A stretch of 64,000 bases of DNA. Source: Bacilli bacterium (GTDB taxonomy: Bacteria; Bacillota_I; Bacilli_A; RF39; UBA660). The DNA lies in NCBI GenBank assembly GCA_017553685.1, contig JAFZKH010000001.1, positions 1 to 64,000 of the forward strand, read 5' to 3'. Numbering within the stretch: position 1 is the stretch's first letter; each line of letters begins with the position of its first letter. The notes under the pieces are model-generated. The model was not told the DNA's origin, searched no databases, and saw nothing but the letters and a program-made list of their open reading frames with translations. Of the stretch, positions 1-64,000 are shown in pieces. The translations under genes were made by a program, and so were the position numbers.

Positions 1-3000
1 ACATTTACTGAAAACTTTGGAACATTAAAAGTTTTAAGTGAATCAGAAAGAAGAGGTTATAACTTCTTAAGATATGACCATGATGGTGGTGGAACTTATA
101 ATAATTTAACTTACTTATTTGATAATGATGATGCTACTTTAACAGCTATCTATGAAATAATTAATTATAGAATTAATTATGAAAATATAACTACAGAAGA
201 AAGAGATTTCTTAAGAAATAAAACTACATATAATGTAGAAACAGAAACATTTACATTAAGTAATCCAAATACAAGAGTTGATGGACAAGGAAATAATTAT
301 CAAGATTTCCTTGGATGGGATGATGGTAATGGAAATGTTTCATTAACAGTAACTATTTCAAAAGGAAGTATAGGTGATAGAACTTATACAGCAGTATGGA
401 GAGAAAATCAAGATGATTATGCAATAAGATATAATCTTCATGAAGGAACTTTAGAAGCTGGTAAATCTAATCCAAATACTTATACAAGACAAACAGAAAC
501 ATTTACATTAAATAATCCAAGTAAGAATGGATATAACTTTATTGGATGGACAGGTACTGGTTTGACAGTAGCTACTGAAACAGTAACTATTCCAAAAGGA
601 AGTTCAGGAGATAGAGATTATGAAGCTAATTATGAAGTTGTTCCATATGAAATTCATTATCATGGATTAACTAGTGTAGAAGAAGCTACTCTTGGAAATC
701 CTGATGGATATAATATTGAGTCTGCTTCGATAACTTTACATAATCCTACAAGAGAAGGATATGAATTCCTTGGATGGTCTGGTACAGATATAACTGACAA
801 ATCAACATCAGTAACTATTCCTACTGGATCTACTGGAGAAAGAAATTATACTGCTAACTTTAAAGCAATTGAGTATTCATTAACATATACACTTAATGGT
901 GGAGATTATGAAACTGGTAAATCAAATCCTCCAACATATACAATAGAAAGTGATCCTATAATTTTAAATAATCCAAGTAAAACTGGTTATACATTTAAAG
1001 GATGGTTTGGAACAGATTTAACAGGAAATGAAAATACTACCGTAACAATTCCAACTGGATCAATTGGTCATAGAAGTTTCCTTGCAAACTATACACCAAT
1101 AACTTATACAATTACATATGATTATGATGGTGGTAATTTACCTCAAGGAGTAACAAATATTGATAGATATACAATAGAAAGTGCTGAAATAACATTTAAT
1201 GCTCCAGAAAAAGATGGTTATACTTTCTTACATTATAAAGAAGGTAACAATATAATAACTAGTATTCCTACAGGTTCTACTGGGGATAAGTCATTAAAAG
1301 CTTATTATCAAATTAATAAGTTTAATGTTGTATATCATAATGAAGATATAGTTTATGCTACTGATGAAGTAGATTGGAATGATAAAACTAGTGCTCCTAG
1401 TGAAAATCCAACTAAAGCTCATGGTATATTCTTATATTGGTCTGAAGATGGAATTAATCCATTTGATTTTGAAACTAAAATAACATCTAATAAAGATTTA
1501 TATGCTATATATGAAATGGTTATTGAACCAGTTATTACATATACACCAGTATTAGATGAAACTACTAATAGAACTTGGGTATGTTCTAATTCAAATGATG
1601 ATAACTGCGGAGATACAGTAACTATTACATCTGGTAAAGATGATTCTACATATACTTTATATTATAAGATTGGTGATGGAACTGCAGTAGAATATACTGG
1701 ACCATTTAAAGTATATGAGAATACTACTATTACAACATTTGCTAAGAAGAGTGATATTTATAGTCCTAATACTACTGAAGATATAGTAAATGTTGATAGT
1801 ATTGCACCAACAATTAATAATCCTGGTACAGGAGCTATGTCATTTAATATGTCAATTAGTGGTACTGCTCAGGATGCAGGATCTGGTGTTAAACAATTTA
1901 TTCTTTATGTAAAAGAAAAAGATGCATTAGTTTATGATGATACATTTACTTATACATCTAATGTATTTGATGGAATAAAAGATCATGCTGAAAACTATGA
2001 TCATACATTCTATGGAGTACAAGATAATACTGAATACATAGTTAAAATAGTTGCAGAAGATTATGTTGGTAATATATCTGAAAAAGAAGTAGAAGTTAAA
2101 ACTAATCCATATGTTGCTAGAGTAGTAGGTAAAAATAATATGCTTTGGTATACAGTAGATCCTGATACTAAAGAATTTGTTTTAGAAGATGGTAAAGAAT
2201 TCTTATTATTTGATAGTATTCAATCTGCAGTAGATTATTGTGCTGATGTAGAGTGTACTATTCAAACTAATCCAATACTTCCAGTTGTTAGTGAAAGTGT
2301 AGTAATTGGTTCTGAACAAAATATAACAATAGATCTTGATGGTAGAGGAATTACTAGTGATGAAAGTGCAACATTTGTTAATAATGGAGAACTACATATA
2401 GTAGATAGAAATCCAAGGGAAATAAATGGTGAACATGAAAGTATAGGATTCTTAAGTAATACTGTTAATAAAGCAATTGTTAATAATAATGTTTTAGTAG
2501 TAGGTGAAGGTTCATCTGAAGCTTCAGAAACATTTATTTATCCTGAAATGGATAGACCTATTATTGATGGTAAGACTAATGCTATTGAACAAAATGGTAC
2601 ATTCTATTTCTTTGATGGAAAAATATATGGTGATACTGTTGCATTATTAGATAGTGGTGAAGATCCAATAACTCAATATTCATATAACGTAGTACTTACT
2701 GGAGAAAATGATAGAAATGTAGGTTACTTAGATAAAGTAACTGATCCAGAAGCAAGAATAAGGAGTACTTATTATGCTAAATTAAAAGTTAATAATAATA
2801 TAAATGCATTTGATTCATCTAGATCAGGTACTGTTACTACTGAATCTGCTAAGATACTTTCAAAGATTAAACAATATACAGATTATGGATTTATTTATGA
2901 TGAAGTTAATGATGAAATCTATAATGGTAATCAATCAACTGCTAATACAACAGCTATATCATATATAAAATTAGATTTAACTGATTATGAACAAGATCAA

Positions 3001-6000
3001 TTCTTATCAATTGATTGTATAGCAGACACAATAAGTTCAAGTTCTTATGGTTATATATCTGTGGGTGAATCATTAAATAATACTGGTAATAGAATAATAA
3101 CTTTATATGGTAATGACAAAACATATTCTACTATTCATAAACTTGAAAAAGGTAAAGTATACTATGTTTACTTTGGATTTGTTAAAGGCGGCGGAGATAT
3201 CAATAGATATGAAGGATTCAAAGTAAGTAACTTTAGTATACTTGGTGATGGACAACCTAATAGAGAATTCAAAATGTATGAAGATCCTGGATATTATATG
3301 TTTGTTAAACAAGATGATGGTACTTATATTCAAGAAAGTTATGGTCAATCTGGTAATCCAACAGCTCATGGATTCACTGCATTTGATTTAACAAATGAAA
3401 ATGAAGATGTTGATTTAATATTAAATATTAGAGTTGATAGTTCAAGTAGTGCTAGTAGATTCTGGATATATACATCAGATAATTCTAATTATGTAGGATA
3501 TGGTTCATCTCCTAACCAAATAATGGGAACAGCTTATGGCCTTAGTGATAATAGTTTATATAGAATTACACTTCCAAAAGGTAAATTAACTTATGTACAT
3601 TTTTGTGCAAGTACTTGGTATCAACCTGCTGGATTATTTAAAATTAACAGTATGACTTTAACAAAGAAAAACTCTGAAAATGCTGTAGCATCATCTGGAT
3701 TCTTAACTAATGATAGTGATGCATATACATTTGTAAAATATGATTATGATTTATACTCAATGAAGAATTTAGCAGCAAATGACATACCTGTTAATGCAAC
3801 AAGAATGTATTTAGATAGAAATACTGATGGAATAGTATTTAATGGGTCAAATTATTCATATGTTTCAAATTCAAACTTTAATTTAACAGACTATGAAGAA
3901 TCTGTATATGTAGAGTTTTCTACTACAAATAAGAATAATGTAATGTTATATACTGGTTCATCAAGTGAAAGAGTATGTATAGCATTATGGTCATCTTATA
4001 TTATTGTTTCAAATTATGGCCATTATAGTACATTTACAATGCCTGATACATTAGATGATGGTAATAAACATTCACTTATGACTACATATAAAGATGGTGA
4101 TTATAAGTTATATTATGATGGTGAAGCATTAGAAGCTTTAAGTAGTACAGACTATATAACTAGTGCAAATTCAAATAGTTATTTTGGTGTTAGATCATCT
4201 GGAAATTATTTTGTTGGACAAATCTATAAAGCAAAAATATTTAATAAAGAGATTACTCCTGATGAACTAAATAATACAGAAAACTTAAAAGTATATATTG
4301 ATGGTTCAAATGTAACATTCCCACATGATTCATATGAGAGTAATAACTATGGTGTTAATTATTCAATAGCACATTCATATGTAGCATATGATTTAACAGA
4401 TGTTACTGAAACTAAGTATTTATATGTCAATACATCAATAAGTAGTGAAAGTGGTGATGACCTTGGTTATGTTCAAGTAACTGATTCACCAGATACTCCA
4501 ACTTCTAATAGTGATTATTGGCTACGAGTTAGTGGCACAGCATATGATCAATCATTAGTAATAAAATTAAATAGTGGTGCTGTTAACTATGTACACTTTA
4601 GATATACTAAAGATAGAGATACAAATGTTGGTTTAGATGCCTTCATTATTAATGATGTTAGATTATTTGATAATATATCGGATGCTTATTCATATAATGC
4701 CGATTATTATACTAAGATTGATAATATGTATTTTGAAAAACCAGTAGTAAATGAAAAAGTAGATACTATTGAAATTCTTAAAGATATTACTTTAGATGCA
4801 TCTATGACTGTACCTGCTGAAAAAGAAGTAATACTTGATTTAAATGGATTTACATTAACATCAAATAAAGATGATTATGTAATTAAAAATAATGGTATAT
4901 TAACTATTACTGATAGTGAATATAAAGAAAGACATTTATCTAATGTTAACTATATAACTGAACAAGCAAGATTATTTGAAGAAGCAAAAACTTCATACTT
5001 AGCTGATAAAGCTGAATATGATGAATATGCTGGTTTATGTGATGGTTGCAGTCCAAGTGAAGAATATTTAATTGATCAGTCATTTGAAAAGGAATTTGAT
5101 TATTTTGGAGATTCTGAGGAGTTTAGCGCAACATATACAGGTAAATATAAACTTGAAACTTGGGGTGCTGCTGGAGCATATCTTGAAAGTAATAGACATG
5201 GTGGATATGGGGGTTATTCTGTAGGAAGCCTTGATTTAAATGCAGGAGATAAATTATATGTAACTGTAGGTGGACAAGGTACAAAAGAAAATGGTGCACC
5301 AGGATATAATGGTGGTGCACAATCTGGATCTTATGGTGGATCAGGAGGCAGTGGTGGTGCAACACATATTGCTACTGCACCTGGAGTGTTATCTTCATTT
5401 GTTGATAATCAATCTTCTATAATTATGGTTTCAGGTGGTGGAGCTGGTTATGTTACTTATGGATGTAGTACTTCAATTGGAGGCTCTGGTGGTGGAGCTG
5501 TAGGTGCTCCTAGTGCTAACGGTGGAACTCAAACATCTGGTGGTATATCATCTGGTCAAGCCAATGGTACATTTGGACAAGGTGCTTCTAATGCCTCTAA
5601 TCCAAACTGTTCTACTGCTGCTGGTGGAGGTGGTTATTTTGGCGGAGGCGCTTTATGTAATCAATGTACTAGTGGTGGTGGATCTGGATACATAGGATAT
5701 AGTACTTTATATGATAAAGCTATGTATTGTTATGATTGTACAGAAGCTACAAATACAGAAACTGACTTAGATATATTTACTGTATCTACTACTGGAACTA
5801 GTGAATATAAATCTAATGCTTGCCCAAATGGATATAGTGATAATCCTATAAGTAAATGTGCTAAAGCAGGTAATGGTTATGCAAAAATAACTTATCTAGC
5901 TACAGCTGAGGAATTAGCAGAATTAAAAAGAGATTTGCCAAAAACATATAATGTTAGAAAAGAACCTATATTCTTAGATTATATTCAAAATGTTGATTTT

Positions 6001-9000
6001 GATGATTCAATAAATGTTAACTCATTAACTCCATATTCAGATGTATCATTTACTATTTTTGGGGATGAAACATTCCATGGTGGAATTACATCTACTATTG
6101 CAGATGTATTATTAAATGAACAATATGCTAAATTAACAATAGATGGGGCTGCTATTAATGTTAATGTTAATAGTAAAATAGGTGTTGTTAATAGAGGTCT
6201 ATTAACAATGAAAAATGATGCTGTTATTAATGCTAATAACAGTAGTACTACAGGTATATTTAATGAATCTAATGGTGAATTAGTATTTACTCGTGGTATT
6301 TTAAATGCTGTTGGAAGTAGTTCAACTGGTTTACTAAATAGAAGTAATACTCCTTCTATTAATGGTGCTATAGTAGTAACTACACCAAGTAATGCTATTG
6401 GTATTAATAACCAAGCAACAAGTAATATTACTTATTCTGATTTAGATATTACAGGAGCTGGTCTTCAATTCCAAGATTTCTCAGTAGGAGATACAACTAT
6501 AACTAATTCTAGTATTAAATCTACTGGTAATAATTCATTCTATTTACCAACATTCCAAGGACCTGGAAATGTATATGTTGTTAATTCTAATTTCTATAAT
6601 ACATTTGGTATTAATAGATCTCCTAAAAATGTAATTGTAAGTAATTCAACATTAACTTATGTTTCTAATGTTGCTGGATATATTAGTATTAATTCCTCTT
6701 CTTTAGGATCTATAGATAATTACGGAGATGCTTATATTAACAATTCAACAATAAGTGGATCTGGTACATTAATAAATAACCAAATAGGTAGTATGTATAG
6801 TGGTGGAGCACAAAACGTTTCTAAAATGGTTATAACAGATTCAACAATTAATTCAACTGCTACTTCTGCAGTAACATTAATTAACAATTATCATAATTTA
6901 TCTGTAGTAAATACTAAGTTTAATAATGTTAATAATGTTAAATCTACGGTATTTAATAACCCAATGCAAACTTTTAATTCGTCATATAATTACTTTACAC
7001 CACATTATCCATATCTAAATATTAGTGGTAATACTGTAATTGATAAATCATTTGGTACAGCAATTAGTAATACAGGTGTTGTTACAATTGGTTCAAATGA
7101 TAAGAATGTAGATACAGTTTATAATTATGGATATACTGGTCATCAAGAAGAATTTATAGCACCAAGTGATGGTACTTATAAACTTGAAACTTGGGGAGCT
7201 GCTGGTGCTGAAGCACATCAATATGCTAGTGGTTGGGATGCTATGAGAAGAGGTGGATTTGGTGCTTATGCATCAGGAACTATTACTCTTCATGAAGGAG
7301 ATAAATTATATATCCATGTAGGTGGATATGGTTCAGGATATGGTTCTGGTACACGTGAGTATTCGGGAACATATAATGGTGGTGGAACTATAGGCGACGG
7401 AGGCTGGAGCTGGATATCTGGTGCCGGCGGAGGAGCTACTGATATTTCACTATCTAATGAAGATAATATATGGACTTATGATAATGGTAGATCTATATCT
7501 ATGAGAAGTAATGCTTCATATGAACAAAGACTTATTGTTGCCGGTGGTGGTGGAGGACAAGGTGGTTCTAATGCAGGACTTACTGTTGATACTTCTACTA
7601 GACTAGGTTATGGTGATGCTATGGGTGGTGGAGGTTACTATGGTGGTACCTCTCAACAAGGTGGTTCATCATATGTAGATGAATCATTAGGAAATAGAGT
7701 AATAATAGCAGGTTATGATGAAATGCCAGATTACAATTCAGGATTAATGAATGGTAATACTGGATTTGGTTATGCTAAGATTACCTTATTAAATAGTGAT
7801 AATGATATAGTATCTAATACACCAACAATAGCTGCTACTAACTATGGTATAACTGGTAATGGTAGAGTTATATATTATGATGGAACAATAACTGCTAAAA
7901 CTGCACTTAATACTGATATAGAAAAAGTTGCAGATGATTATGATATTTATAAAACTATGGATGGTGAAGATGAAGTATTTACTTTAGTAGCTAATGCTAA
8001 TTCAAGACCTGTTCCTGATGGAGAGGAAGAATTTGTAGCTGCTATAGGTAATGCTAAATATACAACTATTCAAAATGCAGTTGATGCATCTAATAATGGT
8101 GATGAAATAGATTTATTAGTTGATATTAATCAACAAAATATAGTAACTATTCCATCTAATAAAACTATTACGATTGACTATAATGGTCATAAAGTAATTA
8201 CTTATTCAGATAGTTATCTATTTGAAAATAATGGTACATTAACTATTAAAGATAGTGTTAATGAAAAACCAAAGAATACATTCTTTGGTGATAAATATAT
8301 TTATAATACTGGTACATTAAACTTAAATAATATTTATATTGAGAATTATATTTATGCTCAAAATATTATTGAGAATAATGAAGGTACTATAACTATGAAT
8401 GATGTTAGATTAGACCTTGGTGCTAATATAAGTGGTAAACAAGGTGTAGCTAACTCAGAAAATGGTGTTATTACTGTTACTAATAGTGTATTTAATTTAA
8501 CTAATGCTAATACATTGTTTAGTAATTATGGTTCATTAACATTAACAGGTAATAATATTGCTAATAATGCTTATGGACAATATATGGTTCTTAATAATAC
8601 AACTGGAACTGCTATATTAGATGGAAATAGTTATAGTGTTTCAGGTGATAGTAGATATGGTAGATACTTACTTAATAACTATGGTAGTGCTACTATAAAG
8701 AATATGACTACAAATATTGAGAATGTATATAATGCAGGCATATTAACATTAGAAGATAATACACTTCCATCTGGAAATGTTAATACTTCAGAAACTGGTT
8801 TAACTATTATTAATAATGGTACATATAACAATACATTTAATATTAATGGTACTGGTAGATCTATCGATGATAATGATGATTTATATGCATTTATAATGCA
8901 TGATGGTACTCTTAATAAAACATTTAATACAAATACTACAGGTATTTCTTGGATTAAATCAGGTACTATTACAGTTACTAGTGGATATGCTATTAATAAT

Positions 9001-12000
9001 ACTTCAGCAGGTATAATTAGACTTGGTATTCATGATAATTTTGCAGATACTAAAGCTAATACTAAACCAGTTATTAATGGTAAAACATATGGTATTTATA
9101 CATCTGCTCCTGCACTTGTAGTAGATATTTATGATGGTATTATAAGTGGTAATTCAGCTTATAATGCTACAGTTAGAAATACTGAAACTGGATATTCTAT
9201 TATTAGAGAATATGATTCGGAAAATAATATAGAAACTAAGTATTTAACTGATGAACCTATGTTTAAGAATGTCACTCAAAATATTGAATATAAAACTGTA
9301 AATGAATTAAATACTGCTATTACAAATAGTTTAGTTAATAATAATGATGTAATAGAAGTATATAGAGATATAACTATTAATAATGCTGATGATCCAATTA
9401 CTATTCCAAATGGATTAAGTATTACATTTGATATTAATGGTAAGATAGTAGACAAAAATAACGATAATATGTTTAATGTAGAAGGAGAATTAACATTAGT
9501 TGATAATGTTAATAACTCTAATGGTATTATTGATTCTACTATTGGTTCATTATTTATAAATAATGGAACAATTAATATTAGTAGTGGTAAATATACTTCA
9601 GAAAAGGCATCTGTTGATACAACATTAATGGTTAATAATGAAAATGCTACGTTAAATATTAGTGGTGGAACATTTACTAAGTATTTTGATAAATTAAGTT
9701 ATAGACTTAGATATTCTGGTTCTATTTTAACTAACTATGGTGATGCAAATATTACAGGTGGTAAATTTGTTCCAAATGGTTCATATATAATAGGTTATAC
9801 AAGAAGATGGGTTGATGAAGGTTGGTATGACTGGGATCAAATTTATACATCTACTGTATTCTTAAATAAGGAAACAGGTGTATTAAATGTTACAGCAGGA
9901 GCTACTTTTGAAGGTATTATAAGTAATACATGGCATGATACATATGAAGGTGGATATTGGGAAGGTTCTGGTAGAAATAATGATGGTCAATTGATTTATA
10001 ACTATGGAACTGCTACATTTACAGGAACTACAACTAGTCCTGCAAGTATTGGATTAAATGCTGGTACATTAACATTTGATAGTGTTAATATTACTGGATT
10101 TAAACAAATTAATTCTCAAGAACATCCAAACTTTAAAAACTCTGGAACATTTAATTTAATTGATTCTAATATTGATACTTCATTTAAATTTGTAGATAAT
10201 GAAGGTGGAATAATTAATATTAGTAATTCAACAATAGAGTCTAATGTTTCGATTTCTTATATTATTAATAGTTCTACAAGTGATACAACTGCAGTAACTA
10301 TTGAAGATTCTGAAATCCATAATAGAGTTTCAGGAACAATTATTACTGGAGCTACTGAATTAAGTATAAAAGATTCAATATTAGATACAGTAAGTGGAAC
10401 TGTTGTAAGTAATTCATCTAAAGGATTATCTATTAATAATTCAACACTTACAACTGGTAGTGGAACTGCTGTTAGTCAAACTAGTGGAACTGCTATTATT
10501 AAGAAGAATAGTAGTGTAGTAACTTCTAGTGGAGTAGGTATTCAATTATCTAGTTCAACATTAACTATTGGAGAACCTATATCAGATGATAGTGCTGTTT
10601 CTAAAACATATCCACTTATTAAAGGAACTACTTATGGTATTAGTGATTCAAGTAGTACTATTAATATGTATGATGGTATTATTTATGGTAAAACTAATCC
10701 AGTAGCTAATGCTATTACAAACATTGAATCTGGTTACATGATTATAAATGATACAGAAGATGATTATAAGACAAATTATCTTGATAGAGTTCCAATAGTT
10801 CAAAATATTACTCAAGCAACTGCTCAAGATGAAAAGAAATATTATGATTTAGATGAAGCATTTAGAAATGCTGTAGATGGTGATACACTTCAAATGATTA
10901 CAAATTATAGTAATTTACCTGATTCAGTAACTGCTGAAAATAATCATAATGTAATATTTGACTTAAATGGATTCTTTATTAGACAAATTAATGATACTTT
11001 AATTACTAATAATGGAACATTAAAGATAATTGATAGTAGTCAAAATAAGACTGGTCAAATAATAGGTATATCTGGTTCTAAAGTAATTGATAATAGTGGA
11101 ACACTAAACTATAATGGTGGTAAGATTTCATCTAGTGCTTTGAAGTTATTAATTAAGAATAATACAGGTGCTACTTTAAATATTAGAGAAGATGCTAAGA
11201 TAATAAGTTCTATAGAAGCTACTATAGTTAATAATGATGGAACACTAAATATTTATAATGGTGCTTATTTATATAATATTGGTGGTTCAATTGGTTCTTG
11301 GGCATCAAGTAATAGTGGTCTACCTATGATTATTAATAATAATTTATTCAATATTATAGATTTAAATAATGATGATGATGAAAATACATCAAGTGATTAT
11401 GATGCACCATGGTTATATAGTAATGGTAATGCACAAGGACAAGAAGTATTCTCTGGTGCAGATGTTGTATTTGATGATCCAACTATATTAACTACAACTG
11501 GAGCTACAACTAATATTTATGGTGGTATATTCAATAATGGAAGTACTACTTCACCAAATGGTGCACAAATACTTAAAAACTATGGTACAGTTAATATTAA
11601 AAACCTTGATAGTTATGCATATGCAGTTGGATTAAACTTAGGTACATTAAATATTGAAGATTCATATTTACATAACTTTAGAATGACTGCATTAGTTAGT
11701 AGAGGTAATTTAACTATTAAAGATACTACTATTAATTTCTATTCAGATACTAGTTATAATGTACTTTTAGGTAATTATATAAGACTATATTCAAGTGGTA
11801 ATTTATTGTTTGATAATGTTGATTTTATAGGTGGAAATAGTACTAATGCATCTGATTACTTTATATATTTAACAGGTAATTCTGAAATTAGAAATTCAAG
11901 AATTAATCTAACTTCTTATGAAAAAGTTATTTATAATACAAATGTGTTAGATATTAATAATTCCACAATTACCATGAATAAATCTTTAGGTAATACTGGT

Positions 12001-13212
12001 AAATTAACTGTTAATAATTCAAATATTACTGCTAATACTACGGTTATATCTAATACTGGAACATTCAACTTAAAGAATGGTTCAACTATTACTGCTACTA
12101 GTGGTAATGGTATAGATACAAGTGGTACTATTAATATTGATAATGGTACAAGTATTAATGGTAGTGAATATGGTATTTATATAAGTGGAGGAACTGCTAA
12201 TATTGGTGAAATAGGAAATGTACCTGATCAAACAACACCATATATTGAAGGATCTTCATTTGGTATTTATAGAAGTACTCAATCATCTAATTTAAACTTC
12301 TATGATGGTTTAATTATTGGTCAAACAGGACCTAATGCTATATATGGTGGAGTAACTAACGTTGAAGCTGGTTATGAAACTGAAGATATTATTGTTACTG
12401 ACGGAGATATTCAAAAACATAATGAATACTTAGTTGTTAGTGCTACATCTGTAGCAGTAGCTCAAGTAGGAACTTATACATTTGCATCAGTTGGATCTAT
12501 TAGTCCATCTAAAGCTCTTCAAAATGCAATTAACTTTGCTATTGGAGATGGAACTGATGTAAAGATAGTTAACTTAGTTACAAATGTTGACTTAATTAAT
12601 GATGAAGTATCACTTACAGCATCTATGCCTGTAACAGTTAATAGAAATGGTAATAATGTTTATTATAATGATGTATATACTGTTGGAAGTAATATCACAT
12701 TAAATGATAATGGTGTAGGTGGTAATATATCTAGAATAGTAGCAGATATCTTTGATTTATCTTATAATGCTAAGAACATAGTTATTTATGAACTTAGTGA
12801 TGGTTCAAACTTAGATTCATTAAAAACATATAAACTATATAAAGATGGAGAACTAGTTAGTCTTGCAAAAGAAGAACTAGGAAGATATAGTTATAAAGGT
12901 AAGAATGAAGAAATGACTCCTATTAAAGGAAGATTATATATTGATAACTTATCTAAAGGTTCTTATAGATTAGTATCTAATGATAATAAGTCTATAGAAT
13001 TTAGTATTGATGCTGATGGACATATAACTGGTAATGTAGCTGAGAATCCAAAGGATCCTGGAAAAGTAAATCCTAAATCAGTTGCTAAAGCAGAAGTTTC
13101 GTTTGCCATTCAAACAGGTTATAGTAGACATTTATACTGGATATTAACTATTCCAATTATTGTAGTATTATTTGCTATAATGAAACTTAGTAAAAAAAGA
13201 GAAACTAACTAG
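1..13212 (+). CDS. Giant multidomain surface protein, 5' end outside window
   Basis: The frame is open from base 1 to the TAG at 13210-13212, giving about 4,400 visible residues, so the start lies upstream of the window. A TTG at 562 lies inside a repeat and is not a credible start. Roughly in order: InlB/Listeria-Bacteroides-type B repeats (1-1520, recurring GYxFxGW and TVTIPxGSxGxRxYxANY patterns), an Ig/FN3-like stretch (1520-2110), mixed beta-rich modules (2110-3700), a LamG/concanavalin-like module (about 3830-4290), a first glycine-rich domain (5130-5900), beta-helix repeats (6000-7110), a second glycine-rich domain (7140-7790) and a long right-handed beta-helix with 'NNGTLTI'-like rungs (7800-12400). 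The C-terminus has one membrane helix and a short basic tail. I see no LPXTG motif, so it is probably a membrane-anchored adhesin or stalk. The ligand is unknown. Confidence 0.85.
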   Translation, partial: TFTENFGTLKVLSESERRGYNFLRYDHDGGGTYNNLTYLFDNDDATLTAIYEIINYRINYENITTEERDFLRNKTTYNVETETFTLSNPNTRVDGQGNNYQDFLGWDDGNGNVSLTVTISKGSIGDRTYTAVWRENQDDYAIRYNLHEGTLEAGKSNPNTYTRQTETFTLNNPSKNGYNFIGWTGTGLTVATETVTIPKGSSGDRDYEANYEVVPYEIHYHGLTSVEEATLGNPDGYNIESASITLHNPTREGYEFLGWSGTDITDKSTSVTIPTGSTGERNYTANFKAIEYSLTYTLNGGDYETGKSNPPTYTIESDPIILNNPSKTGYTFKGWFGTDLTGNENTTVTIPTGSIGHRSFLANYTPITYTITYDYDGGNLPQGVTNIDRYTIESAEITFNAPEKDGYTFLHYKEGNNIITSIPTGSTGDKSLKAYYQINKFNVVYHNEDIVYATDEVDWNDKTSAPSENPTKAHGIFLYWSEDGINPFDFETKITSNKDLYAIYEMVIEPVITYTPVLDETTNRTWVCSNSNDDNCGDTVTITSGKDDSTYTLYYKIGDGTAVEYTGPFKVYENTTITTFAKKSDIYSPNTTEDIVNVDSIAPTINNPGTGAMSFNMSISGTAQDAGSGVKQFILYVKEKDALVYDDTFTYTSNVFDGIKDHAENYDHTFYGVQDNTEYIVKIVAEDYVGNISEKEVEVKTNPYVARVVGKNNMLWYTVDPDTKEFVLEDGKEFLLFDSIQSAVDYCADVECTIQTNPILPVVSESVVIGSEQNITIDLDGRGITSDESATFVNNGELHIVDRNPREINGEHESIGFLSNTVNKAIVNNNVLVVGEGSSEASETFIYPEMDRPIIDGKTNAIEQNGTFYFFDGKIYGDTVALLDSGEDPITQYSYNVVLTGENDRNVGYLDKVTDPEARIRSTYYAKLKVNNNINAFDSSRSGTVTTESAKILSKIKQYTDYGFIYDEVNDEIYNGNQSTANTTAISYIKLDLTDYEQDQFLSIDCIADTISSSSYGYISVGESLNNTGNRIITLYGNDKTYSTIHKLEKGKVYYVYFGFVKGGGDINRYEGFKVSNFSILGDGQPNREFKMYEDPGYYMFVKQDDGTYIQESYGQSGNPTAHGFTAFDLTNENEDVDLILNIRVDSSSSASRFWIYTSDNSNYVGYGSSPNQIMGTAYGLSDNSLYRITLPKGKLTYVHFCASTWYQPAGLFKINSMTLTKKNSENAVASSGFLTNDSDAYTFVKYDYDLYSMKNLAANDIPVNATRMYLDRNTDGIVFNGSNYSYVSNSNFNLTDYEESVYVEFSTTNKNNVMLYTGSSSERVCIALWSSYIIVSNYGHYSTFTMPDTLDDGNKHSLMTTYKDGDYKLYYDGEALEALSSTDYITSANSNSYFGVRSSGNYFVGQIYKAKIFNKEITPDELNNTENLKVYIDGSNVTFPHDSYESNNYGVNYSIAHSYVAYDLTDVTETKYLYVNTSISSESGDDLGYVQVTDSPDTPTSNSDYWLRVSGTAYDQSLVIKLNSGAVNYVHFRYTKDRDTNVGLDAFIINDVRLFDNISDAYSYNADYYTKIDNMYFEKPVVNEKVDTIEILKDITLDASMTVPAEKEVILDLNGFTLTSNKDDYVIKNNGILTITDSEYKERHLSNVNYITEQARLFEEAKTSYLADKAEYDEYAGLCDGCSPSEEYLIDQSFEKEFDYFGDSEEFSATYTGKYKLETWGAAGAYLESNRHGGYGGYSVGSLDLNAGDKLYVTVGGQGTKENGAPGYNGGAQSGSYGGSGGSGGATHIATAPGVLSSFVDNQSSIIMVSGGGAGYVTYGCSTSIGGSGGGAVGAPSANGGTQTSGGISSGQANGTFGQGASNASNPNCSTAAGGGGYFGGGALCNQCTSGGGSGYIGYSTLYDKAMYCYDCTEATNTETDLDIFTVSTTGTSEYKSNACPNGYSDNPISKCAKAGNGYAKITYLATAEELAELKRDLPKTYNVRKEPIFLDYIQNVDFDDSINVNSLTPYSDVSFTIFGDETFHGGITSTIADVLLNEQYAKLTIDGAAINVNVNSKIGVVNRGLLTMKNDAVINANNSSTTGIFNESNGELVFTRGILNAVGSSSTGLLNRSNTPSINGAIVVTTPSNAIGINNQATSNITYSDLDITGAGLQFQDFSVGDTTITNSSIKSTGNNSFYLPTFQGPGNVYVVNSNFYNTFGINRSPKNVIVSNSTLTYVSNVAGYISINSSSLGSIDNYGDAYINNSTISGSGTLINNQIGSMYSGGAQNVSKMVITDSTINSTATSAVTLINNYHNLSVVNTKFNNVNNVKSTVFNNPMQTFNSSYNYFTPHYPYLNISGNTVIDKSFGTAISNTGVVTIGSNDKNVDTVYNYGYTGHQEEFIAPSDGTYKLETWGAAGAEAHQYASGWDAMRRGGFGAYASGTITLHEGDKLYIHVGGYGSGYGSGTREYSGTYNGGGTIGDGGWSWISGAGGGATDISLSNEDNIWTYDNGRSISMRSNASYEQRLIVAGGGGGQGGSNAGLTVDTSTRLGYGDAMGGGGYYGGTSQQGGSSYVDESLGNRVIIAGYDEMPDYNSGLMNGNTGFGYAKITLLNSDNDIVSNTPTIAATNYGITGNGRVIYYDGTITAKTALNTDIEKVADDYDIYKTMDGEDEVFTLVANANSRPVPDGEEEFVAAIGNAKYTTIQNAVDASNNGDEIDLLVDINQQNIVTIPSNKTITIDYNGHKVITYSDSYLFENNGTLTIKDSVNEKPKNTFFGDKYIYNTGTLNLNNIYIENYIYAQNIIENNEGTITMNDVRLDLGANISGKQGVANSENGVITVTNSVFNLTNANTLFSNYGSLTLTGNNIANNAYGQYMVLNNTTGTAILDGNSYSVSGDSRYGRYLLNNYGSATIKNMTTNIENVYNAGILTLEDNTLPSGNVNTSETGLTIINNGTYNNTFNINGTGRSIDDNDDLYAFIMHDGTLNKTFNTNTTGISWIKSGTITVTSGYAINNTSAGIIRLGIHDNFADTKANTKPVINGKTYGIYTSAPALVVDIYDGIISGNSAYNATVRNTETGYSIIREYDSENNIETKYLTDEPMFKNVTQNIEYKTVNELNTAITNSLVNNNDVIEVYRDITINNADDPITIPNGLSITFDINGKIVDKNNDNMFNVEGELTLVDNVNNSNGIIDSTIGSLFINNGTINISSGKYTSEKASVDTTLMVNNENATLNISGGTFTKYFDKLSYRLRYSGSILTNYGDANITGGKFVPNGSYIIGYTRRWVDEGWYDWDQIYTSTVFLNKETGVLNVTAGATFEGIISNTWHDTYEGGYWEGSGRNNDGQLIYNYGTATFTGTTTSPASIGLNAGTLTFDSVNITGFKQINSQEHPNFKNSGTFNLIDSNIDTSFKFVDNEGGIINISNSTIESNVSISYIINSSTSDTTAVTIEDSEIHNRVSGTIITGATELSIKDSILDTVSGTVVSNSSKGLSINNSTLTTGSGTAVSQTSGTAIIKKNSSVVTSSGVGIQLSSSTLTIGEPISDDSAVSKTYPLIKGTTYGISDSSSTINMYDGIIYGKTNPVANAITNIESGYMIINDTEDDYKTNYLDRVPIVQNITQATAQDEKKYYDLDEAFRNAVDGDTLQMITNYSNLPDSVTAENNHNVIFDLNGFFIRQINDTLITNNGTLKIIDSSQNKTGQIIGISGSKVIDNSGTLNYNGGKISSSALKLLIKNNTGATLNIREDAKIISSIEATIVNNDGTLNIYNGAYLYNIGGSIGSWASSNSGLPMIINNNLFNIIDLNNDDDENTSSDYDAPWLYSNGNAQGQEVFSGADVVFDDPTILTTTGATTNIYGGIFNNGSTTSPNGAQILKNYGTVNIKNLDSYAYAVGLNLGTLNIEDSYLHNFRMTALVSRGNLTIKDTTINFYSDTSYNVLLGNYIRLYSSGNLLFDNVDFIGGNSTNASDYFIYLTGNSEIRNSRINLTSYEKVIYNTNVLDINNSTITMNKSLGNTGKLTVNNSNITANTTVISNTGTFNLKNGSTITATSGNGIDTSGTINIDNGTSINGSEYGIYISGGTANIGEIGNVPDQTTPYIEGSSFGIYRSTQSSNLNFYDGLIIGQTGPNAIYGGVTNVEAGYETEDIIVTDGDIQKHNEYLVVSATSVAVAQVGTYTFASVGSISPSKALQNAINFAIGDGTDVKIVNLVTNVDLINDEVSLTASMPVTVNRNGNNVYYNDVYTVGSNITLNDNGVGGNISRIVADIFDLSYNAKNIVIYELSDGSNLDSLKTYKLYKDGELVSLAKEELGRYSYKGKNEEMTPIKGRLYIDNLSKGSYRLVSNDNKSIEFSIDADGHITGNVAENPKDPGKVNPKSVAKAEVSFAIQTGYSRHLYWILTIPIIVVLFAIMKLSKKRETN

Positions 13213-13223
13213 TTTCTCTTTTT
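13194..13223 (+). terminator. Intrinsic terminator of the giant surface gene
   Basis: A 14-bp perfect stem (13194-13207 with 13210-13223) with a 2-base loop ends in a T run. The gene's TAG stop lies in the hairpin. An extended -10 promoter starts only 8 bases later. Confidence 0.85.
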
Positions 13224-13230
13224 ATTTATG

Positions 13231-13239
13231 TGTTATAAT
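13231..13239 (+). promoter_or_regulatory. Extended -10 promoter TGTTATAAT
   Basis: TG-T-TATAAT with the hexamer at 13234-13239. The -35 position falls inside the upstream terminator stem, so no independent -35 is visible. It serves the rhodanese-like gene and gives a leader of about 16 bases. Confidence 0.7.
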
Positions 13240-13261
13240 TAATATGTTAGGTGGTAATGAT

Positions 13262-13933
13262 ATGAAAAAGAAAGAAATATTAATATTATTAGTTTTAGCT
13301 GGTTTATTATGTTTTTCACTTGGATATGACTATTTTAAGAATAGACTTCCAAAACCAGAAGTAACTACTGGTCAAAGAGGAGACCTTGGAATAGATAAAC
13401 ATGTTAATGAAAAAACTATTGATAAATATTTAGGAAGAGAAGATTCTGTTTATAGAGATGTTAGAATGTTAGATGATCCAGCAGATTATAAATCTATTGG
13501 AGGAGATTCTAAATTAAGTGGATTTGTAGAAGGTTTTGAAGTTATATCTCTTCCATATATAATTCCTGTTTCTAATTTACCTGAAGCAGTAGGAGAAACT
13601 TATAATGGAGATACATTATTTAGTAGAAATGATAAAGGTAATTATGTTCCAAATTATGAAGAATCATTAGACATATTAGAATATTATTTTCCAAAGGATA
13701 AAAATATATTTATTATGTGTGGTGGCGGTGGATACGCTGGAATGATGAAGACTTTATTAGTAGACCTAGGTTGGGATGAGAATAAAATATATAATGTAGG
13801 TGGATACTGGTTTTATGAAGGTAAACATAATGTTAAAGTAAAAGAAAAAGTTAATGGAAAGACTAAATATAATTTTTGGAAGGTTAACTATCATAATATA
13901 GATTTTGATAGTCTTACTAAAATAAATGAATAA
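13262..13933 (+). CDS. Membrane-anchored rhodanese-like domain protein
   Basis: This 223-residue protein has an N-terminal hydrophobic helix (about residues 5-22) that anchors or exports it. The C-terminal half resembles a rhodanese fold: a hydrophobic strand ending in a cysteine followed by a glycine-rich loop (IMCGGGGYAGMM), then a helix and a 'NVGGYWFYEG' strand like the rhodanese 'L.GG...W' element. The family transfers sulfur or senses redox through that loop cysteine. The loop lacks the Arg common in active thiosulfate sulfurtransferases. I chose ATG 13262 because AGGTGG (13249-13254) sits at the right distance; an in-frame ATG at 13244 follows the -10 box directly and has no binding site. 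It overlaps the next, thioredoxin-like gene by 8 bases, which suggests a shared envelope redox role (inference). Confidence 0.65.
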   Translation: MKKKEILILLVLAGLLCFSLGYDYFKNRLPKPEVTTGQRGDLGIDKHVNEKTIDKYLGREDSVYRDVRMLDDPADYKSIGGDSKLSGFVEGFEVISLPYIIPVSNLPEAVGETYNGDTLFSRNDKGNYVPNYEESLDILEYYFPKDKNIFIMCGGGGYAGMMKTLLVDLGWDENKIYNVGGYWFYEGKHNVKVKEKVNGKTKYNFWKVNYHNIDFDSLTKINE

Positions 13934-14405
13934 AAAATTAATAGCTATAATGATTACTTTAGTAGTTTTAATTCTTATTGGAGTAACTATAATACTTACA
14001 TATAATAGTAAAGAGAAATTCTATTTAGAAAATAGTTACTATAATAAAGGTGGTTTAAAAGATATTACTACTAAAGAAATAGATAAATTAATAAAAGATA
14101 AGAAATCATTTGTATTATTTACATATAATGATTTTTGCTCATTTAGTGTTCCATGTGATAGTGTTTTTGAGGAGGCTAGTAATAAATTAAATATTACTAT
14201 TCTTCAAATTCCATATAGAGACTTTAAGAAAACAGTATTAAATAAAAAGATTAAATATGGACCAAGTGTTATTATTGTTAAAAATGGTAAAGTAGTTAAA
14301 TTCTTAGATGCTGAAAAAGATGATGATAAGATCTTATATCAAGATGTTAAGAAATTTAATGCTTGGTTAAGTAAATATATTTATACAGAAAAAGAGAAGA
14401 AATAA
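13926..14405 (+). CDS. Membrane-anchored thioredoxin-like protein
   Basis: This 159-residue protein has an N-terminal membrane helix (about residues 4-26) and an outward thioredoxin-like domain. The evidence is a strand-turn 'FVLFTYNDFCSF', two cysteines spaced CxxxxC (C-SFSV-P-C) instead of the usual CxxC, and the later 'KYGPSVIIVKNGKVV' segment, which matches the cis-proline loop and following strand of thioredoxins. The wider cysteine spacing makes ordinary disulfide exchange uncertain. It overlaps the preceding rhodanese-like gene by 8 bases and ends at a strong terminator, so the two form a small operon. The substrate is unknown. Confidence 0.65.
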   Translation: MNKKLIAIMITLVVLILIGVTIILTYNSKEKFYLENSYYNKGGLKDITTKEIDKLIKDKKSFVLFTYNDFCSFSVPCDSVFEEASNKLNITILQIPYRDFKKTVLNKKIKYGPSVIIVKNGKVVKFLDAEKDDDKILYQDVKKFNAWLSKYIYTEKEKK

Positions 14406-14417
14406 TCTTCTCTTTTT
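14391..14417 (+). terminator. Intrinsic terminator
   Basis: A 10-bp stem (14391-14400 with 14406-14415), loop AATAA, then a T run. It ends the rhodanese/thioredoxin-like pair. Confidence 0.85.
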
Positions 14418-14422
14418 ATATA

Positions 14423-14436
14423 CAAACATGTGTTTG
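14423..14436 (+). promoter_or_regulatory. Probable LexA (SOS) operator
   Basis: The 14-bp perfect palindrome CAAACATGTGTTTG fits the Gram-positive LexA/DinR pattern CGAACRNRYGTTYG at all but the second base. It ends 6 bases before the -10 hexamer (14443-14448) of the Y-family polymerase gene, where a repressor would block RNA polymerase. Damage control of this gene class is well known; the assignment here rests on the motif and its position. Confidence 0.65.
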
Positions 14437-14439
14437 ATA

Positions 14440-14448
14440 TGATAAAAT
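14440..14448 (+). promoter_or_regulatory. Extended -10 promoter TGATAAAAT
   Basis: TG-A-TAAAAT with the hexamer at 14443-14448, directly downstream of the likely LexA box and 21 bases before the polymerase ATG. Confidence 0.6.
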
Positions 14449-14469
14449 GTATTTAAAGGATGTGATAAT

Positions 14470-15948
14470 ATGGATAGAATTTATATGTGTATAGATTTAA
14501 AGTCATTTTTCGCATCTGTAGAGTGTGTAGAAAGAAAATTAAATCCTTTAGATACAAACCTCGTAGTAGCAGATATTTCAAGAACAGAAAAAACAGTATG
14601 TTTAGCTATTACACCTAGTTTAAAGCAATATGGTTTAGGAGGTAGAGCTAGATTATATGAAGTAGTATCTAAAGTTAAAGAAGTAAATAAAGAAAGAAAA
14701 AAGAATAATAATTATAAATCTTTTAAAGATAAATCATATATTGATTCTGATTTAAAAAAAGATAAGTCATTAGAATTAGATTATATAGTGGCTCCTCCAA
14801 GACTTAAAACTTATATGAAATATAGTACAGATATATATAATATATATCAAAAATATATATCTAAAGAAGATATATTAGTTTATTCAATTGATGAAGTGTT
14901 CTGTGATATAACAACTTATTTAAAACTATATAAATTAACTCCAGAACAGTTAGTTACTAAGATGATTATGGATGTATATAATACTACTGGGATAACTGCT
15001 ACAGCAGGTATAGGAACTAATATGTATTTAGCAAAAATAGCTATGGATATATCTGCTAAACATATGGAAGCTAATGAATATGGTGTTAGAATTGCTTATT
15101 TAGATGAACAAAAATATAAAGAAACTTTATGGGATCATTTACCATTAACAGACTTTTGGAGTTTTGGAAGAGGAACTGTTAAGAAATTAAATGATAATGG
15201 AATGTATACTATGGGAGATCTTGCTAGGATGTCTCTAGAAAATGAAAATAAATTATTTAAATTATTTGGAGTAGGAGCAGAATTTTTAATAGATCATGCA
15301 TGGGGTTATGAACCATGTACTATTAAAGATGCAAAAAGTTATAGACCTAAATCATCTAGTTTATCTAATGGACAAGTATTGCATGTTCCATATAATGCTA
15401 AAGATGCAAAACTTATTACTAAAGAAATGATGGATAATTTAGTACTAGAAATGGTTAAAAAGAGATTACTTACAAGTCAACTTTCATTAACTATAAATTA
15501 TGATATTAAGAACCTAGAAGATGACTTTTATAAAGGTGAAGTAACCATAGATCATTATGGAAGAAAAGTACCTAAATATGCCCATGGAACTATTAATTTA
15601 GACCATTATACATCATCTACTAAAATAATAACTGATAAGATATCTAAATTATATGATGATATAGTTAATAAAGATTTACTTATTAGAAAAATAACTATAG
15701 GAGTTAATGATTTAATATATGATGATGAAATAAATAAAAGTCATATTATTAAACAATTAGATTTATTCACAGGAGAAGAAAAAGAAATCATTAATGAAAA
15801 AGAAGAAAAGAAAGAAAAGAAAGTTCAAGATGCTATTATTAAGATTCAAAGTAAATATGGTAAGAATGCTATATTAAAGGGAATGAATCTAGAAGAAAAA
15901 AGTACTGCTATAAGAAGAAATTCTGAAGTAGGAGGTCATAAAGAATGA
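14470..15948 (+). CDS. Y-family DNA polymerase, UvrX/YqjW type
   Basis: This 492-residue error-prone translesion polymerase is of the Firmicutes UvrX/PolY2 group. The first catalytic motif 'IDLKSFFASVE' (Asp9) and the second, 'YSIDEVF' with the paired Asp and Glu, are intact. 'RTEKTVCLAITPSLKQYG' and 'GRARLYEV' are typical of this subgroup rather than DinB. A helix-hairpin-helix-like segment ('LNDNGMYTMGDLA') and a little-finger region follow. The C-terminal 80 residues are lysine- and glutamate-rich. The gene overlaps a YolD-like gene by ATGA, the usual partner arrangement. The LexA-like palindrome in the promoter suggests SOS induction. Confidence 0.9.
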   Translation: MDRIYMCIDLKSFFASVECVERKLNPLDTNLVVADISRTEKTVCLAITPSLKQYGLGGRARLYEVVSKVKEVNKERKKNNNYKSFKDKSYIDSDLKKDKSLELDYIVAPPRLKTYMKYSTDIYNIYQKYISKEDILVYSIDEVFCDITTYLKLYKLTPEQLVTKMIMDVYNTTGITATAGIGTNMYLAKIAMDISAKHMEANEYGVRIAYLDEQKYKETLWDHLPLTDFWSFGRGTVKKLNDNGMYTMGDLARMSLENENKLFKLFGVGAEFLIDHAWGYEPCTIKDAKSYRPKSSSLSNGQVLHVPYNAKDAKLITKEMMDNLVLEMVKKRLLTSQLSLTINYDIKNLEDDFYKGEVTIDHYGRKVPKYAHGTINLDHYTSSTKIITDKISKLYDDIVNKDLLIRKITIGVNDLIYDDEINKSHIIKQLDLFTGEEKEIINEKEEKKEKKVQDAIIKIQSKYGKNAILKGMNLEEKSTAIRRNSEVGGHKE

Positions 15949-16340
15949 GTAAGTATGATGATATTATTAATTTAACAAGACCTGTATCTAATCATCCTAA
16001 AAGACCTATGTCTGCTAGAGCAGCACAGTTTGCTTCTTTTAAATCTTTAAATGGTTATGAAGATGATATTAAAGAACAAGGTAGATATGTAGATAAGAAA
16101 ATAGTTATTACTGAAGACAAAAAAGATTCTTTAGATAGTATTATTTCAAAGATAGATTTATCTTCTAAATTAAGAATAAAATATTTTAAAAAAGATCTAT
16201 ATAAAGATGGTGGAAAATACTTATATAAAGTAGGTTTTATTAAAAAAATAGATGAAATAAATAAAAAAATTATATTTGATGATAAAGAAGAAATTAATTT
16301 AAATGATATAATAGATATAAATATATATAAAGAAATTTGA
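15945..16340 (+). CDS. YolD-like family protein
   Basis: This 131-residue protein starts within the polymerase stop (ATGA overlap). The N-terminal half carries the YolD signature: a Pro/Met-rich lead-in, then 'RAAQFASFKSLNGYEDDI', followed by a beta-rich C-terminal half that resembles small Sm-like barrels. YolD proteins are encoded beside Y-family polymerases in Bacillus and are thought to be their accessory partners; the molecular role is not settled. The gene ends in TGA, which shows directly that TGA is a stop in this organism. A terminator overlaps the stop codon. Confidence 0.85.
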   Translation: MSKYDDIINLTRPVSNHPKRPMSARAAQFASFKSLNGYEDDIKEQGRYVDKKIVITEDKKDSLDSIISKIDLSSKLRIKYFKKDLYKDGGKYLYKVGFIKKIDEINKKIIFDDKEEINLNDIIDINIYKEI

Positions 16341-16358
16341 ATAATTTCTTCTTTTTTT
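16330..16358 (+). terminator. Intrinsic terminator of polymerase/YolD operon
   Basis: An 8-bp stem (16330-16337 with 16343-16350) is followed by a T-rich tail. The TGA stop of the YolD gene lies in the loop. Confidence 0.8.
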
Positions 16359-16359
16359 A

Positions 16360-16365
16360 TATAAT
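16360..16365 (+). promoter_or_regulatory. -10 box TATAAT
   Basis: A consensus TATAAT starts 2 bases after the terminator T tract and 17 bases before the next ATG. No TG extension and no free -35. Confidence 0.5.
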
Positions 16366-16381
16366 AATGGCGGTGATTTAA

Positions 16382-17251
16382 ATGAAAAGGGAGTATATCG
16401 TATCTACTAAAGAAGAATTATTATCTTTTTTAAGAACTAATTTAACTAGTAAATCCAAAAATAATTTAAAATCTTTATTAGCTAAAGAAATGGTATTAGT
16501 TAATGGTAAAGTACAAACTAAGTTTAATTTTATATTATTTAAAGGCGATAAAGTAGAAATTAGAGATACTAAGATTAAAACTGATAATAACTATAAAAAA
16601 GAAATTAAAATTATATATGAAGATGATGATATTATTGTAGTTAATAAACCTTGTGGATTACTTTCTATAGCTACATCTAAAGAGAAAGAATATACTTTAT
16701 ATCATTTTATATCTACTCATTTAAAAGAAAGAAATAAGAATAATAAAGTTTTTATTATTCATAGATTAGATAAAGATACTAGTGGTATAGTTATATTTGC
16801 TAAGAACCAAAAGACTAAGAATTTATTTCAAAATAACTGGGATAAAATTATTAGAGGTAGATATTATTATGCTGTAGTAAATGGTTCTTTAAAGGAAAAA
16901 GAAGGCACTATAAAAGAGTATTTAATAGAGAATGATAAAACATATATGGTATATAGTACTAATAATAAAAAAGAGGGGAAACTCGCTATTACAGACTATA
17001 AAGTAATTAAAGAAAATAATAATTATTCTTTATTAGATATAAATATTAAAACAGGTAGAAAAAATCAAATAAGAGTTGCTCTAAAAGATATTGGTAATCC
17101 TATTGTTGGAGATAAAAAATATGGTGATGGTAAATCATCCATTAATAGAATGGCTCTTCATCAATATAAATTAGAACTTATGGATCCAAGAACTAATAAG
17201 TTTATAAGATTTAAAACTGATATGCCTATAACATTTAAGAAACTAATATAA
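16382..17251 (+). CDS. RluA-family rRNA pseudouridine synthase
   Basis: This 289-residue enzyme isomerises specific uridines in rRNA to pseudouridine. Residues 1-65 form an S4-like RNA-binding domain (short helices, then 'KGDKVEI'). The catalytic domain follows, with the RluA signature 'HRLDKDTSGIVIFAK' whose Asp is the nucleophile, and the later 'TGRKNQIR' and 'GNPIVGDKKYG' motifs. The start is ATG 16382 with GGCGGTGA just upstream. It stands alone between two terminators. The target uridine cannot be told from sequence. A second RluA-type gene lies at 19133. Confidence 0.9.
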   Translation: MKREYIVSTKEELLSFLRTNLTSKSKNNLKSLLAKEMVLVNGKVQTKFNFILFKGDKVEIRDTKIKTDNNYKKEIKIIYEDDDIIVVNKPCGLLSIATSKEKEYTLYHFISTHLKERNKNNKVFIIHRLDKDTSGIVIFAKNQKTKNLFQNNWDKIIRGRYYYAVVNGSLKEKEGTIKEYLIENDKTYMVYSTNNKKEGKLAITDYKVIKENNNYSLLDINIKTGRKNQIRVALKDIGNPIVGDKKYGDGKSSINRMALHQYKLELMDPRTNKFIRFKTDMPITFKKLI

Positions 17252-17265
17252 TAGTTTCTTTTTTA
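17237..17265 (+). terminator. Intrinsic terminator
   Basis: A 9-bp stem (17237-17245 with 17252-17260) with a T run; the TAA of the pseudouridine synthase gene is in the loop. Confidence 0.8.
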
Positions 17266-17309
17266 GTGGAATTTAATAATATATATCAAATATTATATTT
17301 GGTGATATT

Positions 17310-18221
17310 ATGGATAAATATTTAAATAATATAAAAAACTTAATAGATAAGAATATAGTCTTTGAAAGAAAGACTAATATTCTAAAAGAAAGAAATAGAT
17401 TAAATACGTATTTTGATATTGGAAGAGAAATAACTATGGCTATTGGTAATAATAAACCAGAATATGGTACTGAATTATTAAAGGTATATGCTAATGAATT
17501 AAAAAATATATATGGTAAAGGCTATGATTATAGTAATTTATATAGAATGAAACAGTTATATGAAACTTATAAGATTTTTGGCACAGTGTGCCAAAAATTG
17601 AGTTGGTCTCATTATAGATATATTTTACCTATAAAAGAGGAAGGAAAAAGAAACTATTATATAAATTTAGCAATTAAAAATACACTTAGTGTAAGAGAAT
17701 TAAAAGATGCTATAAAGAGTAATTCATATGAAAGATTAACAAAGGAAGATAAGAAAAATATACAATTAATAAATGATAATTCTAAACTAAGTATTATAGA
17801 TATGATAAAAGATCCCATTATAATTAATTGTTCTAACAAGAATTTAGATAAGTATTCTGAAAGAGCATTAAGAGAATTATTACTTGAGGATATAGAAAAA
17901 ACATTATTAGAACTTGGAGTAGGTTTTAGTTATGTAGGGAAAGAAAAAAGAATTAAAGTAGGAGACAATTATAGATTTATAGATTTAGTCTTTTTTAATA
18001 TAGAACTTAATTGTTATATTTTATTTGAACTAAAAATAAAAAAAATAGATATAAGAGATATAGGTCAAATAGAATTTTATGTAAATTATTATGATGATAA
18101 TATAAGAAAGAGTTTTCATGATGAAACTATAGGTATAATTATTTGTAATAAAAATGATAAAGAAGTAACAAAGTATATAAATAATGATAGATTACTTGTA
18201 ACAACTTATAAGATAAATTAG
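17310..18221 (+). CDS. YhcG/DUF1016-type PDDEXK nuclease
   Basis: This 303-residue protein has the two-part architecture of YhcG (DUF1016) proteins. The N-terminal part has 'YFDIGREI', 'LSWSHYR' and 'INLAIKNTLSVRELK'. The C-terminal part is a PDDEXK-like nuclease fold ('YRFIDLVFFN', 'ILFELKIKK') with the Asp and Glu-x-Lys of the predicted active site. Family members are presumed DNA-processing nucleases, often found near restriction or defence genes; no such neighbours are present here. It is monocistronic. A 25-bp palindrome lies inside the coding sequence at 17574-17598. Confidence 0.85.
   Translation: MDKYLNNIKNLIDKNIVFERKTNILKERNRLNTYFDIGREITMAIGNNKPEYGTELLKVYANELKNIYGKGYDYSNLYRMKQLYETYKIFGTVCQKLSWSHYRYILPIKEEGKRNYYINLAIKNTLSVRELKDAIKSNSYERLTKEDKKNIQLINDNSKLSIIDMIKDPIIINCSNKNLDKYSERALRELLLEDIEKTLLELGVGFSYVGKEKRIKVGDNYRFIDLVFFNIELNCYILFELKIKKIDIRDIGQIEFYVNYYDDNIRKSFHDETIGIIICNKNDKEVTKYINNDRLLVTTYKIN
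17574..17598 (+). repeat. 25-bp perfect palindrome inside the YhcG gene
   Basis: ATTTTTGGCACA, a central G, then TGTGCCAAAAAT: 12-bp perfect arms. It encodes GTVCQ just before the conserved LSWSHYR motif. There is no T run beyond the arms, so it is not a standard terminator. Confidence 0.8.
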
Positions 18222-18236
18222 TTGTTTCTTTTTTAT
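18200..18236 (+). terminator. Intrinsic terminator of YhcG gene
   Basis: A 7-bp stem AACAACT (18200-18206) with AGTTGTT (18220-18226), a 13-base loop and a T tail. Confidence 0.7.
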
Positions 18237-18238
18237 TA

Positions 18239-18247
18239 TGGTATAAT
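18239..18247 (+). promoter_or_regulatory. Extended -10 promoter TGGTATAAT
   Basis: TG-G-TATAAT with the hexamer at 18242-18247, immediately after the terminator tail. Predicted transcription starts at about 18254, leaving a very short leader. Confidence 0.7.
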
Positions 18248-18264
18248 TTCTATAGGTGATTGAA

Positions 18265-19140
18265 TTGAGTTCGTTAAAAATTTTTAATGAGTTTGAAGAA
18301 TATAAAATATTAGATATGGCTCATGGTGAAAAATTAGAATCTTGGAATGGAGTAATTCTTAGAAGACCAGATCCACAAGTAATATGGAATGATGAATCAT
18401 TTCCTGAATTATGGGATAAAGCAGATGCTGTATATCATAGAAGTAATACAGGTGGAGGAGCTTGGGAAAAGAAGCATAATATAAAAGATGAATGGCAAAT
18501 TCATTTAAAAGATTTAACATTTAATCTTAAATTAATGGGATTTAAACATACTGGTTTATTTCCAGAACAAGCTTATAACTGGAAGTTTATGATAGATAAG
18601 ATTAAGAATTCTGGTAGAAAAATAAAAGTATTAAATCTATTTGCATATACTGGTGGGGCAACTGTTGCTTGTGCTTATGCAGGTGCAGATGTAGTACATG
18701 TAGATGCTTCAAGAGGTATGGTAGATGTTGCTAAAGAAAACATTAAATCATCTGGTTTAGAAGACAAGTATGTTAGATTTATAGTAGACGATGTAATTAA
18801 GTTTGTTGAAAGAGAAATAAGAAGAGGTAATAAATACGATGCTATTATAATGGATCCTCCTTCATTTGGTAGAGGAGCTAATAAAGAAGTTTGGAGATTT
18901 GAAGAAAATCTTTATGACCTAGTTAAACTATGTATGCAAGTACTTTCAGATGATCCATTATTCTTCTTAATAAATTCATATACTACAGGTATTAGTTCTG
19001 AAGTACTTAGAAATATATTACTTCTTAACTTTAAAGATAAAGGTATAGTTACTAATGGTGAAGTAGGATTACCTATGGAAAATAGTAGACTTAATTTACC
19101 TTGTGGTATATATGGTAGATGGGAAAAAGAAGATGAATAA
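18265..19140 (+). CDS. SAM-dependent methyltransferase (RlmI-like family)
   Basis: This protein of about 291 residues is a class I Rossmann methyltransferase of the rRNA-methylase-like group. Motif I is 'VLNLFAYTGGATVACAYAGA', motif II is 'VVHVDASRGMVDVAKENI', and the catalytic-loop motif is 'IIMDPPSFGRG' (DPPSFG, as in RlmI/RlmK-type enzymes). The substrate is probably RNA, but the PUA domain of true RlmI is absent. No ATG is available near the start. TTG 18265 has GGTGAT 5 bases upstream and is preferred; GTG 18256 is also in frame but would be almost leaderless. It is the first gene of a tightly overlapping run of four. Confidence 0.8.
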   Translation: MSSLKIFNEFEEYKILDMAHGEKLESWNGVILRRPDPQVIWNDESFPELWDKADAVYHRSNTGGGAWEKKHNIKDEWQIHLKDLTFNLKLMGFKHTGLFPEQAYNWKFMIDKIKNSGRKIKVLNLFAYTGGATVACAYAGADVVHVDASRGMVDVAKENIKSSGLEDKYVRFIVDDVIKFVEREIRRGNKYDAIIMDPPSFGRGANKEVWRFEENLYDLVKLCMQVLSDDPLFFLINSYTTGISSEVLRNILLLNFKDKGIVTNGEVGLPMENSRLNLPCGIYGRWEKEDE

Positions 19141-19795
19141 TCTAAAAGTATTATATGAAGATAATCATATTATAGTAGTCGTTAAAGAACCAAATGTAAT
19201 AGTTCAAGAAGATGATACTAAAGATAAAGATTTACTTACTATGGTTAAAGAATATGTAAAAGAAAAATATAATAAACCCGGTAATGTATATATAGGTTTA
19301 GTACATAGATTAGATAGACCTGTTGGAGGAGTTATGGTATTTGCTAGAACCTCTAAAGCAGCTTCTAGACTTTCTGAAAGTATTAGATTAAAAGAAATAA
19401 AGAAAACCTATTTAGCTATTGTACATGGTAAAACAAAGGATAAAGAAAAGTTAGTAGATTATATCTCTAAAGATGAAAAAACTAATAATACATATTTAGA
19501 TAAAAATGGTAAAGAAGCTATTCTTACTTATGAAACTTTATACTATGATGAAAGAAATGATAGATCACTTGTTAAAGTTAATCTTGAAACAGGTAGACAT
19601 CATCAAATAAGATTTCAAGTTAGTAATATAGGTCATCCAATTGTCGGAGATAATAGATATGGTAAAATGGAACATGAAAACATTAAACTGTTCTCATATT
19701 CTTTAGAATTTATACATCCGGTAACAAGAGAGCAAATGTGCTTTAAAGAGATTCCTAACTGGAGTATAATAGAAAGTGTAAAGGAGTTACTATGA
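19133..19795 (+). CDS. RluA-type pseudouridine synthase, short form
   Basis: This 220-residue catalytic-domain-only RluA family enzyme lacks the S4 domain of the paralogue at 16382. The signature is 'HRLDRPVGGVMVFARTSKAA' with the catalytic Asp; 'TGRHHQIR' and 'GHPIVGDNRYG' complete the fold. It probably modifies rRNA or tRNA, position unknown. ATG 19133 fits the family's start ('LYEDNHIIVV' 6 residues in). An upstream in-frame start at 19103 would lie deep in the methyltransferase gene. It overlaps the methyltransferase by 8 bases and the next gene by 4, so the genes are translationally coupled. Confidence 0.88.
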   Translation: MNNLKVLYEDNHIIVVVKEPNVIVQEDDTKDKDLLTMVKEYVKEKYNKPGNVYIGLVHRLDRPVGGVMVFARTSKAASRLSESIRLKEIKKTYLAIVHGKTKDKEKLVDYISKDEKTNNTYLDKNGKEAILTYETLYYDERNDRSLVKVNLETGRHHQIRFQVSNIGHPIVGDNRYGKMEHENIKLFSYSLEFIHPVTREQMCFKEIPNWSIIESVKELL

Positions 19796-20289
19796 AGAAT
19801 TTATATATAGACTTTGATGGAGTTATATTAGATACAATTACTCCAGTATATGATTTAGCTAGAAAACTTAATTTAGATGTTAAAACTCAAACTAAAGAAG
19901 TAGGCTTATTATTTTCTAAAATAGATTGGGAAACTCTAATTGAAGAAAGTCCTGCTTTAAATGATAGTATTAATGCTATTAAGAAATTAAAAGCATCTAA
20001 AAAGTTTAATATTAGTATATTAACTCATGTTAATTCTTTAAAAGAAGCTAAATCTAAAATAGAATTTATTAATAGTTTATTTAATGATTTAACAATTATA
20101 CCTGTACCAAAATCATGTTCTAAAACTATGATGACTCAAACTAAGAATGCAATATTAGTTGATGATTATTCTGGTAATTTAAAAGAATGGAGAGAAGCTG
20201 AAGGAATAGCAGTTAAGTTTAGTAAAGTTAAAGAAGAATCTGAATTTATTGATATTACTTCACTTGATGAACTTCTAAATCTATTTTAA
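19792..20289 (+). CDS. HAD-superfamily 5'-nucleotidase-like hydrolase
   Basis: This 165-residue phosphatase of the HAD superfamily resembles the 5'(3')-deoxyribonucleotidase (NT5C-like) group. Motif I is 'YIDFDGVILDT' with both aspartates, motif II is 'ISILTH', and motif III/IV is 'AILVDDYSGNLKEWREAEG'. This family dephosphorylates small phosphate esters, often nucleoside monophosphates; the substrate is not settled here. It overlaps the upstream gene by ATGA and the downstream gene by a single base (TAATG). Confidence 0.8.
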   Translation: MKNLYIDFDGVILDTITPVYDLARKLNLDVKTQTKEVGLLFSKIDWETLIEESPALNDSINAIKKLKASKKFNISILTHVNSLKEAKSKIEFINSLFNDLTIIPVPKSCSKTMMTQTKNAILVDDYSGNLKEWREAEGIAVKFSKVKEESEFIDITSLDELLNLF

Positions 20290-20837
20290 TGAATATAAAA
20301 TGTATTAGTGTTGGTAGATTACAGGCTAATTGCTATATATTAGAAAAGAATAATAAAGTTTTAATAATAGATCCGGGAGATGAATTTGAAAAGATTGATT
20401 CTGAAATAGATGGAGATGTAGTGGGTGTATTAGTAACTCATAATCATTTTGATCATGTAGGGGCTTTAAAAGAATTAATTGTAAAGTATAATCCTGTACT
20501 TTATTATCATAATATTAATGATGAAGTCTCATATGATAAGTTAGTAGATATAAAAGAAGAAACTTATAAAATATGTGATTTTGAATTTGAAGTTATATAT
20601 TTTCCTGGACATAGAAATGATTTGTGTGCATTTTATTTTAAAGAAAATGATATCATGTTTGATGGAGATTTCATTTTTGAAAATGGAATAGGTAGAGTAG
20701 ATCTTCCTCATGGTAGTTTATCAGAATTAAAAGAATCAATAGAAAAGATTATGAAATATGATGATTGTATTACATTATATCCTGGGCATGGTAATAAAAC
20801 TAATTTAGGAATAGAAAAAGAATGGATTATTGGTTAA
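20289..20837 (+). CDS. MBL-fold hydrolase, glyoxalase II/YqgX-like
   Basis: This 182-residue metallo-beta-lactamase-fold enzyme has 'THNHFDHVG' as its metal-binding HxHxDH motif, 'FPGHRNDLCAFYF' for the next His, 'MFDGDFIF' for the bridging Asp and 'LYPGHGNKT' for the last His. The compact length fits the glyoxalase II-like subgroup (YqgX/YcbL), which hydrolyses thioesters of small thiols. It shares one base with the upstream HAD gene. Its stop overlaps by 4 bases the stop of the convergent radical SAM gene inside a common hairpin. Confidence 0.85.
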   Translation: MNIKCISVGRLQANCYILEKNNKVLIIDPGDEFEKIDSEIDGDVVGVLVTHNHFDHVGALKELIVKYNPVLYYHNINDEVSYDKLVDIKEETYKICDFEFEVIYFPGHRNDLCAFYFKENDIMFDGDFIFENGIGRVDLPHGSLSELKESIEKIMKYDDCITLYPGHGNKTNLGIEKEWIIG

Positions 20838-20850
20838 TCCATTCTTTTAT
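20820..20850. terminator. Bidirectional terminator with overlapping stop codons
   Basis: Stem GAATGGATTA (20820-20829) with TAATCCATTC (20835-20844), loop TTGGT. T-rich tracts occur on the 3' side in both orientations. Both convergent genes end inside it (20835-20837 plus, 20834-20836 minus). Confidence 0.8.
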
Positions 20851-21760
20851 ATTTGTCTCCTTGATATATGTCTCTTTTTACCATTTCTTTATCTATTTCA
20901 TTTAAGACTCCAAATTTCTTAATTAACCATTCTGGTTCTACTAAGTCTTCTATATCTGGGTCTCCTGTTATCCTGTTGATAACTATGTCTTCTCTTAGAT
21001 ATTCTAACTGTTCACATACAATATCTACATATTCTTCTTTAGTAAGAATATGAAAATGTTCTTTTTCATATAATTCATATAACTTAGTTCCTTTTAATAC
21101 ATGAAGCATATGTATTTTAATACCAAGTATATTTTTATTAGATAAATATTTAGCGGTTTCAATCATATCTTCTTTTGTTTCATATGGAAGTCCATTTATT
21201 ATATGAACTACAACGTCTATTTTTCTATTATTTAGTCTATCTAAGCATTCATCAAACTCTTTTAGAGTAGAACCTCTATTAATAAGTTTAGCAGTTTTAT
21301 CATTAATAGTTTGTAGTCCTAATTCAATAACTAGATTAGTTCTATGAGATAAATCTTCTAGGTAATCTAATACTTCATCTGAAATACTATCAGGTCTAGT
21401 TGCTATATTTAAACCTATTACATTAGGTAATTCTAGTATGGATTCATATTTCTCTTTTAATTCATTTAATGGAGCATATGTATTAGTATTTGCCTGAAAA
21501 TAACCTATATATTTAGCATCAGGCCATTTCTTAGCCATAATATCTCTGACTTCATAGAATTGTTTTACTAAATCTTTTTCAGTATTTTTATTAGATCCTC
21601 CAAGACAAAATATACATCCTCCATAACCTTTAGTACCATCTATATTAGGACAAGTAAACCCAGCATTTAAACTAATCTTCATTACTTTACATCCATATTT
21701 CATTTGATTATAGTAGTTTAAAGTATAATATCTCTTGTTATCTAATGTATATTTAAACAT
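20834..21760 (-). CDS. TIGR01212-family radical SAM protein (YhcC-like)
   Basis: This 308-residue radical SAM enzyme carries an extended cysteine motif: 'GFTCPN' followed by 'GGCIFC' gives the cluster ligands in the spacing typical of the YhcC/TIGR01212 family rather than CxxxCxxC. The TIM-barrel hallmarks 'YFQANTNTYAP', 'GLNIATRPD' and 'ELGLQT' are present. The reaction of this family is not known to me; a role in tRNA or iron-sulfur metabolism has been suggested for relatives. ATG at 21760 follows AGGTGAT; an in-frame GTG 3 codons upstream overlaps that site and is less likely. Confidence 0.85.
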   Translation of the reverse strand: MFKYTLDNKRYYTLNYYNQMKYGCKVMKISLNAGFTCPNIDGTKGYGGCIFCLGGSNKNTEKDLVKQFYEVRDIMAKKWPDAKYIGYFQANTNTYAPLNELKEKYESILELPNVIGLNIATRPDSISDEVLDYLEDLSHRTNLVIELGLQTINDKTAKLINRGSTLKEFDECLDRLNNRKIDVVVHIINGLPYETKEDMIETAKYLSNKNILGIKIHMLHVLKGTKLYELYEKEHFHILTKEEYVDIVCEQLEYLREDIVINRITGDPDIEDLVEPEWLIKKFGVLNEIDKEMVKRDIYQGDKYKRMD

Positions 21761-21778
21761 AAATATCACCTAAGAAAT

Positions 21779-21787
21779 ATTATATCA
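21779..21787 (-). promoter_or_regulatory. Extended -10 promoter (minus) for radical SAM gene
   Basis: On the minus strand TG-A-TATAAT with the hexamer at 21784-21779, about 18 bases before the ATG. It is divergent from the Leu T-box promoter. Confidence 0.65.
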
Positions 21788-21789
21788 TA

Positions 21790-21818
21790 TTGCTTTTTTA
21801 GATAAAATAATTTATAAT
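21790..21818 (+). promoter_or_regulatory. Promoter of the Leu T-box operon
   Basis: TTGCTT (21790-21795), 17-base spacer, TATAAT (21813-21818). It is placed just upstream of the T-box leader. Confidence 0.6.
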
Positions 21819-21825
21819 TGACTTA

Positions 21826-22023
21826 ATTGATGTTGAAGAAAAGTAGTAATAAATAGACTATTCAAAGAGAGTTAGTGGTTGGTGTAAACTAATAATAGAA
21901 AGTTTATGAACTTGTTTTGGAGTTAAATCGTTATTCGCGTTAAGAATTAAAGAGCATAGAAAATCTATGAAGTAAGGTGGTACCGCTATTATTAGTCCTT
22001 ACATCATAGGTTTTTATTTTTTT
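21826..22023 (+). ncRNA. T-box riboswitch, Leu (specifier CTT)
   Basis: A tRNA-sensing leader. The stem I landmark AGAGAGTTAG, the apical GGTTGGTG segment and the specifier region GAA-CTT-gtt-TTGGAG are visible, with the specifier CTT (Leu) at 21911-21913. The conserved T-box AAGGTGGTACCGC is at 21974-21986. A terminator hairpin pairs 21965-21977 with 21997-22009 and is followed by a T tract. Uncharged tRNA-Leu should stabilise the antiterminator. The codon matches leuS two genes downstream. The 3' half is almost identical to that of the Phe T-box at 44074-44163. Confidence 0.93.
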
Positions 22024-22035
22024 AGGAGGAATAAA

Positions 22036-22416
22036 ATGGAAAAGTATTTAAAAATAGGAATTATGTTTATAATATTTTTTGGAATAGTATATTTATCATA
22101 CTATACATTTATATTAAGACCATATGCTAGGGCAAGAAAGAAACAAAGAGAAAAGAAGATGCCTGCAGATCTTAGTATTATGATAAATTATTTTAAAATA
22201 GATATAGAAAAAATAGGAGCTATATATGCCCTTAGACTACTGAATTTTGTTAATGCATTTTTAGTAGCATTAATAGCTACTTTAATAGTAGGTTTAAAGG
22301 GGTATGTACTTCAAATGATAACTGCTGCATTATTAGTATTTCCATTAATAGTATGGTCATATAGTATAGTAGCTAGAGTTCTAAGAAGAAAAGAAAGGAA
22401 GAAAGAAAATGTATAA
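22036..22416 (+). CDS. Small membrane protein in the Leu T-box operon
   Basis: This 126-residue protein has an N-terminal membrane helix (about 7-28), a basic stretch '[15 protein letters not shown]', a short soluble helix, two further membrane helices (about 68-88 and 92-113) and a basic C-terminal tail. I do not recognise a named family. The 'MPADL.I..NYFKID' block resembles a type of uncharacterised membrane protein common in Bacillota. It is the first gene after the T-box and overlaps leuS by 8 bases, so it is co-regulated with leucyl-tRNA supply. No function can be assigned. Confidence 0.75.
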
Positions 22417-25225
22417 TCATAAAGAAATAGAAAAGAAATGGCAAAATTATTGGGATGAACATAAAACATTTAAGACTGATGCTTGGGATTTTTCTAAGCC
22501 AAAGTTTTATGCACTTGATATGTTTCCATATCCATCAGGAGTAGGTTTACATGCTGGACATCCTGAAGGATATACTGCTACTGATATAGTATCAAGAATG
22601 AAAAGAATGCAAGGGTATAATGTTCTTCATCCAATGGGATTTGATTCATTTGGATTACCAGCAGAACAATATGCTATTCAAACAGGTAATCATCCATCTG
22701 GATTTACTGAAAAAAATATTGAAACATTTACTGCACAATTAAAGATGCTTGGTTTTTCATATGATTGGGATAGAGAAGTATCTACATCAGATCCAAGTTA
22801 TTATAAATGGACTCAATGGATATTTAAACAATTATATAATGATGGATATGCTAAACAAATAGATATGCCTGTTAACTGGTGTGAAGAATTAGGAACAGTT
22901 CTTGCAAATGATGAAGTTATTGATGGTAAATCTGAAAGAGGAGGATATCCTGTTGTTAGAAAGAATATGAAACAATGGGTTATAGATATACCTGCATATG
23001 CTGAAAAATTATTAAATGGTTTAGATGAATTAGACTGGCCTGAATCTACTAAAGAAATTCAAAGAAACTGGATTGGTAAGAGTACTGGTGCATTAGTTGA
23101 ATTTAAAGTAGCAGGTACAAATGAAAAGTTTAAAGTATTTACTACACGTTGTGATACTTTATTTGGAGCTACATATTGTGTATTATCTCCAGAACATAAA
23201 TTAGTAGATATGATTACTACTAAAGAACAAAAAGATGCAGTAGATGCTTATAAGAAAGAATGTGCATCAAAGAGTGATCTTGAAAGAACAGAGTTAAATA
23301 AAGATAAGACAGGTGTATTTACTGGGGCTTATGCTATTAATCCTGTTAATAATACTGAAATTCCTATTTGGATAAGTGATTATGTTTTAGCTAGTTATGG
23401 TGAAGGTGCTATTATGGCAGTTCCTGCACATGATGAAAGAGATTATGATTTTGCTAAGAAGTTTAATATTCCAATTATCCAAGTATTAGAAGAAGTTACT
23501 GGAACTCCACATGAAAATGAATCTACTAAGAATTCAATAGTAGCTATAGTATATGATGAAAAGAATGATAAGTATTTAACTATTAATTGGCATGAAAAAG
23601 GTGGAAGATTATTTATTGGTGGTTCAATTAAAGATGGAGAAACTCCACTTGAATGTGCTATTAGAGAAGTTGAAGAAGAAACTGGATATACTGATTTAGA
23701 ATTTGTATGTGAAGTACCAAAGATAAATCATCATTATTATGCATATAATAAAGATAAATACTTTAATATTGAATGTACAGGTATATTATTCAAATTAAAG
23801 AGTGATAAGCAAGATAATAGAAATCTTGATGATGATGAAGTATTTGATGTAGAATGGGCTTCTAAAGATGTTATTGATTCTGAAATAAAAGATGAATTAC
23901 ATCGTAAGACATTTGAATATACAAGTAATCCAGGTGCTATGATTGGTGATGGAATTCATATTAATTCTGAATTCTTAAATGGATTAAATAAAGAAGATGC
24001 TATCAATAAGATGATAGAATTCTTAGAAGAAAATAATTGTGGTAAGAAAAAGATTAATTATCGATTAAGAGAATGGATATTTGCTCGTCAAAGATATTGG
24101 GGAGAACCAATACCTGTTATTCATTTAGAAGATGGAAGAGATGTAGTATTAGATGATTCTGAATTACCATTAATTCTTCCTGAACTTGAAGACTATAAAG
24201 GTAAGAATGGTCATGCTCCACTTGAAAATGCTACTGATTGGGTAAATGTAGAAGTAGATGGTGTTAAAGGAAAAAGAGAAACATCTACTATGCCAGGTTC
24301 TGCTGGATCATCTTGGTATTTCTTAAGATATATAGATCCACATAATGATAATGAATTAGCAGATAAAGAATTAATTAAACACTGGATGCCAGTAGATTTA
24401 TATGTTGGTGGACCAGAACATGCTGTAGGACATTTATTATATTCTAGAATGTGGAATAATTTCTTATATGATAAAGGTATAGTTAGTGTTGCAGAACCAT
24501 TTAAGAAATTAGTACACCAAGGAATGATTTTAGGATCTAATGGTATTAAAATGGGTAAGAGATTCCCTGAATTCGTAGTTAATCCTAATGATGTAGTAGA
24601 AGAATATGGTGCTGATACTCTTAGATTATATGAAATGTTTATGGGACCTTTAGAAGCAGATAAACCATGGAATGATGAAGCTGCTAATGGAGCTCATAGA
24701 TTCTTAGAGAGAGTATATAGATTATATTTTGAAGAAAATAAAATAGGTGGAGATAGTACTTCGCTTGAAAAGATATATAACCAAACTGTTAAGAAAGTAA
24801 CTGAAGATTATGAATCATTAAACTTTAATACAGCAATATCTCAAATGATGGTATTTATAAATGCTGTATATAAAGAAGATAGTTTTAATCCAGAGTATGC
24901 TAAAGGATTTGTTAAATTATTAAATCCAATTGCTCCTCATATTACTGAAGAAATATGGAATGTAGTATTTAAGAATACTGATTCTATTGCTTATGAAGAA
25001 TGGCCTAAATATGATGAATCTAAATTAGTAGAAGATTCATTTGAAGTTGTTGTTCAAGTAAATGGTAAAGTAAGAGGTAAGTTAGCAATAACAGATAATA
25101 TGTCTGAAGATGAAATAAAATCTAAAGCAAAAGAAATAGAGAATGTTCAAAGATTTATCGAAGGACATGAAATAGTAAAAGAAATAGTTATACCTAAGAA
25201 ATTAGTTAGTATAGTTATTAAGTAA
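22409..25225 (+). CDS. leuS: Leucyl-tRNA synthetase with embedded Nudix domain
   Basis: This 938-residue bacterial-type LeuRS charges tRNA-Leu. The class I HIGH motif appears as HAGH (48-51), the editing (CP1) domain includes '[19 protein letters not shown]', and 'RYWGEPIP' and the C-terminal 'VNGKVRGK' are typical. The protein is about 135 residues longer than usual (near 800). The excess is one insertion at about residues 366-500, between the editing-domain segment '[11 protein letters not shown]' and '[15 protein letters not shown]'. The insertion holds a complete Nudix box: G405, E411, then REVEEETGY (419-427), fitting Gx5Ex7REUxEExGU. The KMSKS loop reads KMGKR (714-718). The gene is under Leu T-box control and ends at a palindromic terminator. 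Confidence 0.95.
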
Positions 25226-25230
25226 AAATA

Positions 25231-25258
25231 AAAGCAAGTAATTAATTACTTGCTTTTT
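25231..25258. terminator. Bidirectional palindromic terminator
   Basis: A perfect 26-bp palindrome (25231-25256, AAAGCAAGTAATT and its complement) with T runs on either strand. It ends leuS and the convergent minus-strand gene, whose stop codon (25242-25244) lies in it. Confidence 0.85.
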
Positions 25259-26390
25259 CTTTTTCATCATTTTTTAGAGACAATACTGCATTTATTATTT
25301 CTTCTTGACGTTTTAAAGGCAGAGTATAACCAATATTTGTAATATATTCTCTATAACTAGAATACATCTTTTCATGATATTCTCTTTTTTCTTTACTCCA
25401 AAATCCTTTAGCTTCCATTAAGTCATATTTTCTTGTTTTATATAGATCTATTATTTGAAGTATATTACTTAAAGCTTCTTCAGTTAATGGTTCATCATAA
25501 CCAATTTCTTCTAATAATACATCAAAGTTAATTAATAGTTTTTCAAATAATCCTTTTTTATTACATAGTCCATCAAAGTGTTTTTCAAACTCTATACGAT
25601 TATGCTTACCAGTATATATTAGATCATTTTTATAACAAATTATACCATTTAAATCTACTATCTTTTCTACAAATGGTTCATCAGTATTCATTAGTGATTC
25701 ATATGATACTGTTAAATCATTATCACATACTAATAATAATAGTTTAGCTATATATCCTAATTCATTATATGAAGGTGAACCTAATTTTTGTGGAAAACTG
25801 TATATTAATTCATCAATGCTTTTAGTATTTTTAAACTTTTCAGGATAATTCATATACATAGGTACTTGTGTATATAATTCGTTAACAAACTCATCAATGC
25901 CTTCTCCTGAATTACTATTTTTAGATAATGGTGACATATTTATCTTTGAAAATCCATAATAGATAGATTGTGATAGTAAATCTATATATGCATTCTTAAG
26001 GGTATCAGTATGATTTACTTCATGTACTGTTAACCATAATATTTCAAAATCATCTTCAAATTTAATATCGTTTAAAAACATACAAGAATATAACTTTGTT
26101 TTTCTTGTAAGTATATTCAATTTTTCAATTATAGGATCAAATATACTATCTGGGGAAGTAGCCTGGATTGAACATTCACCATCAATATATTTCTTTTCCT
26201 CTAAACCATTTTTTACTTCTTCAGGATGAGTACTACTACAATAATAACCGCTTATTCTATCAAGAATACTTAATTTGTATTCAGATAAATTATCCTTTTT
26301 AGATGTCATAAATCTAGAGACAATATCCATAGCTTTATTAAGTCTTAATCTATTATATTCAGGTATCTTAAAATAATCTTCTTTCTTCAT
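25242..26390 (-). CDS. Putative HEXXH zinc-dependent protein, unknown family
   Basis: I do not recognise this 382-residue protein as a named family. It has no signal peptide or membrane helix. Near residue 125 it carries 'WLTVHEVNHTDTL', an HExxH zinc-binding motif on a predicted helix, followed about 40 residues later by 'GIDEFVNELYTQ', which could supply the third ligand as in gluzincins. The spacing suggests a zincin-type peptidase (inference). The C-terminal half is helical and charged. ATG 26390 has AGGAAG upstream; a TTG seven codons earlier has none. It has its own near-consensus promoter, not shared with neighbours. Confidence 0.6.
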   Translation of the reverse strand: MKKEDYFKIPEYNRLRLNKAMDIVSRFMTSKKDNLSEYKLSILDRISGYYCSSTHPEEVKNGLEEKKYIDGECSIQATSPDSIFDPIIEKLNILTRKTKLYSCMFLNDIKFEDDFEILWLTVHEVNHTDTLKNAYIDLLSQSIYYGFSKINMSPLSKNSNSGEGIDEFVNELYTQVPMYMNYPEKFKNTKSIDELIYSFPQKLGSPSYNELGYIAKLLLLVCDNDLTVSYESLMNTDEPFVEKIVDLNGIICYKNDLIYTGKHNRIEFEKHFDGLCNKKGLFEKLLINFDVLLEEIGYDEPLTEEALSNILQIIDLYKTRKYDLMEAKGFWSKEKREYHEKMYSSYREYITNIGYTLPLKRQEEIINAVLSLKNDEKEKASN

Positions 26391-26416
26391 TTTTTTCTTC
26401 CTTTTTTGCAAAAAAT

Positions 26417-26445
26417 AATATACATTATTTCTGCTTTTATGTCAA
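26417..26445 (-). promoter_or_regulatory. Strong minus-strand promoter for HEXXH gene
   Basis: TTGACA (26445-26440), 17-base spacer ending in TG, TATATT (26422-26417). It is divergent from the tRNA-Asn promoter. Confidence 0.75.
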
Positions 26446-26479
26446 TTAAAACAATTTGTTATTTTTTTCAAATATTTGG

Positions 26480-26508
26480 TTGACAAAGCATTTTCTTAAT
26501 GATATTAT
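26480..26508 (+). promoter_or_regulatory. Promoter of tRNA-Asn
   Basis: TTGACA (26480-26485), 17-base spacer, TATTAT (26503-26508) preceded by TGA. Among the best -35/-10 pairs in the window. Confidence 0.8.
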
Positions 26509-26526
26509 TTTAATTGTCAACGAGAT

Positions 26527-26602
26527 GCTCGATTAGCTCAGTTGGTAGAGCGCTTGACTGTTAATCAAGATGTCACAGGTCCGAGTCCTGTATCGAGCGC
26601 CA
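26527..26602 (+). tRNA. tRNA-Asn (GTT), CCA encoded
   Basis: A 76-base cloverleaf. Acceptor GCTCGAT pairs with ATCGAGC, discriminator G, encoded CCA. D stem GCTC/GAGC with loop AGTTGGTA. Anticodon stem CTTGA/TCAAG with loop CTGTTAA gives anticodon GTT. T stem ACAGG/CCTGT with loop TCCGAGT. The T loop has C at position 55 where nearly all elongator tRNAs have U (pseudouridine). It lies about 1 kb upstream of the Asn-type T-box operon that makes Asn-tRNA(Asn) indirectly. Confidence 0.95.
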
Positions 26603-26613
26603 TTTAAAAAATT

Positions 26614-26635
26614 AGAACCATTTGGTTCTTTTTTT
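26614..26635 (+). terminator. Intrinsic terminator after tRNA-Asn
   Basis: AGAACC (26614-26619) pairs with GGTTCT (26624-26629), then seven T. Confidence 0.8.
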
Positions 26636-26636
26636 G

Positions 26637-26645
26637 TGTTATAAT
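26637..26645 (+). promoter_or_regulatory. Extended -10 promoter TGTTATAAT
   Basis: The hexamer is at 26640-26645, directly after the tRNA terminator. It serves the DUF898-like and coiled-coil genes. Confidence 0.65.
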
Positions 26646-26677
26646 AATAGTAGATATTTTTTATACTAGGAGGTATT

Positions 26678-26986
26678 ATGAAACAAGAATCATATTTTGA
26701 TGGAGGATTACTTCAATTAATTGGATGGAAACTACTTGGAGGACTAATAACTATTTTTACTCTAGGTATATGTTATCCTTGGGCAGTTTGTAAGATATAT
26801 AACTGGGAAGTTAAACATACTGTTATTAATGGTAGAAGACTTGAATTTGATGGTAAAGCAATTCAATTATTTGGAAACTGGATTAAATGGGAATTATTAA
26901 CAATTATTACTTTAGGTATATATGGTTTCTGGGTAAAGATTAAACTTAAAAAGTGGATAACAAAACATACACATTTTGCTGAATAA
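26678..26986 (+). CDS. DUF898-like small membrane protein
   Basis: This 102-residue protein has two hydrophobic segments (about 12-37 and 68-90), each ending in a similar 'TLGI.YPW/YGFW' turn followed by a charged 'K.KW..KHT' stretch, so it looks like an internal repeat. 'SYFDGGLLQL', 'INGRRLEFDG' and 'LFGNWIKW' are typical of short DUF898/YjgN-related proteins. They are presumed inner-membrane proteins of unknown role. A good AGGAGG site precedes the ATG. The next gene follows 13 bases later and is probably co-transcribed. Confidence 0.8.
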   Translation: MKQESYFDGGLLQLIGWKLLGGLITIFTLGICYPWAVCKIYNWEVKHTVINGRRLEFDGKAIQLFGNWIKWELLTIITLGIYGFWVKIKLKKWITKHTHFAE

Positions 26987-26999
26987 AAGGAGATAATTT

Positions 27000-27527
27000 A
27001 TGGGAGTTAATACAGAAAAATTAGTTGAGGTTGCATTTTCTTTGATTAATTCACTTTCAATGTGTGAACAACAAATTGAAAGGACAAATGTTTTTATTAA
27101 AAATGTAGAAGATGAAATAAAGAAAATACAAGAAGATGAAAAATTACCTGGAATGATAAAGGCAATGCAAATTAATGCATGTAGGGCACAAATAGAAAAA
27201 GTTGAAAGTTCTAGAAAAAATCTTATAAGTAGTAGAGATGAAATGGATAGTCATTATTCAGAAATGGTTGATGTAATTAAAGAGAATGGTTTAGAAGAAG
27301 AATTAATAGCTGCTCTTACTGGAACAAAAATAATGATTAGTGATGAAATAGAATCGCTTTCTGAGCAAATAGAGTTATTATCAGTATCTGACGATAATAA
27401 AAAGAAATCAGATACTGAATTAAATCTTAGATTATCTAAAGTAGCATGTAATGTTTTTGAAACTGCTATAGAGTCATTAAAGGGAATAGTGATAGAACAA
27501 TCACCTAGTGGTTTTGGTGGAAAATAG
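27000..27527 (+). CDS. Coiled-coil hypothetical protein
   Basis: This 175-residue soluble protein is mostly alpha-helical with long heptad-like charged stretches (about residues 20-80 and 100-140). It has no signal peptide, membrane segment or recognisable motif. I do not recognise a family. It follows the DUF898-like gene with a 13-base gap and its own AAGGAG site. No clear terminator separates it from the next promoter. Confidence 0.65.
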   Translation: MGVNTEKLVEVAFSLINSLSMCEQQIERTNVFIKNVEDEIKKIQEDEKLPGMIKAMQINACRAQIEKVESSRKNLISSRDEMDSHYSEMVDVIKENGLEEELIAALTGTKIMISDEIESLSEQIELLSVSDDNKKKSDTELNLRLSKVACNVFETAIESLKGIVIEQSPSGFGGK

Positions 27528-27537
27528 ACCAATTCTA

Positions 27538-27566
27538 TTGACTTTAAAGGTCAAAAATGATAATAT
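27538..27566 (+). promoter_or_regulatory. Promoter of the Asn T-box operon
   Basis: TTGACT (27538-27543), 17-base spacer, TAATAT (27561-27566) with TGA extension. Confidence 0.75.
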
Positions 27567-27572
27567 TATTGC

Positions 27573-27804
27573 ATAAATCAAAGGCAAAGAAGAGGAAAAG
27601 TAATAATTACTAAGTATTAGAGAGTTCTTAAAATTGCTGAAATAAGAATTACGATAGAATTATGAAAGAACACCTTGGAGCTTATTAATTGAAATAGCAG
27701 TAAATTAATACGTTAACTTACGTTACAGTTTGAGGTTATAGTAATATAACAAATTAAGGTGGTACCACGACTAGATCGTCCTTTTGGATGACTAGTCTTT
27801 TTTG
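27573..27804 (+). ncRNA. T-box riboswitch, Asn (specifier AAC)
   Basis: A tRNA-sensing leader. The stem I landmark AGAGAG lies near 27620. The specifier region reads GAAAG-AAC-acc-TTGGAG, with AAC (Asn) at 27669-27671, the same three-base distance from TTGGAG as in the Leu leader. The T-box AAGGTGGTACCACG is at 27756-27769. A terminator hairpin runs from about 27769 to 27798 and is followed by T6. The codon fits the operon, which makes Asn-tRNA(Asn) through AspRS and GatCAB. A GAA (Glu) codon overlaps AAC by two bases. Confidence 0.9.
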
Positions 27805-27821
27805 TTTTAAAGGAGGATAAA

Positions 27822-28268
27822 ATGAAAAAAGTATTTATTATACTAGGGGTGTTAATTATATGCTTTGTTATTGCTGGTTGTAGTTCAAGTACAAAAGAAG
27901 CAGATGAATTAGTTGGAAAGAATTTATCAGGAGAGCAATTATACCAAATATATAAAGAAAAAGGATTTAAATATATAGATTTAAGCATGGATAATGGTGT
28001 TAATAATATTGTTTTTGAAAATGAAAATATAGAATTGAGTAAGTTTTATAATAAATATCCTGATTATAATGATTATCCATCAGGAACAAATTATTATTTT
28101 AGTAATAGTGATATTAATAATGAAAAAGTTAATGTAAATGGAGAAGGTAATAAAAAGCAATATAAAGCATATATAGAATGGTTAAAAAAAGAGGAATTAT
28201 CTACAGATAATGTAATAGATTTACTTGAATATGTAGAAAAAAATGCATGGAAAGATAATTGGAGGTAA
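27822..28268 (+). CDS. Small lipoprotein in the Asn T-box operon
   Basis: This 148-residue protein has a lipoprotein signal peptide: basic start, hydrophobic core and lipobox 'VIAGC' with the Cys near residue 20. The mature part is polar and Asn/Lys-rich; I do not recognise a domain. It is the first gene after the Asn T-box and is followed by the AspRS gene after 3 bases, so its expression is tied to Asn-tRNA supply. Why a lipoprotein sits there is unknown. Confidence 0.75.
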   Translation: MKKVFIILGVLIICFVIAGCSSSTKEADELVGKNLSGEQLYQIYKEKGFKYIDLSMDNGVNNIVFENENIELSKFYNKYPDYNDYPSGTNYYFSNSDINNEKVNVNGEGNKKQYKAYIEWLKKEELSTDNVIDLLEYVEKNAWKDNWR

Positions 28269-28271
28269 GAA

Positions 28272-29561
28272 ATGAAAAGAATTTTAATTAATGAATTAGT
28301 AGAAAATGAGGAAAGTAAAATATCTGGGTTTGCTTCTAAGATAAGAGATACTAAATATATGATATTTGTAATCTTAAAAGATAGAAGTGGATCTATTCAA
28401 GTTTCACTTGATAAAGGTACTCAGGAAGAACTTTGTAAAGAATTAGATGGAGTACTTGCTGGATCAGTAATTGAATTTACTGGTAAGATGGTTAAAAGTG
28501 AATACGTTAAACAAGGTGGTAAAGAATTTTTACCTACTGAAGTTAATGTAATTTCTAAAGCAGAAGCATCTCCACTTGAAGAAAATGCAAATATAGATAC
28601 TAGATTAAATTATAGATGGATAGATTTAAGAACTGATAAGAATCAACTAATGCTTAATGTTCAAAGTACATTTGTAGAAGGTATGAGAGAACATTGTTAT
28701 AAAGAAGGATTTACTGAAATACATTCTCCAAAATTAATTGGAGCAGCTTCAGAATCTGGATCATCAGTATTTGAAGTAGAGTATTTTGATAGAAAAGCTT
28801 ATTTAGCTCAAAGTCCACAATTCTATAAACAAATGGCATTAGCATCAGGACTTGAAAGAGTATTTGAAGTAGCTCCATGTTTTAGAGCAGAAAACTCAAA
28901 TACAAATAGACATGCTACTGAATTTACTTCATTTGATATTGAAATGGCTTATATAGATTCATTTGAGGATGTAATGGATTTCGAAGAAGATTTAATTATA
29001 GCAGGTTTAACTAAAGTAAAAGAAAAATATGATGAACAAATAAAAGATTTATTTAATACGGAAGTTATTATTCCAACAAAACCATTTCCAAGAATTAAAC
29101 TAGAAGACTTATATAAAGAAATGGAAAAGAGATATGGTTATAAAATACCAGAATTTGATGTTGGTGATATGAATGCTGAAGCAGAAGGACTTGCTTATAA
29201 GTATGCTATGGAAGTATATGGACATGAATTTATATTCATAACAGATTTTCCTAAAACAAAGAGAGCATTCTATCATATGAGAAAGAATGATGTTCCACAA
29301 GGTTATGACTTAATCTGGAGAGGTACTGAAATAACTACTGGAGCTCAAAGAGAACATAGATATGATGTATTAAAGAAACAATGCGAAGAAAAAGGTTTAA
29401 CTAAAGACGTTGAATTCTATTTACAATTTTTTAAATATGGTTGTCCAGCACATGGTGGATTTGCTATAGGAGTAGATAGATTTAATATGTTACTTTTAAA
29501 CATTCCATCTGTTAAAGAAGAAATGTTTATCTTTAGAGGACCTAATAGGTTAGAACCATAG
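28272..29561 (+). CDS. aspS: Archaeal-type AspRS, probably charging tRNA(Asn)
   Basis: This 429-residue class IIb synthetase has an N-terminal OB-fold anticodon-binding domain (1-105) and a catalytic core. 'SESGSSVFEVEYFDRKAYLAQSPQFYKQ' (given by its parts SSVFEVEYF and LAQSPQFYKQ), 'FRAENSNTNRHATEFTSFD' and 'GGFAIGVDRFNMLLL' identify the archaeal/eukaryal AspRS branch, not AsnRS, and it lacks the bacterial GAD insert. Bacteria that carry this form beside a bacterial AspRS and GatCAB use it to make Asp-tRNA(Asn) for amidation. Its place first in the synthetase/gatCAB operon behind an Asn-type T-box supports that role. Discrimination itself cannot be read from sequence with certainty. Confidence 0.88.
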   Translation: MKRILINELVENEESKISGFASKIRDTKYMIFVILKDRSGSIQVSLDKGTQEELCKELDGVLAGSVIEFTGKMVKSEYVKQGGKEFLPTEVNVISKAEASPLEENANIDTRLNYRWIDLRTDKNQLMLNVQSTFVEGMREHCYKEGFTEIHSPKLIGAASESGSSVFEVEYFDRKAYLAQSPQFYKQMALASGLERVFEVAPCFRAENSNTNRHATEFTSFDIEMAYIDSFEDVMDFEEDLIIAGLTKVKEKYDEQIKDLFNTEVIIPTKPFPRIKLEDLYKEMEKRYGYKIPEFDVGDMNAEAEGLAYKYAMEVYGHEFIFITDFPKTKRAFYHMRKNDVPQGYDLIWRGTEITTGAQREHRYDVLKKQCEEKGLTKDVEFYLQFFKYGCPAHGGFAIGVDRFNMLLLNIPSVKEEMFIFRGPNRLEP

Positions 29562-29570
29562 GAGGATAAA

Positions 29571-31322
29571 ATGAATAAATATAGAACACATACAATTAAT
29601 GAATTATCTAAAGATATGATTGGTGAACATATTGTAGTTTCTGGATGGGTTGAAAATATAAGAGACCATGGTGGTGTATTATTCCTAGATTTAAGAGATG
29701 AATTTGATGTTCTTCAAGCAGTATCAAATGATGATGATATGTTTAAAGGATTAGCTAAAGAATCTGTTATTAGATTAGAAGGTACTATTAGAGAAAGATC
29801 AGAAGATACAATTAATGAAAAACTAAATACTGGTACTATTGAGTTAGTAGTAGATTCATTAGAGGTTTTAGGAGAATCTCTTCATGAATTACCATTTGCT
29901 ATTAAACAATCTAAACAAACTAAAGAAGATGTAAGACTTAAATATAGATATCTAGATTTAAGAAATGATGATGTTAAGAAAAATATCTTACTAAGAAGTG
30001 AAATACTTCATTTCCTTCGCAATAAGATGTATGATCTAGGTTTTACCGAAGTTCAAACTCCAATTCTTACAGCATCATCTCCTGAAGGTGCTAGAGACTT
30101 TGTTGTACCATCTAGATTATTTAAAGGAAAATTTTATGCTTTACCACAAGCACCTCAAATATATAAAGAATTATTAATGGTTGGTGGTATTAGTAAATAT
30201 TTCCAAATTGCACCATGTTTTAGAGATGAAGATGCAAGAAAAGATAGAACATTAGAGTTTTATCAATTAGACTTAGAAATGTGTTTTCCTGAAGAAGAAG
30301 ACATCCTAAAAGTAGGAGAAGAAATTTTCTATTCTACATTTAGTAAATTTTCTAATAAAGAAGTTAGTACTGTTCCATTTAGAAGAATAGCTTATAAAGA
30401 TGCTATGAATGATTATGGTACTGATAAACCAGATTTAAGAAACCCTCTTATCATTAAAGATGCATCTGAAGTATTAAAGTATACAACATTTAAACCATTT
30501 GCTAATAGTACTATTAAAGTAATAGTAGTAGATAACATAGGTGATAAACCAAATAGTTGGTTTAATGAAGTAGTAGACTTTGCTACTAGTATTGGTATGC
30601 CTGGTATTGGATATATTACTTTAATGGAAGATGGAACATTTAAAGGACCAATAGATAAATTCTTATCTGATGAAGAAAGAGAAAACTTAATTAAAGAATT
30701 TGATATGAAAACAGGTTCAGTTATGTTCTTTATAGCTAATAAGAACTTAAAACATGCTCAAAAGTTTGCAGGTCAAATTAGAACTGAACTAGGTGAAAAA
30801 CTTGGATTAATAGATAATAATAAATTAGAATTATGTATTATTAAAGATTTTCCAATGTTTGAATATGATGAAATTGAAAAGAAATATAAATTCTGTCATA
30901 ATCCATTTAGTTTACCTCATGGAGGAATGAAAGATTATGATGATAAAGATATAGAAGATATTTTAGCTTACCAATTTGACTTCGTATGTAATGGTAATGA
31001 AATGGCATCTGGTGCTATTAGAAACCATGATATTAAATCTTTAATTAAAGGATTTGAAGTTGTTGGATATACAAAAGAAGAAGTTGAAAAGAGATTTACA
31101 TCTTTAATGACTGCATTCAAATATGGATGTCCTCCACATGGTGGAATGGCTCCAGGTATTGATAGAATGATTATGCTTATTCAAGATGAACCAAACTTAA
31201 GAGAAGTTCAAGCATTCCCAACAAGTGCATCTGGACAAGACTTTATGATGGGATCTCCAAGTTATTTAACTTCAAAACAATTAGAAGAATTAGGTATAGA
31301 AATTAAAAAAGAGGAGGAATAA
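29571..31322 (+). CDS. aspS: Aspartyl-tRNA synthetase, bacterial type
   Basis: This 583-residue full-length bacterial AspRS has an N-terminal OB-fold domain (1-105), class II motif 2 'FRDEDARKDRTLEFYQLDLEM', an inserted GAD-like domain (about 285-420) and motif 3 'GMAPGIDRMIML'. It charges tRNA-Asp. It sits between the archaeal-type AspRS and gatC with a 9-base gap upstream and 1 base downstream, so it is part of the same T-box-controlled transcript. Having both forms in one operon suggests a split of labour: this one for tRNA-Asp, the other for tRNA-Asn (inference from known dual-AspRS organisms). Confidence 0.93.
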   Translation: MNKYRTHTINELSKDMIGEHIVVSGWVENIRDHGGVLFLDLRDEFDVLQAVSNDDDMFKGLAKESVIRLEGTIRERSEDTINEKLNTGTIELVVDSLEVLGESLHELPFAIKQSKQTKEDVRLKYRYLDLRNDDVKKNILLRSEILHFLRNKMYDLGFTEVQTPILTASSPEGARDFVVPSRLFKGKFYALPQAPQIYKELLMVGGISKYFQIAPCFRDEDARKDRTLEFYQLDLEMCFPEEEDILKVGEEIFYSTFSKFSNKEVSTVPFRRIAYKDAMNDYGTDKPDLRNPLIIKDASEVLKYTTFKPFANSTIKVIVVDNIGDKPNSWFNEVVDFATSIGMPGIGYITLMEDGTFKGPIDKFLSDEERENLIKEFDMKTGSVMFFIANKNLKHAQKFAGQIRTELGEKLGLIDNNKLELCIIKDFPMFEYDEIEKKYKFCHNPFSLPHGGMKDYDDKDIEDILAYQFDFVCNGNEMASGAIRNHDIKSLIKGFEVVGYTKEEVEKRFTSLMTAFKYGCPPHGGMAPGIDRMIMLIQDEPNLREVQAFPTSASGQDFMMGSPSYLTSKQLEELGIEIKKEEE

Positions 31323-31323
31323 T

Positions 31324-31620
31324 ATGAGTAAATTTACTAAAGAAATGGTAGATGACTACGCAGATAAATTACTTATTGGTTTAACTCCTGAAGAAAATAA
31401 AATGGTTCTAGATGAATTTGATGTTATTGATGAACAAATAAATGTTATTAATGCTATTCCTGGTATAGAAAATGTAGAACCTATGACTCATACACTTGAT
31501 GATTTTGAATATGAACTAAGAGAAGATGTAGTAGAAGAATCAGTTCCTATTGAAGATCTTATGTCTAACTGTAAAGATGTATCAGGTAGAGAAGTAGAAG
31601 TTCCAAAGGTGGTGGGATAA
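31324..31620 (+). CDS. gatC: Asp/Glu-tRNA amidotransferase subunit C
   Basis: This 98-residue GatC stabilises the GatA-GatB interface. 'LTPEENKMVLDEFDVI', 'IPGIENVEPMTHTLD' and the acidic 'LREDVVEESVPIEDLMSN' segment match the family throughout. The stop overlaps the gatA ATG by one base (TAATG), so translation is coupled. An AGGAGG site precedes the start, inside the end of aspS. Confidence 0.93.
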   Translation: MSKFTKEMVDDYADKLLIGLTPEENKMVLDEFDVIDEQINVINAIPGIENVEPMTHTLDDFEYELREDVVEESVPIEDLMSNCKDVSGREVEVPKVVG

Positions 31621-33086
31621 TGAAATACATGAATAAAAGTATTGAAGAACTTCATGAATTATTAAAGAATGGTGAAGTAACTTCAAAAGAATTAATCGAA
31701 GAATCATTAGAATTATCTCACGAAGTACAAGATAAATATAATGCATTTGTAACTATATTAGATGATGCCAAAGAAGTACCTATTACTGATAACTTATTAT
31801 CAGGTATTCCTTGTGGTATTAAAGATAACTATTCAACTAAAGGAATATTATCTACAGGATCATCTAATACATTAAAAGATTATGTACCATTCTTTGATGC
31901 TACTGCATATACAAAATTAAAAGATGCAGGAGCTATAATGGTAAATAAAACAGTAATGGATGAATTTGGTATGGGTGGTACTGGTACTACAGGTCATACT
32001 GGAGTAGTATTAAATCCATGGGATAAAACTAGAATGTGTGCGGGATCATCTGCAGGATCAGCTTGTGCTGTCGCAGCAGGTGTTTATCCATATGCTACTG
32101 GATCTGATACAGGAGACTCTATTAGAAAACCTGCAGCATACTGTGGAATAGTAGGATATAAACCAACATATGGAATGATATCTAGATATGGATTATTTCC
32201 ATTTGCTTCATCTTTAGACCATTTAGGAGTTTTAACTAGATCAGTTAAAGATGCTGCTATAGTAGTAGATAATATGAAGGGTATTGATAAAAATGATATG
32301 ACTTCATGGGATTCATCAAATATTAATTTAACTAAAGCTTTAACAGGTGATGTAAAAGGTAAGAAGTTATGTTTTGTAAGAGAAATAACTGATCTTGATA
32401 ACTATAAGAATGCATCTCCTGAATTAAAAGCACATTTAGAAAATTATTATAAAGTATTAGAAAAATGTAAAGAATTAGGTATGGAAGTAGATGAAGTATC
32501 AGTAGATAGAACATTACTAAATGCATCTGCATCAGTATATGTTGTAATATCATGTGCTGAAGCAACATCAAATATGTCTAACTTAACAGGTATTATCTTT
32601 GGACCTAGATCTGAAGGTTTTGATAACTGGATAGATATGGTTAAAGACTATAGAACGAAGGGATTCTCTTCATTAATTAAAAGAAGATTTGTAATTGGTT
32701 CTTATGTACTACAATCACAAAACCAAGAAAGATATTTTAGAAATGCACAAAGAGTAAGAAGATTACTAGTTGATGCTTGGAAAGATTTATTTAAGAAATA
32801 TGATGCAGTAATATTACCAGTTGGTATTGGACCTGCTAAACATTTAGATGCAGATAAAGATATGTTATCTAATGATTTAGAAACTGTTACTTTAGATGAA
32901 CATTTACAAATAGGTAACTATGGAGGATTCCCATCAATAACTATTCCAGATGGATTTGTAGATGGTATGCCAGTAGGTGTTAATATTACAGGTAATTGTT
33001 ATGACGACGAAAATGTACTTAATATTGCTTATGCTTTAGAGGGTGCTATGGAATATAAAAATCAAATAGCAAAGGAGGCTGAGTAA
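31620..33086 (+). CDS. gatA: Asp/Glu-tRNA amidotransferase subunit A
   Basis: This 488-residue amidase releases ammonia from glutamine for the tRNA-linked Asp or Glu. The Ser-cisSer-Lys triad can be placed: Lys in 'PCGIKDNYS', cis-Ser in 'CAGSSAGSACAVAAG', nucleophile Ser in 'GSDTGDSIRKPAAYCG'. The nucleophile motif reads TGDSIR rather than the common TGGSIR, a variant I believe occurs in other Bacillota. It lies between gatC (1-base overlap) and gatB (1-base gap) in the Asn T-box operon. Confidence 0.95.
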   Translation: MKYMNKSIEELHELLKNGEVTSKELIEESLELSHEVQDKYNAFVTILDDAKEVPITDNLLSGIPCGIKDNYSTKGILSTGSSNTLKDYVPFFDATAYTKLKDAGAIMVNKTVMDEFGMGGTGTTGHTGVVLNPWDKTRMCAGSSAGSACAVAAGVYPYATGSDTGDSIRKPAAYCGIVGYKPTYGMISRYGLFPFASSLDHLGVLTRSVKDAAIVVDNMKGIDKNDMTSWDSSNINLTKALTGDVKGKKLCFVREITDLDNYKNASPELKAHLENYYKVLEKCKELGMEVDEVSVDRTLLNASASVYVVISCAEATSNMSNLTGIIFGPRSEGFDNWIDMVKDYRTKGFSSLIKRRFVIGSYVLQSQNQERYFRNAQRVRRLLVDAWKDLFKKYDAVILPVGIGPAKHLDADKDMLSNDLETVTLDEHLQIGNYGGFPSITIPDGFVDGMPVGVNITGNCYDDENVLNIAYALEGAMEYKNQIAKEAE

Positions 33087-33087
33087 T

Positions 33088-34554
33088 ATGGGATATATTG
33101 CAATGATAGGTTTAGAGATGCACTGTGAAGCATCTGAAACTAATACTAAAGTATTTTCAGGAGCTAGAAATAGTTATTCAGTAACTCCAAATGAAAACAT
33201 TAGACCAGTAGATATGGCTTTTCCTGGAATACTTCCAGTAGTTAATAAAGAAGCTGTAAGAATGGCTTTAATGGCATCTATGGTTTTAAATTGTAAACAA
33301 CCAAAGTATATGTACTTTGAAAGAAAGAATTATTATTATCCAGATCTACCAAAGGGATATCAATTAACTCAAGAAACAAAACCTATTCCTGTTGGTATTT
33401 ATGGATATGTAGATTATGAATGTAATGGTGATACAAAAAGAGTAAGAGTTAATAACTTACACTTAGAAGAAGATGCTGCATCTTCTGATCACTTATATGA
33501 TACAACTATAATTGACTATAATAGAGCAGGTGTTCCATTATTGGAATTAGTTACAGAACCAGATTTTAGATCTGCTGATGAAGCAGTTGCTTTCCTAGAA
33601 CATATGAGAACTGTATATCAATATCTTGGTATTTCAGAAGCTGATTCTAAAAAAGGTCAAATTAGATGTGATGTAAACATATCTATTATGGATGAAAGTT
33701 TAGATCCAGAAGAACCTTCTAACTGGGGTACAAAAGTAGAAGTTAAAAATGTTAACTCTTTTGGTGGCGTTAGAGATTGTATTAATTATGAAATTAAAAG
33801 ACAAACTAAAGCTAAAGAAGAAGGAACATATGATACTGATGTAATCCAACAAACAAGAAGATGGGATGAAGAAAGTGGTACTACTATTGGTATGAGATCA
33901 AAAGTAGATGCTATAGATTATAAATATTTTGTTGAACCAAATATTCCTAAGTTTAAATTAACAGATGAATGGTTAGATGAAATTAGAAAATCTATTCCAG
34001 AACTTGCTTATGATAGAAAGAATAGATATATAAATGAATATGGTCTTTCTGAATATGATTCAAATATCTTAGTTAAAGAAAAGAAAATAAGTGATTTCTT
34101 TGAAGACACAGTTAAACTTGGAACTGATCCAAAAGAAGCTTGTAACTGGGTTAATGGTATGATTCTTTCATATTTAAATTACAACATGATTACAATAGAT
34201 GAATTTTATATGACTCCAGATATGCTTCATGATTTAATTAAGTTAATTGATGATAAAACTATTTCATCTAAACAAGGCAAAGAAGTATTTGCTAAATGTT
34301 TAGAAGAAAAGAAAGAACCAGTTTCTATTGTTAAAGATGAAGGTATGATGCAAATAACTGATGAATCATCTATAGAAGCTATAGTAGATGAAGTATTAGC
34401 AGAACAAGCAGAAGCTATTAAAACATATGATCCTGCTAATCCAAAAGCACTTGATTACTTTATAGGACAAGTAATGAAGAAAACTAGAGGTAAAGCTAAT
34501 CCATCAACTGCTTATAAGATGATGAAAGAAAAATTAGATAATATGACAAAATAG
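33088..34554 (+). CDS. gatB: Asp/Glu-tRNA amidotransferase subunit B
   Basis: This 488-residue GatB binds the misacylated tRNA, activates the side-chain carboxylate with ATP and transfers ammonia from GatA. It opens with the family signature 'MIGLEMHCE'. 'YYPDLPKGYQLTQ', 'LHLEEDAA', 'DYNRAGVPLLELVTEPD' and the C-terminal YqeY-like 'GQVMKKTRGKANP' region are all present. It is the last gene of the operon, closed by a strong hairpin whose stem starts at the stop codon. Confidence 0.95.
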   Translation: MGYIAMIGLEMHCEASETNTKVFSGARNSYSVTPNENIRPVDMAFPGILPVVNKEAVRMALMASMVLNCKQPKYMYFERKNYYYPDLPKGYQLTQETKPIPVGIYGYVDYECNGDTKRVRVNNLHLEEDAASSDHLYDTTIIDYNRAGVPLLELVTEPDFRSADEAVAFLEHMRTVYQYLGISEADSKKGQIRCDVNISIMDESLDPEEPSNWGTKVEVKNVNSFGGVRDCINYEIKRQTKAKEEGTYDTDVIQQTRRWDEESGTTIGMRSKVDAIDYKYFVEPNIPKFKLTDEWLDEIRKSIPELAYDRKNRYINEYGLSEYDSNILVKEKKISDFFEDTVKLGTDPKEACNWVNGMILSYLNYNMITIDEFYMTPDMLHDLIKLIDDKTISSKQGKEVFAKCLEEKKEPVSIVKDEGMMQITDESSIEAIVDEVLAEQAEAIKTYDPANPKALDYFIGQVMKKTRGKANPSTAYKMMKEKLDNMTK

Positions 34555-34577
34555 ACTAGTAAAAACTAGTCTTTTTT
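34553..34577 (+). terminator. Intrinsic terminator of the aspS-gatCAB operon
   Basis: AGACTAGT and ACTAGTCT form an 8-bp stem (34553-34560, 34565-34572), loop AAAA, then six T. Confidence 0.88.
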
Positions 34578-34585
34578 GTTATAAT
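34577..34585 (+). promoter_or_regulatory. Extended -10 promoter TGTTATAAT
   Basis: The hexamer is at 34580-34585. Its TG is the end of the terminator T tract, so the two elements touch. It drives the L,D-transpeptidase gene. Confidence 0.7.
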
Positions 34586-34611
34586 TTTTGTAGTAAAAAA
34601 GGGTGCGTATT

Positions 34612-35586
34612 ATGAATGATAATATAACAAGAGATGAGATTAATGGTATTATTAGTGAAAATAATAAGTTAAGAACTCTTATTAAAGTATTTATTATTGT
34701 TTTACTTGTTTTATTAATATTTCTATTCTATTTTAAGAAGAATATTGTAGACGTTAATTTTAAATTAAATGGATCTGATACAGTAGTTATAAATGTATTT
34801 GATGAATATAAAGAAGAAGGGGCTACAGCTGTTATTCATGGTGTTGATAAAACAAATGAAATAGTTATTAATTCTAAAAAAGTTAACACTAAGAAACTAG
34901 GAACTTATAAAGTAACATATAAACTTAAAATAGGTATATTAAATATATCTAAAAAATTAACTAGAAAAGTAGAAGTAGTAGATGTTTTAGCTCCTGAAAT
35001 AAATTTAGATATAGATACTATTTATTTAGATTTAAATGATTCATTTACTGTTCCTAAAGCTACTGCTACAGATAATTATGATGGTGATTTAACTAAGAAA
35101 ATAGAATCTACTAATAACATAGATGTTACTAAAGTAGGAGATTATAGTATTACATATGTAGTTAAAGATTCATCTAAAAATAAAGCTACTAAAGAAGTAA
35201 AAGTATTTGTTAGAGAACATAAAGATAATTGTAAGATAGTTATTAATATAGAAGAACAAAAACTAAGATATTATGAAAAGGGAGTAGTAGTATTTGAAAC
35301 TGATGTAGTTTCAGGACAAAATGGTAGAACTCCTAAAGGAACATATTCTATTCTTGATAAAACTAGAAATGCTACTTTAGCAGGAGATGACTATGAAACT
35401 GTTGTTAGATATTGGATGCCATTTATAGGTAGAAATTATGGTATTCATGATGCATCTTGGAGATCTAGATTTGGTGGTAATATATATAAAACAAATGGTT
35501 CACATGGATGTGTAAATGTATCACTTCAAGCAGCAAAAGAATTATATGATATGGTAGAAGTTGGTACTCCAGTTATTATTGAATAG
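34612..35586 (+). CDS. L,D-transpeptidase with Ig-like domains
   Basis: This 324-residue membrane-anchored enzyme has a membrane helix at about 22-42, two bacterial Ig-like (DUF5011-type) domains at about 48-125 and 127-203, and a YkuD catalytic domain at 208-324. The active site shows 'YGIHDA' with the conserved His and 'SHGCVN' with the nucleophilic Cys. YkuD enzymes form 3-3 cross-links in peptidoglycan or attach proteins to it. I chose ATG 34612 with AAGGGTG 6-7 bases upstream over an in-frame GTG at 34603. It is monocistronic. Confidence 0.9.
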   Translation: MNDNITRDEINGIISENNKLRTLIKVFIIVLLVLLIFLFYFKKNIVDVNFKLNGSDTVVINVFDEYKEEGATAVIHGVDKTNEIVINSKKVNTKKLGTYKVTYKLKIGILNISKKLTRKVEVVDVLAPEINLDIDTIYLDLNDSFTVPKATATDNYDGDLTKKIESTNNIDVTKVGDYSITYVVKDSSKNKATKEVKVFVREHKDNCKIVINIEEQKLRYYEKGVVVFETDVVSGQNGRTPKGTYSILDKTRNATLAGDDYETVVRYWMPFIGRNYGIHDASWRSRFGGNIYKTNGSHGCVNVSLQAAKELYDMVEVGTPVIIE

Positions 35587-35587
35587 A

Positions 35588-35612
35588 AGGCACTTTTATA
35601 AGTGCTTTTTTT
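35588..35612 (+). terminator. Intrinsic terminator
   Basis: GCACTT (35590-35595) pairs with AAGTGC (35600-35605), then T7. Confidence 0.8.
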
Positions 35613-35622
35613 AGTTATTTCC

Positions 35623-35651
35623 TTGTTTATTTTAGTAAAAAATGTTATACT
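35623..35651 (+). promoter_or_regulatory. Promoter of the DUF1292 cluster
   Basis: TTGTTT (35623-35628), 17-base spacer, TATACT (35646-35651) with TG extension. Confidence 0.6.
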
Positions 35652-35687
35652 AATTTATAGAATAAGAATTGAAAGGGGAGAAATAGT

Positions 35688-35945
35688 ATGAATAAGACAA
35701 TTACTATTACTAATGATAAAGGTCAAAAAGTAATTGCAGATATTGTTTCTATCGTTAATATTAGTTCTTTAGATAAAGAGTACATCATTTATACATTTAA
35801 TAAGAAAGATGAATCAGGAAATCTAAAAGATTATGTTTCTAGAATAAAAGAAGAAGATGGTAAATATATTCTAGAACAAATAGAAGATCCTGAGGAATGG
35901 AATAAAGTAAAAGAAATGATACTTAATTCTGTTAAGGAGGCTTAA
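35688..35945 (+). CDS. DUF1292 family protein
   Basis: This 85-residue soluble protein matches DUF1292: an N-terminal beta-rich half, 'EYIIYTFNKKDESG', 'YVSRIKEEDGKY' and the C-terminal 'EDPEEWNKVKEMI' helix. The family is widespread in Bacillota, often beside yrrK/ruvX, and has no established function. Here it heads a run of four genes instead. Strong GGGGAG site; the next gene starts after one base. Confidence 0.85.
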   Translation: MNKTITITNDKGQKVIADIVSIVNISSLDKEYIIYTFNKKDESGNLKDYVSRIKEEDGKYILEQIEDPEEWNKVKEMILNSVKEA

Positions 35946-35946
35946 T

Positions 35947-36462
35947 ATGAAAGAAGAGACTCCTAATAAGATATCTTGGACTAATCCATCTATTGGGGTT
36001 ACTAATAATAGCAGCTTAAATGAGAAATTAGACGAGAGTAATAAAGTAATAAATGATTTAAAAAATGAAATAAATGTATTACAAGATAGAATAACTAAAT
36101 TAACAAATGAAGAACCTACTATTTCTACTGAACCTAAAAAAGAAGAAGTAAGTATGGATTTACCTTTCGAATCTCCATTCACAGAGGCAGTAAGTACTCC
36201 TGAAGAAAAAAAAGATAATGCAGTAGAGGCTATACTTGAATCTGTTAAAGAAGAAGTAAAAGAAGAACCAAAAGAAGAAGTAAAATCAGATATGCCTACA
36301 TTCTCAGAATTATTAGAGGCAGAATCAAAAGTAGATAGATTATCTATTGTAGTTAATAGATATAATACAGATATAGAAGCTATTACTAAAGGAAAAGGAG
36401 CCAAGTTTATTTCTTTATCTGAAAATGAACATAAAAAGCTACAATCTGGAAAGATTAATTAA
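35947..36462 (+). CDS. Acidic coiled-coil hypothetical protein
   Basis: This 171-residue soluble, very acidic protein has a short coiled coil (about residues 24-52, 'LNEKLDESNKVINDLKNEI'), a long Glu/Lys/Pro/Thr-rich region that looks disordered (55-110) and a C-terminal helical block around 'LLEAESKVDRLSIVVNRYN'. I do not recognise a family. It lies 1 base after the DUF1292 gene and 13 bases before a membrane protein with a similar acidic segment, which hints at a shared complex (inference). Confidence 0.65.
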   Translation: MKEETPNKISWTNPSIGVTNNSSLNEKLDESNKVINDLKNEINVLQDRITKLTNEEPTISTEPKKEEVSMDLPFESPFTEAVSTPEEKKDNAVEAILESVKEEVKEEPKEEVKSDMPTFSELLEAESKVDRLSIVVNRYNTDIEAITKGKGAKFISLSENEHKKLQSGKIN

Positions 36463-36475
36463 TCAGAGGTGAATT

Positions 36476-37171
36476 ATGAAACTTAAAAAAAGAAATACTA
36501 AAAAAGAAGATTTAACTGATATAGTAGATAAGATTACTGAAAACTTTAATGAAGAATTAGATGAAGAAGTTAAAGAAGTAGAAGAATTTATACATGATGA
36601 AACTGAAGAAGTTGAAGTAACTGAAATAAAAAAAGAACCAGTTAAAGAAATCAAAAAGGAAAAGGAAGAACCAATGAAAAGAAGAACTAGAAAGAAATTT
36701 AAAATAGATTTATCAATAATTATTTTTATAGCAGTTTTATTATTAGCAGCAGGTATAGTTATATTCTTAACTGTTGGTAATGGTGGAAGTAAATATGGTG
36801 AAAGACTTAAAGGTATTGAAAAGATTTCATTTACTAAGAAAGATAAAAATAAATTAATTGATGAAATTAAAAAGAATGAAAATGTTACTAGTGCTTCATT
36901 AGATATTCAAGGTAAAATACTTTATGTTATGTTTAATGTTAAAGAAGAAGTATCTTTAGATGATGCAAAGAATATAGCTAATGAATCATTAAATAATTTA
37001 AGTGATGCTGTTAAAGGTTACTATGATGTTAATTATTTAATTACTAAGAAAGATGAAAAAGGAACTGAAGAAACAAAACTAGATGAAAATGGAGATGAAA
37101 AGAAAATTATTCATAAAGAATTTCCAATTTCAGGATATAAGAGAAAAACATCTGACCATATAGTTTGGTAA
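36476..37171 (+). CDS. Single-pass membrane protein, unknown family
   Basis: This 231-residue protein has an acidic, presumably cytoplasmic N-terminal region (1-75) ending in a basic cluster, one membrane helix (about 80-102) and an outward domain of about 130 residues with alternating strands and helices. Its 'IDEIKKNENVTSASLDIQGKIL' segment resembles small alpha-beta folds, but I cannot name a family. There is no signal cleavage site. The GAGGTGA site precedes the ATG; the diguanylate cyclase-like gene follows after 14 bases. Confidence 0.65.
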   Translation: MKLKKRNTKKEDLTDIVDKITENFNEELDEEVKEVEEFIHDETEEVEVTEIKKEPVKEIKKEKEEPMKRRTRKKFKIDLSIIIFIAVLLLAAGIVIFLTVGNGGSKYGERLKGIEKISFTKKDKNKLIDEIKKNENVTSASLDIQGKILYVMFNVKEEVSLDDAKNIANESLNNLSDAVKGYYDVNYLITKKDEKGTEETKLDENGDEKKIIHKEFPISGYKRKTSDHIVW

Positions 37172-37185
37172 TATAGGAGAAATAT

Positions 37186-39252
37186 ATGAAAAGAAAGAAA
37201 AATTTAAAAAGAAAGAGAATAATAGTAGTATTATCCGTTATAGTAGCAATATTACTGATAGGACTTATTATTTTCTTTGTTAATAGAAATAATAAGAATA
37301 ATGGAGTATTCTCAGTATTAGAACAAAGATGGATAGAAAAGAATTCATCAGAGGTAGTAGATATTTCAGTTTTAAATGATGTTCCTATCTTTGGTTATGA
37401 AGGATCTGGAGTATTCTTTGATTTTATGGAAGACTTTAGTGATGAAACTGGTATCAAGTTTAATATGATTCCATATAGAGTAGATATTCCTGAAGGTTTA
37501 AAAGATTATGCATTTATTACAAGTAATAATACAAGAGTAGGAGAAAATGAAGTTTTATTCTATACGGATAACTATGTTTTAATTAGTAAAGATAATACAA
37601 GTATTAAGAATTTATCTAATTTAAATAATGCTACTATTGGTGTACTTGATACTGATTTAAACAAAGTTAAAGATTATTTAGATGATAATTCAAGTGTTAT
37701 TTATAATACATATAATAATATTGATTCTTTAGTAGAAGCTATGAATAATAATGGTATTTTATATGCTATTATTCCAAAAACACAAAATATTAGTTATATA
37801 TTTAAAAATAACTATTATATAGCTTATAACTTTAATGAACTTGTTACTAACTATAACCTAGTTATTAATGGTAGTGATAAAACATTAAATAAGATTATTT
37901 CTAAGTATTATACTAGATGGAAGAAAGATAAATTAAGTAAAGCATATAATACAAGACTTCTTACTGAATACTTTGAGGATAAGAGTGTAGATGATGCTTC
38001 TATAGCTAATTTCTCTGGTAAAGAATATGTTTATGGTTATGTTAAAAACTTACCATATGATTCAAAAATAAATGATGATTTCATTGGATACAATAGTCAA
38101 GTATTAGATGAATTCGCTGAAAGTATGAATATTACTTTCAAGATTAAAGAATATAATTCAGTTAAAGAATTAGTTAAAAATATGAATGAAGGAAAAGTTG
38201 ATATAGTATTTGATTATTATGATTTTTCTGATTTAACTGAAGAGTATGATACAACATCTATTATGTTTGATACTAAAGTAGTAGCTTTATCATCAATTAA
38301 TGATGTTAATACTATAGTTCCATCACTTAAATCTCTTAAAAATAGTGATGTAATTATGTTAGAAGATAAATTATCTAATTACTTTAAAAATACAGTGGGA
38401 GCTAATCCTAAAACATATAAGAAAGTTGGATCATTATTTAATGCTATTGATGATGATAGTTTAATTATTCTAGATTACAATGTTTATAATTATTATAGAA
38501 ACTCTAAGTTGGATGATTATAAAGTTATATTTGAAACTAGAGTAGAAGGTGTTGATTATGATTATTTAATTCTTAATAACTCTGAAAATAGAGCATTTAA
38601 TGGATTATTTAAGTTCTATATATCTTCTATTAACCAAGATATATATATGTCTAGAGCAATGCTTAAATTAAGTAAAGATAGTAAAAAATTAGATCTTACT
38701 TTAGTTTATATTTTAATTGGTTTAGGAGTTCTATTAGTTATTGGACTTATATATTTAAGATATAAGAGTGGTAGATATAAAATTACTAAAACAGATAGAT
38801 TAAAATATGTTGATAGTTTAACATCTCTAAAGAATAGACATTATTTAAATAAAAACTATGAAAAATGGCAACAAAATAAGATTTATCCACAAGCAATTAT
38901 AATGGTTGATGTTAATAAGATTGGTCATATTAATGATGTATATGGTCACCAAGAAGGTGATAATACTATTAAGAAAGCTGCTAATGTTTTAATTAATAAT
39001 CAATTAGAACAAAGTGATATAGTTAGAACTAATGGTGATGAATTCTTAATTTATATGGTTGGATATGCTGAAAATAAAGTAATTGCATATATTAGAAAAC
39101 TTCATAAAGAATTTAAGAATCTACCATATGGTTATGGTGCTACTTTAGGTTATAGTATGATTGAAGATGATGTTAAAACTATTGATGATGCTATAAATGA
39201 AGCAGTATTAGAAGTTAAAACAAATAAAGAAATGAATATAGAGGAAAAATAA
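37186..39252 (+). CDS. GGDEF receptor with two extracellular solute-binding-like domains
   Basis: This 688-residue receptor has an N-terminal membrane helix (about 12-30), two tandem periplasmic-binding-protein-like domains outside (about 38-250 and 265-490), a second helix (about 505-525) and a cytoplasmic GGDEF domain (about 540-680). The GGDEF domain has 'LTSLKNRHYL', the metal-binding Asp in 'MVDVNKIGHINDVYGH' and a signature reading NGDEF near residue 614. The catalytic Asp-Glu is kept, so cyclic di-GMP synthesis is plausible; no RxxD inhibitory site is visible. It probably links an external ligand to c-di-GMP. No EAL protein is in the window. Confidence 0.85.
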   Translation: MKRKKNLKRKRIIVVLSVIVAILLIGLIIFFVNRNNKNNGVFSVLEQRWIEKNSSEVVDISVLNDVPIFGYEGSGVFFDFMEDFSDETGIKFNMIPYRVDIPEGLKDYAFITSNNTRVGENEVLFYTDNYVLISKDNTSIKNLSNLNNATIGVLDTDLNKVKDYLDDNSSVIYNTYNNIDSLVEAMNNNGILYAIIPKTQNISYIFKNNYYIAYNFNELVTNYNLVINGSDKTLNKIISKYYTRWKKDKLSKAYNTRLLTEYFEDKSVDDASIANFSGKEYVYGYVKNLPYDSKINDDFIGYNSQVLDEFAESMNITFKIKEYNSVKELVKNMNEGKVDIVFDYYDFSDLTEEYDTTSIMFDTKVVALSSINDVNTIVPSLKSLKNSDVIMLEDKLSNYFKNTVGANPKTYKKVGSLFNAIDDDSLIILDYNVYNYYRNSKLDDYKVIFETRVEGVDYDYLILNNSENRAFNGLFKFYISSINQDIYMSRAMLKLSKDSKKLDLTLVYILIGLGVLLVIGLIYLRYKSGRYKITKTDRLKYVDSLTSLKNRHYLNKNYEKWQQNKIYPQAIIMVDVNKIGHINDVYGHQEGDNTIKKAANVLINNQLEQSDIVRTNGDEFLIYMVGYAENKVIAYIRKLHKEFKNLPYGYGATLGYSMIEDDVKTIDDAINEAVLEVKTNKEMNIEEK

Positions 39253-39264
39253 TAGGTGTCATAA

Positions 39265-40122
39265 ATGAAAAATAAAATTCAAAATTTTAAAAAATTTTGT
39301 TTAGATATTTTTAAGCTTATGAGAAAGCCGGTTGTTTCAGTTTTATCTGGAAACCTTGCTTTCTTTTTCCTGCTTTCAGCAATTCCAATTATTCTTTTAA
39401 TAGGAATAGCTGCTAATACATTTTCTTTTTCAATAGAAAGTTTTATTAGTTTCTTACAACAATCTCTTCCTGCAAGTACAAGTGAACTTGTTATTCCATT
39501 ATTCTCAGGAAGAGCATTAAATATAAATATAGTATTATTATTAATATGTGCTTTATATTTAATATCATGTGGTACTAATTCAATTATTATGGTAGCTTCT
39601 AATGTATATGATATTAAAACAAATGCATATAAAAACTATATTAAATCATTTTTAATAACAATACTATTATTCTTCTTATTTATATTCTTAATAATAGTTT
39701 TAATAGTAGGTAGTAAGTTCTTACTTATATTATCAGAACTTCCAAATATGCATATAATATCGGATAATAGTGTTAAGATATTTAATTTCTTAAAATGGCC
39801 AGTATCAATAATAGTTATATATTTCACATTAAAAATAATATATGTTTTAACACCTAATAAATCTATTAGTTTTAAGAGTGTTACTAAAGGATCATTATTT
39901 ACTACAGTATTTTGGGTTATATTTACTGCAATATACTCTTTATATTCAATGAATATATCTCCATATACAACATATTTTGGAAGTGCTGCTTCTATAGTAG
40001 TATTAATGATTTGGATTTATTTCATGGCATATATATTTGTTATTGGTATGATTATAAATGCTGTTGAAGAACAGAATAATTATGTTGATTTAGAAAAGAC
40101 ATTAACAAGTATAATTAAATAA
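39265..40122 (+). CDS. YihY/BrkB family membrane protein
   Basis: This 285-residue integral membrane protein has about six helices. The family pattern is clear: 'LAFFFLLSAIPIILLIG' near the start, a conserved first loop, and 'YTTYFGSAASIVVLMIWIYF' near the end. Once called ribonuclease BN, YihY proteins are now treated as transporters or flippases of unknown substrate. It follows the GGDEF gene by 12 bases and ends at a terminator, so it is probably the last gene of that operon. Confidence 0.9.
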   Translation: MKNKIQNFKKFCLDIFKLMRKPVVSVLSGNLAFFFLLSAIPIILLIGIAANTFSFSIESFISFLQQSLPASTSELVIPLFSGRALNINIVLLLICALYLISCGTNSIIMVASNVYDIKTNAYKNYIKSFLITILLFFLFIFLIIVLIVGSKFLLILSELPNMHIISDNSVKIFNFLKWPVSIIVIYFTLKIIYVLTPNKSISFKSVTKGSLFTTVFWVIFTAIYSLYSMNISPYTTYFGSAASIVVLMIWIYFMAYIFVIGMIINAVEEQNNYVDLEKTLTSIIK

Positions 40123-40123
40123 T

Positions 40124-40149
40124 AAAAGAAGGAGTAATCCTTCTTTTTA
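40124..40149 (+). terminator. Intrinsic terminator
   Basis: AAAGAAGGA (40125-40133) pairs with TCCTTCTTT (40138-40146) and runs into T residues. Confidence 0.85.
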
Positions 40150-40199
40150 CATTTTTATGTAAATCCTTAGTTCATAGAGAAAAAAATGAATAAAAAATA

Positions 40200-40208
40200 T
40201 GGTATAAT
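40200..40208 (+). promoter_or_regulatory. Extended -10 promoter TGGTATAAT
   Basis: The hexamer is at 40203-40208, serving the glucosaminidase/cohesin-like pair. Confidence 0.65.
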
Positions 40209-40235
40209 TACTATGTAGAATGCGAGGTGTCGATT

Positions 40236-42200
40236 ATGAAAAAGATTAGTAAAATAATTATGACTTTAATTATTGTTTTTTCTATGTTTACGCCTGCTAT
40301 AAATAGTATTCAAGCATTAGATACTACATATACTTATGCTTATATAGATGCTACTGATTTAAGTGTTAGAGAAGGTCCTGGTACAAATTATGCCAGAATA
40401 AAACACGATGAAGGTAGAGATATTTATCTTGATAGACCAAGAGCAGTAGAAGTAATAGGTACTTCAGGAGAATGGTCAAAAATTAGATTTAATTATTGGG
40501 GATTTACTTATGAAGGATATGTTTATACTAGATATTTAGGTTCTAAGTATACTCATACAATAGATCAAAACTATGCTAATACATTAAGGGCAAAAGGATT
40601 CCCAGAATCATATGTTGAAAAGTTCGTTAAATTACATGCTCAACATCCAAATTGGAACTTTGAAGTATCTAAAACTAATATGACTTTAGATCAAGCAGTA
40701 GATGGTGAATATTCACCAATTAATAAGAATTTAATTAGTACATCTAATAAATCACAATTATCTACTGATCCAGGAGCATATTCAAATGGAGTATATACTC
40801 AATTTGAACCTGGTTGGTATGCACCAAATAAAGCAACATTAAAATATTATCTGGATCCAAGAAATTTCTTAGATGATAATTCTATATTTATGTTTGAACA
40901 ATTATCATTTAGTGAAACTCAAAATGCTAATGTTGTTCAAAATATATTAAATGGTTCATTTATGTCAGGCACATATGAATATAATGGTACTCAAAAATCA
41001 TATGCTGAGACATTTGTTGAAGCAGGTAGAACTTATGGAGTAAGTCCTGTTCATTTAGCTGCTAGAGTATTACAAGAACAAGGTAATAAGGGATCTGCTA
41101 CTACTGAGATGGATGGTGGAGACGGAAAGAAATATTATAACTACTTTAACTTTGGAGCATCTGGTTCTACACTAAAACAAATAGTAGCAGGAGCTCTTAG
41201 TTATGCTAAAAATAGAAACTGGGATAGTCCTTATGCTTCTATTATGGGAGGAGCTTCTGGTATTGCTAATGGTTATATAACTAGTGGTCAAGATACTATA
41301 TTCTATGAAAAATTTAATTTAGTAGGATCTTCAGTTTATTGGCATCAATATATGGCTAATATTCAAGCACCATATAAAGAAAGTTATACAACTTATACTT
41401 CATATTGGAAAGCAGGTTTAATGGATTTACAATTTACATTTAAAATACCTGTATATTCTGATATGGGTGCAGGTACAGTTATTCCTACAAAGAGTAATAA
41501 TGCTAATTTAAAGAGTTTAACTACAAATACAGGTAATTTATATCCAGCATTTGATTCATCAATTACAGAATATACACTTGAAGTATCTAGTAAAACTACT
41601 AGTGTAACTATTAATGCTGAAAAAGATCATGATAAAGCAAAAGTAGAAGGAACTGGCAGTGTTAATTTAACTTCTGATGAAGTATCTAAAGAAATAAAAG
41701 TAACAGCTGAAGATGGTACTGAAAAGAAATATACTATAACTATTAAGAGAAAAAAATCTAATGAAGAAACAGTAGAAGATGTATTAACATTCTCTGGATA
41801 TAATACTAATGAAAATAACATATCTGGAATTAATATAGGTTCATCAATTACTTATATTATTAATAATATAAATGCTAATTCTTCATCACCAATTGTAAAA
41901 ATATATGATGCATCAAATCATGAAATAACTAGTGGTGTTATGTCTACTGGTCAAAAATTATCTATTACTGTTAATGGAGAAGAAAAAACATATGATGTAA
42001 TTATATATGGTGATACTAATGGTGATGGAAAAATAAGTGCACAAGATTTTGCAAAAGTAAAATCACATTTACTTGGTGCAACATTATTAACAGGTGATTA
42101 TTTAAAAGCATCTGATACTAATCATGATAATAAAATAAGTGCACAAGACTTTGCTAAAATAAAATCACATTTATTAGGTGCTAGTCAATTACAACAATAG
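40236..42200 (+). CDS. Secreted glucosaminidase with SH3 and dockerin domains
   Basis: This 654-residue secreted peptidoglycan hydrolase has a signal peptide (1-28), an SH3-like domain (about 30-105, 'LSVREGPGTNYARI'), an N-acetylglucosaminidase domain (about 210-400) with the likely catalytic Glu in 'ARVLQEQGNKG', a cadherin-like beta-sandwich (about 422-507) and a C-terminal type I dockerin (about 590-654). The dockerin has two calcium loops, 'DTNGDGKISAQDFAKVKSHLLG' (split as DTNGDGKIS and DFAKVKSHLLG) and 'DTNHDNKISAQDFAKIK'. Dockerins bind cohesins; the next gene encodes a possible partner. ATG 40236 has GAGGTG upstream; GTG 40227 overlaps that site. Confidence 0.88.
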   Translation: MKKISKIIMTLIIVFSMFTPAINSIQALDTTYTYAYIDATDLSVREGPGTNYARIKHDEGRDIYLDRPRAVEVIGTSGEWSKIRFNYWGFTYEGYVYTRYLGSKYTHTIDQNYANTLRAKGFPESYVEKFVKLHAQHPNWNFEVSKTNMTLDQAVDGEYSPINKNLISTSNKSQLSTDPGAYSNGVYTQFEPGWYAPNKATLKYYLDPRNFLDDNSIFMFEQLSFSETQNANVVQNILNGSFMSGTYEYNGTQKSYAETFVEAGRTYGVSPVHLAARVLQEQGNKGSATTEMDGGDGKKYYNYFNFGASGSTLKQIVAGALSYAKNRNWDSPYASIMGGASGIANGYITSGQDTIFYEKFNLVGSSVYWHQYMANIQAPYKESYTTYTSYWKAGLMDLQFTFKIPVYSDMGAGTVIPTKSNNANLKSLTTNTGNLYPAFDSSITEYTLEVSSKTTSVTINAEKDHDKAKVEGTGSVNLTSDEVSKEIKVTAEDGTEKKYTITIKRKKSNEETVEDVLTFSGYNTNENNISGINIGSSITYIINNINANSSSPIVKIYDASNHEITSGVMSTGQKLSITVNGEEKTYDVIIYGDTNGDGKISAQDFAKVKSHLLGATLLTGDYLKASDTNHDNKISAQDFAKIKSHLLGASQLQQ

Positions 42201-42209
42201 GAGGAATAT

Positions 42210-43898
42210 ATGAAGAAAATAAAATATTTATTAATATCATTATTACTACTTATTCCATTTAATATTAAAGCTGCATCAGTACATTGTTCTGCACCTGCAA
42301 CTGCTGTTTCAGGAACAACATTTACTGTTAAGTTTTATGGTTCACTTGGAGGAGCAGGTGGTATCTGGTTTGGTAAGATAGGTTCTGAAGGTAATGCTTC
42401 ATTTGTAAGTGGTAACCTTTCTTTTGGAGGAGAAGAAACACAAAATTTCTCTAGAACTGTTACTTATAAAGCAGGGAATCCTGGTAGTGCTAAATTCTAT
42501 GCATATGATGTAGATGCTGCATCAGATACAGAAGAAATAAGCTCTAGTGATACTTGTATAGTTACTATAGTAGCTGCTACTTCAAATAACTCAAATAATA
42601 ATAGTGGTAAAAAGAATACTACAAATAATAATACTAGAAAAGATCCAAGTAAGAGTAATAACACTTACTTAAAATCTTTAAATATACCTGATACTGAAAT
42701 TACTCCAGAGTTTAATAAGGATACTTTAGAGTATAGTACTACAGTAGAAGGTAATATAGAAAAGATTAATATTGAAGGTGAAGCAGAAGATGGTAAAGCC
42801 TTTGTAGAAGGCCTAGGAGAAAAAGAACTTCAAGAAGGATTAAATGAGTTTTATATTTATGTAACTGCTGAAAATGGAGATGTAAAAGAATATAAACTAA
42901 TTGTTACAAGAAAAGAAAAAAATCCAATAATAGTTACTATTGATGGTAAAAAATACACAGTTATGAAAAAAGAAACTGATATGGAATTACCTGAAGGTTA
43001 TGAAAAAGAAACTATAACTATTAATGAAGAAGAAGTAATAGTTTATACAAATGATAAAGTAGGTAGAACTTTAGTAGTTCTAGTAGATGAAGAAAATAAT
43101 AAAGGTTTCTTTATCTATGATAGTAAAAAAGATACTTATACTGAATTTAAAGAATTTGAATCTAAGAGTTTAAAAATACTATTAGTAGAAAATCCAGGAG
43201 AAGATATTCCTTTTGGATATAAGAGAATTACTTTTACTATTAATGGTCAAAAAGTTAATGGTTATTATTATAAAACTAAAGATAAATTTAGATTAGTATA
43301 TGGTGTTAATTTAGAAACTGGAGATGAAGGTTTCTATCAATATGATATGAAACAAAAGACTTTCCAAAGATATTATGGTAATCAATTAAAAGATTATGTT
43401 AAATATGGTAAGTATGCAGTATACTGTGCTGGTGGTCTTATTTTACTTGTATTAATCTTATTTATTTCTACTATTTCTTTATTAGTTAAGAATAAGAAAT
43501 TAAAGAAGAATGGTGTTCCTGCAAAAGAAGAAAAATCTAAAAAAGTAGAAAAGAAAGAAGAAGTAAAAGAAGAAACTAAATTTTTAACTAGAGCAGAACG
43601 TTTAAAATTAAAAGAAGAAGCTGCTAGAGAACTTGCTAGAAAAGAAGAACCCGATGAAGAAATAATGGAGCCTTCTAAAAGAGAACTAAAGAAACAAGCA
43701 AAAGAAAAGAAAAAAGAAGAAAAAAGATTAGCAAAAGAAGCTAAGCTTAAAGAAAAAGAATCTCTTAAAGAAGAACCAAAAGAATCTAAGAAAGAAGTCC
43801 CTGATAAAACAGAAGAATTAGATAGAAAAGAATTAAAAAGACTTCAAAAAGAAAAAGAGAGAAAACTTAAAGAAGAAGCAGATGAATTCTTAAGATAA
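42210..43898 (+). CDS. Membrane-anchored protein with cohesin-like and cadherin-like domains
   Basis: This 562-residue protein has a signal peptide (1-21), then a beta-rich domain of about 100 residues (22-125) whose opening 'ATAVSGTTFTVKFYGSLGGAGGIW' (read as ATAVSGTTFTVKF and SLGGAGGIW) resembles cohesin/Ig-like folds. A short Asn/Lys linker, a cadherin-like beta-sandwich (148-232), an unknown extracellular region (240-395), one membrane helix (about 405-427) and a strongly charged cytoplasmic tail (430-562, Lys/Glu-rich, predicted coiled) follow. The gene lies 9 bases after the dockerin-bearing glucosaminidase and shares its transcript, so it may be the enzyme's surface receptor. The cohesin call is tentative. 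Confidence 0.65.
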   Translation: MKKIKYLLISLLLLIPFNIKAASVHCSAPATAVSGTTFTVKFYGSLGGAGGIWFGKIGSEGNASFVSGNLSFGGEETQNFSRTVTYKAGNPGSAKFYAYDVDAASDTEEISSSDTCIVTIVAATSNNSNNNSGKKNTTNNNTRKDPSKSNNTYLKSLNIPDTEITPEFNKDTLEYSTTVEGNIEKINIEGEAEDGKAFVEGLGEKELQEGLNEFYIYVTAENGDVKEYKLIVTRKEKNPIIVTIDGKKYTVMKKETDMELPEGYEKETITINEEEVIVYTNDKVGRTLVVLVDEENNKGFFIYDSKKDTYTEFKEFESKSLKILLVENPGEDIPFGYKRITFTINGQKVNGYYYKTKDKFRLVYGVNLETGDEGFYQYDMKQKTFQRYYGNQLKDYVKYGKYAVYCAGGLILLVLILFISTISLLVKNKKLKKNGVPAKEEKSKKVEKKEEVKEETKFLTRAERLKLKEEAARELARKEEPDEEIMEPSKRELKKQAKEKKKEEKRLAKEAKLKEKESLKEEPKESKKEVPDKTEELDRKELKRLQKEKERKLKEEADEFLR

Positions 43899-43899
43899 T

Positions 43900-43925
43900 A
43901 AAGGAATAAATATCTTCCTTTTTCT
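43900..43925 (+). terminator. Intrinsic terminator
   Basis: AAAGGAA (43900-43906) pairs with TTCCTTT (43915-43921), followed by T residues. Confidence 0.75.
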
Positions 43926-43934
43926 TATTTTATA

Positions 43935-43943
43935 TGATATAAT
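43935..43943 (+). promoter_or_regulatory. Extended -10 promoter of the Phe T-box operon
   Basis: TG-A-TATAAT with the hexamer at 43938-43943, right after the upstream terminator. Confidence 0.7.
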
Positions 43944-43949
43944 TAGTTA

Positions 43950-44163
43950 AACAAGCGATGATAAGGACATAGTAATATATACCTGTTTTATAGAGAGTTA
44001 ACATTTGGTGGAAGTTAATAAATGTATGATATATGAATTCACCCTTTAAGCTTATAAGTAATGTTATACGTGAATTCGCGTTAAGAATTAAAGAGCATAG
44101 ATATCTATGAAGTAAGGTGGTACCGCTATTATTAGTCCTTACATCATAGATTTTTATTTTTTT
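43950..44163 (+). ncRNA. T-box riboswitch, Phe (specifier TTC)
   Basis: A tRNA-sensing leader. Stem I shows AGAGAGTTAA and the apical TTTGGTGG. The specifier region reads GAA-TTC-acc-CTTTAAG with TTC (Phe) at 44038-44040. The T-box AAGGTGGTACCGC is at 44114-44126 and the terminator pairs 44105-44117 with 44137-44149, followed by a T tract. The codon matches pheS and pheT downstream. From 44074 on it is nearly identical to the Leu leader. Confidence 0.93.
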
Positions 44164-44174
44164 AAGGAGGTTAT

Positions 44175-44813
44175 ATGAATTTAGATAATATTATAGTAAA
44201 TACACAAAGTAGTATTAAAATAAATTTAAGTAAGATTATATATTTTGATCCATATAAAATAGATAAAGAATATAATGATGCAGATATAATATTTATTACT
44301 CATAATCATTATGATCATATGGATGAAGAATCTATTATGAAAGTAAAAAATGATAATACTATTATTGTTGCACCTAAATCTATGGAAGATGTTATTAAAA
44401 AAATAGATTTTAAAGAGTATATATTTTTAGAACCTTTTGAAAATAAAGAATTAGATGGTATTAGTATTAATACCATACCTGCTTATAATATAGATAAACC
44501 ATTTCATCCAAGAAGTAATAATTGGTTAGGATATATTATAAATATAGATAATGTTACTTATTATGTTGCTGGAGATACAGATGCTACTCCTGAAATAGAA
44601 GATGTAAAATGTGATATAGCATTTATTCCAATAGGAGGACATTTTACAATGGATGTTAATGAAGCAACAGAGTTAATAAAGAAAATGAATACAAAAATAG
44701 TTATACCAATCCATTATGGATCTATTATTGGTAATATAACTGATGGAAAAGATTTAACAAATAATTTATCTGATTACAATATAGATGTAATAGAAAAATT
44801 AAAGTTTAATTAG
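44175..44813 (+). CDS. MBL-fold metal-dependent hydrolase in the Phe T-box operon
   Basis: This 212-residue metallo-beta-lactamase-fold protein is of the UPF0173/UlaG-like type. Metal ligands are in 'THNHYDHMD', 'YYVAGDTDATPEI' (bridging Asp) and 'IPIHYGS' (last His). 'FIPIGGHFTMDVNEA' is typical of this group. The substrate is unknown. It is the first gene after the Phe T-box and precedes pheS by 9 bases, so it is expressed when tRNA-Phe is uncharged. It is not closely similar to the MBL gene at 20289. Confidence 0.85.
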   Translation: MNLDNIIVNTQSSIKINLSKIIYFDPYKIDKEYNDADIIFITHNHYDHMDEESIMKVKNDNTIIVAPKSMEDVIKKIDFKEYIFLEPFENKELDGISINTIPAYNIDKPFHPRSNNWLGYIINIDNVTYYVAGDTDATPEIEDVKCDIAFIPIGGHFTMDVNEATELIKKMNTKIVIPIHYGSIIGNITDGKDLTNNLSDYNIDVIEKLKFN

Positions 44814-44822
44814 GAGGAAAAT

Positions 44823-45872
44823 ATGAAAGAAAAAGTTGGAAGCATTAGAGAGTCTTTAAATACTGATATTAAAGAAGTAAAAACTATTCAAGATATAGTA
44901 GAACTAAAATCTAAATATATTGGTAAAACAGGTTTAATATCAGAATTAACTAAAGGTATGGCAGAATTATCTATCGAAGAAAAGAAAGAATTTGGTATGA
45001 TAATTAATGAACTTAAGAATGAAGCTAATAGTTTAATCTTTGGTAAAGAAGAAGAGATTAATAATGCTATATTAAATGAAAAATTAAATAAAGAAGCAAT
45101 TGATATTACTTTACCTAGTAAAAAGATTAAAAGAGGTTCATTAAATCCAATGACTAGAATAACTGAAGAATTTGAAGATCTATTTGTATCTATGGGTTAT
45201 ACAGTATATGATGGACCTGAATTAGAAACAGATGAAAATTGTTTTAGAAAATTAAATTTACCATTAGGACATCCTGCTAGAGATACTCAAGATACATTCT
45301 ATTTAAAAGATGAAGTAGATGAATATCTTTTAAGAAGTCAAACTTCTACAGCACAAGTAAGAGCAATGGAAGATAATACTGAAAAAGGACCTATTAGAAT
45401 AGTTTGTCCTGGTAAAGTTTATAGAAGAGATGAAGATGCTACTCATTCACATCAATTTATGCAAATTGAAGGATTAGTAATAGATAAAAATATTTCTATG
45501 GCAGATTTAAAAGGTACTCTAGAAACTATGATGAAACATGTTCTTGGAGAAAAAACTGAAGTAAGATTTAGACCTAGTTATTTCCCATTTACAGAACCAT
45601 CAGTAGAAGTAGATGTTACTTGCTTTAAATGTGGTGGAAAAGGATGTAACTTATGTAAAGATACTGGTTGGATAGAAGTTCTTGGAGCAGGTATGGTTCA
45701 TCCTGATGTACTTACTATGAGTGGGTATGATCCAAAAGTATATCAAGGATTTGCATTTGGTACTGGATTAGATAGAATGGCTATGTTTAAATATGGTATT
45801 CCAGATATTAGAACTATATATGGAAATGATTTAAGATTTATAAATCAATTTGATAGAAAGGATGAGGAGTAA
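44823..45872 (+). CDS. pheS: Phenylalanyl-tRNA synthetase alpha subunit
   Basis: This 349-residue catalytic subunit has an N-terminal coiled-coil arm (1-90) that contacts tRNA and a class II core: 'HPARDTQDTFYL', motif 2 'GKVYRRDEDATHSHQFMQIEG', and motif 3 'FGTGLDRMAMFKYGI'. A zinc-ribbon-like 'CFKCGGKGCNLCKDTG' insert is of the form seen in some bacterial PheS. The stop and the pheT start overlap by one base (TAATG). Confidence 0.95.
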   Translation: MKEKVGSIRESLNTDIKEVKTIQDIVELKSKYIGKTGLISELTKGMAELSIEEKKEFGMIINELKNEANSLIFGKEEEINNAILNEKLNKEAIDITLPSKKIKRGSLNPMTRITEEFEDLFVSMGYTVYDGPELETDENCFRKLNLPLGHPARDTQDTFYLKDEVDEYLLRSQTSTAQVRAMEDNTEKGPIRIVCPGKVYRRDEDATHSHQFMQIEGLVIDKNISMADLKGTLETMMKHVLGEKTEVRFRPSYFPFTEPSVEVDVTCFKCGGKGCNLCKDTGWIEVLGAGMVHPDVLTMSGYDPKVYQGFAFGTGLDRMAMFKYGIPDIRTIYGNDLRFINQFDRKDEE

Positions 45873-48235
45873 TGTTATTAAGTAAGAAATTTGTATCTGA
45901 TTATATAGATTTAGATGAAAACTTATCTATTACTGATATAGCAGAAAGTATGACTTCTGTAGGAAATGAATATGATTATGCTGGACCACTTATTAATGCT
46001 ACTAAGCTTGTTACTGGTGAAGTAATAGAGTGTGAAAATCATCCTGATTCAGATCATTTACATGTATGTAAAGTTAATATTGGTACAGAAGTACTTGATA
46101 TAGTATGCGGAGCTCCTAATGTAAGAAAAGGTTTAAAAGTAATAGTTGCTATGGATGGTGCTAAACTTCCTGGTGGAGAAATTAAAAAAGGTGTTATTAG
46201 AGGCTGTGAATCAAATGGTATGATTTGTTCTATTGCAGAACTAGGTCTTGATAATAAATTCTTAAAACCAGAAGATAAAGAAGGTATTCATGAACTTCCG
46301 TTAGATACTGAAATTGGTATTGATGGAATTAAAGCACTAGGATTTGATGATGAAGTAATTGATTTTGAACTTACATCAAATAGAGGAGACCTACTTAGTG
46401 TAATAGGTATGGCTTATGAATTAGGTGCTATATATAATAAAGATGTTAAAGATATAGATCTTTCATATAACTCAAATAATGATGATATTAATAAGTCATT
46501 TAAGGTAGATATTCAAACTAAAGATTGTTCTTTATTCTTAGCTAAGAAAGCTATTAATGTAACAATTAAAGAAAGTCCTGAATTCATTAAAAATAGACTT
46601 ATTGCATCAGATATTAGACCTATTAATAACGTAGTAGATATTTCTAACTATGTAATGCTTGAAACTGGTCAACCACTTCATTATTATGATGCTGATAGAT
46701 TAGGAGACACTTTGATTGTAAGAAATGCAAGTGACGGAGAAACTCTTCAAACATTAGATGAACAAGAAAGAGTATTATCATCAGATGATATAGTTATTTC
46801 TGATAAAGAAAAAGCTATTGGACTTGCTGGTGTTATGGGTGGTCTATCTACTGAAGTAGAAGATGATACTAAAAATATTATTATAGAATCAGCTATATTT
46901 GATGCTATTAAGGTTAGAAAAACAAGTAAGAAAATACTTAGATCAGAAGCATCAAATAGATTTGAAAAAGGATTAGATCCAAAAAGAACATATATGGCTA
47001 TGGAAAGAAGTTGTGCATTACTTGAAAAGTATGCTGATGCTACTATAGTAGGTGGTATATGTGAATATAATAATATAGATATGAATGATACAGTTATAGA
47101 TATTAAACTAGATAAGATTAAGAGTGTTCTAGGTATAGAAATATCTAAAGAAGATGTTATATCTATTTTTGAAAGATTAGGATTTACTGTTAAAGATAAT
47201 GGTGATGAACTTAATGTTACAGTACCATCTAGAAGAAGAGATATCAAAATAGTAGAAGACCTAATTGAAGAAGTTGGTAGAATTTATGGTATGGATAAAA
47301 TAGAAGGAAAACTTCCTGAACTTCCTACTATAAAAGGTAAATATGATAAAACTAAGAGAGCTATTAAACGTAAACTATGTGATTTAGGTTTAAATGAAAC
47401 TATTAGTTATACATTAATACCATCAACTGAAGTACATAAGTTTACTAAAGATGAATTTACTGAAGTAATGCTTAATGACCCTATGAGTGAAGATAGAAAT
47501 ACTTTAAGATACAGTTTACTTTCTTCATTATATGAAGTATATAAATATAATAAAGATAGAAATATACCTAATGTATCTATATTTGAAATAGGTAAAGGAT
47601 TCTATAAGGGTGAAAATGGATATACTGAAGAAACTAAACTTGCTATATTAATGTCTGGTGATTATGAATTAGATATTCAAAATACTAAAGTAGATTTCTA
47701 TCATATAAAAGGTATTATGGAAGAATTGTTATACTTCCTAGGTTATGATAATAGATATTCATTAATCGTAGATAATAATATTCCAAATGAATTACATCCA
47801 GGTGTTAGTGCTTCTATTATTGTAAATGGAACTAATGTAGGTATTATTGGTAAATTACATCCAAATACATGCAAAGATGATGTTTATGTAATGGAAATTA
47901 ATTTAACTAAATTATTATCTATTAGAACAGGTTCTATGAAATATAAGGATTTTTCTAAGTTTCCAAGTATATATAAAGATGCTGCATTTATAGTAGATAA
48001 TAAAGTAACTAATAAAGAAGTATTAGATGTTATTAAAAAAGCAGGTGGAAGATTACTTGTAGAAACTTCATTATTTGATGTATATAATGAAATAGAACCA
48101 GGTAAGAAATCTATGGCTTATAATATGGTATTTACAGATCCTACTAGATCTCTTCAAACAGAAGAAGTAATGGATATATTTAATAAAATAATATTCGAAG
48201 TAGAAACTAAATTAAATGCTAAATTAAGAGGATAA
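45872..48235 (+). CDS. pheT: Phenylalanyl-tRNA synthetase beta subunit
   Basis: This 787-residue subunit is of standard length. Domains in order: N-terminal B1 with an EMAP/OB-like tRNA-binding region (about 40-150, 'ENHPDSDHLHVCKV'), B3/B4 editing region (about 210-390), B5 (about 400-475), the catalytic-like core and the C-terminal FDX anticodon-binding domain (about 695-787). PheST is a heterotetramer. It is one operon with the MBL gene and pheS and ends at a strong terminator. Confidence 0.95.
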   Translation: MLLSKKFVSDYIDLDENLSITDIAESMTSVGNEYDYAGPLINATKLVTGEVIECENHPDSDHLHVCKVNIGTEVLDIVCGAPNVRKGLKVIVAMDGAKLPGGEIKKGVIRGCESNGMICSIAELGLDNKFLKPEDKEGIHELPLDTEIGIDGIKALGFDDEVIDFELTSNRGDLLSVIGMAYELGAIYNKDVKDIDLSYNSNNDDINKSFKVDIQTKDCSLFLAKKAINVTIKESPEFIKNRLIASDIRPINNVVDISNYVMLETGQPLHYYDADRLGDTLIVRNASDGETLQTLDEQERVLSSDDIVISDKEKAIGLAGVMGGLSTEVEDDTKNIIIESAIFDAIKVRKTSKKILRSEASNRFEKGLDPKRTYMAMERSCALLEKYADATIVGGICEYNNIDMNDTVIDIKLDKIKSVLGIEISKEDVISIFERLGFTVKDNGDELNVTVPSRRRDIKIVEDLIEEVGRIYGMDKIEGKLPELPTIKGKYDKTKRAIKRKLCDLGLNETISYTLIPSTEVHKFTKDEFTEVMLNDPMSEDRNTLRYSLLSSLYEVYKYNKDRNIPNVSIFEIGKGFYKGENGYTEETKLAILMSGDYELDIQNTKVDFYHIKGIMEELLYFLGYDNRYSLIVDNNIPNELHPGVSASIIVNGTNVGIIGKLHPNTCKDDVYVMEINLTKLLSIRTGSMKYKDFSKFPSIYKDAAFIVDNKVTNKEVLDVIKKAGGRLLVETSLFDVYNEIEPGKKSMAYNMVFTDPTRSLQTEEVMDIFNKIIFEVETKLNAKLRG

Positions 48236-48250
48236 TAATCCTCTTTTTTT
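48226..48250 (+). terminator. Intrinsic terminator of the pheST operon
   Basis: AAGAGGAT (48226-48233) pairs with ATCCTCTT (48238-48245), then T5 or more; the TAA stop is within the loop region. Confidence 0.85.
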
Positions 48251-48251
48251 A

Positions 48252-48260
48252 TGCTATAAT
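48252..48260 (+). promoter_or_regulatory. Extended -10 promoter TGCTATAAT
   Basis: The hexamer is at 48255-48260, two bases after the T tract. Confidence 0.7.
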
Positions 48261-48276
48261 TTAATTGGTGATACAT

Positions 48277-48798
48277 ATGAAAAATATCAGTTTATATATT
48301 CCTAAATTAGAGGATTATTGGTATGAACAAAAAATAGAATCTGATCCTGATACAATGAGTTATAATGCTGGATGGGATGTTTCTTATTTTGGATATCATC
48401 CAGATACTGGATGTATAGATTTTCCAAAAGAAAGATGGCAAACCGTTTTTGATAAGAGAAATAATCAAGATGGTTTTTATGCATATATTAAAGATAATGA
48501 TACTAATGAATTCGTGGGATATACACATTATCAATTTAGTGAAAGTGATAATAAGTACTATTGTGGTATATTAATTGAAGCTAAATATAGAGGAATGGGA
48601 TATTCAAGACCTGCTTTAGAATTATTATGTGAAACTGCTAAGAATAATGGTATAAAAGAGTTATATGATGATTTTGAGACAGATAGATATAGTGCTATTA
48701 ATTTATTTAAATCAGTAGGTTTTAAAGAAGATAGTACTTATACTATGAAAAGGTTTAATAAGGATACAAAAATATTAGTAGTAAAAAAGGAATTATAA
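48277..48798 (+). CDS. GNAT-family acetyltransferase
   Basis: This 173-residue N-acetyltransferase has strands around 'FVGYTHYQF' and 'YYCGILIEAKYRGMGYSRPAL', the latter containing the acetyl-CoA pyrophosphate loop (RGMGYS), then a helix and 'AINLFKSVGF', the usual C-terminal GNAT element. The acceptor substrate is unknown. ATG 48277 has GGTGAT just upstream; an in-frame TTG 4 codons earlier precedes that site. One base separates it from the ASCH gene, so the two are co-transcribed. Confidence 0.85.
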   Translation: MKNISLYIPKLEDYWYEQKIESDPDTMSYNAGWDVSYFGYHPDTGCIDFPKERWQTVFDKRNNQDGFYAYIKDNDTNEFVGYTHYQFSESDNKYYCGILIEAKYRGMGYSRPALELLCETAKNNGIKELYDDFETDRYSAINLFKSVGFKEDSTYTMKRFNKDTKILVVKKEL

Positions 48799-48799
48799 T

Positions 48800-49180
48800 A
48801 TGAAGATAATAACATTAAAACAACCATGGGCTACTTTAATAGCTGAAGGTTTAAAAGAATATGAGTTTAGATCATGGAAACTAAATTATAGAGGAGAACT
48901 TCTTATTCATGCAGGAGCAGGAGAAGACAAAGAAGCAATGGAAAAATATAAATATCTAGGTTTAGAATTTCCACATAAAAGAATAATAGCCAAAGTAGTA
49001 GTAGAGGACTGTATTAAGTTAACTCCTGAAATAAATAAAGAGATTAATAAATCTAATCCTTTAGTATATGGGAACTATAATAGAGATAGTTATGCTTGGA
49101 AATTAACTAACATAACAAAAATAAAAAATGATAAAGAAGTATCCGGTCAACAAGGATTATGGAATTATAATGAAGAGTAG
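48800..49180 (+). CDS. ASCH-domain protein
   Basis: This 126-residue single ASCH (PUA-like) domain protein has 'LKQPWATLIAEGLKEYEFRSW' (as LKQPWATLI and KEYEFRSW), 'RGELLIHAGAG' and 'YAWKLTNI'. ASCH proteins bind RNA or modified nucleotides; some are nucleases or amidohydrolases acting on modified nucleosides. It forms a pair with the upstream acetyltransferase. The activity here is unknown. Confidence 0.88.
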   Translation: MKIITLKQPWATLIAEGLKEYEFRSWKLNYRGELLIHAGAGEDKEAMEKYKYLGLEFPHKRIIAKVVVEDCIKLTPEINKEINKSNPLVYGNYNRDSYAWKLTNITKIKNDKEVSGQQGLWNYNEE

Positions 49181-49198
49181 TTTTTACTACTCTTTTTA
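49173..49198 (+). terminator. Intrinsic terminator
   Basis: AAGAGTAG (49173-49180) pairs with CTACTCTT (49187-49194), loop of T and A, then a T tail. Confidence 0.82.
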
Positions 49199-49207
49199 TG
49201 TTATAAT
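49199..49207 (+). promoter_or_regulatory. Extended -10 promoter TGTTATAAT
   Basis: The hexamer is at 49202-49207, adjoining the terminator tail; it drives polA. Confidence 0.7.
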
Positions 49208-49225
49208 TAAAGTAGGGTGGTAAAT

Positions 49226-51784
49226 ATGAAAAAAGTAATTTTAGTGGATGGTAACAACTTATTATTTAGAAGTTATTATGCTACTGCATATTCTGGTAAT
49301 TTAATGAATAATTCTAAAGGATTTCCTACTAATGGATTATATGGTCTTGTTAATATGCTTAATAAGATTATTAAAGAAGAAAAACCTGAATATATGTTAG
49401 TAGCTTTTGATAAAGGTAAAACTTTTAGACATGATAAGTATAAAAGTTATAAAGAAGGTAGAATTAAGACTCCAGATGATTTATTAAAGCAATTTGAAGT
49501 AGCTAAGAAATTAGTTCCTCTAATGGGAATTAAAATGTATGAAATAGATAATTATGAAGCTGATGATATAATTGGTACTTATTCTAAACTAGTATCTGAA
49601 AATGAAAACTTTGATGGTTTAATAGTTTCATCAGATAAAGATTTACTTCAATTAATTAATAAAGAAAATACTGTTAAACTACTTAAGAGTAAAGATTATA
49701 TTATGATGGATGAAAAGACTTTCTTTTCAGAATATGGTATTACTCCAGATAAAATGATAGACCTTAAAGGGTTAATGGGAGATTCATCTGATAATATACC
49801 TGGTGTTAAAGGAATAGGTGAAAAAACAGCATTAAAATTACTTCAAGAGTATGGTTCTTTAGAGGGTATCTATGAGAATATAGATTCTATTACAGGTAAA
49901 ACTAAAGAAAAACTTCTAGAGGATAAAGAAAATGCATTTATGTCTAAAGATATAGCTACTATATATAAAGAAGTACCACTAGAATATAAATTAGAGGATC
50001 TTAAATATACTGGAGAAAAACCAAGATTAATAGACCTTTATAAAGAATTAGAATTTTATAGTTTTATTAAAAATGTAAAGATTAAATCAGATGAAAAAGT
50101 AGATTTAGAAATAGTTAGTGATCCATCTTTAATAGATTTAAAGAAAGATATATCTATATTTATTGAATCTGATAAAGAAAACTATCATGATGCTAATATT
50201 ATAGGTATTAGTTTATATGATGGAGAAAAAGTATATTATTTAGATAATACTAATGATTTATCATTTTTAACTAAATATAATATAAGTTCTTATGATATTA
50301 AAAAGAATATAGTTTTATTAAATAAATATGGTATTAAATGTAAATTTGATTACGATACTATGATAGCAGCCTATATTCTTAACTATAATGTAAAAGATGA
50401 TATATCTTATTTAGCTAGTGAATTTAATATAGCTATAACTCCATTTAATAATCTTATGAAGGATAAGAATATAACTACTGAGAAAATAGCTAATGAAGCT
50501 GCTTTAAAAACTAAATTTATATATGATACTAAAGAAGATTTAGTTAATAAATTAAAAGAAGAAAACCAATATAAATTATATAGTGATATAGAGTTAAAAC
50601 TATCTTATGTACTTGCCTCTATGGAAATAGAAGGTATTAGAGTAGACGTTAAAGTACTAGATAAAATAGGAGAAAAACTAGATAATAGAATAAATGAATT
50701 AACTAGTGAAATATATGAGTTAGCAGGAGAAGAATTTAATATTCAATCTCCAAAACAATTAGGGGATATTCTATTTGTTAAGATGGGTATTCCATATCCA
50801 AAGAGAACTAAAGGATCATTCTCTACATCTAGAGAAATATTAGATAAAATAGTAGGTATAAATCCTATAGTAGAAAAAATAATAGATTATAGAACTTTAG
50901 CTAAGCTTTATAATACATATATAATTGGTATTAAATCTCAAATAAAAGAAGATGGTAAACTTCATACTATTTATACTCAAACATTAACTAGAACTGGAAG
51001 ACTTTCATCTATTGAACCAAATTTACAAAATATACCAATAAGATATGAAGAAGGTAAACTAATAAGAAAAGCCTTTATTCCTGAAGAAAATAGTGTATTT
51101 ATATCATCAGATTATTCTCAAATAGAACTAAGAATATTTGCACATTTATCTAATGAAAAGAATATGATAGATGCATTTAATTCTGGACTTGATATACATA
51201 CTAAGACTGCTATGGACATATTCCATAAGAAAGAATCTGAAGTCACTAAAAATGATAGAAGATGTGCAAAAGCAGTTAACTTTGGTATTTTATATGGTAT
51301 TAGTACATTTGGATTAGCTACCGATATAGGTATTAATTTAAAAGAAGCTAAATCCTTTATGGAAGACTATTTAACAGCATTCCCAGGTATTAGAGATTAT
51401 CAACAAAGATTAATAGATGATGCTTATAAAAATGGTTATGTAACTACTATTATGAATAGAAAACGCAAGATTGAAGAACTAAATAATACTAATTACATAA
51501 TACGTAGTCAAGGTGAAAGAATAGCCCAAAATACACCAATTCAAGGATCTGCATCAGATATATTAAAGAAAGCTATGATAGATATATATGAAGAATTTAA
51601 TAAAGAAGGATTAAAGTCTAAAATGCTTCTTCAAATACACGATGAGCTTGTATTTAATGTAGTTGATGGTGAAAAAACTAAAGTTAAAAATATAATTAAA
51701 GATAAAATGGAAAATGTATATAAATTAAGTGTTCCTCTAGTAGTAGATATAGAAGAGGGATCTAATTGGTATGACGCAAAATAA
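49226..51784 (+). CDS. polA: DNA polymerase I
   Basis: This 852-residue repair and Okazaki-fragment polymerase has an N-terminal 5' nuclease domain (about 1-290, 'VDGNNLLFR', 'DNYEADDIIGT', 'GDSSDNIPGVKGIGEKTA'), a 3'-5' exonuclease-like domain (about 295-460) and the polymerase domain with motif A 'SSDYSQIELR', motif B 'RRCAKAVNFGILYG' and motif C 'QIHDELVF'. In the exonuclease region the DxE motif is replaced by 'IFIESDKEN', so proofreading is probably lost, as in Bacillus Pol I. ATG 49226 follows AGGGTGG; GTG 49217 overlaps that site. Confidence 0.95.
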   Translation: MKKVILVDGNNLLFRSYYATAYSGNLMNNSKGFPTNGLYGLVNMLNKIIKEEKPEYMLVAFDKGKTFRHDKYKSYKEGRIKTPDDLLKQFEVAKKLVPLMGIKMYEIDNYEADDIIGTYSKLVSENENFDGLIVSSDKDLLQLINKENTVKLLKSKDYIMMDEKTFFSEYGITPDKMIDLKGLMGDSSDNIPGVKGIGEKTALKLLQEYGSLEGIYENIDSITGKTKEKLLEDKENAFMSKDIATIYKEVPLEYKLEDLKYTGEKPRLIDLYKELEFYSFIKNVKIKSDEKVDLEIVSDPSLIDLKKDISIFIESDKENYHDANIIGISLYDGEKVYYLDNTNDLSFLTKYNISSYDIKKNIVLLNKYGIKCKFDYDTMIAAYILNYNVKDDISYLASEFNIAITPFNNLMKDKNITTEKIANEAALKTKFIYDTKEDLVNKLKEENQYKLYSDIELKLSYVLASMEIEGIRVDVKVLDKIGEKLDNRINELTSEIYELAGEEFNIQSPKQLGDILFVKMGIPYPKRTKGSFSTSREILDKIVGINPIVEKIIDYRTLAKLYNTYIIGIKSQIKEDGKLHTIYTQTLTRTGRLSSIEPNLQNIPIRYEEGKLIRKAFIPEENSVFISSDYSQIELRIFAHLSNEKNMIDAFNSGLDIHTKTAMDIFHKKESEVTKNDRRCAKAVNFGILYGISTFGLATDIGINLKEAKSFMEDYLTAFPGIRDYQQRLIDDAYKNGYVTTIMNRKRKIEELNNTNYIIRSQGERIAQNTPIQGSASDILKKAMIDIYEEFNKEGLKSKMLLQIHDELVFNVVDGEKTKVKNIIKDKMENVYKLSVPLVVDIEEGSNWYDAK

Positions 51785-51793
51785 TTGTAAAAT

Positions 51794-51835
51794 GTAGTAA
51801 ATATCTTGCTGTAAAGTATTTACTACGTTTTTTCT
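51794..51835 (+). terminator. Intrinsic terminator of polA
   Basis: GTAGTAAATA (51794-51803) pairs with TATTTACTAC (51817-51826), 13-base loop, G then T6. Confidence 0.8.
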
Positions 51836-51847
51836 TTATATTATAAT
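51819..51847 (+). promoter_or_regulatory. Promoter whose -35 lies in the polA terminator
   Basis: TTTACT (51819-51824) sits in the 3' arm of the terminator, 17-base spacer, TATAAT at 51842-51847. It serves the hypothetical gene at 51886. Confidence 0.5.
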
Positions 51848-51885
51848 ATATATAAGATAGATAAAAATCTTATAGGAGGATAAAT

Positions 51886-52308
51886 ATGGATACATATATT
51901 TTTGAATATTTAAATGAACCAGAATTCAAAAAATGTGAACGTTCAGTTAAAAAGTACAACATGTTTGCGTTTAAAAAACTTATATTTGATTTTTATCCTG
52001 AAATGAAGGAAGGTAACTTCCTTGGTAATAAAGTAGAAGAGGATAAAGAAAAAGGTATTACTTCTTATGAATTAACATTACCTACAGATGCTTTATTTGT
52101 TAAAGTACATGGTGAAATAGTTCTACATTATGATGTATATAATAATAAAAATATTATTCTTCTTAAGAAAATAACTCCTGAAGATTTATTAATAGAAGGT
52201 CATAATAGAGAACTTAGTGCATATAAGGGTGTAATGATCAGTAAAGAAAATGCTGAGAAAGATAAATTTAAAATTGATTTATTAAATATGCTTAACGGTA
52301 ATAAATAA
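51886..52308 (+). CDS. Hypothetical protein
   Basis: This 140-residue soluble protein has no signal peptide or membrane helix. It has a mixed helix-strand pattern with 'YELTLPTDALFVKVHGEIVLHYDVYN' (as YELTLPTDALF and VHGEIVLHYDVY) forming a likely beta-hairpin. I do not recognise a family. A TATAGGAGG site precedes the ATG. The next gene has its own promoter, so this one appears monocistronic with no hairpin terminator that I can see. Confidence 0.65.
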   Translation: MDTYIFEYLNEPEFKKCERSVKKYNMFAFKKLIFDFYPEMKEGNFLGNKVEEDKEKGITSYELTLPTDALFVKVHGEIVLHYDVYNNKNIILLKKITPEDLLIEGHNRELSAYKGVMISKENAEKDKFKIDLLNMLNGNK

Positions 52309-52311
52309 TAG

Positions 52312-52320
52312 TGTTATAAT
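52312..52320 (+). promoter_or_regulatory. Extended -10 promoter TGTTATAAT
   Basis: The hexamer is at 52315-52320, starting 4 bases after the upstream stop codon. Confidence 0.6.
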
Positions 52321-52339
52321 TATATAGGGAGATTTGAGT

Positions 52340-53443
52340 ATGAATTTTATAAGAGAAAATATATTAAAGATACTTTTAGTAGTAGGAGTATTAATAGTTT
52401 TAATAATAGTTTTAATTGCATGTTCTGGTAGTGGAACTACTGGAAAAGCATCTTCTTATCCAAAGATGGAAGAAAACCTTAAGAATGCTGCTACTAGATA
52501 TTTAAAATCACATAGTGATTTATTACCAACAGAAGAGGGTAAAATAGTTCAAGTTCAAATGGATTCAATCTATACAAAAAAACAAATGGATAAAGTAACT
52601 GCTGTTGATGATTCATCAGTTAAATGTGATGGATATGTTAATGTAAGTTATAGACTTGATAATAATGATGAAAAAAATTATAGAGTTGTTCCACATATAA
52701 AATGTGCAGATAAATATGAAACTGAAGAATTATATATGCATATTTTAAAGAATGAAGATATAGTTACTGAATATGATGGTTTATATCAAGTAGGTAATGA
52801 ATATATATTCAAGGGTGAAGAACCAAATAACTATTTACAAATAGGAAATAATCTATATAGAATTATGTCTATAGATGAAAATAACTATATAAAAATAATA
52901 ACTGCTAAAAAACCATATGTTAATACTTTATGGGACGATAGATATAATCAAAATACTGGTAAAGAAGATGGTATTAATGATTATTATAGAAGTAGAATGA
53001 GAGAAGCTTTAAAGAAATATTATATTGATGAAGATTCATATTCTACTTTAGAAAAAGATGTGTTTGTTAAACATAGTATTTGCGTTGGAAAAAGAAGTGA
53101 ATCAAATAAAGAAATTAGTAAAACAGAAGAATGTTCTATGACTATGGATGAAGATTATTTATCTTTACCAATTCTATATGATTTCTTTATAGCTAGTGCT
53201 GATAAGAATTGTAAAACAATATATGATGATACATGTAGAAACTATAACTACTTAGCATCATTAACAATTATGCCAACATTAACAGCTTCAAAAGAAAATA
53301 CTAATTTAGTATTTGAAATAGGTGACACAGCAATGCTTTCTAAAGCATCACGTAATAGAAAAGCTGCAGTAGTTACTTATATAACTAACGTAATTTATTC
53401 ATCAGGAAAAGGAACACTTGAAAGTCCTTATATTATTAAGTAA
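52340..53443 (+). CDS. Surface lipoprotein or membrane protein with paired-Cys domain
   Basis: This 367-residue protein has a hydrophobic N-terminal segment (about 10-30) ending 'LIVLIIVLIACSG', which could be a lipobox or a plain anchor. Residues 45-130 carry 'AATRYLKSHSDLLPTEEGK', then 'VKCDGYVNVSY' and 'VPHIKCADKYET'. The same pattern occurs in the protein at 55013, so the two share a domain. The rest (150-367) has 'NYLQIGNNLYRIMSID', as in Gram-positive surface modules, and several cysteines. No enzyme motif. ATG 52340 has AGGGAGA at good spacing. Confidence 0.65.
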   Translation: MNFIRENILKILLVVGVLIVLIIVLIACSGSGTTGKASSYPKMEENLKNAATRYLKSHSDLLPTEEGKIVQVQMDSIYTKKQMDKVTAVDDSSVKCDGYVNVSYRLDNNDEKNYRVVPHIKCADKYETEELYMHILKNEDIVTEYDGLYQVGNEYIFKGEEPNNYLQIGNNLYRIMSIDENNYIKIITAKKPYVNTLWDDRYNQNTGKEDGINDYYRSRMREALKKYYIDEDSYSTLEKDVFVKHSICVGKRSESNKEISKTEECSMTMDEDYLSLPILYDFFIASADKNCKTIYDDTCRNYNYLASLTIMPTLTASKENTNLVFEIGDTAMLSKASRNRKAAVVTYITNVIYSSGKGTLESPYIIK

Positions 53444-53451
53444 AAGAAAGA

Positions 53452-53482
53452 GTGTTTAAATTTATTTTAAACATCTTTTTTT
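53452..53482 (+). terminator. Intrinsic terminator
   Basis: GTGTTTAAA (53452-53460) pairs with TTTAAACAT (53466-53474, one G-T pair), then T7. Confidence 0.7.
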
Positions 53483-53515
53483 GGAATAAAATTGGTTTTA
53501 TTAGGGAGGTACATT

Positions 53516-53776
53516 ATGGAAAAAACTAAATTTTACACAGTAAATGAATTAATGCAAATGGGAAGTATTAAGAAGAGAATTAATACTAAAACTATATTCC
53601 CAGTAACAAAAGATGATAAAGGTCAATTAGCTTTTGCAGGAGCTGTTAGTCCTAAAATGCTAATGAATTTAGTTGAAATCCCCAAAACAGAACCAATTGT
53701 AGAAGAAAGACCTGTTAAAGGACAAATAAGTATATTTTCTTTAGGAAAAAAGACAAATGCAAAAAGAAATAGATAA
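53516..53776 (+). CDS. Small hypothetical basic protein
   Basis: This 86-residue soluble, basic protein has 'YTVNELMQMGSIKKRI' near the start, suggestive of a short helical element, and 'PVKGQISIFSLGKK' near the end. I do not recognise a family. ATG 53516 follows GGGAGG; an in-frame TTG at 53492 lies upstream of that site. Its 3' end overlaps the recombinase gene by 20 bases, so the two are co-translated. A weak -10 (TAAAAT at 53487-53492) follows the preceding terminator. Confidence 0.6.
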   Translation: MEKTKFYTVNELMQMGSIKKRINTKTIFPVTKDDKGQLAFAGAVSPKMLMNLVEIPKTEPIVEERPVKGQISIFSLGKKTNAKRNR

Positions 53777-54656
53777 TTTTATTGATTATCTAAAAAAACA
53801 AAAGAATTATTCTGACTATACAATTAATAACTACTATAAGGATTTAATTGATTATAGTCTTTTTTTAGATAGTCATAACTTACAATTTGATAAGATGGAT
53901 TATAAAAAGTGTATAGATTATTTAAGATATTTAGATGCTAAGAATCTGAAGAGAACAAGTATATCTAGAAAACTTAGTTCTCTTAGAACTTTTTATAAGT
54001 ATCTAGTATTAAATAATAAATCAGATAATAATCCATTTATGTTAGTGTCTTCTCCTAAAAAAGAAAAAAGAATACCTAAGTTTATTAATTATGAAAATAT
54101 AGAAGAAATCTTTAAGATGCCTGATATTAATACTGAAGTAGGTCAAAGAGAAAGAGTAATACTTGAAATACTTTATTCATCAGGAGTTAGAGTATCTGAA
54201 CTAGTTAGTATTAAAATAAAAGATATAGATTTTAATGAGAAAACTATAGTTATAACTGGTAAAGGTAATAAAGAAAGAATGGTTTCTTTTGGAGATTATG
54301 CTAAAGAAGCAATAGAATTATATATTAAAGATGGAAGAAAGAAACTCCTTGGAGACACAGATAGTGAATATTTAATAGTAGGTCATAATAAAGAAAATTT
54401 AACTACTAGAAGAGTAGAACAAATAATAGATGATATTATTAAACATACTAGTATTAAATTAAATATTACACCTCACGTATTTAGACATACCTTTGCAACT
54501 CATTTATTAGATCAAGGATGTGACTTAATAGTAGTCCAAGAATTACTTGGCCATACATCATTATCAAGTACAGAAATATATACACATGTTAGTAATGAAC
54601 AAATTAGAAATGTATATCTAAATGCTCATCCAAGAAGTAAGAGGAATATGAAATGA
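53757..54656 (+). CDS. Xer-type tyrosine recombinase
   Basis: This 299-residue recombinase has the XerC/XerD length and architecture. The N-terminal SAM-like DNA-binding domain (1-90) is followed by the catalytic domain with the full set: Arg in 'SSGVRVSEL', Lys in 'TGKGNKER', 'HVFRHTFATHLL' with His and Arg, 'LGHTSLSSTEIYTHV' with His and the nucleophilic Tyr. It probably resolves chromosome dimers at dif; no phage genes lie nearby to suggest an integrase. It overlaps the small gene upstream by 20 bases and the Smr gene downstream by 4. Confidence 0.88.
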   Translation: MQKEIDNFIDYLKKQKNYSDYTINNYYKDLIDYSLFLDSHNLQFDKMDYKKCIDYLRYLDAKNLKRTSISRKLSSLRTFYKYLVLNNKSDNNPFMLVSSPKKEKRIPKFINYENIEEIFKMPDINTEVGQRERVILEILYSSGVRVSELVSIKIKDIDFNEKTIVITGKGNKERMVSFGDYAKEAIELYIKDGRKKLLGDTDSEYLIVGHNKENLTTRRVEQIIDDIIKHTSIKLNITPHVFRHTFATHLLDQGCDLIVVQELLGHTSLSSTEIYTHVSNEQIRNVYLNAHPRSKRNMK

Positions 54657-54907
54657 ATTTTGATAAAATATATCCTTCAATAGACCTTCATGGTGAAGAT
54701 AGAGTATCTGCTACACTTAGAACAAAAGAGTTTATTAATGATTCAGTTTTTATGGGTAGAAAAAAGATAATTATTATTCATGGTAAAGGAACAGGAGTAG
54801 TAAAAGAAGCAGTATTTAAAGAACTAAAAACTAATAAGAATGTAGAAGATTTTCATTTAAATATGAACCTTGGATCTACTACTGTAATACTTAAAGAAAA
54901 TAAATAG
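54653..54907 (+). CDS. Stand-alone Smr domain protein
   Basis: This 84-residue protein is a single Smr domain, which elsewhere forms the C-terminus of MutS2. 'IDLHGEDRVSA' and 'IIIIHGKGTGVVKEAV' carry the DLHG and HGxGxG motifs. Smr domains nick or bind branched DNA, or cleave RNA on stalled ribosomes. Its start overlaps the recombinase stop (ATGA), so it is in that operon. A hairpin ends the transcript at the stop codon. Confidence 0.88.
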   Translation: MNFDKIYPSIDLHGEDRVSATLRTKEFINDSVFMGRKKIIIIHGKGTGVVKEAVFKELKTNKNVEDFHLNMNLGSTTVILKENK

Positions 54908-54927
54908 CTGAAAGGCTATTTTTTTAC
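54902..54927 (+). terminator. Intrinsic terminator
   Basis: AAATAGC (54902-54908) pairs with GCTATTT (54915-54921), then T residues; the TAG stop is in the 5' arm. Confidence 0.78.
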
Positions 54928-54949
54928 TTTTTAAAAACCCTAAAAAAAT

Positions 54950-54978
54950 TTGACATATTAGACCTCATGTGTTATTAT
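54950..54978 (+). promoter_or_regulatory. Strong promoter of the repeat-rich surface gene
   Basis: TTGACA (54950-54955), 17-base spacer ending TGT, TATTAT (54973-54978). Both hexamers are near consensus, so expression is probably high. Confidence 0.8.
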
Positions 54979-55012
54979 AGAACTCGTTTATTTCAAAGGG
55001 GGATGAAATATA

Positions 55013-56824
55013 ATGGAAAGAAAAGGTACATTTATTAGAGATTTACTAGTAAAAATACTATTAATAGCTTTATTCCTATTCCTATTAATGTATTTATTTC
55101 CAATGCCAAATTTAACACCATTTTATAGTGCAATCTTTAATAATAATATCCAAACAATGAAAGATGCAGCTGAAGATTATTACACAGTAAGTAGAATGCC
55201 AACTGAAGATGGTAAATCTGAAAAAATGACTTTAAAGGAAATGGAACAAAAGAAATTAATTATTCCTTTTGTAGACAAGAATGGTAAGTCATGTGATAAG
55301 AATAAGTCTTATGTTAAAGTAACTAAAGACGGTGATGAATACGTTTTAAAAGTTTCATTAACATGTTCAGATGAATCTAATTACATTATTGAAAGAATAG
55401 GTTGTCATGATTTCTGTTCTAACGGAATCTGTAAAACTGAAGAAAAGAAAGAAGAAACTAAGAAACCAGTTGTAGTAACTGATGACGAAGGTACTATTAC
55501 AGTTAAAGTTCCAACAGGAAAATATGTAAAGGAATATGAGTATAAAAGAGAACTTAAGAAAGATGAATGGTCTTTAGGTCAATGGACTGATACTAAAGTA
55601 ACTGAATCTAATACAGTTAAGTTAGCTGAAACAAGAACTCTATATACTGGTCAAAAGAAAATTGTAACTGATAATACAGAATACAAACATATTAAATATG
55701 GTTATAAAGATAACTGGACTATAGGTGAATGGGTTAATAAAACAGAAACTGAAACTGAAACTCATAAACTATATTCTAAGAGAACTTTATATACTGGTGA
55801 AAAACTAGAAGTTATTAAAACTCCTAGATATGAATATGCTAAAACTAAGTATGTATTAACTAAGACTGTTAAGTCTTCAGAAACAACATGTTCTGATTGG
55901 AAGAAGGATACAACTTGGAGATCAAGTAAACCTTCTAATACAACTTCTAAAAAATGGGGAAGTAGTTATAATTCAAGAACAAATACATCTTGGACTTTAA
56001 TTCAAAGTTCATATAAATCAACTACTGTTATGCCAACAATTGTTGAAAATAATGGTACTAAATATAAATATGAATTAGTAAGTAAAGTTGATAAAGATAA
56101 TTGTACTTCTAATTGTTCTGCAAACAATATAATTTATTATTATAATATTTATAAACAAAATTCAAGTAATGAATATCAATATTACTATCAAACTTGTGAA
56201 ACTAACTCTGTTAATAAAACAGATACAAAAACAGTTTACAAGAAAGCTGATTCAGATAGTTTAGTAAAACAAGGTTATACTTTAAAGAGTACAACTGTTG
56301 AAGATAAGATTTGGTTAGATGAAGGTGCTTCAGTTCCTGCTAACTATGTTAAGACAGGTGAAACTGGTACTAGAACTACTAATAAATATACTTCATTAGG
56401 TAAATGGGTAACAAGTAAAGAAAAGCTTGGAGAATATACTTATAATATCTCTACAGCAGTTCAATACAAGTATGCTGATTTAACTAGAACTAAATATATT
56501 GAAGATACTAAATGGACTAAATCTAGTAAACCTGAAACTGGTTATGAATATACTGGTGAAACTAGAGGATCTAAAACAGAAAAATATGTTGATTTTGGTA
56601 AATGGGTATTAAGTAAAGATTTACTTGGAGAATATACTTATAACATTAAAACTAAAACTCAATATAGATATAAGTATTTAAACACTGAAACTAAAACTGA
56701 ATATATGTGGTCTGAAACTAATCCAGGTGAAGATTGGATAGCTACTGGTAAAAGTAGAGAAAAATATATTCAAACTGGTTATAAAGAAGAAACTAGAACA
56801 GTTCAAAGAAACAGACAAAAGTAA
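55013..56824 (+). CDS. Repeat-rich membrane-anchored surface protein
   Basis: This 603-residue protein has one N-terminal membrane helix (about 12-32). Residues 42-130 carry 'MKDAAEDYYTVSRMPTEDGK', 'KKLIIPFVDKNGKSC' and 'LKVSLTCSDESNYI', a domain shared with the protein at 52340. Beyond residue 165 it is built of degenerate tandem units rich in Thr, Lys, Tyr and Trp, with recurring 'LGEYTYNI.T..QYKY' and 'YTGETRGSKTEKYVDFGKW' segments. It looks like an exposed, extended stalk. It has its own strong promoter. No sorting signal is visible; anchoring is by the N-terminal helix. Confidence 0.75.
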   Translation: MERKGTFIRDLLVKILLIALFLFLLMYLFPMPNLTPFYSAIFNNNIQTMKDAAEDYYTVSRMPTEDGKSEKMTLKEMEQKKLIIPFVDKNGKSCDKNKSYVKVTKDGDEYVLKVSLTCSDESNYIIERIGCHDFCSNGICKTEEKKEETKKPVVVTDDEGTITVKVPTGKYVKEYEYKRELKKDEWSLGQWTDTKVTESNTVKLAETRTLYTGQKKIVTDNTEYKHIKYGYKDNWTIGEWVNKTETETETHKLYSKRTLYTGEKLEVIKTPRYEYAKTKYVLTKTVKSSETTCSDWKKDTTWRSSKPSNTTSKKWGSSYNSRTNTSWTLIQSSYKSTTVMPTIVENNGTKYKYELVSKVDKDNCTSNCSANNIIYYYNIYKQNSSNEYQYYYQTCETNSVNKTDTKTVYKKADSDSLVKQGYTLKSTTVEDKIWLDEGASVPANYVKTGETGTRTTNKYTSLGKWVTSKEKLGEYTYNISTAVQYKYADLTRTKYIEDTKWTKSSKPETGYEYTGETRGSKTEKYVDFGKWVLSKDLLGEYTYNIKTKTQYRYKYLNTETKTEYMWSETNPGEDWIATGKSREKYIQTGYKEETRTVQRNRQK

Positions 56825-56847
56825 GAGATAATCTCTTACTTTTTTTG
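56819..56847 (+). terminator. Intrinsic terminator
   Basis: AAGTAAGAGAT (56819-56829) pairs with ATCTCTTACTT (56831-56841), then more T. Confidence 0.85.
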
Positions 56848-56856
56848 TGTTATAAT
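56848..56856 (+). promoter_or_regulatory. Extended -10 promoter TGTTATAAT
   Basis: The hexamer is at 56851-56856, directly after the terminator; drives priA. Confidence 0.7.
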
Positions 56857-56873
56857 TTAATTAGGAGGCAAAT

Positions 56874-59021
56874 ATGGTTATATCAGTATTAGTAGAAATA
56901 AATATAGACAAAGTATTTGATTATAATGTACCTGATAATCTTATAGGTAATATTTGCCTAGGTAAAAGAGTATTAGTTCCTTTTGGAAAACAAACTCTAG
57001 AAGGTTTTATAATTAATATTAAAAAAGAAAGTGATTTTGATTTAAAAGATATTATAGATGTTATAGATGATGAAGTTATACTGAATGATGAATTATTATC
57101 TTTAGGAAAAGAAATAAGTAAGAATAATGTATGTAATTTAACATCTGTTTATCAAAGTATGTTACCAGTAGGATATAAGGCCTCTAATAAAAGAAAAGTA
57201 TCTATTAGAACTAAGAACTATATTAGACTTATAAATGATGATGTAATAGAGTTCTTAAGTACATCTAAATCAAATAAACAAAAAGATATAGTATCTTATT
57301 TACTTAAGAATAAAAATGCATTAACTACTATGTTTGATAATGCATCTATTAATGCATTAATCAAAAAGGGTATTATAGAAAAATATTCAGAGGAATATTA
57401 TAGATTAAATGATGATAATCCAATAGAAGACTTAGTTAAATTAAATAAGTATCAAATAGATGCTTATAATCAAATTAATAATAGTAATAAAGATGTTATT
57501 CTTTTAAATGGAGTAACAGGATCTGGTAAAACAGAAATATATATGCATTTAATAAAAGATGTAATTAATCAAGGAAAAGAAGCTATATTACTTGTACCAG
57601 AAATAAGTTTAACTCCTCAAATTATAAATAGATTTAAAAAGCATTTTAAAAGAATAGCAGTTCTTCATAGTGGACTATCTCAAGGCGAAAAATATGACGA
57701 ATATAGAAAGATTTTAAATAAAGAAGTAAATATAGTCATAGGAGCTAGATCTGCTATATTTGCCCCTTTAAATAACGTAGGAATAATAATTATTGATGAA
57801 GAACATTCTGATTCATATAAACAAGATCATAATCCTAGATATAATGCTATAGATGTAGCTATTTTAAGAGGCAAAACTCATAATTGTAAAGTAATACTTG
57901 GTAGTGCTACTCCTATGATAGAAGACTATGCTAGGGCTAAAAAAGGATATTATGAATTAGTTAAATTAGATAAGAGAGCTAATGATGCATCTTTACCTTT
58001 AGTAAATATAGTAGATATGACTAAAGAAATAAAAAAAGGTCATAAAATATTTTCTGAAGAATTACTTTTATCTATAGAAGATAGACTTAATAAAAATGAA
58101 CAAGTAATGTTACTTCTTAATAAAAGAGGTTATTCTAATTATTTAATGTGTCCTAGTTGCGGTGAAGTAACTAAATGCCCTAATTGTGATATAACTCTTA
58201 CTTATCATAAAACTAGTGATATGAATAGATGTCATTATTGTGGATATGCAGATAATAATAAAAAAGTATGTAAGAAATGTAATACTCCATTAACTAATGT
58301 AGGATTAGGTACTGAAAAAGTAGAAGAAGAAATAACTAAATTATTTCCATCTGCTAGAGTTCTTAGAATGGATATAGATACTACTAGTAATAAAGGATCT
58401 CATAATAAAATAATAGAGAAATTTATGAATCATGAAGCAGATATCTTAGTAGGAACTCAAATGATATCTAAAGGACTAGATTTTCCATTAGTTACTTTAG
58501 TAGGAGTCATAAATGCAGATACTATTCTAAATCTACCTGATTTTAGATCATCTGAAAAAACATATGATTTAATATCTCAAGTATCTGGTAGAGCAGGTAG
58601 ATCTAATTTAAAAGGAAAAGTAGTAATTCAAACATATAATAAAGATAATTATGCTATTAAATTAGTTTCATCTAATAATTATGAAGACTTCTATAATGAA
58701 GAAATAACTATTAGAAAGAAATTATATTATCCACCATATTCTTTTATTGCTCTTATAAAAGTAGGTGGAAAAGATTTTAATAATACTTTAAAAGAAGCTA
58801 ATAAAATAGGAGACTATTTAAGAAGTAATATAGATAAAGAAATAGTACTAGGTCCATCAGTAGGTTCTTTATCTAGAATAAATAATATTTATTATTTTGA
58901 AATAATTATTAAATATAGAGATAAAGATAATATTATTAAATTATTAAATGATGTTAGAAATATAACTATTAATAATAGTAAAATTAACGTCCAATTTGAT
59001 ATTAATCCTAATGCTTTTTAA
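56874..59021 (+). CDS. priA: Primosomal replication restart helicase PriA
   Basis: This 715-residue helicase restarts stalled forks. The N-terminal DNA-binding domain (1-190) precedes Walker A 'GVTGSGKTEIY', the Walker B 'IIIDEEHSDSYKQ', motif 'LGSATPMIE' and late helicase motifs 'GTQMISKGLDFP' and 'SQVSGRAGR'. Eight cysteines in 'CPSCGEVTKCPNCD' and 'CHYCGYADNNKKVCKKC' bind two zinc ions. It is somewhat shorter than Bacillus PriA (about 800). It is monocistronic with a good AGGAGG site. Confidence 0.95.
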   Translation: MVISVLVEINIDKVFDYNVPDNLIGNICLGKRVLVPFGKQTLEGFIINIKKESDFDLKDIIDVIDDEVILNDELLSLGKEISKNNVCNLTSVYQSMLPVGYKASNKRKVSIRTKNYIRLINDDVIEFLSTSKSNKQKDIVSYLLKNKNALTTMFDNASINALIKKGIIEKYSEEYYRLNDDNPIEDLVKLNKYQIDAYNQINNSNKDVILLNGVTGSGKTEIYMHLIKDVINQGKEAILLVPEISLTPQIINRFKKHFKRIAVLHSGLSQGEKYDEYRKILNKEVNIVIGARSAIFAPLNNVGIIIIDEEHSDSYKQDHNPRYNAIDVAILRGKTHNCKVILGSATPMIEDYARAKKGYYELVKLDKRANDASLPLVNIVDMTKEIKKGHKIFSEELLLSIEDRLNKNEQVMLLLNKRGYSNYLMCPSCGEVTKCPNCDITLTYHKTSDMNRCHYCGYADNNKKVCKKCNTPLTNVGLGTEKVEEEITKLFPSARVLRMDIDTTSNKGSHNKIIEKFMNHEADILVGTQMISKGLDFPLVTLVGVINADTILNLPDFRSSEKTYDLISQVSGRAGRSNLKGKVVIQTYNKDNYAIKLVSSNNYEDFYNEEITIRKKLYYPPYSFIALIKVGGKDFNNTLKEANKIGDYLRSNIDKEIVLGPSVGSLSRINNIYYFEIIIKYRDKDNIIKLLNDVRNITINNSKINVQFDINPNAF

Positions 59022-59030
59022 TAATTAATA

Positions 59031-59039
59031 TGATATTAT
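59031..59039 (+). promoter_or_regulatory. Extended -10 promoter TGATATTAT
   Basis: The hexamer is at 59034-59039, preceding the zinc-ribbon gene; no -35 or upstream hairpin is clear. Confidence 0.5.
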
Positions 59040-59067
59040 AAATATATGCAAATAGGAGGTATTTATT

Positions 59068-59913
59068 ATGGTTTGCAGTAAATGTGGAAAAGAATTAAAG
59101 GATGGTATTAAGTTTTGCTCTAGTTGTGGAACTAAAGTTGAAGCAAAAGTTGAACCAAAAAAAGAAACTAAGAAAGAAGTTAAAGTAGAACCTGTTAAAA
59201 CAGAAGTAAGTCAAGGATCTAGTGCTCTTGGAATAGTAAGTATGATTCTTGGTATTGTATCTATTATTTTCTCATGGATCTTAAGTATTTTTATTATATT
59301 AGTTCCAATTGCAGGTTTAATTTTAGGTTTATGTGCTAAAGGTAAAAAAGGATTCAAGATTACAGGTATTATTTTAAATGCTGTATCAATAGCAGTTTGT
59401 ATTATTATGTTTATTGCTGGTTTAGTAGCTGTTAAGGAAGGTATTAAAACTGCTACTCCTGAAATAGAAAAAGGTATTAAAACAGTTGAAAAAACAGTTA
59501 AATCCGTATATCCATATGGAACTTGGACTTGTGTAAGTTATTATAGTTCTGAAGCTACTCAATATTCAGATGATGTAACTAAAGCTCCAGCTGATTCTAA
59601 AACAGTATTAAATCTTTATACAGATAATTCATTTAGATATGGTCCATATTCTGAAAGTTATAAGAATTATTATAAAGGAACATTTAAATATACTGTAGAA
59701 ACAGAAAAGAATGAACAATATAAATCTAAAGGTGAATCATTTATGGATGTAAATGCTACAATTTCAGATGCTATGATAGATGGTCAAAAGGTTTATGATA
59801 AGACTGCTATGCATTTTGAAATGGAATTACTAGAAGTAGATGATAATGATACTGCTATAATTGGTTTCTATGATAATTATTCAATAAATAACATATATTA
59901 TTGTCAAAGATAA
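59068..59913 (+). CDS. Zinc-ribbon membrane protein with outward domain
   Basis: This 281-residue protein opens with a zinc ribbon ('VCSKCGKELKDGIKFCSSCGTK', cysteines in two CxxC pairs), then a Lys/Glu linker (25-50), two membrane helices (about 60-88 and 95-122, DUF4190-like) and an outward C-terminal domain of about 125 residues starting 'YPYGTWTCVSYYS'. The C-terminal part resembles small lipocalin-like or surface beta domains, not identified. A related zinc-ribbon gene follows at 62686 and a third begins at 63897. Function unknown. Confidence 0.75.
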   Translation: MVCSKCGKELKDGIKFCSSCGTKVEAKVEPKKETKKEVKVEPVKTEVSQGSSALGIVSMILGIVSIIFSWILSIFIILVPIAGLILGLCAKGKKGFKITGIILNAVSIAVCIIMFIAGLVAVKEGIKTATPEIEKGIKTVEKTVKSVYPYGTWTCVSYYSSEATQYSDDVTKAPADSKTVLNLYTDNSFRYGPYSESYKNYYKGTFKYTVETEKNEQYKSKGESFMDVNATISDAMIDGQKVYDKTAMHFEMELLEVDDNDTAIIGFYDNYSINNIYYCQR

Positions 59914-59937
59914 GAAGGTTAAAACCTTCTTTTTTTA
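59913..59937 (+). terminator. Intrinsic terminator
   Basis: AGAAGGTT (59913-59920) pairs with AACCTTCT (59923-59930), then T7. Confidence 0.85.
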
Positions 59938-59949
59938 TGTAAAATACCC

Positions 59950-59979
59950 TTGTCAAATAAAGAAAAAATGTGCTATAAT
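59950..59979 (+). promoter_or_regulatory. Promoter of rpsB-tsf
   Basis: TTGTCA (59950-59955), 18-base spacer, TATAAT (59974-59979) with TG extension (59971-59972). Confidence 0.75.
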
Positions 59980-59985
59980 ATCTTT

Positions 59986-60085
59986 GCTTTTAGAAAAAAT
60001 GCACAAATATTGATTTGTGAACCGTGTGCAAGTAATTGTGGGGAGCAAAGAAGAGATATTTGGAAGATGAAACAAAAGGAGGAAT
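59986..60085 (+). ncRNA. Candidate structured leader of rpsB
   Basis: The rpsB leader is about 105 bases, far longer than others in the window. CACAAAT (60002-60008) can pair with ATTTGTG (60013-60019) around ATTG, or TGCACA (60000-60005) with TGTGCA (60025-60030); the two are mutually exclusive. A conserved-looking GUGAACCG segment lies between. S2 autogenous leaders are known in several phyla; whether this matches one needs a covariance search. Confidence 0.5.
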
Positions 60086-60091
60086 TTATTT

Positions 60092-61180
60092 ATGACAGTA
60101 GTTTCAATGAGCTATTTATTAGAAGCAGGTGTTCATTTTGGACATCAAACAAAAAGATGGAATCCTAAGATGAAGGAATACATCTATACATCTAGAGATG
60201 ACATTTATATTATCGATCTTCAAAAGACAGTTAAGAAGATTGAAGAAGCATATGATGCTTTAAAGAAAATTGCAGAAGATGGTGGAAAAGTTATCTTTGT
60301 TGGTACAAAGAAACAAGCACAAGAAGCTGCAAAAGAAGAAGCTATCAGATCTGATAGTTATTACATGGTAGAAAGATGGTTAGGAGGTACTCTTACTAAC
60401 TTTAGAACTATCAAAAGAAGAATTAACAGAATTGAACAAATCGAAAAGATGGAAGAAAATGGTACTTTCGAAATGTTACCTAAGAAAGAAGTTATTAAAA
60501 TCAGAAAAGAATATGACAAATTAAAACTTTATTTCGAAGGTGTTAGAGAAATGAAGAAAATGCCAGATGCTATGATTATAGTAGATCCTAAGAAAGAATT
60601 AAATGCTATAAGAGAAGCTAGAAAATTAAATATCCCAGTATTCGGTATTGTTGATACAAACTGTGATCCAGATTTAGTAGATTATGTTATTCCAGCTAAT
60701 GATGATGCTGTAAGATCTATTAAAGTAGTACTTGGAGTATTAACTAACGCTATTTGTGAAGCAACAAATAAAGAATTAGTAGACTATGTTACTGAAGACG
60801 ATAAAGTTAATATGGCTGAAGTAATTGAAGAAATTGATGTAGCAGAAAAAGAAGATAAAGTAGTTGAAGAAAAACCTGTTAAGAAAACAGTTAAAAAAGA
60901 AGTTAAAGAAGAAAAAGTAGAAGAAGTTAAAGAAGAAAAGAAAGCAACTAAGAAGACTACTAAGAAAGAAGAAACTAAAGAAGAAAAACCAGCTAAGAAA
61001 GAAACTAAAAAAACTGAAGTAAAAGAAGAAAAGAAAACTACTAAGAAAGCTACTAAAAAAGAAGAAAAAGTAGATTTATCTACATTAACTGTTGCTGAAT
61101 TAAAAGAAATGGCTAAAGCTAAAGGTATCGAAGGATATACTAAATTAAAAAAAGCTGAATTAATTGATGCTTTAAAATAA
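60092..61180 (+). CDS. rpsB: Ribosomal protein S2 with C-terminal SAP-like extension
   Basis: This 362-residue protein has a complete S2 core (1-about 235): '[19 protein letters not shown]', 'IYIIDLQKT', '[11 protein letters not shown]', '[15 protein letters not shown]' are all present. After it comes a strongly charged Lys/Glu/Thr-rich stretch (about 255-327) and a terminal module, '[18 protein letters not shown]' through '[10 protein letters not shown]' (about 329-362), which fits SAP or Rho-N-like nucleic-acid-binding helices. Ordinary S2 ends near 240-260. AAAGGAGG precedes ATG 60092. tsf follows after 17 bases. Confidence 0.95.
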
Positions 61181-61197
61181 TAAAAGGAGAATAAAAA

Positions 61198-62064
61198 ATG
61201 GATGCAAGTTTAGTTAAAAAATTAAAAGATATGACTAATGCTGGTTTAATGGATTGTAAAAAAGCATTAGAAGAAAATAATGAAAATATAGATGAAGCTG
61301 TTAAATGGCTTCGTGAAAAAGGTATTGCTAAGGCTGCTAAGAAACAAGATAGAATAGCTGCTGAAGGATTATCTACAGTATTAATTAATGGTAATAATGC
61401 TGTTATCTTAGAAGTTAACTGTGAAACTGATTTCGTTGCTAAAAACGAAAGATTTACAGGTCTTTTAGATAAGATTGCTAATGCATTAGTTAATAGTGAT
61501 ACTACTACTATGGAAGAAGCTATGGCTGTAGCTACTGATGAAGGAACTATTAATGATTCAGTTATTAATTTAACTGCTACACTTGGAGAAAAAATTTCAT
61601 TTAGAAGATTTACTAAATTAACTAAATCTGATGATCAAGTATTTGGTAAATATATTCATATGGGTGGAAAAATATCTGCATTAACAGTTGTTAATGGATC
61701 AGATGAAATAGTTGCTAATGATGTTGCTATGCATTTAGCTGCTATGAATCCTAAATATATTTCTAAAGATTTAGTTCCAGAAAAAGATATTGAAGAAGAA
61801 AAAGAAGTATTAAAAGAAAAAGCAATTAACGAAGGTAAACCTGAAGCTATTGCTGAAAAGATTGTTATGGGTGGAATTTCTAAGTTCTTTAAAGAAAACT
61901 GTATAGTTGAACAAGAATATGTTAAAGATCCATCTAAGACAGTTGGAGTATACCTTTCATCAAATAACTCTTCATTAGTTAACATGGTTAGATATGAAGT
62001 TGGAGAAGGTATCGAAAAGAGAGAAGAAAACTTCGCTGAAGAAGTTATGGCTCAAATGAAGTAA
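61198..62064 (+). CDS. tsf: Elongation factor Ts
   Basis: This 288-residue nucleotide exchange factor for EF-Tu has an N-terminal UBA-like domain with 'LKDMTNAGLMDCKKALEE', then the core contact 'VNCETDFVAKNERF', and a C-terminal half with 'YVKDPSKTVG'. It is standard in length. It follows rpsB in the common rpsB-tsf order and ends at a hairpin directly after the stop, so frr is transcribed separately. Confidence 0.95.
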   Translation: MDASLVKKLKDMTNAGLMDCKKALEENNENIDEAVKWLREKGIAKAAKKQDRIAAEGLSTVLINGNNAVILEVNCETDFVAKNERFTGLLDKIANALVNSDTTTMEEAMAVATDEGTINDSVINLTATLGEKISFRRFTKLTKSDDQVFGKYIHMGGKISALTVVNGSDEIVANDVAMHLAAMNPKYISKDLVPEKDIEEEKEVLKEKAINEGKPEAIAEKIVMGGISKFFKENCIVEQEYVKDPSKTVGVYLSSNNSSLVNMVRYEVGEGIEKREENFAEEVMAQMK

Positions 62065-62087
62065 TGATGTAAATCATTACTTTTTTT
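62061..62087 (+). terminator. Intrinsic terminator of rpsB-tsf
   Basis: GTAATGAT (62061-62068) pairs with ATCATTAC (62073-62080), loop GTAA, then T7; the tsf TAA stop is in the 5' arm. Confidence 0.85.
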
Positions 62088-62096
62088 ATTATTTTA

Positions 62097-62105
62097 TGAT
62101 ATAAT
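62097..62105 (+). promoter_or_regulatory. Extended -10 promoter TGATATAAT
   Basis: The hexamer is at 62100-62105, shortly after the terminator; drives frr and the zinc-ribbon genes. Confidence 0.7.
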
Positions 62106-62128
62106 TATATTAGAAATGAGGTATGAAT

Positions 62129-62674
62129 ATGTTAGATGATATTCTTTTAGAAGTAGAAGAAAAAATGTCAAAGTCTATTGAATCATTAAAAGATAGGCTT
62201 ACAAATATAAGAGCAGGTAGAGCTAATCCATCAATGCTTGATGGTGTTAAGGTTAATTATTATGGAACTGAAACTCCACTTAATCAAGTAGCTAATATTT
62301 CTGTTCCAGAAGCTAGAAAGTTACAAATTAAACCATATGATAAATCTTGTTTATCAGATATAGAAAAGGCTATTTATGAAGCTGATCTTGGTTTAACACC
62401 TAATAATACTGGTGAAGTAATATTTATTACTATTCCAGAACTTACTGAAGATAGAAGAAAAGAGCTTGTTAAACAAGCTAAAGCTATGGGAGAAGAAGCT
62501 AAAATAGCTTTAAGAAATATTAGACAAGATGCTAATAATGATATTAAGAGACTTGAATTAAATGAAGATGAAGAAAAATATGGTCAAAATGAAGTTCAAG
62601 AATTAATTAATAAATTTAATAAACAAGTTGAAGATATATCTGCTGAAAAAGAAAAAGAATTAATGACTATATAG
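62129..62674 (+). CDS. frr: Ribosome recycling factor
   Basis: This 181-residue factor works with EF-G to split post-termination ribosomes. 'NIRAGRANPSMLDGVKVNYYG', 'INVPEARKL'-like 'ISVPEARKLQIKPYDKS' and the C-terminal 'VKQAKAMGEEAKIALRNIR' helix define the family. I chose ATG 62129 because GAGGT (62118-62122) is 6 bases upstream; the ATG at 62123 touches that site. pyrH, usually between tsf and frr, is absent here. Confidence 0.93.
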   Translation: MLDDILLEVEEKMSKSIESLKDRLTNIRAGRANPSMLDGVKVNYYGTETPLNQVANISVPEARKLQIKPYDKSCLSDIEKAIYEADLGLTPNNTGEVIFITIPELTEDRRKELVKQAKAMGEEAKIALRNIRQDANNDIKRLELNEDEEKYGQNEVQELINKFNKQVEDISAEKEKELMTI

Positions 62675-62685
62675 TGGAGGGTATT

Positions 62686-63882
62686 ATGTTTTGTGGAAAT
62701 TGTGGTACTAAATTAAAAGATGGTAAATGTCCTAAATGTGATAAAAAGGTTGAAAAGAAAACTGAAAAAGTAAAGGCTGAAAAAGTTGTAACTAAAAAAA
62801 CTGAAGTAGTTAATGAAAAAGCTAATTTTGCTTGGGCTGTTTTAGGTTTTTGCGTTCCAGTAGTAGGTCTAATATTATTTTTAGTATTTAAAAATAGTAG
62901 AAAGGACTTATCTAAAAAAGCTGGAATAGGAGCTTTAATTGGATTCATTAAAAATGTAATTGTTATTATATTATGTTATGTTTTTACATTTTTAAGTGTA
63001 TATAATGTAGTTAATTATATTGGACATAATTATCCTGAGAATCCATTAGATTACCCAGATCCTTGGGGTGATATTTATAATGATGACGATGATGACGATG
63101 CTGAAGATTATATAGATACTATTGAAATATCTAATATTAATACAGAAAAAGAAAACTTAGTTGGACAAGATTTCTTCCCTAGACAATTTGATGAGTTTGT
63201 TAATAAAGAATATAAATTTGAAAAGGGTATAACTGTTATTCGTAATAATGATCAAGTAGCTATTAAAGATACTTATGAAAACAAAGTATTATTTAATTAT
63301 AATAATGTTAAGAAAGCATATTATCATGAATTTGATTGTTCTGGTATTGATACAATTCTTATAGTAACAAATGATAAAGCATATTATATTAATGTAAATG
63401 AACATGTTTTATCAAATATAAAAGCAGTTGAAATAACAGGTAAATATAACGGATACTTTTATACTTATAATCAATCATTTACATGTGGTGGATCTATTAT
63501 TGCATTAGGTAAAACATCTGATGGTAAATATTATGATTTAAATGGTGAAGCTATTTTAGATATGGATAATCTTTATTATTATGATGATCCAAATAACTGG
63601 ATTAGTACAAATAGAGAATCTAAGTTAGCTGGTGGTTCTGGTTCAGTTAAAGCTGTAGTAATTGGTAGTGTTAGTTCTTCAATGCAAGGATTTATTGATT
63701 CTTATGGATATGCTTATTCATATGTATATGATTATAGTTCTAGAGAAAACAATGTTAAGATAGAAAAAATAAATAATAGTCCTGCTAAGAAAATTGAATA
63801 TAATTATGGTAAAGATACAGTAACAATTATTTTTGAAAATGATGAAACATATACATTTGAATATGCTTCACTTAATTATTAA
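62686..63882 (+). CDS. Zinc-ribbon membrane protein with acidic outward domain
   Basis: This 398-residue protein opens with 'MFCGNCGTKLKDGKCPKC', a four-cysteine zinc ribbon, then a Lys-rich linker and hydrophobic segments (about 50-70 and 85-110), an Asp/Glu-rich stretch with a run of aspartates near residue 130, and a large outward beta-rich domain (about 150-398). I do not recognise that domain. ATG 62686 follows TGGAGGG, which overlaps the frr stop; an in-frame GTG at 62674 lies in that site. It is probably in the frr transcript. Confidence 0.75.
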   Translation: MFCGNCGTKLKDGKCPKCDKKVEKKTEKVKAEKVVTKKTEVVNEKANFAWAVLGFCVPVVGLILFLVFKNSRKDLSKKAGIGALIGFIKNVIVIILCYVFTFLSVYNVVNYIGHNYPENPLDYPDPWGDIYNDDDDDDAEDYIDTIEISNINTEKENLVGQDFFPRQFDEFVNKEYKFEKGITVIRNNDQVAIKDTYENKVLFNYNNVKKAYYHEFDCSGIDTILIVTNDKAYYINVNEHVLSNIKAVEITGKYNGYFYTYNQSFTCGGSIIALGKTSDGKYYDLNGEAILDMDNLYYYDDPNNWISTNRESKLAGGSGSVKAVVIGSVSSSMQGFIDSYGYAYSYVYDYSSRENNVKIEKINNSPAKKIEYNYGKDTVTIIFENDETYTFEYASLNY

Positions 63883-63896
63883 TAGAGGCCCTAATT

Positions 63897-64000
63897 ATGT
63901 TTTGTGAAAATTGTGGATTTAAAATAAACGAAGGAGAAACTTTTTGTACAAACTGTGGAAATAAAAAGAATGCAGTTATAGAAAGTACTCCAAAGAAAAG
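63897..64000 (+). CDS. Zinc-ribbon protein, truncated by window end
   Basis: The first 34 codons of a gene that runs off the window. It starts 'MFCENCGFKINEGETFCTNCG', a zinc ribbon with two CxxC pairs, followed by a Lys-rich linker, so it is probably another member of the zinc-ribbon membrane family at 59068 and 62686. It lies 14 bases after the previous stop with a weak AGAGG site. Confidence 0.75.
   Translation, partial: MFCENCGFKINEGETFCTNCGNKKNAVIESTPKK

Follow-up and report, generated by a model that had tools for sequence, protein, structure and literature searches.

Why should a leucyl-tRNA synthetase (LeuRS), an essential enzyme that is slow to change and whose CP1 domain is the textbook proofreading module, carry a second, complete hydrolase within that very domain? 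The question is raised by the leuS gene in a 64,000-nucleotide stretch of DNA from a Bacilli bacterium (the window), where the original prediction described a Nudix domain truly embedded in a LeuRS of 938 residues. That description is borne out by Pfam E-values, by in-frame flanks, and by recurrence of the arrangement in independent assemblies, and the observation has proved larger than first claimed, since exchange between LeuRS lineages, spread into Patescibacteria, and the presence of other co-inserted hydrolases were all unforeseen.

Architecture of the leuS locus

The features of the locus are collected in Table 1. Against the NCBIfam model leuS_bact (TIGR00396), the window LeuRS scores 1040 bits (cut-off 548.4); its HIGH signature reads HAGH (residues 48-51), and the place of KMSKS is taken by KMGKR (residues 714-718). 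As had been claimed, the LeuRS flanks of the insertion are intact and in frame, with TTRCDT and AHDERD unbroken, two motifs that we take to have an editing role in CP1. Among the matches listed in a whole-protein search, which omit weaker ones, this protein is the only entry from its genome. In the upstream T-box leader, a CUU (Leu) triplet lies at the expected specifier place, as judged by eye, and a T-box with a leucine specifier fits a regulated, working leuS gene.

Table 1. Features of the leuS locus, in positions of the window
Feature	Position	Strand	Basis
T-box leader 5′ of the 126-aa frame and leuS	21824..22003	+	Rfam RF00230, 107 bits
Small membrane-like frame, 126 aa, between T-box and leuS, overlapping the leuS start	22036..22416	+	By eye
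leuS, leucyl-tRNA synthetase, 938 aa	22409..25225	+	Open reading frame; NCBIfam leuS_bact
CP1 motif TTRCDT, residues 245-250, intact	23141..23158	+	Sequence
CP1 motif AHDERD, residues 340-345, intact, 15 residues ahead of the insert	23426..23443	+	Sequence
Inserted stretch, LeuRS residues 361-508	23489..23932	+	Alignment against insert-free LeuRS
Nudix domain proper, Pfam PF00293	23534..23893	+	Pfam; AlphaFold model of the insert
Nudix box, residues 405-427	23621..23689	+	G405, E411, R419, E420, E423, E424, G426
Post-box motif NHHYYAYNK, residues 440-448	23726..23752	+	Sequence

The inserted Nudix domain

In the whole LeuRS, the Pfam NUDIX model matches residues 376-493 (E 3.9e-14, 53.2 bits), and in the insert alone it reaches E 3.7e-15 and 56.6 bits (cut-off 21.1 in both cases). 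When aligned, the 148-residue insert stands where insert-free LeuRS have 7-13 residues of a CP1 loop; its place had been predicted correctly, whereas its extent (23490-23915, about residues 366-500) had been drawn too narrowly (Table 1). The Nudix box, GX5EX7REUXEEXGU, is complete. All the box residues originally named are confirmed except E422, which occupies the variable position of REUxEExGU, so that the catalytic pair is E423/E424 and not the E422/E423 pair proposed for mutation. Beyond the box, K448 of the post-box motif is nearly invariant across the insert family, and in many Patescibacteria inserts this motif reads FYAxHK.

An AlphaFold model of the insert, for which 43 insert-family members were aligned (most of them embedded in LeuRS, with L106 a stand-alone Nudix protein and L113 a free-standing CP1-Nudix protein), has a pLDDT of 93.2 and a pTM of 0.87. 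Foldseek returned 473 PDB matches at E <= 0.001, the top ones being Nudix hydrolases. The best solved fold match is 2azw (Z 19.6, rmsd 1.9 A over 141 residues, 18% identity), a MutT/nudix family protein of Enterococcus faecalis whose title names no substrate. The next matches, tied within one Z unit, mix several substrate types, including fungal Nudix effectors: Thermus Ndx2 (2yvm), a nucleoside-diphosphate-sugar hydrolase with ADP-ribose, has Z 16.4, followed by 5c7t (16.2), MutT1 (6m6y, 16.1) and the Ap4A hydrolase 3i7u (15.9). A profile search of the PDB ranked the Ap4A hydrolase 1f3y first (E 1.5e-8, covering profile positions 19-77 of 125), then dihydroneopterin-triphosphate diphosphatase 2o1c (3.6e-8) and 3i7u (1.3e-7), then Dcp2 and others, while the single insert as query found Dcp2 decapping enzymes best (E 4.6e-6). 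Among NCBIfam equivalogs, the insert stays under the cut-offs for YtkD (32 of 154.4 bits), RppH (28.8 of 118), MutT (27.4 of 97.9) and NudB (26.8 of 103), and far under that for YfcD.

Distribution of insert-bearing LeuRS

Among 98 relatives surveyed, at least 13 of the 59 genomes of the window's family gave a match to the insert-bearing LeuRS over its full length (twice in G005, in pieces in G010), and, among the matches listed, none of the 39 relatives outside the family did. A LeuRS-level match is present in 57 of the family genomes, 44 of them lacking a full-length match among those listed, and absent in two; weaker matches beyond those listed may hide divergent inserts. With the insert as query against a phylum sample of 295 genomes, two carry it, both from the window's family and in frames of 939-946 aa, and the frames of the other listed matches do not exceed 469 aa.

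The insert also occurs outside the window's family, notably in Patescibacteria. A contig scan restricted to the best matches, with RE[IV]xEETGY as one of its two patterns (box conservation there is partly by construction, and this set was kept out of the residue counts), found LeuRS carriers among MAGs of uncultured Bacilli and Erysipelotrichaceae, Clostridia-labelled MAGs (L099, L111), one MAG labelled Pacearchaeota (L124), and a range of Patescibacteria: Parcubacteria, Paceibacterota, Taylorbacteria, Berkelbacteria, Buchananbacteria, Magasanikbacteria, Kaiserbacteria, Moraniibacteriota and Saccharibacteria. In the phylum of G356, the Candidatus Parcubacteria genome of L112, 192 genomes hold 24 LeuRS with this Nudix family, or 23 in 191 when G356, picked for its insert, is left out. 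Two further LeuRS in this phylum hold other Nudix types: one, in L228, occupies the same CP1 loop and belongs to a different subfamily, with 41 bits against the insert profile, and the other, in L229, lies elsewhere. The Nudix of L117 also sits at a different LeuRS place, and one ValRS (L179) bears the same Nudix family. Presence of the insert is patchy, with one CP1 loop preferred.

Chance or misassembly as a source of the insert was rejected on the E-values, the recurrence in many independent assemblies, and the codon-level constraint. The mosaic as a whole rests largely on MAGs, any single one of which might be chimeric; G005, with two insert-bearing LeuRS and 6% contamination, is a candidate chimera. 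A phage origin was also rejected, on a phage search that yielded 39 loci, most matching only a short stretch around the box; the top match (L189), the one of the 39 that was read, is a stand-alone frame of 214 aa that looks ADPRase-like by eye.

Conservation and selection

Conservation of the Nudix residues in homologous insertions, which had been put forward as decisive, was found in both groups. Among 13 family inserts from 12 genomes (two from G005, the partial G010 excluded), the box G, E, R and E are kept in 13/13 and the E423/E424 positions in 12/13, the exception being L016, where the pair is replaced by K and T. Among 20 of the 24 LeuRS from the G356-phylum set (the others being incomplete or excluded), the box positions are kept in 17-20, arginine being the least conserved (17). 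The post-box lysine is kept in 13/13 and 19/20, respectively. The inserts in these counts came from whole-LeuRS or profile searches. For eight close pairs, insert dN/dS is 0.05-0.41, values that are rough because dS is large in several; it exceeds that of the LeuRS body in six of the seven pairs computable for both. On this codon-level evidence, the insert is under purifying selection.

Non-catalytic Nudix domains that serve in binding or control exist, and one could imagine this domain binding RNA or a ligand, or controlling LeuRS allosterically. L016, which kept its domain despite loss of the catalytic pair, would suit such a role, but the full box is kept nearly everywhere, both in sets found partly via the motif and in the residue-count sets, which were not, and we regard a non-catalytic role as very unlikely.

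Exchange between LeuRS lineages

The LeuRS bodies of the family carriers fall into three lineages (A, B and C) in a tree of 96 of 117 LeuRS entries, with duplicates, partial sequences and odd loci excluded and a quick search without a mixture model. Of its 20 entries labelled insert-free, 17 belong to the window's family and two (L029, L036) to other families of the class; the last, L117, has its Nudix elsewhere in LeuRS. Insert state changes nine times on this tree, at least seven of them on well-supported branches. For 31 inserts matching HYYA or HYFAYNK, mean body and insert identities are 73.8 and 63.9% within A (45 pairs), 69.3 and 62.3% within B (153 pairs), and 70.8 and 58.1% within C (3 pairs); between lineages they are 52.5 and 62.4% for A-B (180 pairs), 50.3 and 57.8% for A-C (30 pairs), and 49.7 and 56.6% for B-C (54 pairs). 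Inside lineages the insert thus diverges more than the body, whereas across lineages inserts are nearly as alike as inside them, and over all pairs the two identities correlate weakly (Spearman 0.32). L014 illustrates the pattern: its body shares 88% identity with that of L046, an insert-free LeuRS from the same genus, and 53% with that of the window LeuRS, while the inserts of L014 and the window LeuRS share 77%. In the insert tree, which has 149 columns and stars on 9 of its 31 inner branches, monophyly is rejected for lineage A (p-AU 1e-68) and for lineage B (p-AU 1e-7).

For the main insert type of the family, vertical inheritance with losses only was rejected, since the inserts do not track body lineage in their similarity. 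As judged from these comparisons, the insert behaves as a transferable cassette among three LeuRS lineages whose bodies are about 50% identical, and recombination via the conserved LeuRS flanks would be the natural route of transfer. Patchiness together with transfer between lineages also resembles a resistance trait, in which the Nudix domain would destroy a leucyl-adenylate mimic or a nucleotide antibiotic at LeuRS. However, the loci read hold no inhibitor or resistance context, and agrocin 84, a known leucyl-adenylate mimic, carries a phosphoramidate, which is not a classical Nudix bond; we consider a resistance module most improbable.

Other hydrolases in LeuRS

In Patescibacteria, LeuRS also hold PF06821 serine hydrolase, HAD, Ham1 and ASCH domains and a nucleotidyltransferase-like stretch, at the same place and at others. 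In frames chosen for length, and hence no unbiased sample, the LeuRS of L109 contains three Nudix domains, one alpha/beta hydrolase and one HAD; L230 combines HAD, Ham1 and Nudix; L229 Nudix and Ham1; L114 ASCH and Nudix; L135 HAD and Nudix; and L110, L115, L123, L125, L126, L128, L130 and L239 serine hydrolase and Nudix. In the 192 genomes, PF06821 occurs in 16 frames longer than 700 aa, namely 13 LeuRS, one ValRS-like frame, one glycosyltransferase and one other (the last two hosts judged by eye; three matches under the family cut-off). The ValRS-like frame, L254, holds PF06821, HAD and Nudix and is without the N-terminal half. Ham1 occurs in three frames longer than 700 aa, two of them LeuRS. 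Judged by eye, glycosyltransferases of Patescibacteria, too, bear serine hydrolase and Nudix fusions (L259, L231-L233).

Such findings invite the view that the insert is an inert or semi-neutral passenger: CP1 loops would tolerate in-frame insertion, and small, common hydrolase genes would stay once inserted, as precise loss is needed in an essential gene, perhaps active and yet without benefit to LeuRS. Several unrelated hydrolases in several LeuRS loops, the patchy presence, and the glycosyltransferase fusions agree with this, and because serine hydrolase and Nudix also occur on glycosyltransferases, not every hydrolase fusion need be functional. Set against it are the conserved box residues and low dN/dS, the transfer of the module with one preferred loop, and the hosts of large frames, which are nearly all class I synthetases: 27/27 frames of at least 600 aa matching the insert profile, a biased profile built from such inserts, and 14/16 of the PF06821 frames, whose model was not built from them. 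On balance, we think it unlikely that the insert is a passenger.

Free-standing CP1-Nudix proteins

Four frames of 281-301 aa (L104, L113, L119, L127) consist of a degenerate CP1 around the same Nudix domain, PF13603 and PF00293 both being above cut-off in L104, L113 and L127, and L119 being 86% identical to L113. All four share an invariant box and FYA[GA]YKGVNR but have lost TTRxDT and AHD. A model of the free-standing protein, based on the alignment of four, reached a pLDDT of 52 and was set aside. As to the synthetases in the same genomes, L113 and L119 are accompanied by insert-free LeuRS of 811-816 aa, L127 by a 942-aa LeuRS with the CP1 loop uninterrupted, and L104 by an insert-bearing LeuRS as its genome's second carrier (L099). 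A Ham1 gene lies directly upstream of L127; tRNA_edit, ASCH and acetyltransferase genes are the upstream neighbours of L119; and L104 is accompanied by CYTH genes and a weak radical-SAM match.

Since the CP1 editing residues are intact in the window LeuRS, most sampled relatives lack the domain, and the free-standing forms keep the box alone, the Nudix and editing activities look separable, and the role in leucine proofreading first suggested for the domain is not supported.

CP1 receives the tRNA 3′ end, and the domain might therefore clean up that end, the Nudix removing an adduct such as the 3′-pyrophosphate left by toxSAS toxins on CCA ends, with HAD and serine hydrolase removing other adducts. 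ToxSAS are reported to pyrophosphorylate tRNA CCA ends (PMC11559606, PMC11782079), and the Nudix enzymes MutT and NudG are treated alongside (p)ppGpp (PMC5845004, PMC7593582), which bears a 3′-pyrophosphate. Location in CP1, the co-inserted HAD, serine hydrolase and ASCH, and the tRNA_edit and ASCH genes near free-standing L119 speak for this possibility. The free-standing forms, however, have lost the editing residues, Ham1 partners suit NTPs better, and small RelA/SpoT frames (<300 aa) show no co-occurrence with the insert, being found in at least 4 of 11 insert-bearing and at least 10 of 38 other family genomes. Repair of tRNA ends strikes us as a live though rather unlikely rival.

More broadly, and tentatively, CP1 of LeuRS, and at times of ValRS, may serve Patescibacteria and the window's family as a socket into which hydrolases can be swapped. 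Nudix, Ham1, HAD, serine hydrolase and ASCH modules would be acquired, exchanged between synthetase lineages, stacked (as in L109) and sometimes released as CP1-hydrolase proteins, providing a second quality-control layer at tRNA 3′ ends or for nucleotide by-products at their point of origin.

Possible function

The best explanation, which we hold with moderate confidence, is that an otherwise ordinary LeuRS bears an accessory Nudix pyrophosphohydrolase that is active, optional and horizontally exchanged and whose substrate is most likely a small nucleotide. In this scheme, a LeuRS with normal synthetic and editing parts would carry a predicted catalytically competent Nudix module in a CP1 loop, where a metal-dependent enzyme is predicted to work beside LeuRS and not in leucine proofreading. 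It would remove either an aminoacyl-adenylate by-product, such as Ap4A-type dinucleotides, or a damaged or non-canonical NTP, and would be kept when useful, spreading by recombination through the conserved LeuRS flanks. Any one choice of substrate is at best a guess.

Aminoacyl-adenylates react with ATP to give Ap4A; aminoacyl-AMP itself is a mixed anhydride, not a nucleoside diphosphate, and a poor Nudix substrate. An Ap4A-type by-product is a speculative candidate. Ap4A hydrolases are among the better matches of the insert (1f3y, 3i7u), and the symmetrical Ap4A hydrolase YqeK has mostly been lost from the window's family, where 4 of 59 genomes exceed its cut-off, as against 35 of 39 outside it; within the family, however, YqeK occurs in two of 13 insert-bearing and two of 46 other genomes, so that no complementarity is seen. 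Equally conjectural is NTP sanitation, for which the house-cleaning enzyme Ham1 speaks, being fused in LeuRS (L229, L230) and adjoining a free-standing CP1-Nudix gene (L127); stand-alone Ham1 follows no pattern, being present in 6 of the 13 family genomes with the insert and in 24 of the other 46. An alarmone link, as originally envisaged for the LeuRS Nudix, or a by-product link may exist.

Relation to known systems

The window protein shares with bacterial LeuRS (TIGR00396, CP1 PF13603) the whole synthetase, the editing motifs and an upstream T-box, and differs from them in the 148-residue Nudix insert in place of a loop of 7-13 residues and in KMGKR for KMSKS. With Nudix hydrolases such as 2azw, the insert shares the fold and the catalytic box, but it is 18% identical to 2azw, has an extra HHYYAYNK or FYAxHKxxNR motif, and is embedded in a synthetase. 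Compared by model name alone, NCBIfam NF040702 (ileS_w_GNAT), an IleRS joined to an N-acetyltransferase, is likewise a class I synthetase model with an extra enzyme domain, although both the synthetase and the domain are different. Like the CP1-Nudix proteins, tRNA_edit (PF04073) proteins, the gene for one of which lies near L119, stand alone and are related to the editing domain of a synthetase; the free-standing CP1-Nudix proteins differ in lacking the CP1 editing residues and having a Nudix box instead.

The fusion had been presented as undescribed, and no account of a Nudix domain in LeuRS was found in the titles and abstract openings of the open-access papers searched, a scope outside which lie most subscription papers and all bioRxiv preprints. 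The term 'tRNA synthetase' is absent from the text of the Nudix-clan paper PMC5389931. New here are the cassette-like insert, the Patescibacteria LeuRS with HAD, Ham1, serine hydrolase and ASCH, and the free-standing CP1-Nudix proteins.

Implications

In these bacteria, CP1 gains a second, conserved hydrolase that has moved as a cassette between LeuRS lineages; that the editing domain of so essential a synthetase should house an exchangeable hydrolase is unexpected even to a specialist. Shared by distantly related small-genome bacteria and passed between versions of LeuRS, the insert is probably a useful add-on and not an accident. It also reveals where, within an essential enzyme, a portable fusion site exists in nature. 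Either small-genome bacteria profit from destroying a product of aminoacylation where it arises, or they repair tRNA ends at that site, or passenger enzymes are shielded by selection when housed in essential genes; each of these would be new.

Nudix domains in other synthetase frames

Stacked inserts, with Nudix domains among them, are found in two giant LeuRS frames from Patescibacteria (table below). At another locus, L133, one LeuRS-like frame of 1257 aa can be read on either strand; this double-strand frame is probably an assembly artefact arising from an inverted duplication, and the locus was excluded from the LeuRS tree. Nudix domains also occur in ValRS, where the L179 enzyme carries a member of the LeuRS-insert family (the Nudix family found inside LeuRS of the window's family and of Patescibacteria) at a different place, past the editing region, and the ValRS-like frame of L254 is without its N-terminal half.

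Features of the window and of loci from other genomes (L numbers; coordinates within each locus)
Feature	Location	Strand	Remarks
Giant LeuRS frame, Patescibacteria	L109:4206-9410		1735 aa; inserts: three Nudix, alpha/beta hydrolase, HAD
Giant LeuRS frame, Patescibacteria	L230:1177-6561		1795 aa; inserts: HAD, Ham1, Nudix, nucleotidyltransferase-like stretch
ValRS with Nudix of the LeuRS-insert family	L179:112-2760	+
ValRS-like frame	L254:1665-5255	-	Inserted HAD, alpha/beta hydrolase, Nudix
Free-standing CP1 remnant + Nudix	L104:4668-5513
Free-standing CP1 remnant + Nudix	L113:4710-5552
Free-standing CP1 remnant + Nudix	L119:4686-5540
Free-standing CP1 remnant + Nudix	L127:4605-5507
T-box leader 1	window 21824-22003		Upstream of leuS
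T-box leader 2	window 27578-27786		Precedes genes at 27822-31322, two AspRS/AsnRS-like (by eye)
T-box leader 3	window 43949-44143		Precedes 44175-48235, PheS/PheT-like pair at its end (by eye)
Acetyltransferase-like gene, then ASCH-like gene	window 48265-49180		By eye
Repeat-rich, surface-type protein	window 562-13212		4216 aa; by eye

Free-standing Nudix proteins

All four short proteins that join a remnant of the LeuRS editing domain (CP1) to a Nudix domain have lost the LeuRS editing residues and retained the Nudix box. Directly upstream of one of these genes, in L119, lie an ASCH gene and an adjoining acetyltransferase, the latter looking similar to the acetyltransferase-like gene of the window. 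Stand-alone Nudix fusions were also observed in Patescibacteria, namely a 350-aa Nudix-Ham1 protein (L235, the Ham1 part assigned by a Ham1 search match) and a 331-aa protein combining Nudix with an inosine/xanthosine-triphosphatase-like domain (L234, by eye).

The window and its family

The window LeuRS has KMGKR (24548-24562) at the place of the KMSKS signature, and its gene follows one of three T-box leaders in the window. Across the sampled genomes, YqeK, the symmetrical Ap4A hydrolase, scored over the cut-off in only 4 of 59 from the window's family, compared with 35 of the 39 others of the class. In many genomes of the family the long Rel is accompanied by further RelA_SpoT frames: a frame about 480-530 aa long, a smaller one of some 200-240 aa, or both.

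Follow-up and report, generated by a model that had tools for sequence, protein, structure and literature searches.

The window analysed here, a 64,000-nucleotide stretch of DNA from an RF39 bacterium of the Bacilli, raises the question of why a glucosaminidase (ORF1) should end in a dockerin, and whether the membrane-anchored protein encoded directly behind it (ORF2) is the partner that this dockerin binds. Cohesin–dockerin pairs are familiar chiefly as the links that hold fibre-digesting complexes together. We consider it likely that ORF1 and ORF2 instead form a dedicated pair, a wall enzyme with a socket in the membrane: the glucosaminidase would be exported; its C-terminal dockerin would plug into the cohesin-like N-terminal domain (NTD) of ORF2; and the docked enzyme, held on the outside of the membrane by the single-pass ORF2 protein, would trim the glycan strands of peptidoglycan.

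The two genes and their products

The two open reading frames lie on the same strand where the earlier note had placed them, and their coordinates bear out the 9 bases that it gave between the stop of ORF1 and the start of ORF2 (Table 1). They share one common reading frame, and we read them as a tight operon because the ribosome-binding site of ORF2, AGGAGG, overlaps the stop codon of ORF1 (TAG, 42198-42200).

Table 1. Features of the ORF1–ORF2 locus, in positions of the window
Feature	Positions	Strand	Basis or remark
ORF1, 654 aa: SagB-like glucosaminidase, secreted, type I dockerin at the C terminus	40236..42200	+	start ATG 40236
Weak bacterial SH3_3, ORF1 residues 70-101	40443..40538	+	E 0.0013, below Pfam cut-off
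Glucosaminidase domain, ORF1 residues 187-377	40794..41366	+	SagB-type match, E 7.6e-17
Cadherin-like beta-sandwich PF12733, ORF1 residues 425-506	41508..41753	+	E 3.4e-9
Type I dockerin, ORF1 residues 591-647, two nearly identical repeats (GKISAQDFAKVKSHLLG / NKISAQDFAKIKSHLLG)	42006..42176	+	
Ribosome-binding site AGGAGG of ORF2	42199..42204	+	sequence
ORF2, membrane-anchored partner protein, 562 aa	42210..43898	+	
Signal peptide, ORF2 residues 1-21	42210..42272	+	by eye
NTD, divergent, shortened cohesin-like domain, ORF2 residues 22-121, proposed dockerin socket	42273..42572	+	
Cadherin-like beta-sandwich PF12733, ORF2 residues 163-235	42696..42914	+	E 1.5e-5
Conserved beta-rich ectodomain without Pfam family, ORF2 residues 239-395	42924..43394	+	
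Single transmembrane segment, ORF2 residues ~402-424	43413..43481	+	by eye
Lys/Glu-rich cytosolic tail, ORF2 residues 425-562	43482..43895	+	

The enzyme domain of ORF1 carries the conserved glutamate of its class in a QExG motif (Glu281, 41076-41078), which is invariant in a 21-row alignment (A3). Because ORF1 scores 61.4 bits against the NCBIfam model of SagB (NF052642), for which the curated cut-off is 425, we class it by its sequence as a GH73-type relative of SagB, not as SagB itself.

The C terminus of ORF1 is, as the earlier note had recognized, a clear two-loop type I dockerin: it matches Dockerin_1 (PF00404) over positions 1-57 of 57 with an E-value of 4e-13 and 49.8 bits (cut-off 22.9), a score far above chance; it is built of two repeats, each a calcium loop plus a helix, in which the recognition residues are conserved; and its model matches solved dockerins in a fold search (8x39, Z 13.0; 2vn6, Z 10.1, 41% identity). 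A search for further dockerins, which that note had recommended, found three above the cut-off in this 950-kb genome, the ORF1 copy being the best of them. At the recognition positions, the two repeats are 80% identical within a protein versus 36.5% between proteins (0/2000). Such internal symmetry is known from dual-binding dockerins (PMC5429695), and the ORF1 dockerin may likewise have two interchangeable binding orientations.

In ORF2, the last residue of the signal peptide (A21) is nearly invariant among orthologues, and the same kind of cadherin-like sandwich as in ORF1 is present, in agreement with the earlier description. Pfam detects no carbohydrate-binding module in ORF2, which has one cohesin-like and one cadherin-like domain; judged by this content, it is not a cellulosome scaffoldin, the mark of which is several cohesins and/or a carbohydrate-binding module. 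A phage origin for ORF2, for which we obtained one weak partial match, was unsupported.

The earlier note had suggested that the cytosolic tail of ORF2 may signal or tether inside, and ORF2 could accordingly be imagined as a sensor that reports enzyme binding into the cell. The tail in the window is indeed strongly charged and about 140 residues long; among orthologues, however, its length ranges from almost none to about 140 residues, and it is not a conserved part of the protein, since many orthologues end almost right after the membrane segment (e.g. L012, L022, L028, L030 and L037). Signalling by the tail is thus unsupported, and we regard the sensor reading as highly improbable.

Relation of the ORF2 N-terminal domain to cohesins

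The NTD of ORF2 has no Pfam match in the window and therefore falls below the cut-off of the cohesin model PF00963; at about 100 aa it is also short against the 139 positions of that model. For lack of such a match in its own sequence, we term it cohesin-like and not a Pfam cohesin. Its orthologues at the same position nevertheless connect it to cohesins: 52 of the 110 orthologous NTDs match PF00963 (best E-value 4.6e-10), and 34 exceed its curated cut-off; against the PDB, the NTD profile matches a cohesin best (3l8q, E 3.3e-6); and in profile–profile comparisons, the window NTD matches the main cohesin-type NTD set (95.5%, E 1.4e-8), which in turn matches this genome's own Pfam cohesins (97.6%, E 4e-12), whereas the cadherin-like and ectodomain controls reach at most 1.4% against either the window NTD or the cohesin-type set. 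The earlier reading of the first mature domain of ORF2 as cohesin- or Ig-like gains support on the cohesin side from this homology, about half of the orthologous NTDs scoring as cohesins.

Structural models give a mixed picture. In the longer of two models, solved C. perfringens cohesin modules (2vo8, 2w1n and 2jh2) are the top fold matches of the NTD (Z 10.1-10.3; at Z 10.3, rmsd 2.8 over 103 aligned residues); in the second model, cohesins (Z 8.3-8.5) are tied with other sandwiches. The earlier note had named an unrelated sandwich fold as the outcome that would count against its proposal; homology speaks against that outcome, while for this domain fold search alone cannot tell a cohesin from a sandwich of another kind.

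A cohesin-related NTD could still have another main job, such as holding on to the wall or to some third protein, with the dockerin an add-on or bound by another cohesin of the genome. Three other Pfam-level cohesins are indeed present in this genome. Moreover, when we predicted the pair with AlphaFold2 as read-through fused chains, taking the ORF1 stop TAG as Gln and using alignments of the window sequences and related loci, both domains folded well and their relative placement was not confident (pTM 0.52 and 0.54).

Co-occurrence and covariation of dockerin and N-terminal domain

A dockerin-bearing ORF1 homologue lies immediately upstream at 105 of the 110 ORF2 loci, across about 100 genera, and the gene pair is near-universal in this family of small-genome gut bacteria; a dockerin on such a hydrolase, which the earlier note called unusual, is here the rule. 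Outside the family, a search with an alignment of the ORF1 glucosaminidase, that of ORF2 being too little conserved, turned up the pair in Clostridia, among them Roseburia inulinivorans DSM 16841. At least 59 of the family's genomes have no dockerin but the one adjoining ORF2, and five Clostridia likewise have one dockerin per genome, in the pair.

The NTD can also persist without a dockerin ligand: in 11 Clostridia, an ORF2-like gene adjoins a GH73 enzyme that lacks a dockerin, as it does in one member of the family (L088/G066), and 10 of those 11 Clostridial genomes have no dockerin anywhere; a cohesin-like NTD is kept in ORF2 in 10 of the 11. These genomes favour a different main job for the NTD. 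Against it stand the many genomes whose sole dockerin is that of the ORF1 homologue, and three genomes in which an M6 peptidase with a dockerin replaces the glucosaminidase as the neighbour of ORF2: in all three, the types of dockerin and NTD still match, so that matching types were retained together after the enzyme was swapped.

The decisive result for the pair, in our view, is the covariation of the two domains. Across 93 pairs, the dockerin covaries with the neighbouring NTD with r 0.66 (partial 0.63; 0/999 permutations), far above what either shows with any other domain: the dockerin with its own enzyme domain gives r 0.175 (partial 0.04), and the NTD with the rest of ORF2 gives r 0.25 (partial 0.10). 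The signal is kept when permutation is confined within 5 to 30 backbone clusters (0/999 each); subtype agreement (AMI) is 0.69-0.80 for dockerin and NTD versus 0.09-0.27 for either with other domains; and in close relatives, dockerin and NTD types switch together (Fisher p 3e-7). This specificity makes a different main job for the NTD unlikely, though less so than the alternative considered next.

Covariation could in principle arise without physical contact, by joint horizontal transfer of contiguous dockerin–NTD DNA; the two coding stretches are adjacent, and both deviate from the history of the remaining ORF1 and ORF2. Linkage is however unsupported as the source, because the ORF2 signal peptide, encoded between dockerin and NTD, shows r of only 0.16; the cadherin-like domain that directly precedes the dockerin in ORF1 gives the same value (r 0.16). 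Furthermore, the near-identity of the repeats at recognition positions requires selection or conversion. We therefore hold joint transfer to be very unlikely.

Since dockerin and NTD switch types in step in about 100 species, it is very probable that the two fasten the enzyme to the membrane. The earlier note had proposed a receptor–ligand pair joined by a calcium-dependent bond; the pairing gains strong, though indirect, support from the cohesin homology of the orthologues and from the specific covariation, and the two domains would accordingly bind each other directly, presumably in dependence on calcium.

Comparison with known systems

What is new here is a variant of the cohesin–dockerin theme. 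As in the cellulosomal and cell-surface type I pairs of Clostridium, Acetivibrio and Ruminococcus, an enzyme bears a symmetric two-repeat dockerin and the partner, here a proposed one with a cohesin-like domain, is anchored at the surface (PMC5429695). Our pairs differ in that each comprises one enzyme and one cohesin-like domain with a membrane anchor; that carbohydrate-binding modules and multi-cohesin scaffolds are absent; that the enzyme cuts peptidoglycan instead of plant fibre; and that roughly half of the orthologues have a cohesin too diverged for the Pfam model to match. Non-cellulosomal cohesins are also found in the glycoside hydrolases of Clostridium perfringens, a species for which PMC5429695 cites a two-protein complex; there the cohesin is on a hydrolase, whereas here it is on a membrane protein encoded beside its proposed ligand. 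The Limousia mucinolysome is another use of cohesin and dockerin by gut bacteria away from cellulose (PMC12997984), but it is a multi-enzyme, mucin-digesting complex with sortase-anchored scaffoldins, not a one-to-one pair acting on the cell's own wall.

In Staphylococcus aureus, SpdC (LyrA) scaffolds SagB so that glycan strands are cut to physiological length (PMC10581084). The likeness lies in a SagB-like glucosaminidase that is, by our proposal, held by a membrane protein, and it is from this analogy that ORF1 would have its strand-trimming role. SpdC, however, is a CAAX-protease homologue that holds its enzyme without a dockerin, whereas ORF2, in which neither Pfam nor NCBIfam detects an SpdC-type CAAX-protease domain and which has one apparent membrane segment, would offer an extracellular cohesin-like socket. 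It is possible that ORF1 and ORF2 work like SagB and SpdC, and we do not claim membership in that complex; the pair may represent a second way in which nature tethers a strand-cutting glucosaminidase to the membrane. A search of the open literature returned no paper joining dockerin with RF39, and the few that join dockerin, cohesin and glucosaminidase or autolysin concern, by their titles and abstracts, other systems.

More speculatively, and with far less confidence than we place in the lock itself, the small-genome gut Bacilli family and scattered Clostridia might have swapped an SpdC-type scaffold for a one-to-one cohesin–dockerin lock, which then diversified into several mutually exclusive specificities, and several pairs could share one genome, with distinct plug types for the enzyme, for a giant adhesin and for others. 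Cohesin and dockerin would here be part of the core, near-universal kit of tiny-genome gut bacteria, used on their own wall enzyme. The family supplies about 100 natural cognate pairs that fall into several types and whose recognition code can be measured, so that the evolution of cohesin–dockerin specificity becomes directly testable, and the pairs of this family are a source of orthogonal protein connectors for engineering.

A glucosaminidase gene and its membrane-protein neighbour

Our analysis indicates that a dockerin-based lock is likely to hold the glucosaminidase at the membrane: the exported enzyme (ORF1) would be caught by its dockerin (the plug) in a cohesin-like socket, the N-terminal domain (NTD) of the single-pass membrane protein encoded downstream (ORF2), which would keep the captured enzyme at the membrane surface. 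The ORF1 stop and the ORF2 start lie 9 bases apart, and the AGGAGG of ORF2 overlaps that stop. The source genome is assembled into 9 contigs totalling 950 kb, at 94.7% completeness; among named sequences, the best relatives of ORF1 come from gut MAGs that carry the label Bacilli or Tenericutes. The ORF2 ectodomain is common to the orthologues and is modelled with good quality. The earlier note had proposed that the charged tail of ORF2 may signal or tether inside the cell; signalling is left unsupported because the tails are not conserved among orthologues.

Features of the ORF1/ORF2 region
Feature	Residues	Position in window	Assignment and remarks
ORF1		40236 (ATG) to 42200	same strand as ORF2; 654 aa, signal peptide
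ORF1 SH3_3 domain			weak match
ORF1 SagB-like glucosaminidase domain	187-377		NCBIfam SagB model, E 7.6e-17; score far under the model's cut-off for true SagB
ORF1 cadherin-like sandwich	425-506		PF12733
ORF1 type I dockerin	591-647		PF00404, E 4e-13
ORF2		42210-43898	same strand as ORF1; 562 aa, signal peptide
ORF2 NTD	22-121		zero Pfam matches
ORF2 cadherin-like domain	163-235		PF12733
ORF2 ectodomain	239-395	42924-43394	conserved, beta-rich; without Pfam family
ORF2 C-terminal part			one apparent membrane segment, then Lys/Glu-rich tail
T-box leader		43949-44143	Rfam RF00230, 120 bits
Metallo-hydrolase-like ORF		44175	3' of the T-box leader
pheS-like gene		44823	after the metallo-hydrolase-like ORF
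pheT-like gene		45872	after the pheS-like gene

Kinship of the ORF2 N-terminal domain with cohesins

The NTD of ORF2 is a divergent, shortened cohesin-like domain. It had been described as cohesin- or Ig-like, and the cohesin kinship holds by way of the orthologues: although the window's NTD alone has no Pfam score, PF00963 included, 52 of 110 orthologous NTDs match PF00963 with an E-value no higher than 0.01 (lowest 4.6e-10); 34 ORF2 loci exceed the curated PF00963 cut-off in a genome search; and when the PDB is searched with a profile of all NTDs, the leading hits are cellulosomal cohesins (3l8q at E 3.3e-6, 6kg8, 6kgc), with antibody chains from 1.5e-4, partly via the signal peptide. Profile-profile comparison joins the window's NTD, profiled together with its nearest relative, over its full length to the main set of cohesin-type NTDs (95.5%, E 1.4e-8), and that set to the three Pfam cohesins of the same genome (97.6%, E 4e-12); neither the cadherin-like nor the ectodomain controls exceed 1.4% against the NTD sets of the window and the orthologues. 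Set directly against the same three cohesins, the two-sequence window profile reaches about 2-3%, short of significance, so the link to cohesins passes through the orthologues. The AlphaFold2 model of the NTD, a beta-sandwich (pLDDT mostly 70-97), is compatible with a cohesin fold and not decisive: for the longer model the top matches are the C. perfringens cohesins 2vo8 and 2w1n (Z 10.3, rmsd 2.8-3.0, 103 aligned), with other sandwiches within 1 Z; for the shorter, cohesins (Z 8.3-8.5) rank under several other sandwiches.

Covariation of dockerin and proposed socket

Domain distances over 93 pairs with complete segments show that dockerin and NTD vary together (r 0.66, 0 of 999 permutations), also once the contributions of the enzyme domain, the ORF1 cadherin and the remainder of ORF2 are taken out (partial 0.63). 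The dockerin correlates at only 0.175 with its own enzyme domain (partial 0.04) and 0.16 with the adjacent ORF1 cadherin (partial 0.035), and the NTD at 0.25 with the rest of ORF2 (partial 0.10). The signal holds when permutation is confined within backbone clusters, whether 5, 10, 20 or 30 in number (maxima of the null 0.28-0.53). Simple linkage does not explain it, because the ORF2 signal peptide, which the DNA places between dockerin and NTD, shows a correlation of just 0.16 with each. Subtypes agree at 0.69-0.80 for dockerin and NTD, compared with 0.09-0.27 for either with other domains; among close relatives, NTD type changes in 13/20 dockerin-type switches vs. 2/46 cases with dockerin type kept (Fisher p 3e-7). 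For L010, the window's same-genus relative, dockerin and NTD alike have their nearest neighbour in another genus (L018).

Three genomes without a glucosaminidase neighbour provide an exchange of enzyme: at L203, L204 and L205 the ORF2 homologue adjoins an M6-type peptidase (PF05547 by Pfam in L203 and L205; HEFGH motif in L204) with a C-terminal dockerin of DYVxIKNxIM type, and the NTDs are the short types that accompany this dockerin in glucosaminidase pairs. Socket type goes with the plug, not with the enzyme.

The proposal of a surface receptor-ligand pair gains from the covariation, but not from AlphaFold2, which did not confidently place dockerin and NTD in natural read-through fusions of the two ORFs (ORF1 stop TAG read as Gln; pTM 0.52, 0.54; alignments shallow, mostly unpaired).

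The two repeats of one dockerin are 80% identical at recognition positions, with 83-99% identity at positions 10, 11, 13, 14, 17, 18, 20 and 21; between proteins the figure is 36.5%, and none of 2000 shuffles matches the difference. Internal symmetry permits two binding orientations in clostridial cellulosomes, whereas the non-cellulosomal dockerins by which C. thermocellum brings individual enzymes to its surface are reported to be single-binding (PMC5429695); the dockerins studied here may have two equivalent binding faces.

Spread of the pair, exceptions and other plugs

In the family of small-genome gut bacteria that includes the window's organism (148 genera sampled), 157/193 genomes have an ORF2 match, the weaker ones spanning the cadherin-like domain only, and 147/193 contain dockerins; in at least 59, the sole dockerin adjoins ORF2. 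An ORF1 homologue lies directly upstream on the same strand in 106 of 110 ORF2 loci, and 105 of these 106 bear a C-terminal dockerin. Outside the family, the pair occurs in Roseburia inulinivorans DSM 16841 (L135, dockerin in shifted frame at the ORF1 end), further Lachnospiraceae and a single record with the label Oscillospiraceae. Given this spread, a dockerin on this hydrolase, which the earlier note called unusual, is the rule in the family.

In S. aureus, the membrane protein SpdC scaffolds the glucosaminidase SagB, so that glycan strands are cut to physiological length (PMC10581084). ORF1/ORF2 would likewise be a membrane-held glucosaminidase, with a connector of a different kind; that it does the same strand-cutting job is a tentative analogy, somewhat less probable than not. 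The component parts are of known kinds; their near-universal use in small-genome gut bacteria for one-to-one anchoring of a peptidoglycan enzyme, with co-diversifying types, did not turn up in the open-access literature searched.

One family member (L088) has lost the dockerin. At 11 Clostridial loci (including L187, L189, L196 and L197), a GH73 gene without dockerin has an ORF2-like neighbour whose NTD is cohesin-like, and 10 of the 11 genomes contain no dockerin anywhere; of ten such NTDs scanned, one exceeds the Pfam cut-off and four more match weakly. The NTD can therefore have a role other than dockerin binding, or had one first.

The window's genome holds further plugs. A second tandem pair (L198:268-7988; contig C7:1-9000) consists of an 1846-aa protein with 12 cadherin-like domains and two C-terminal dockerin-like repeats (GEIRINDVV; under the Pfam cut-off) and, 14 bases on, a cohesin-type protein (PF00963, 37.8 bits in the genome search) that also has a membrane segment and four cadherin-like domains. 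On contig C1 (L199:5795-9727), a secreted protein of 1310 aa combines a metallo-beta-lactamase fold with choline-binding-type repeats and ends in a dockerin of another type (GTIDIIDYIRIMKDIM). The recognition residues differ among the genome's four plugs, which suggests separate sockets. The fourth plug, of yet another motif, closes a giant surface protein of repetitive sequence, with an open frame of about 7100 aa (L200:3-15806, contig C2), at a contig end, beyond which its neighbour is possibly a cohesin gene.
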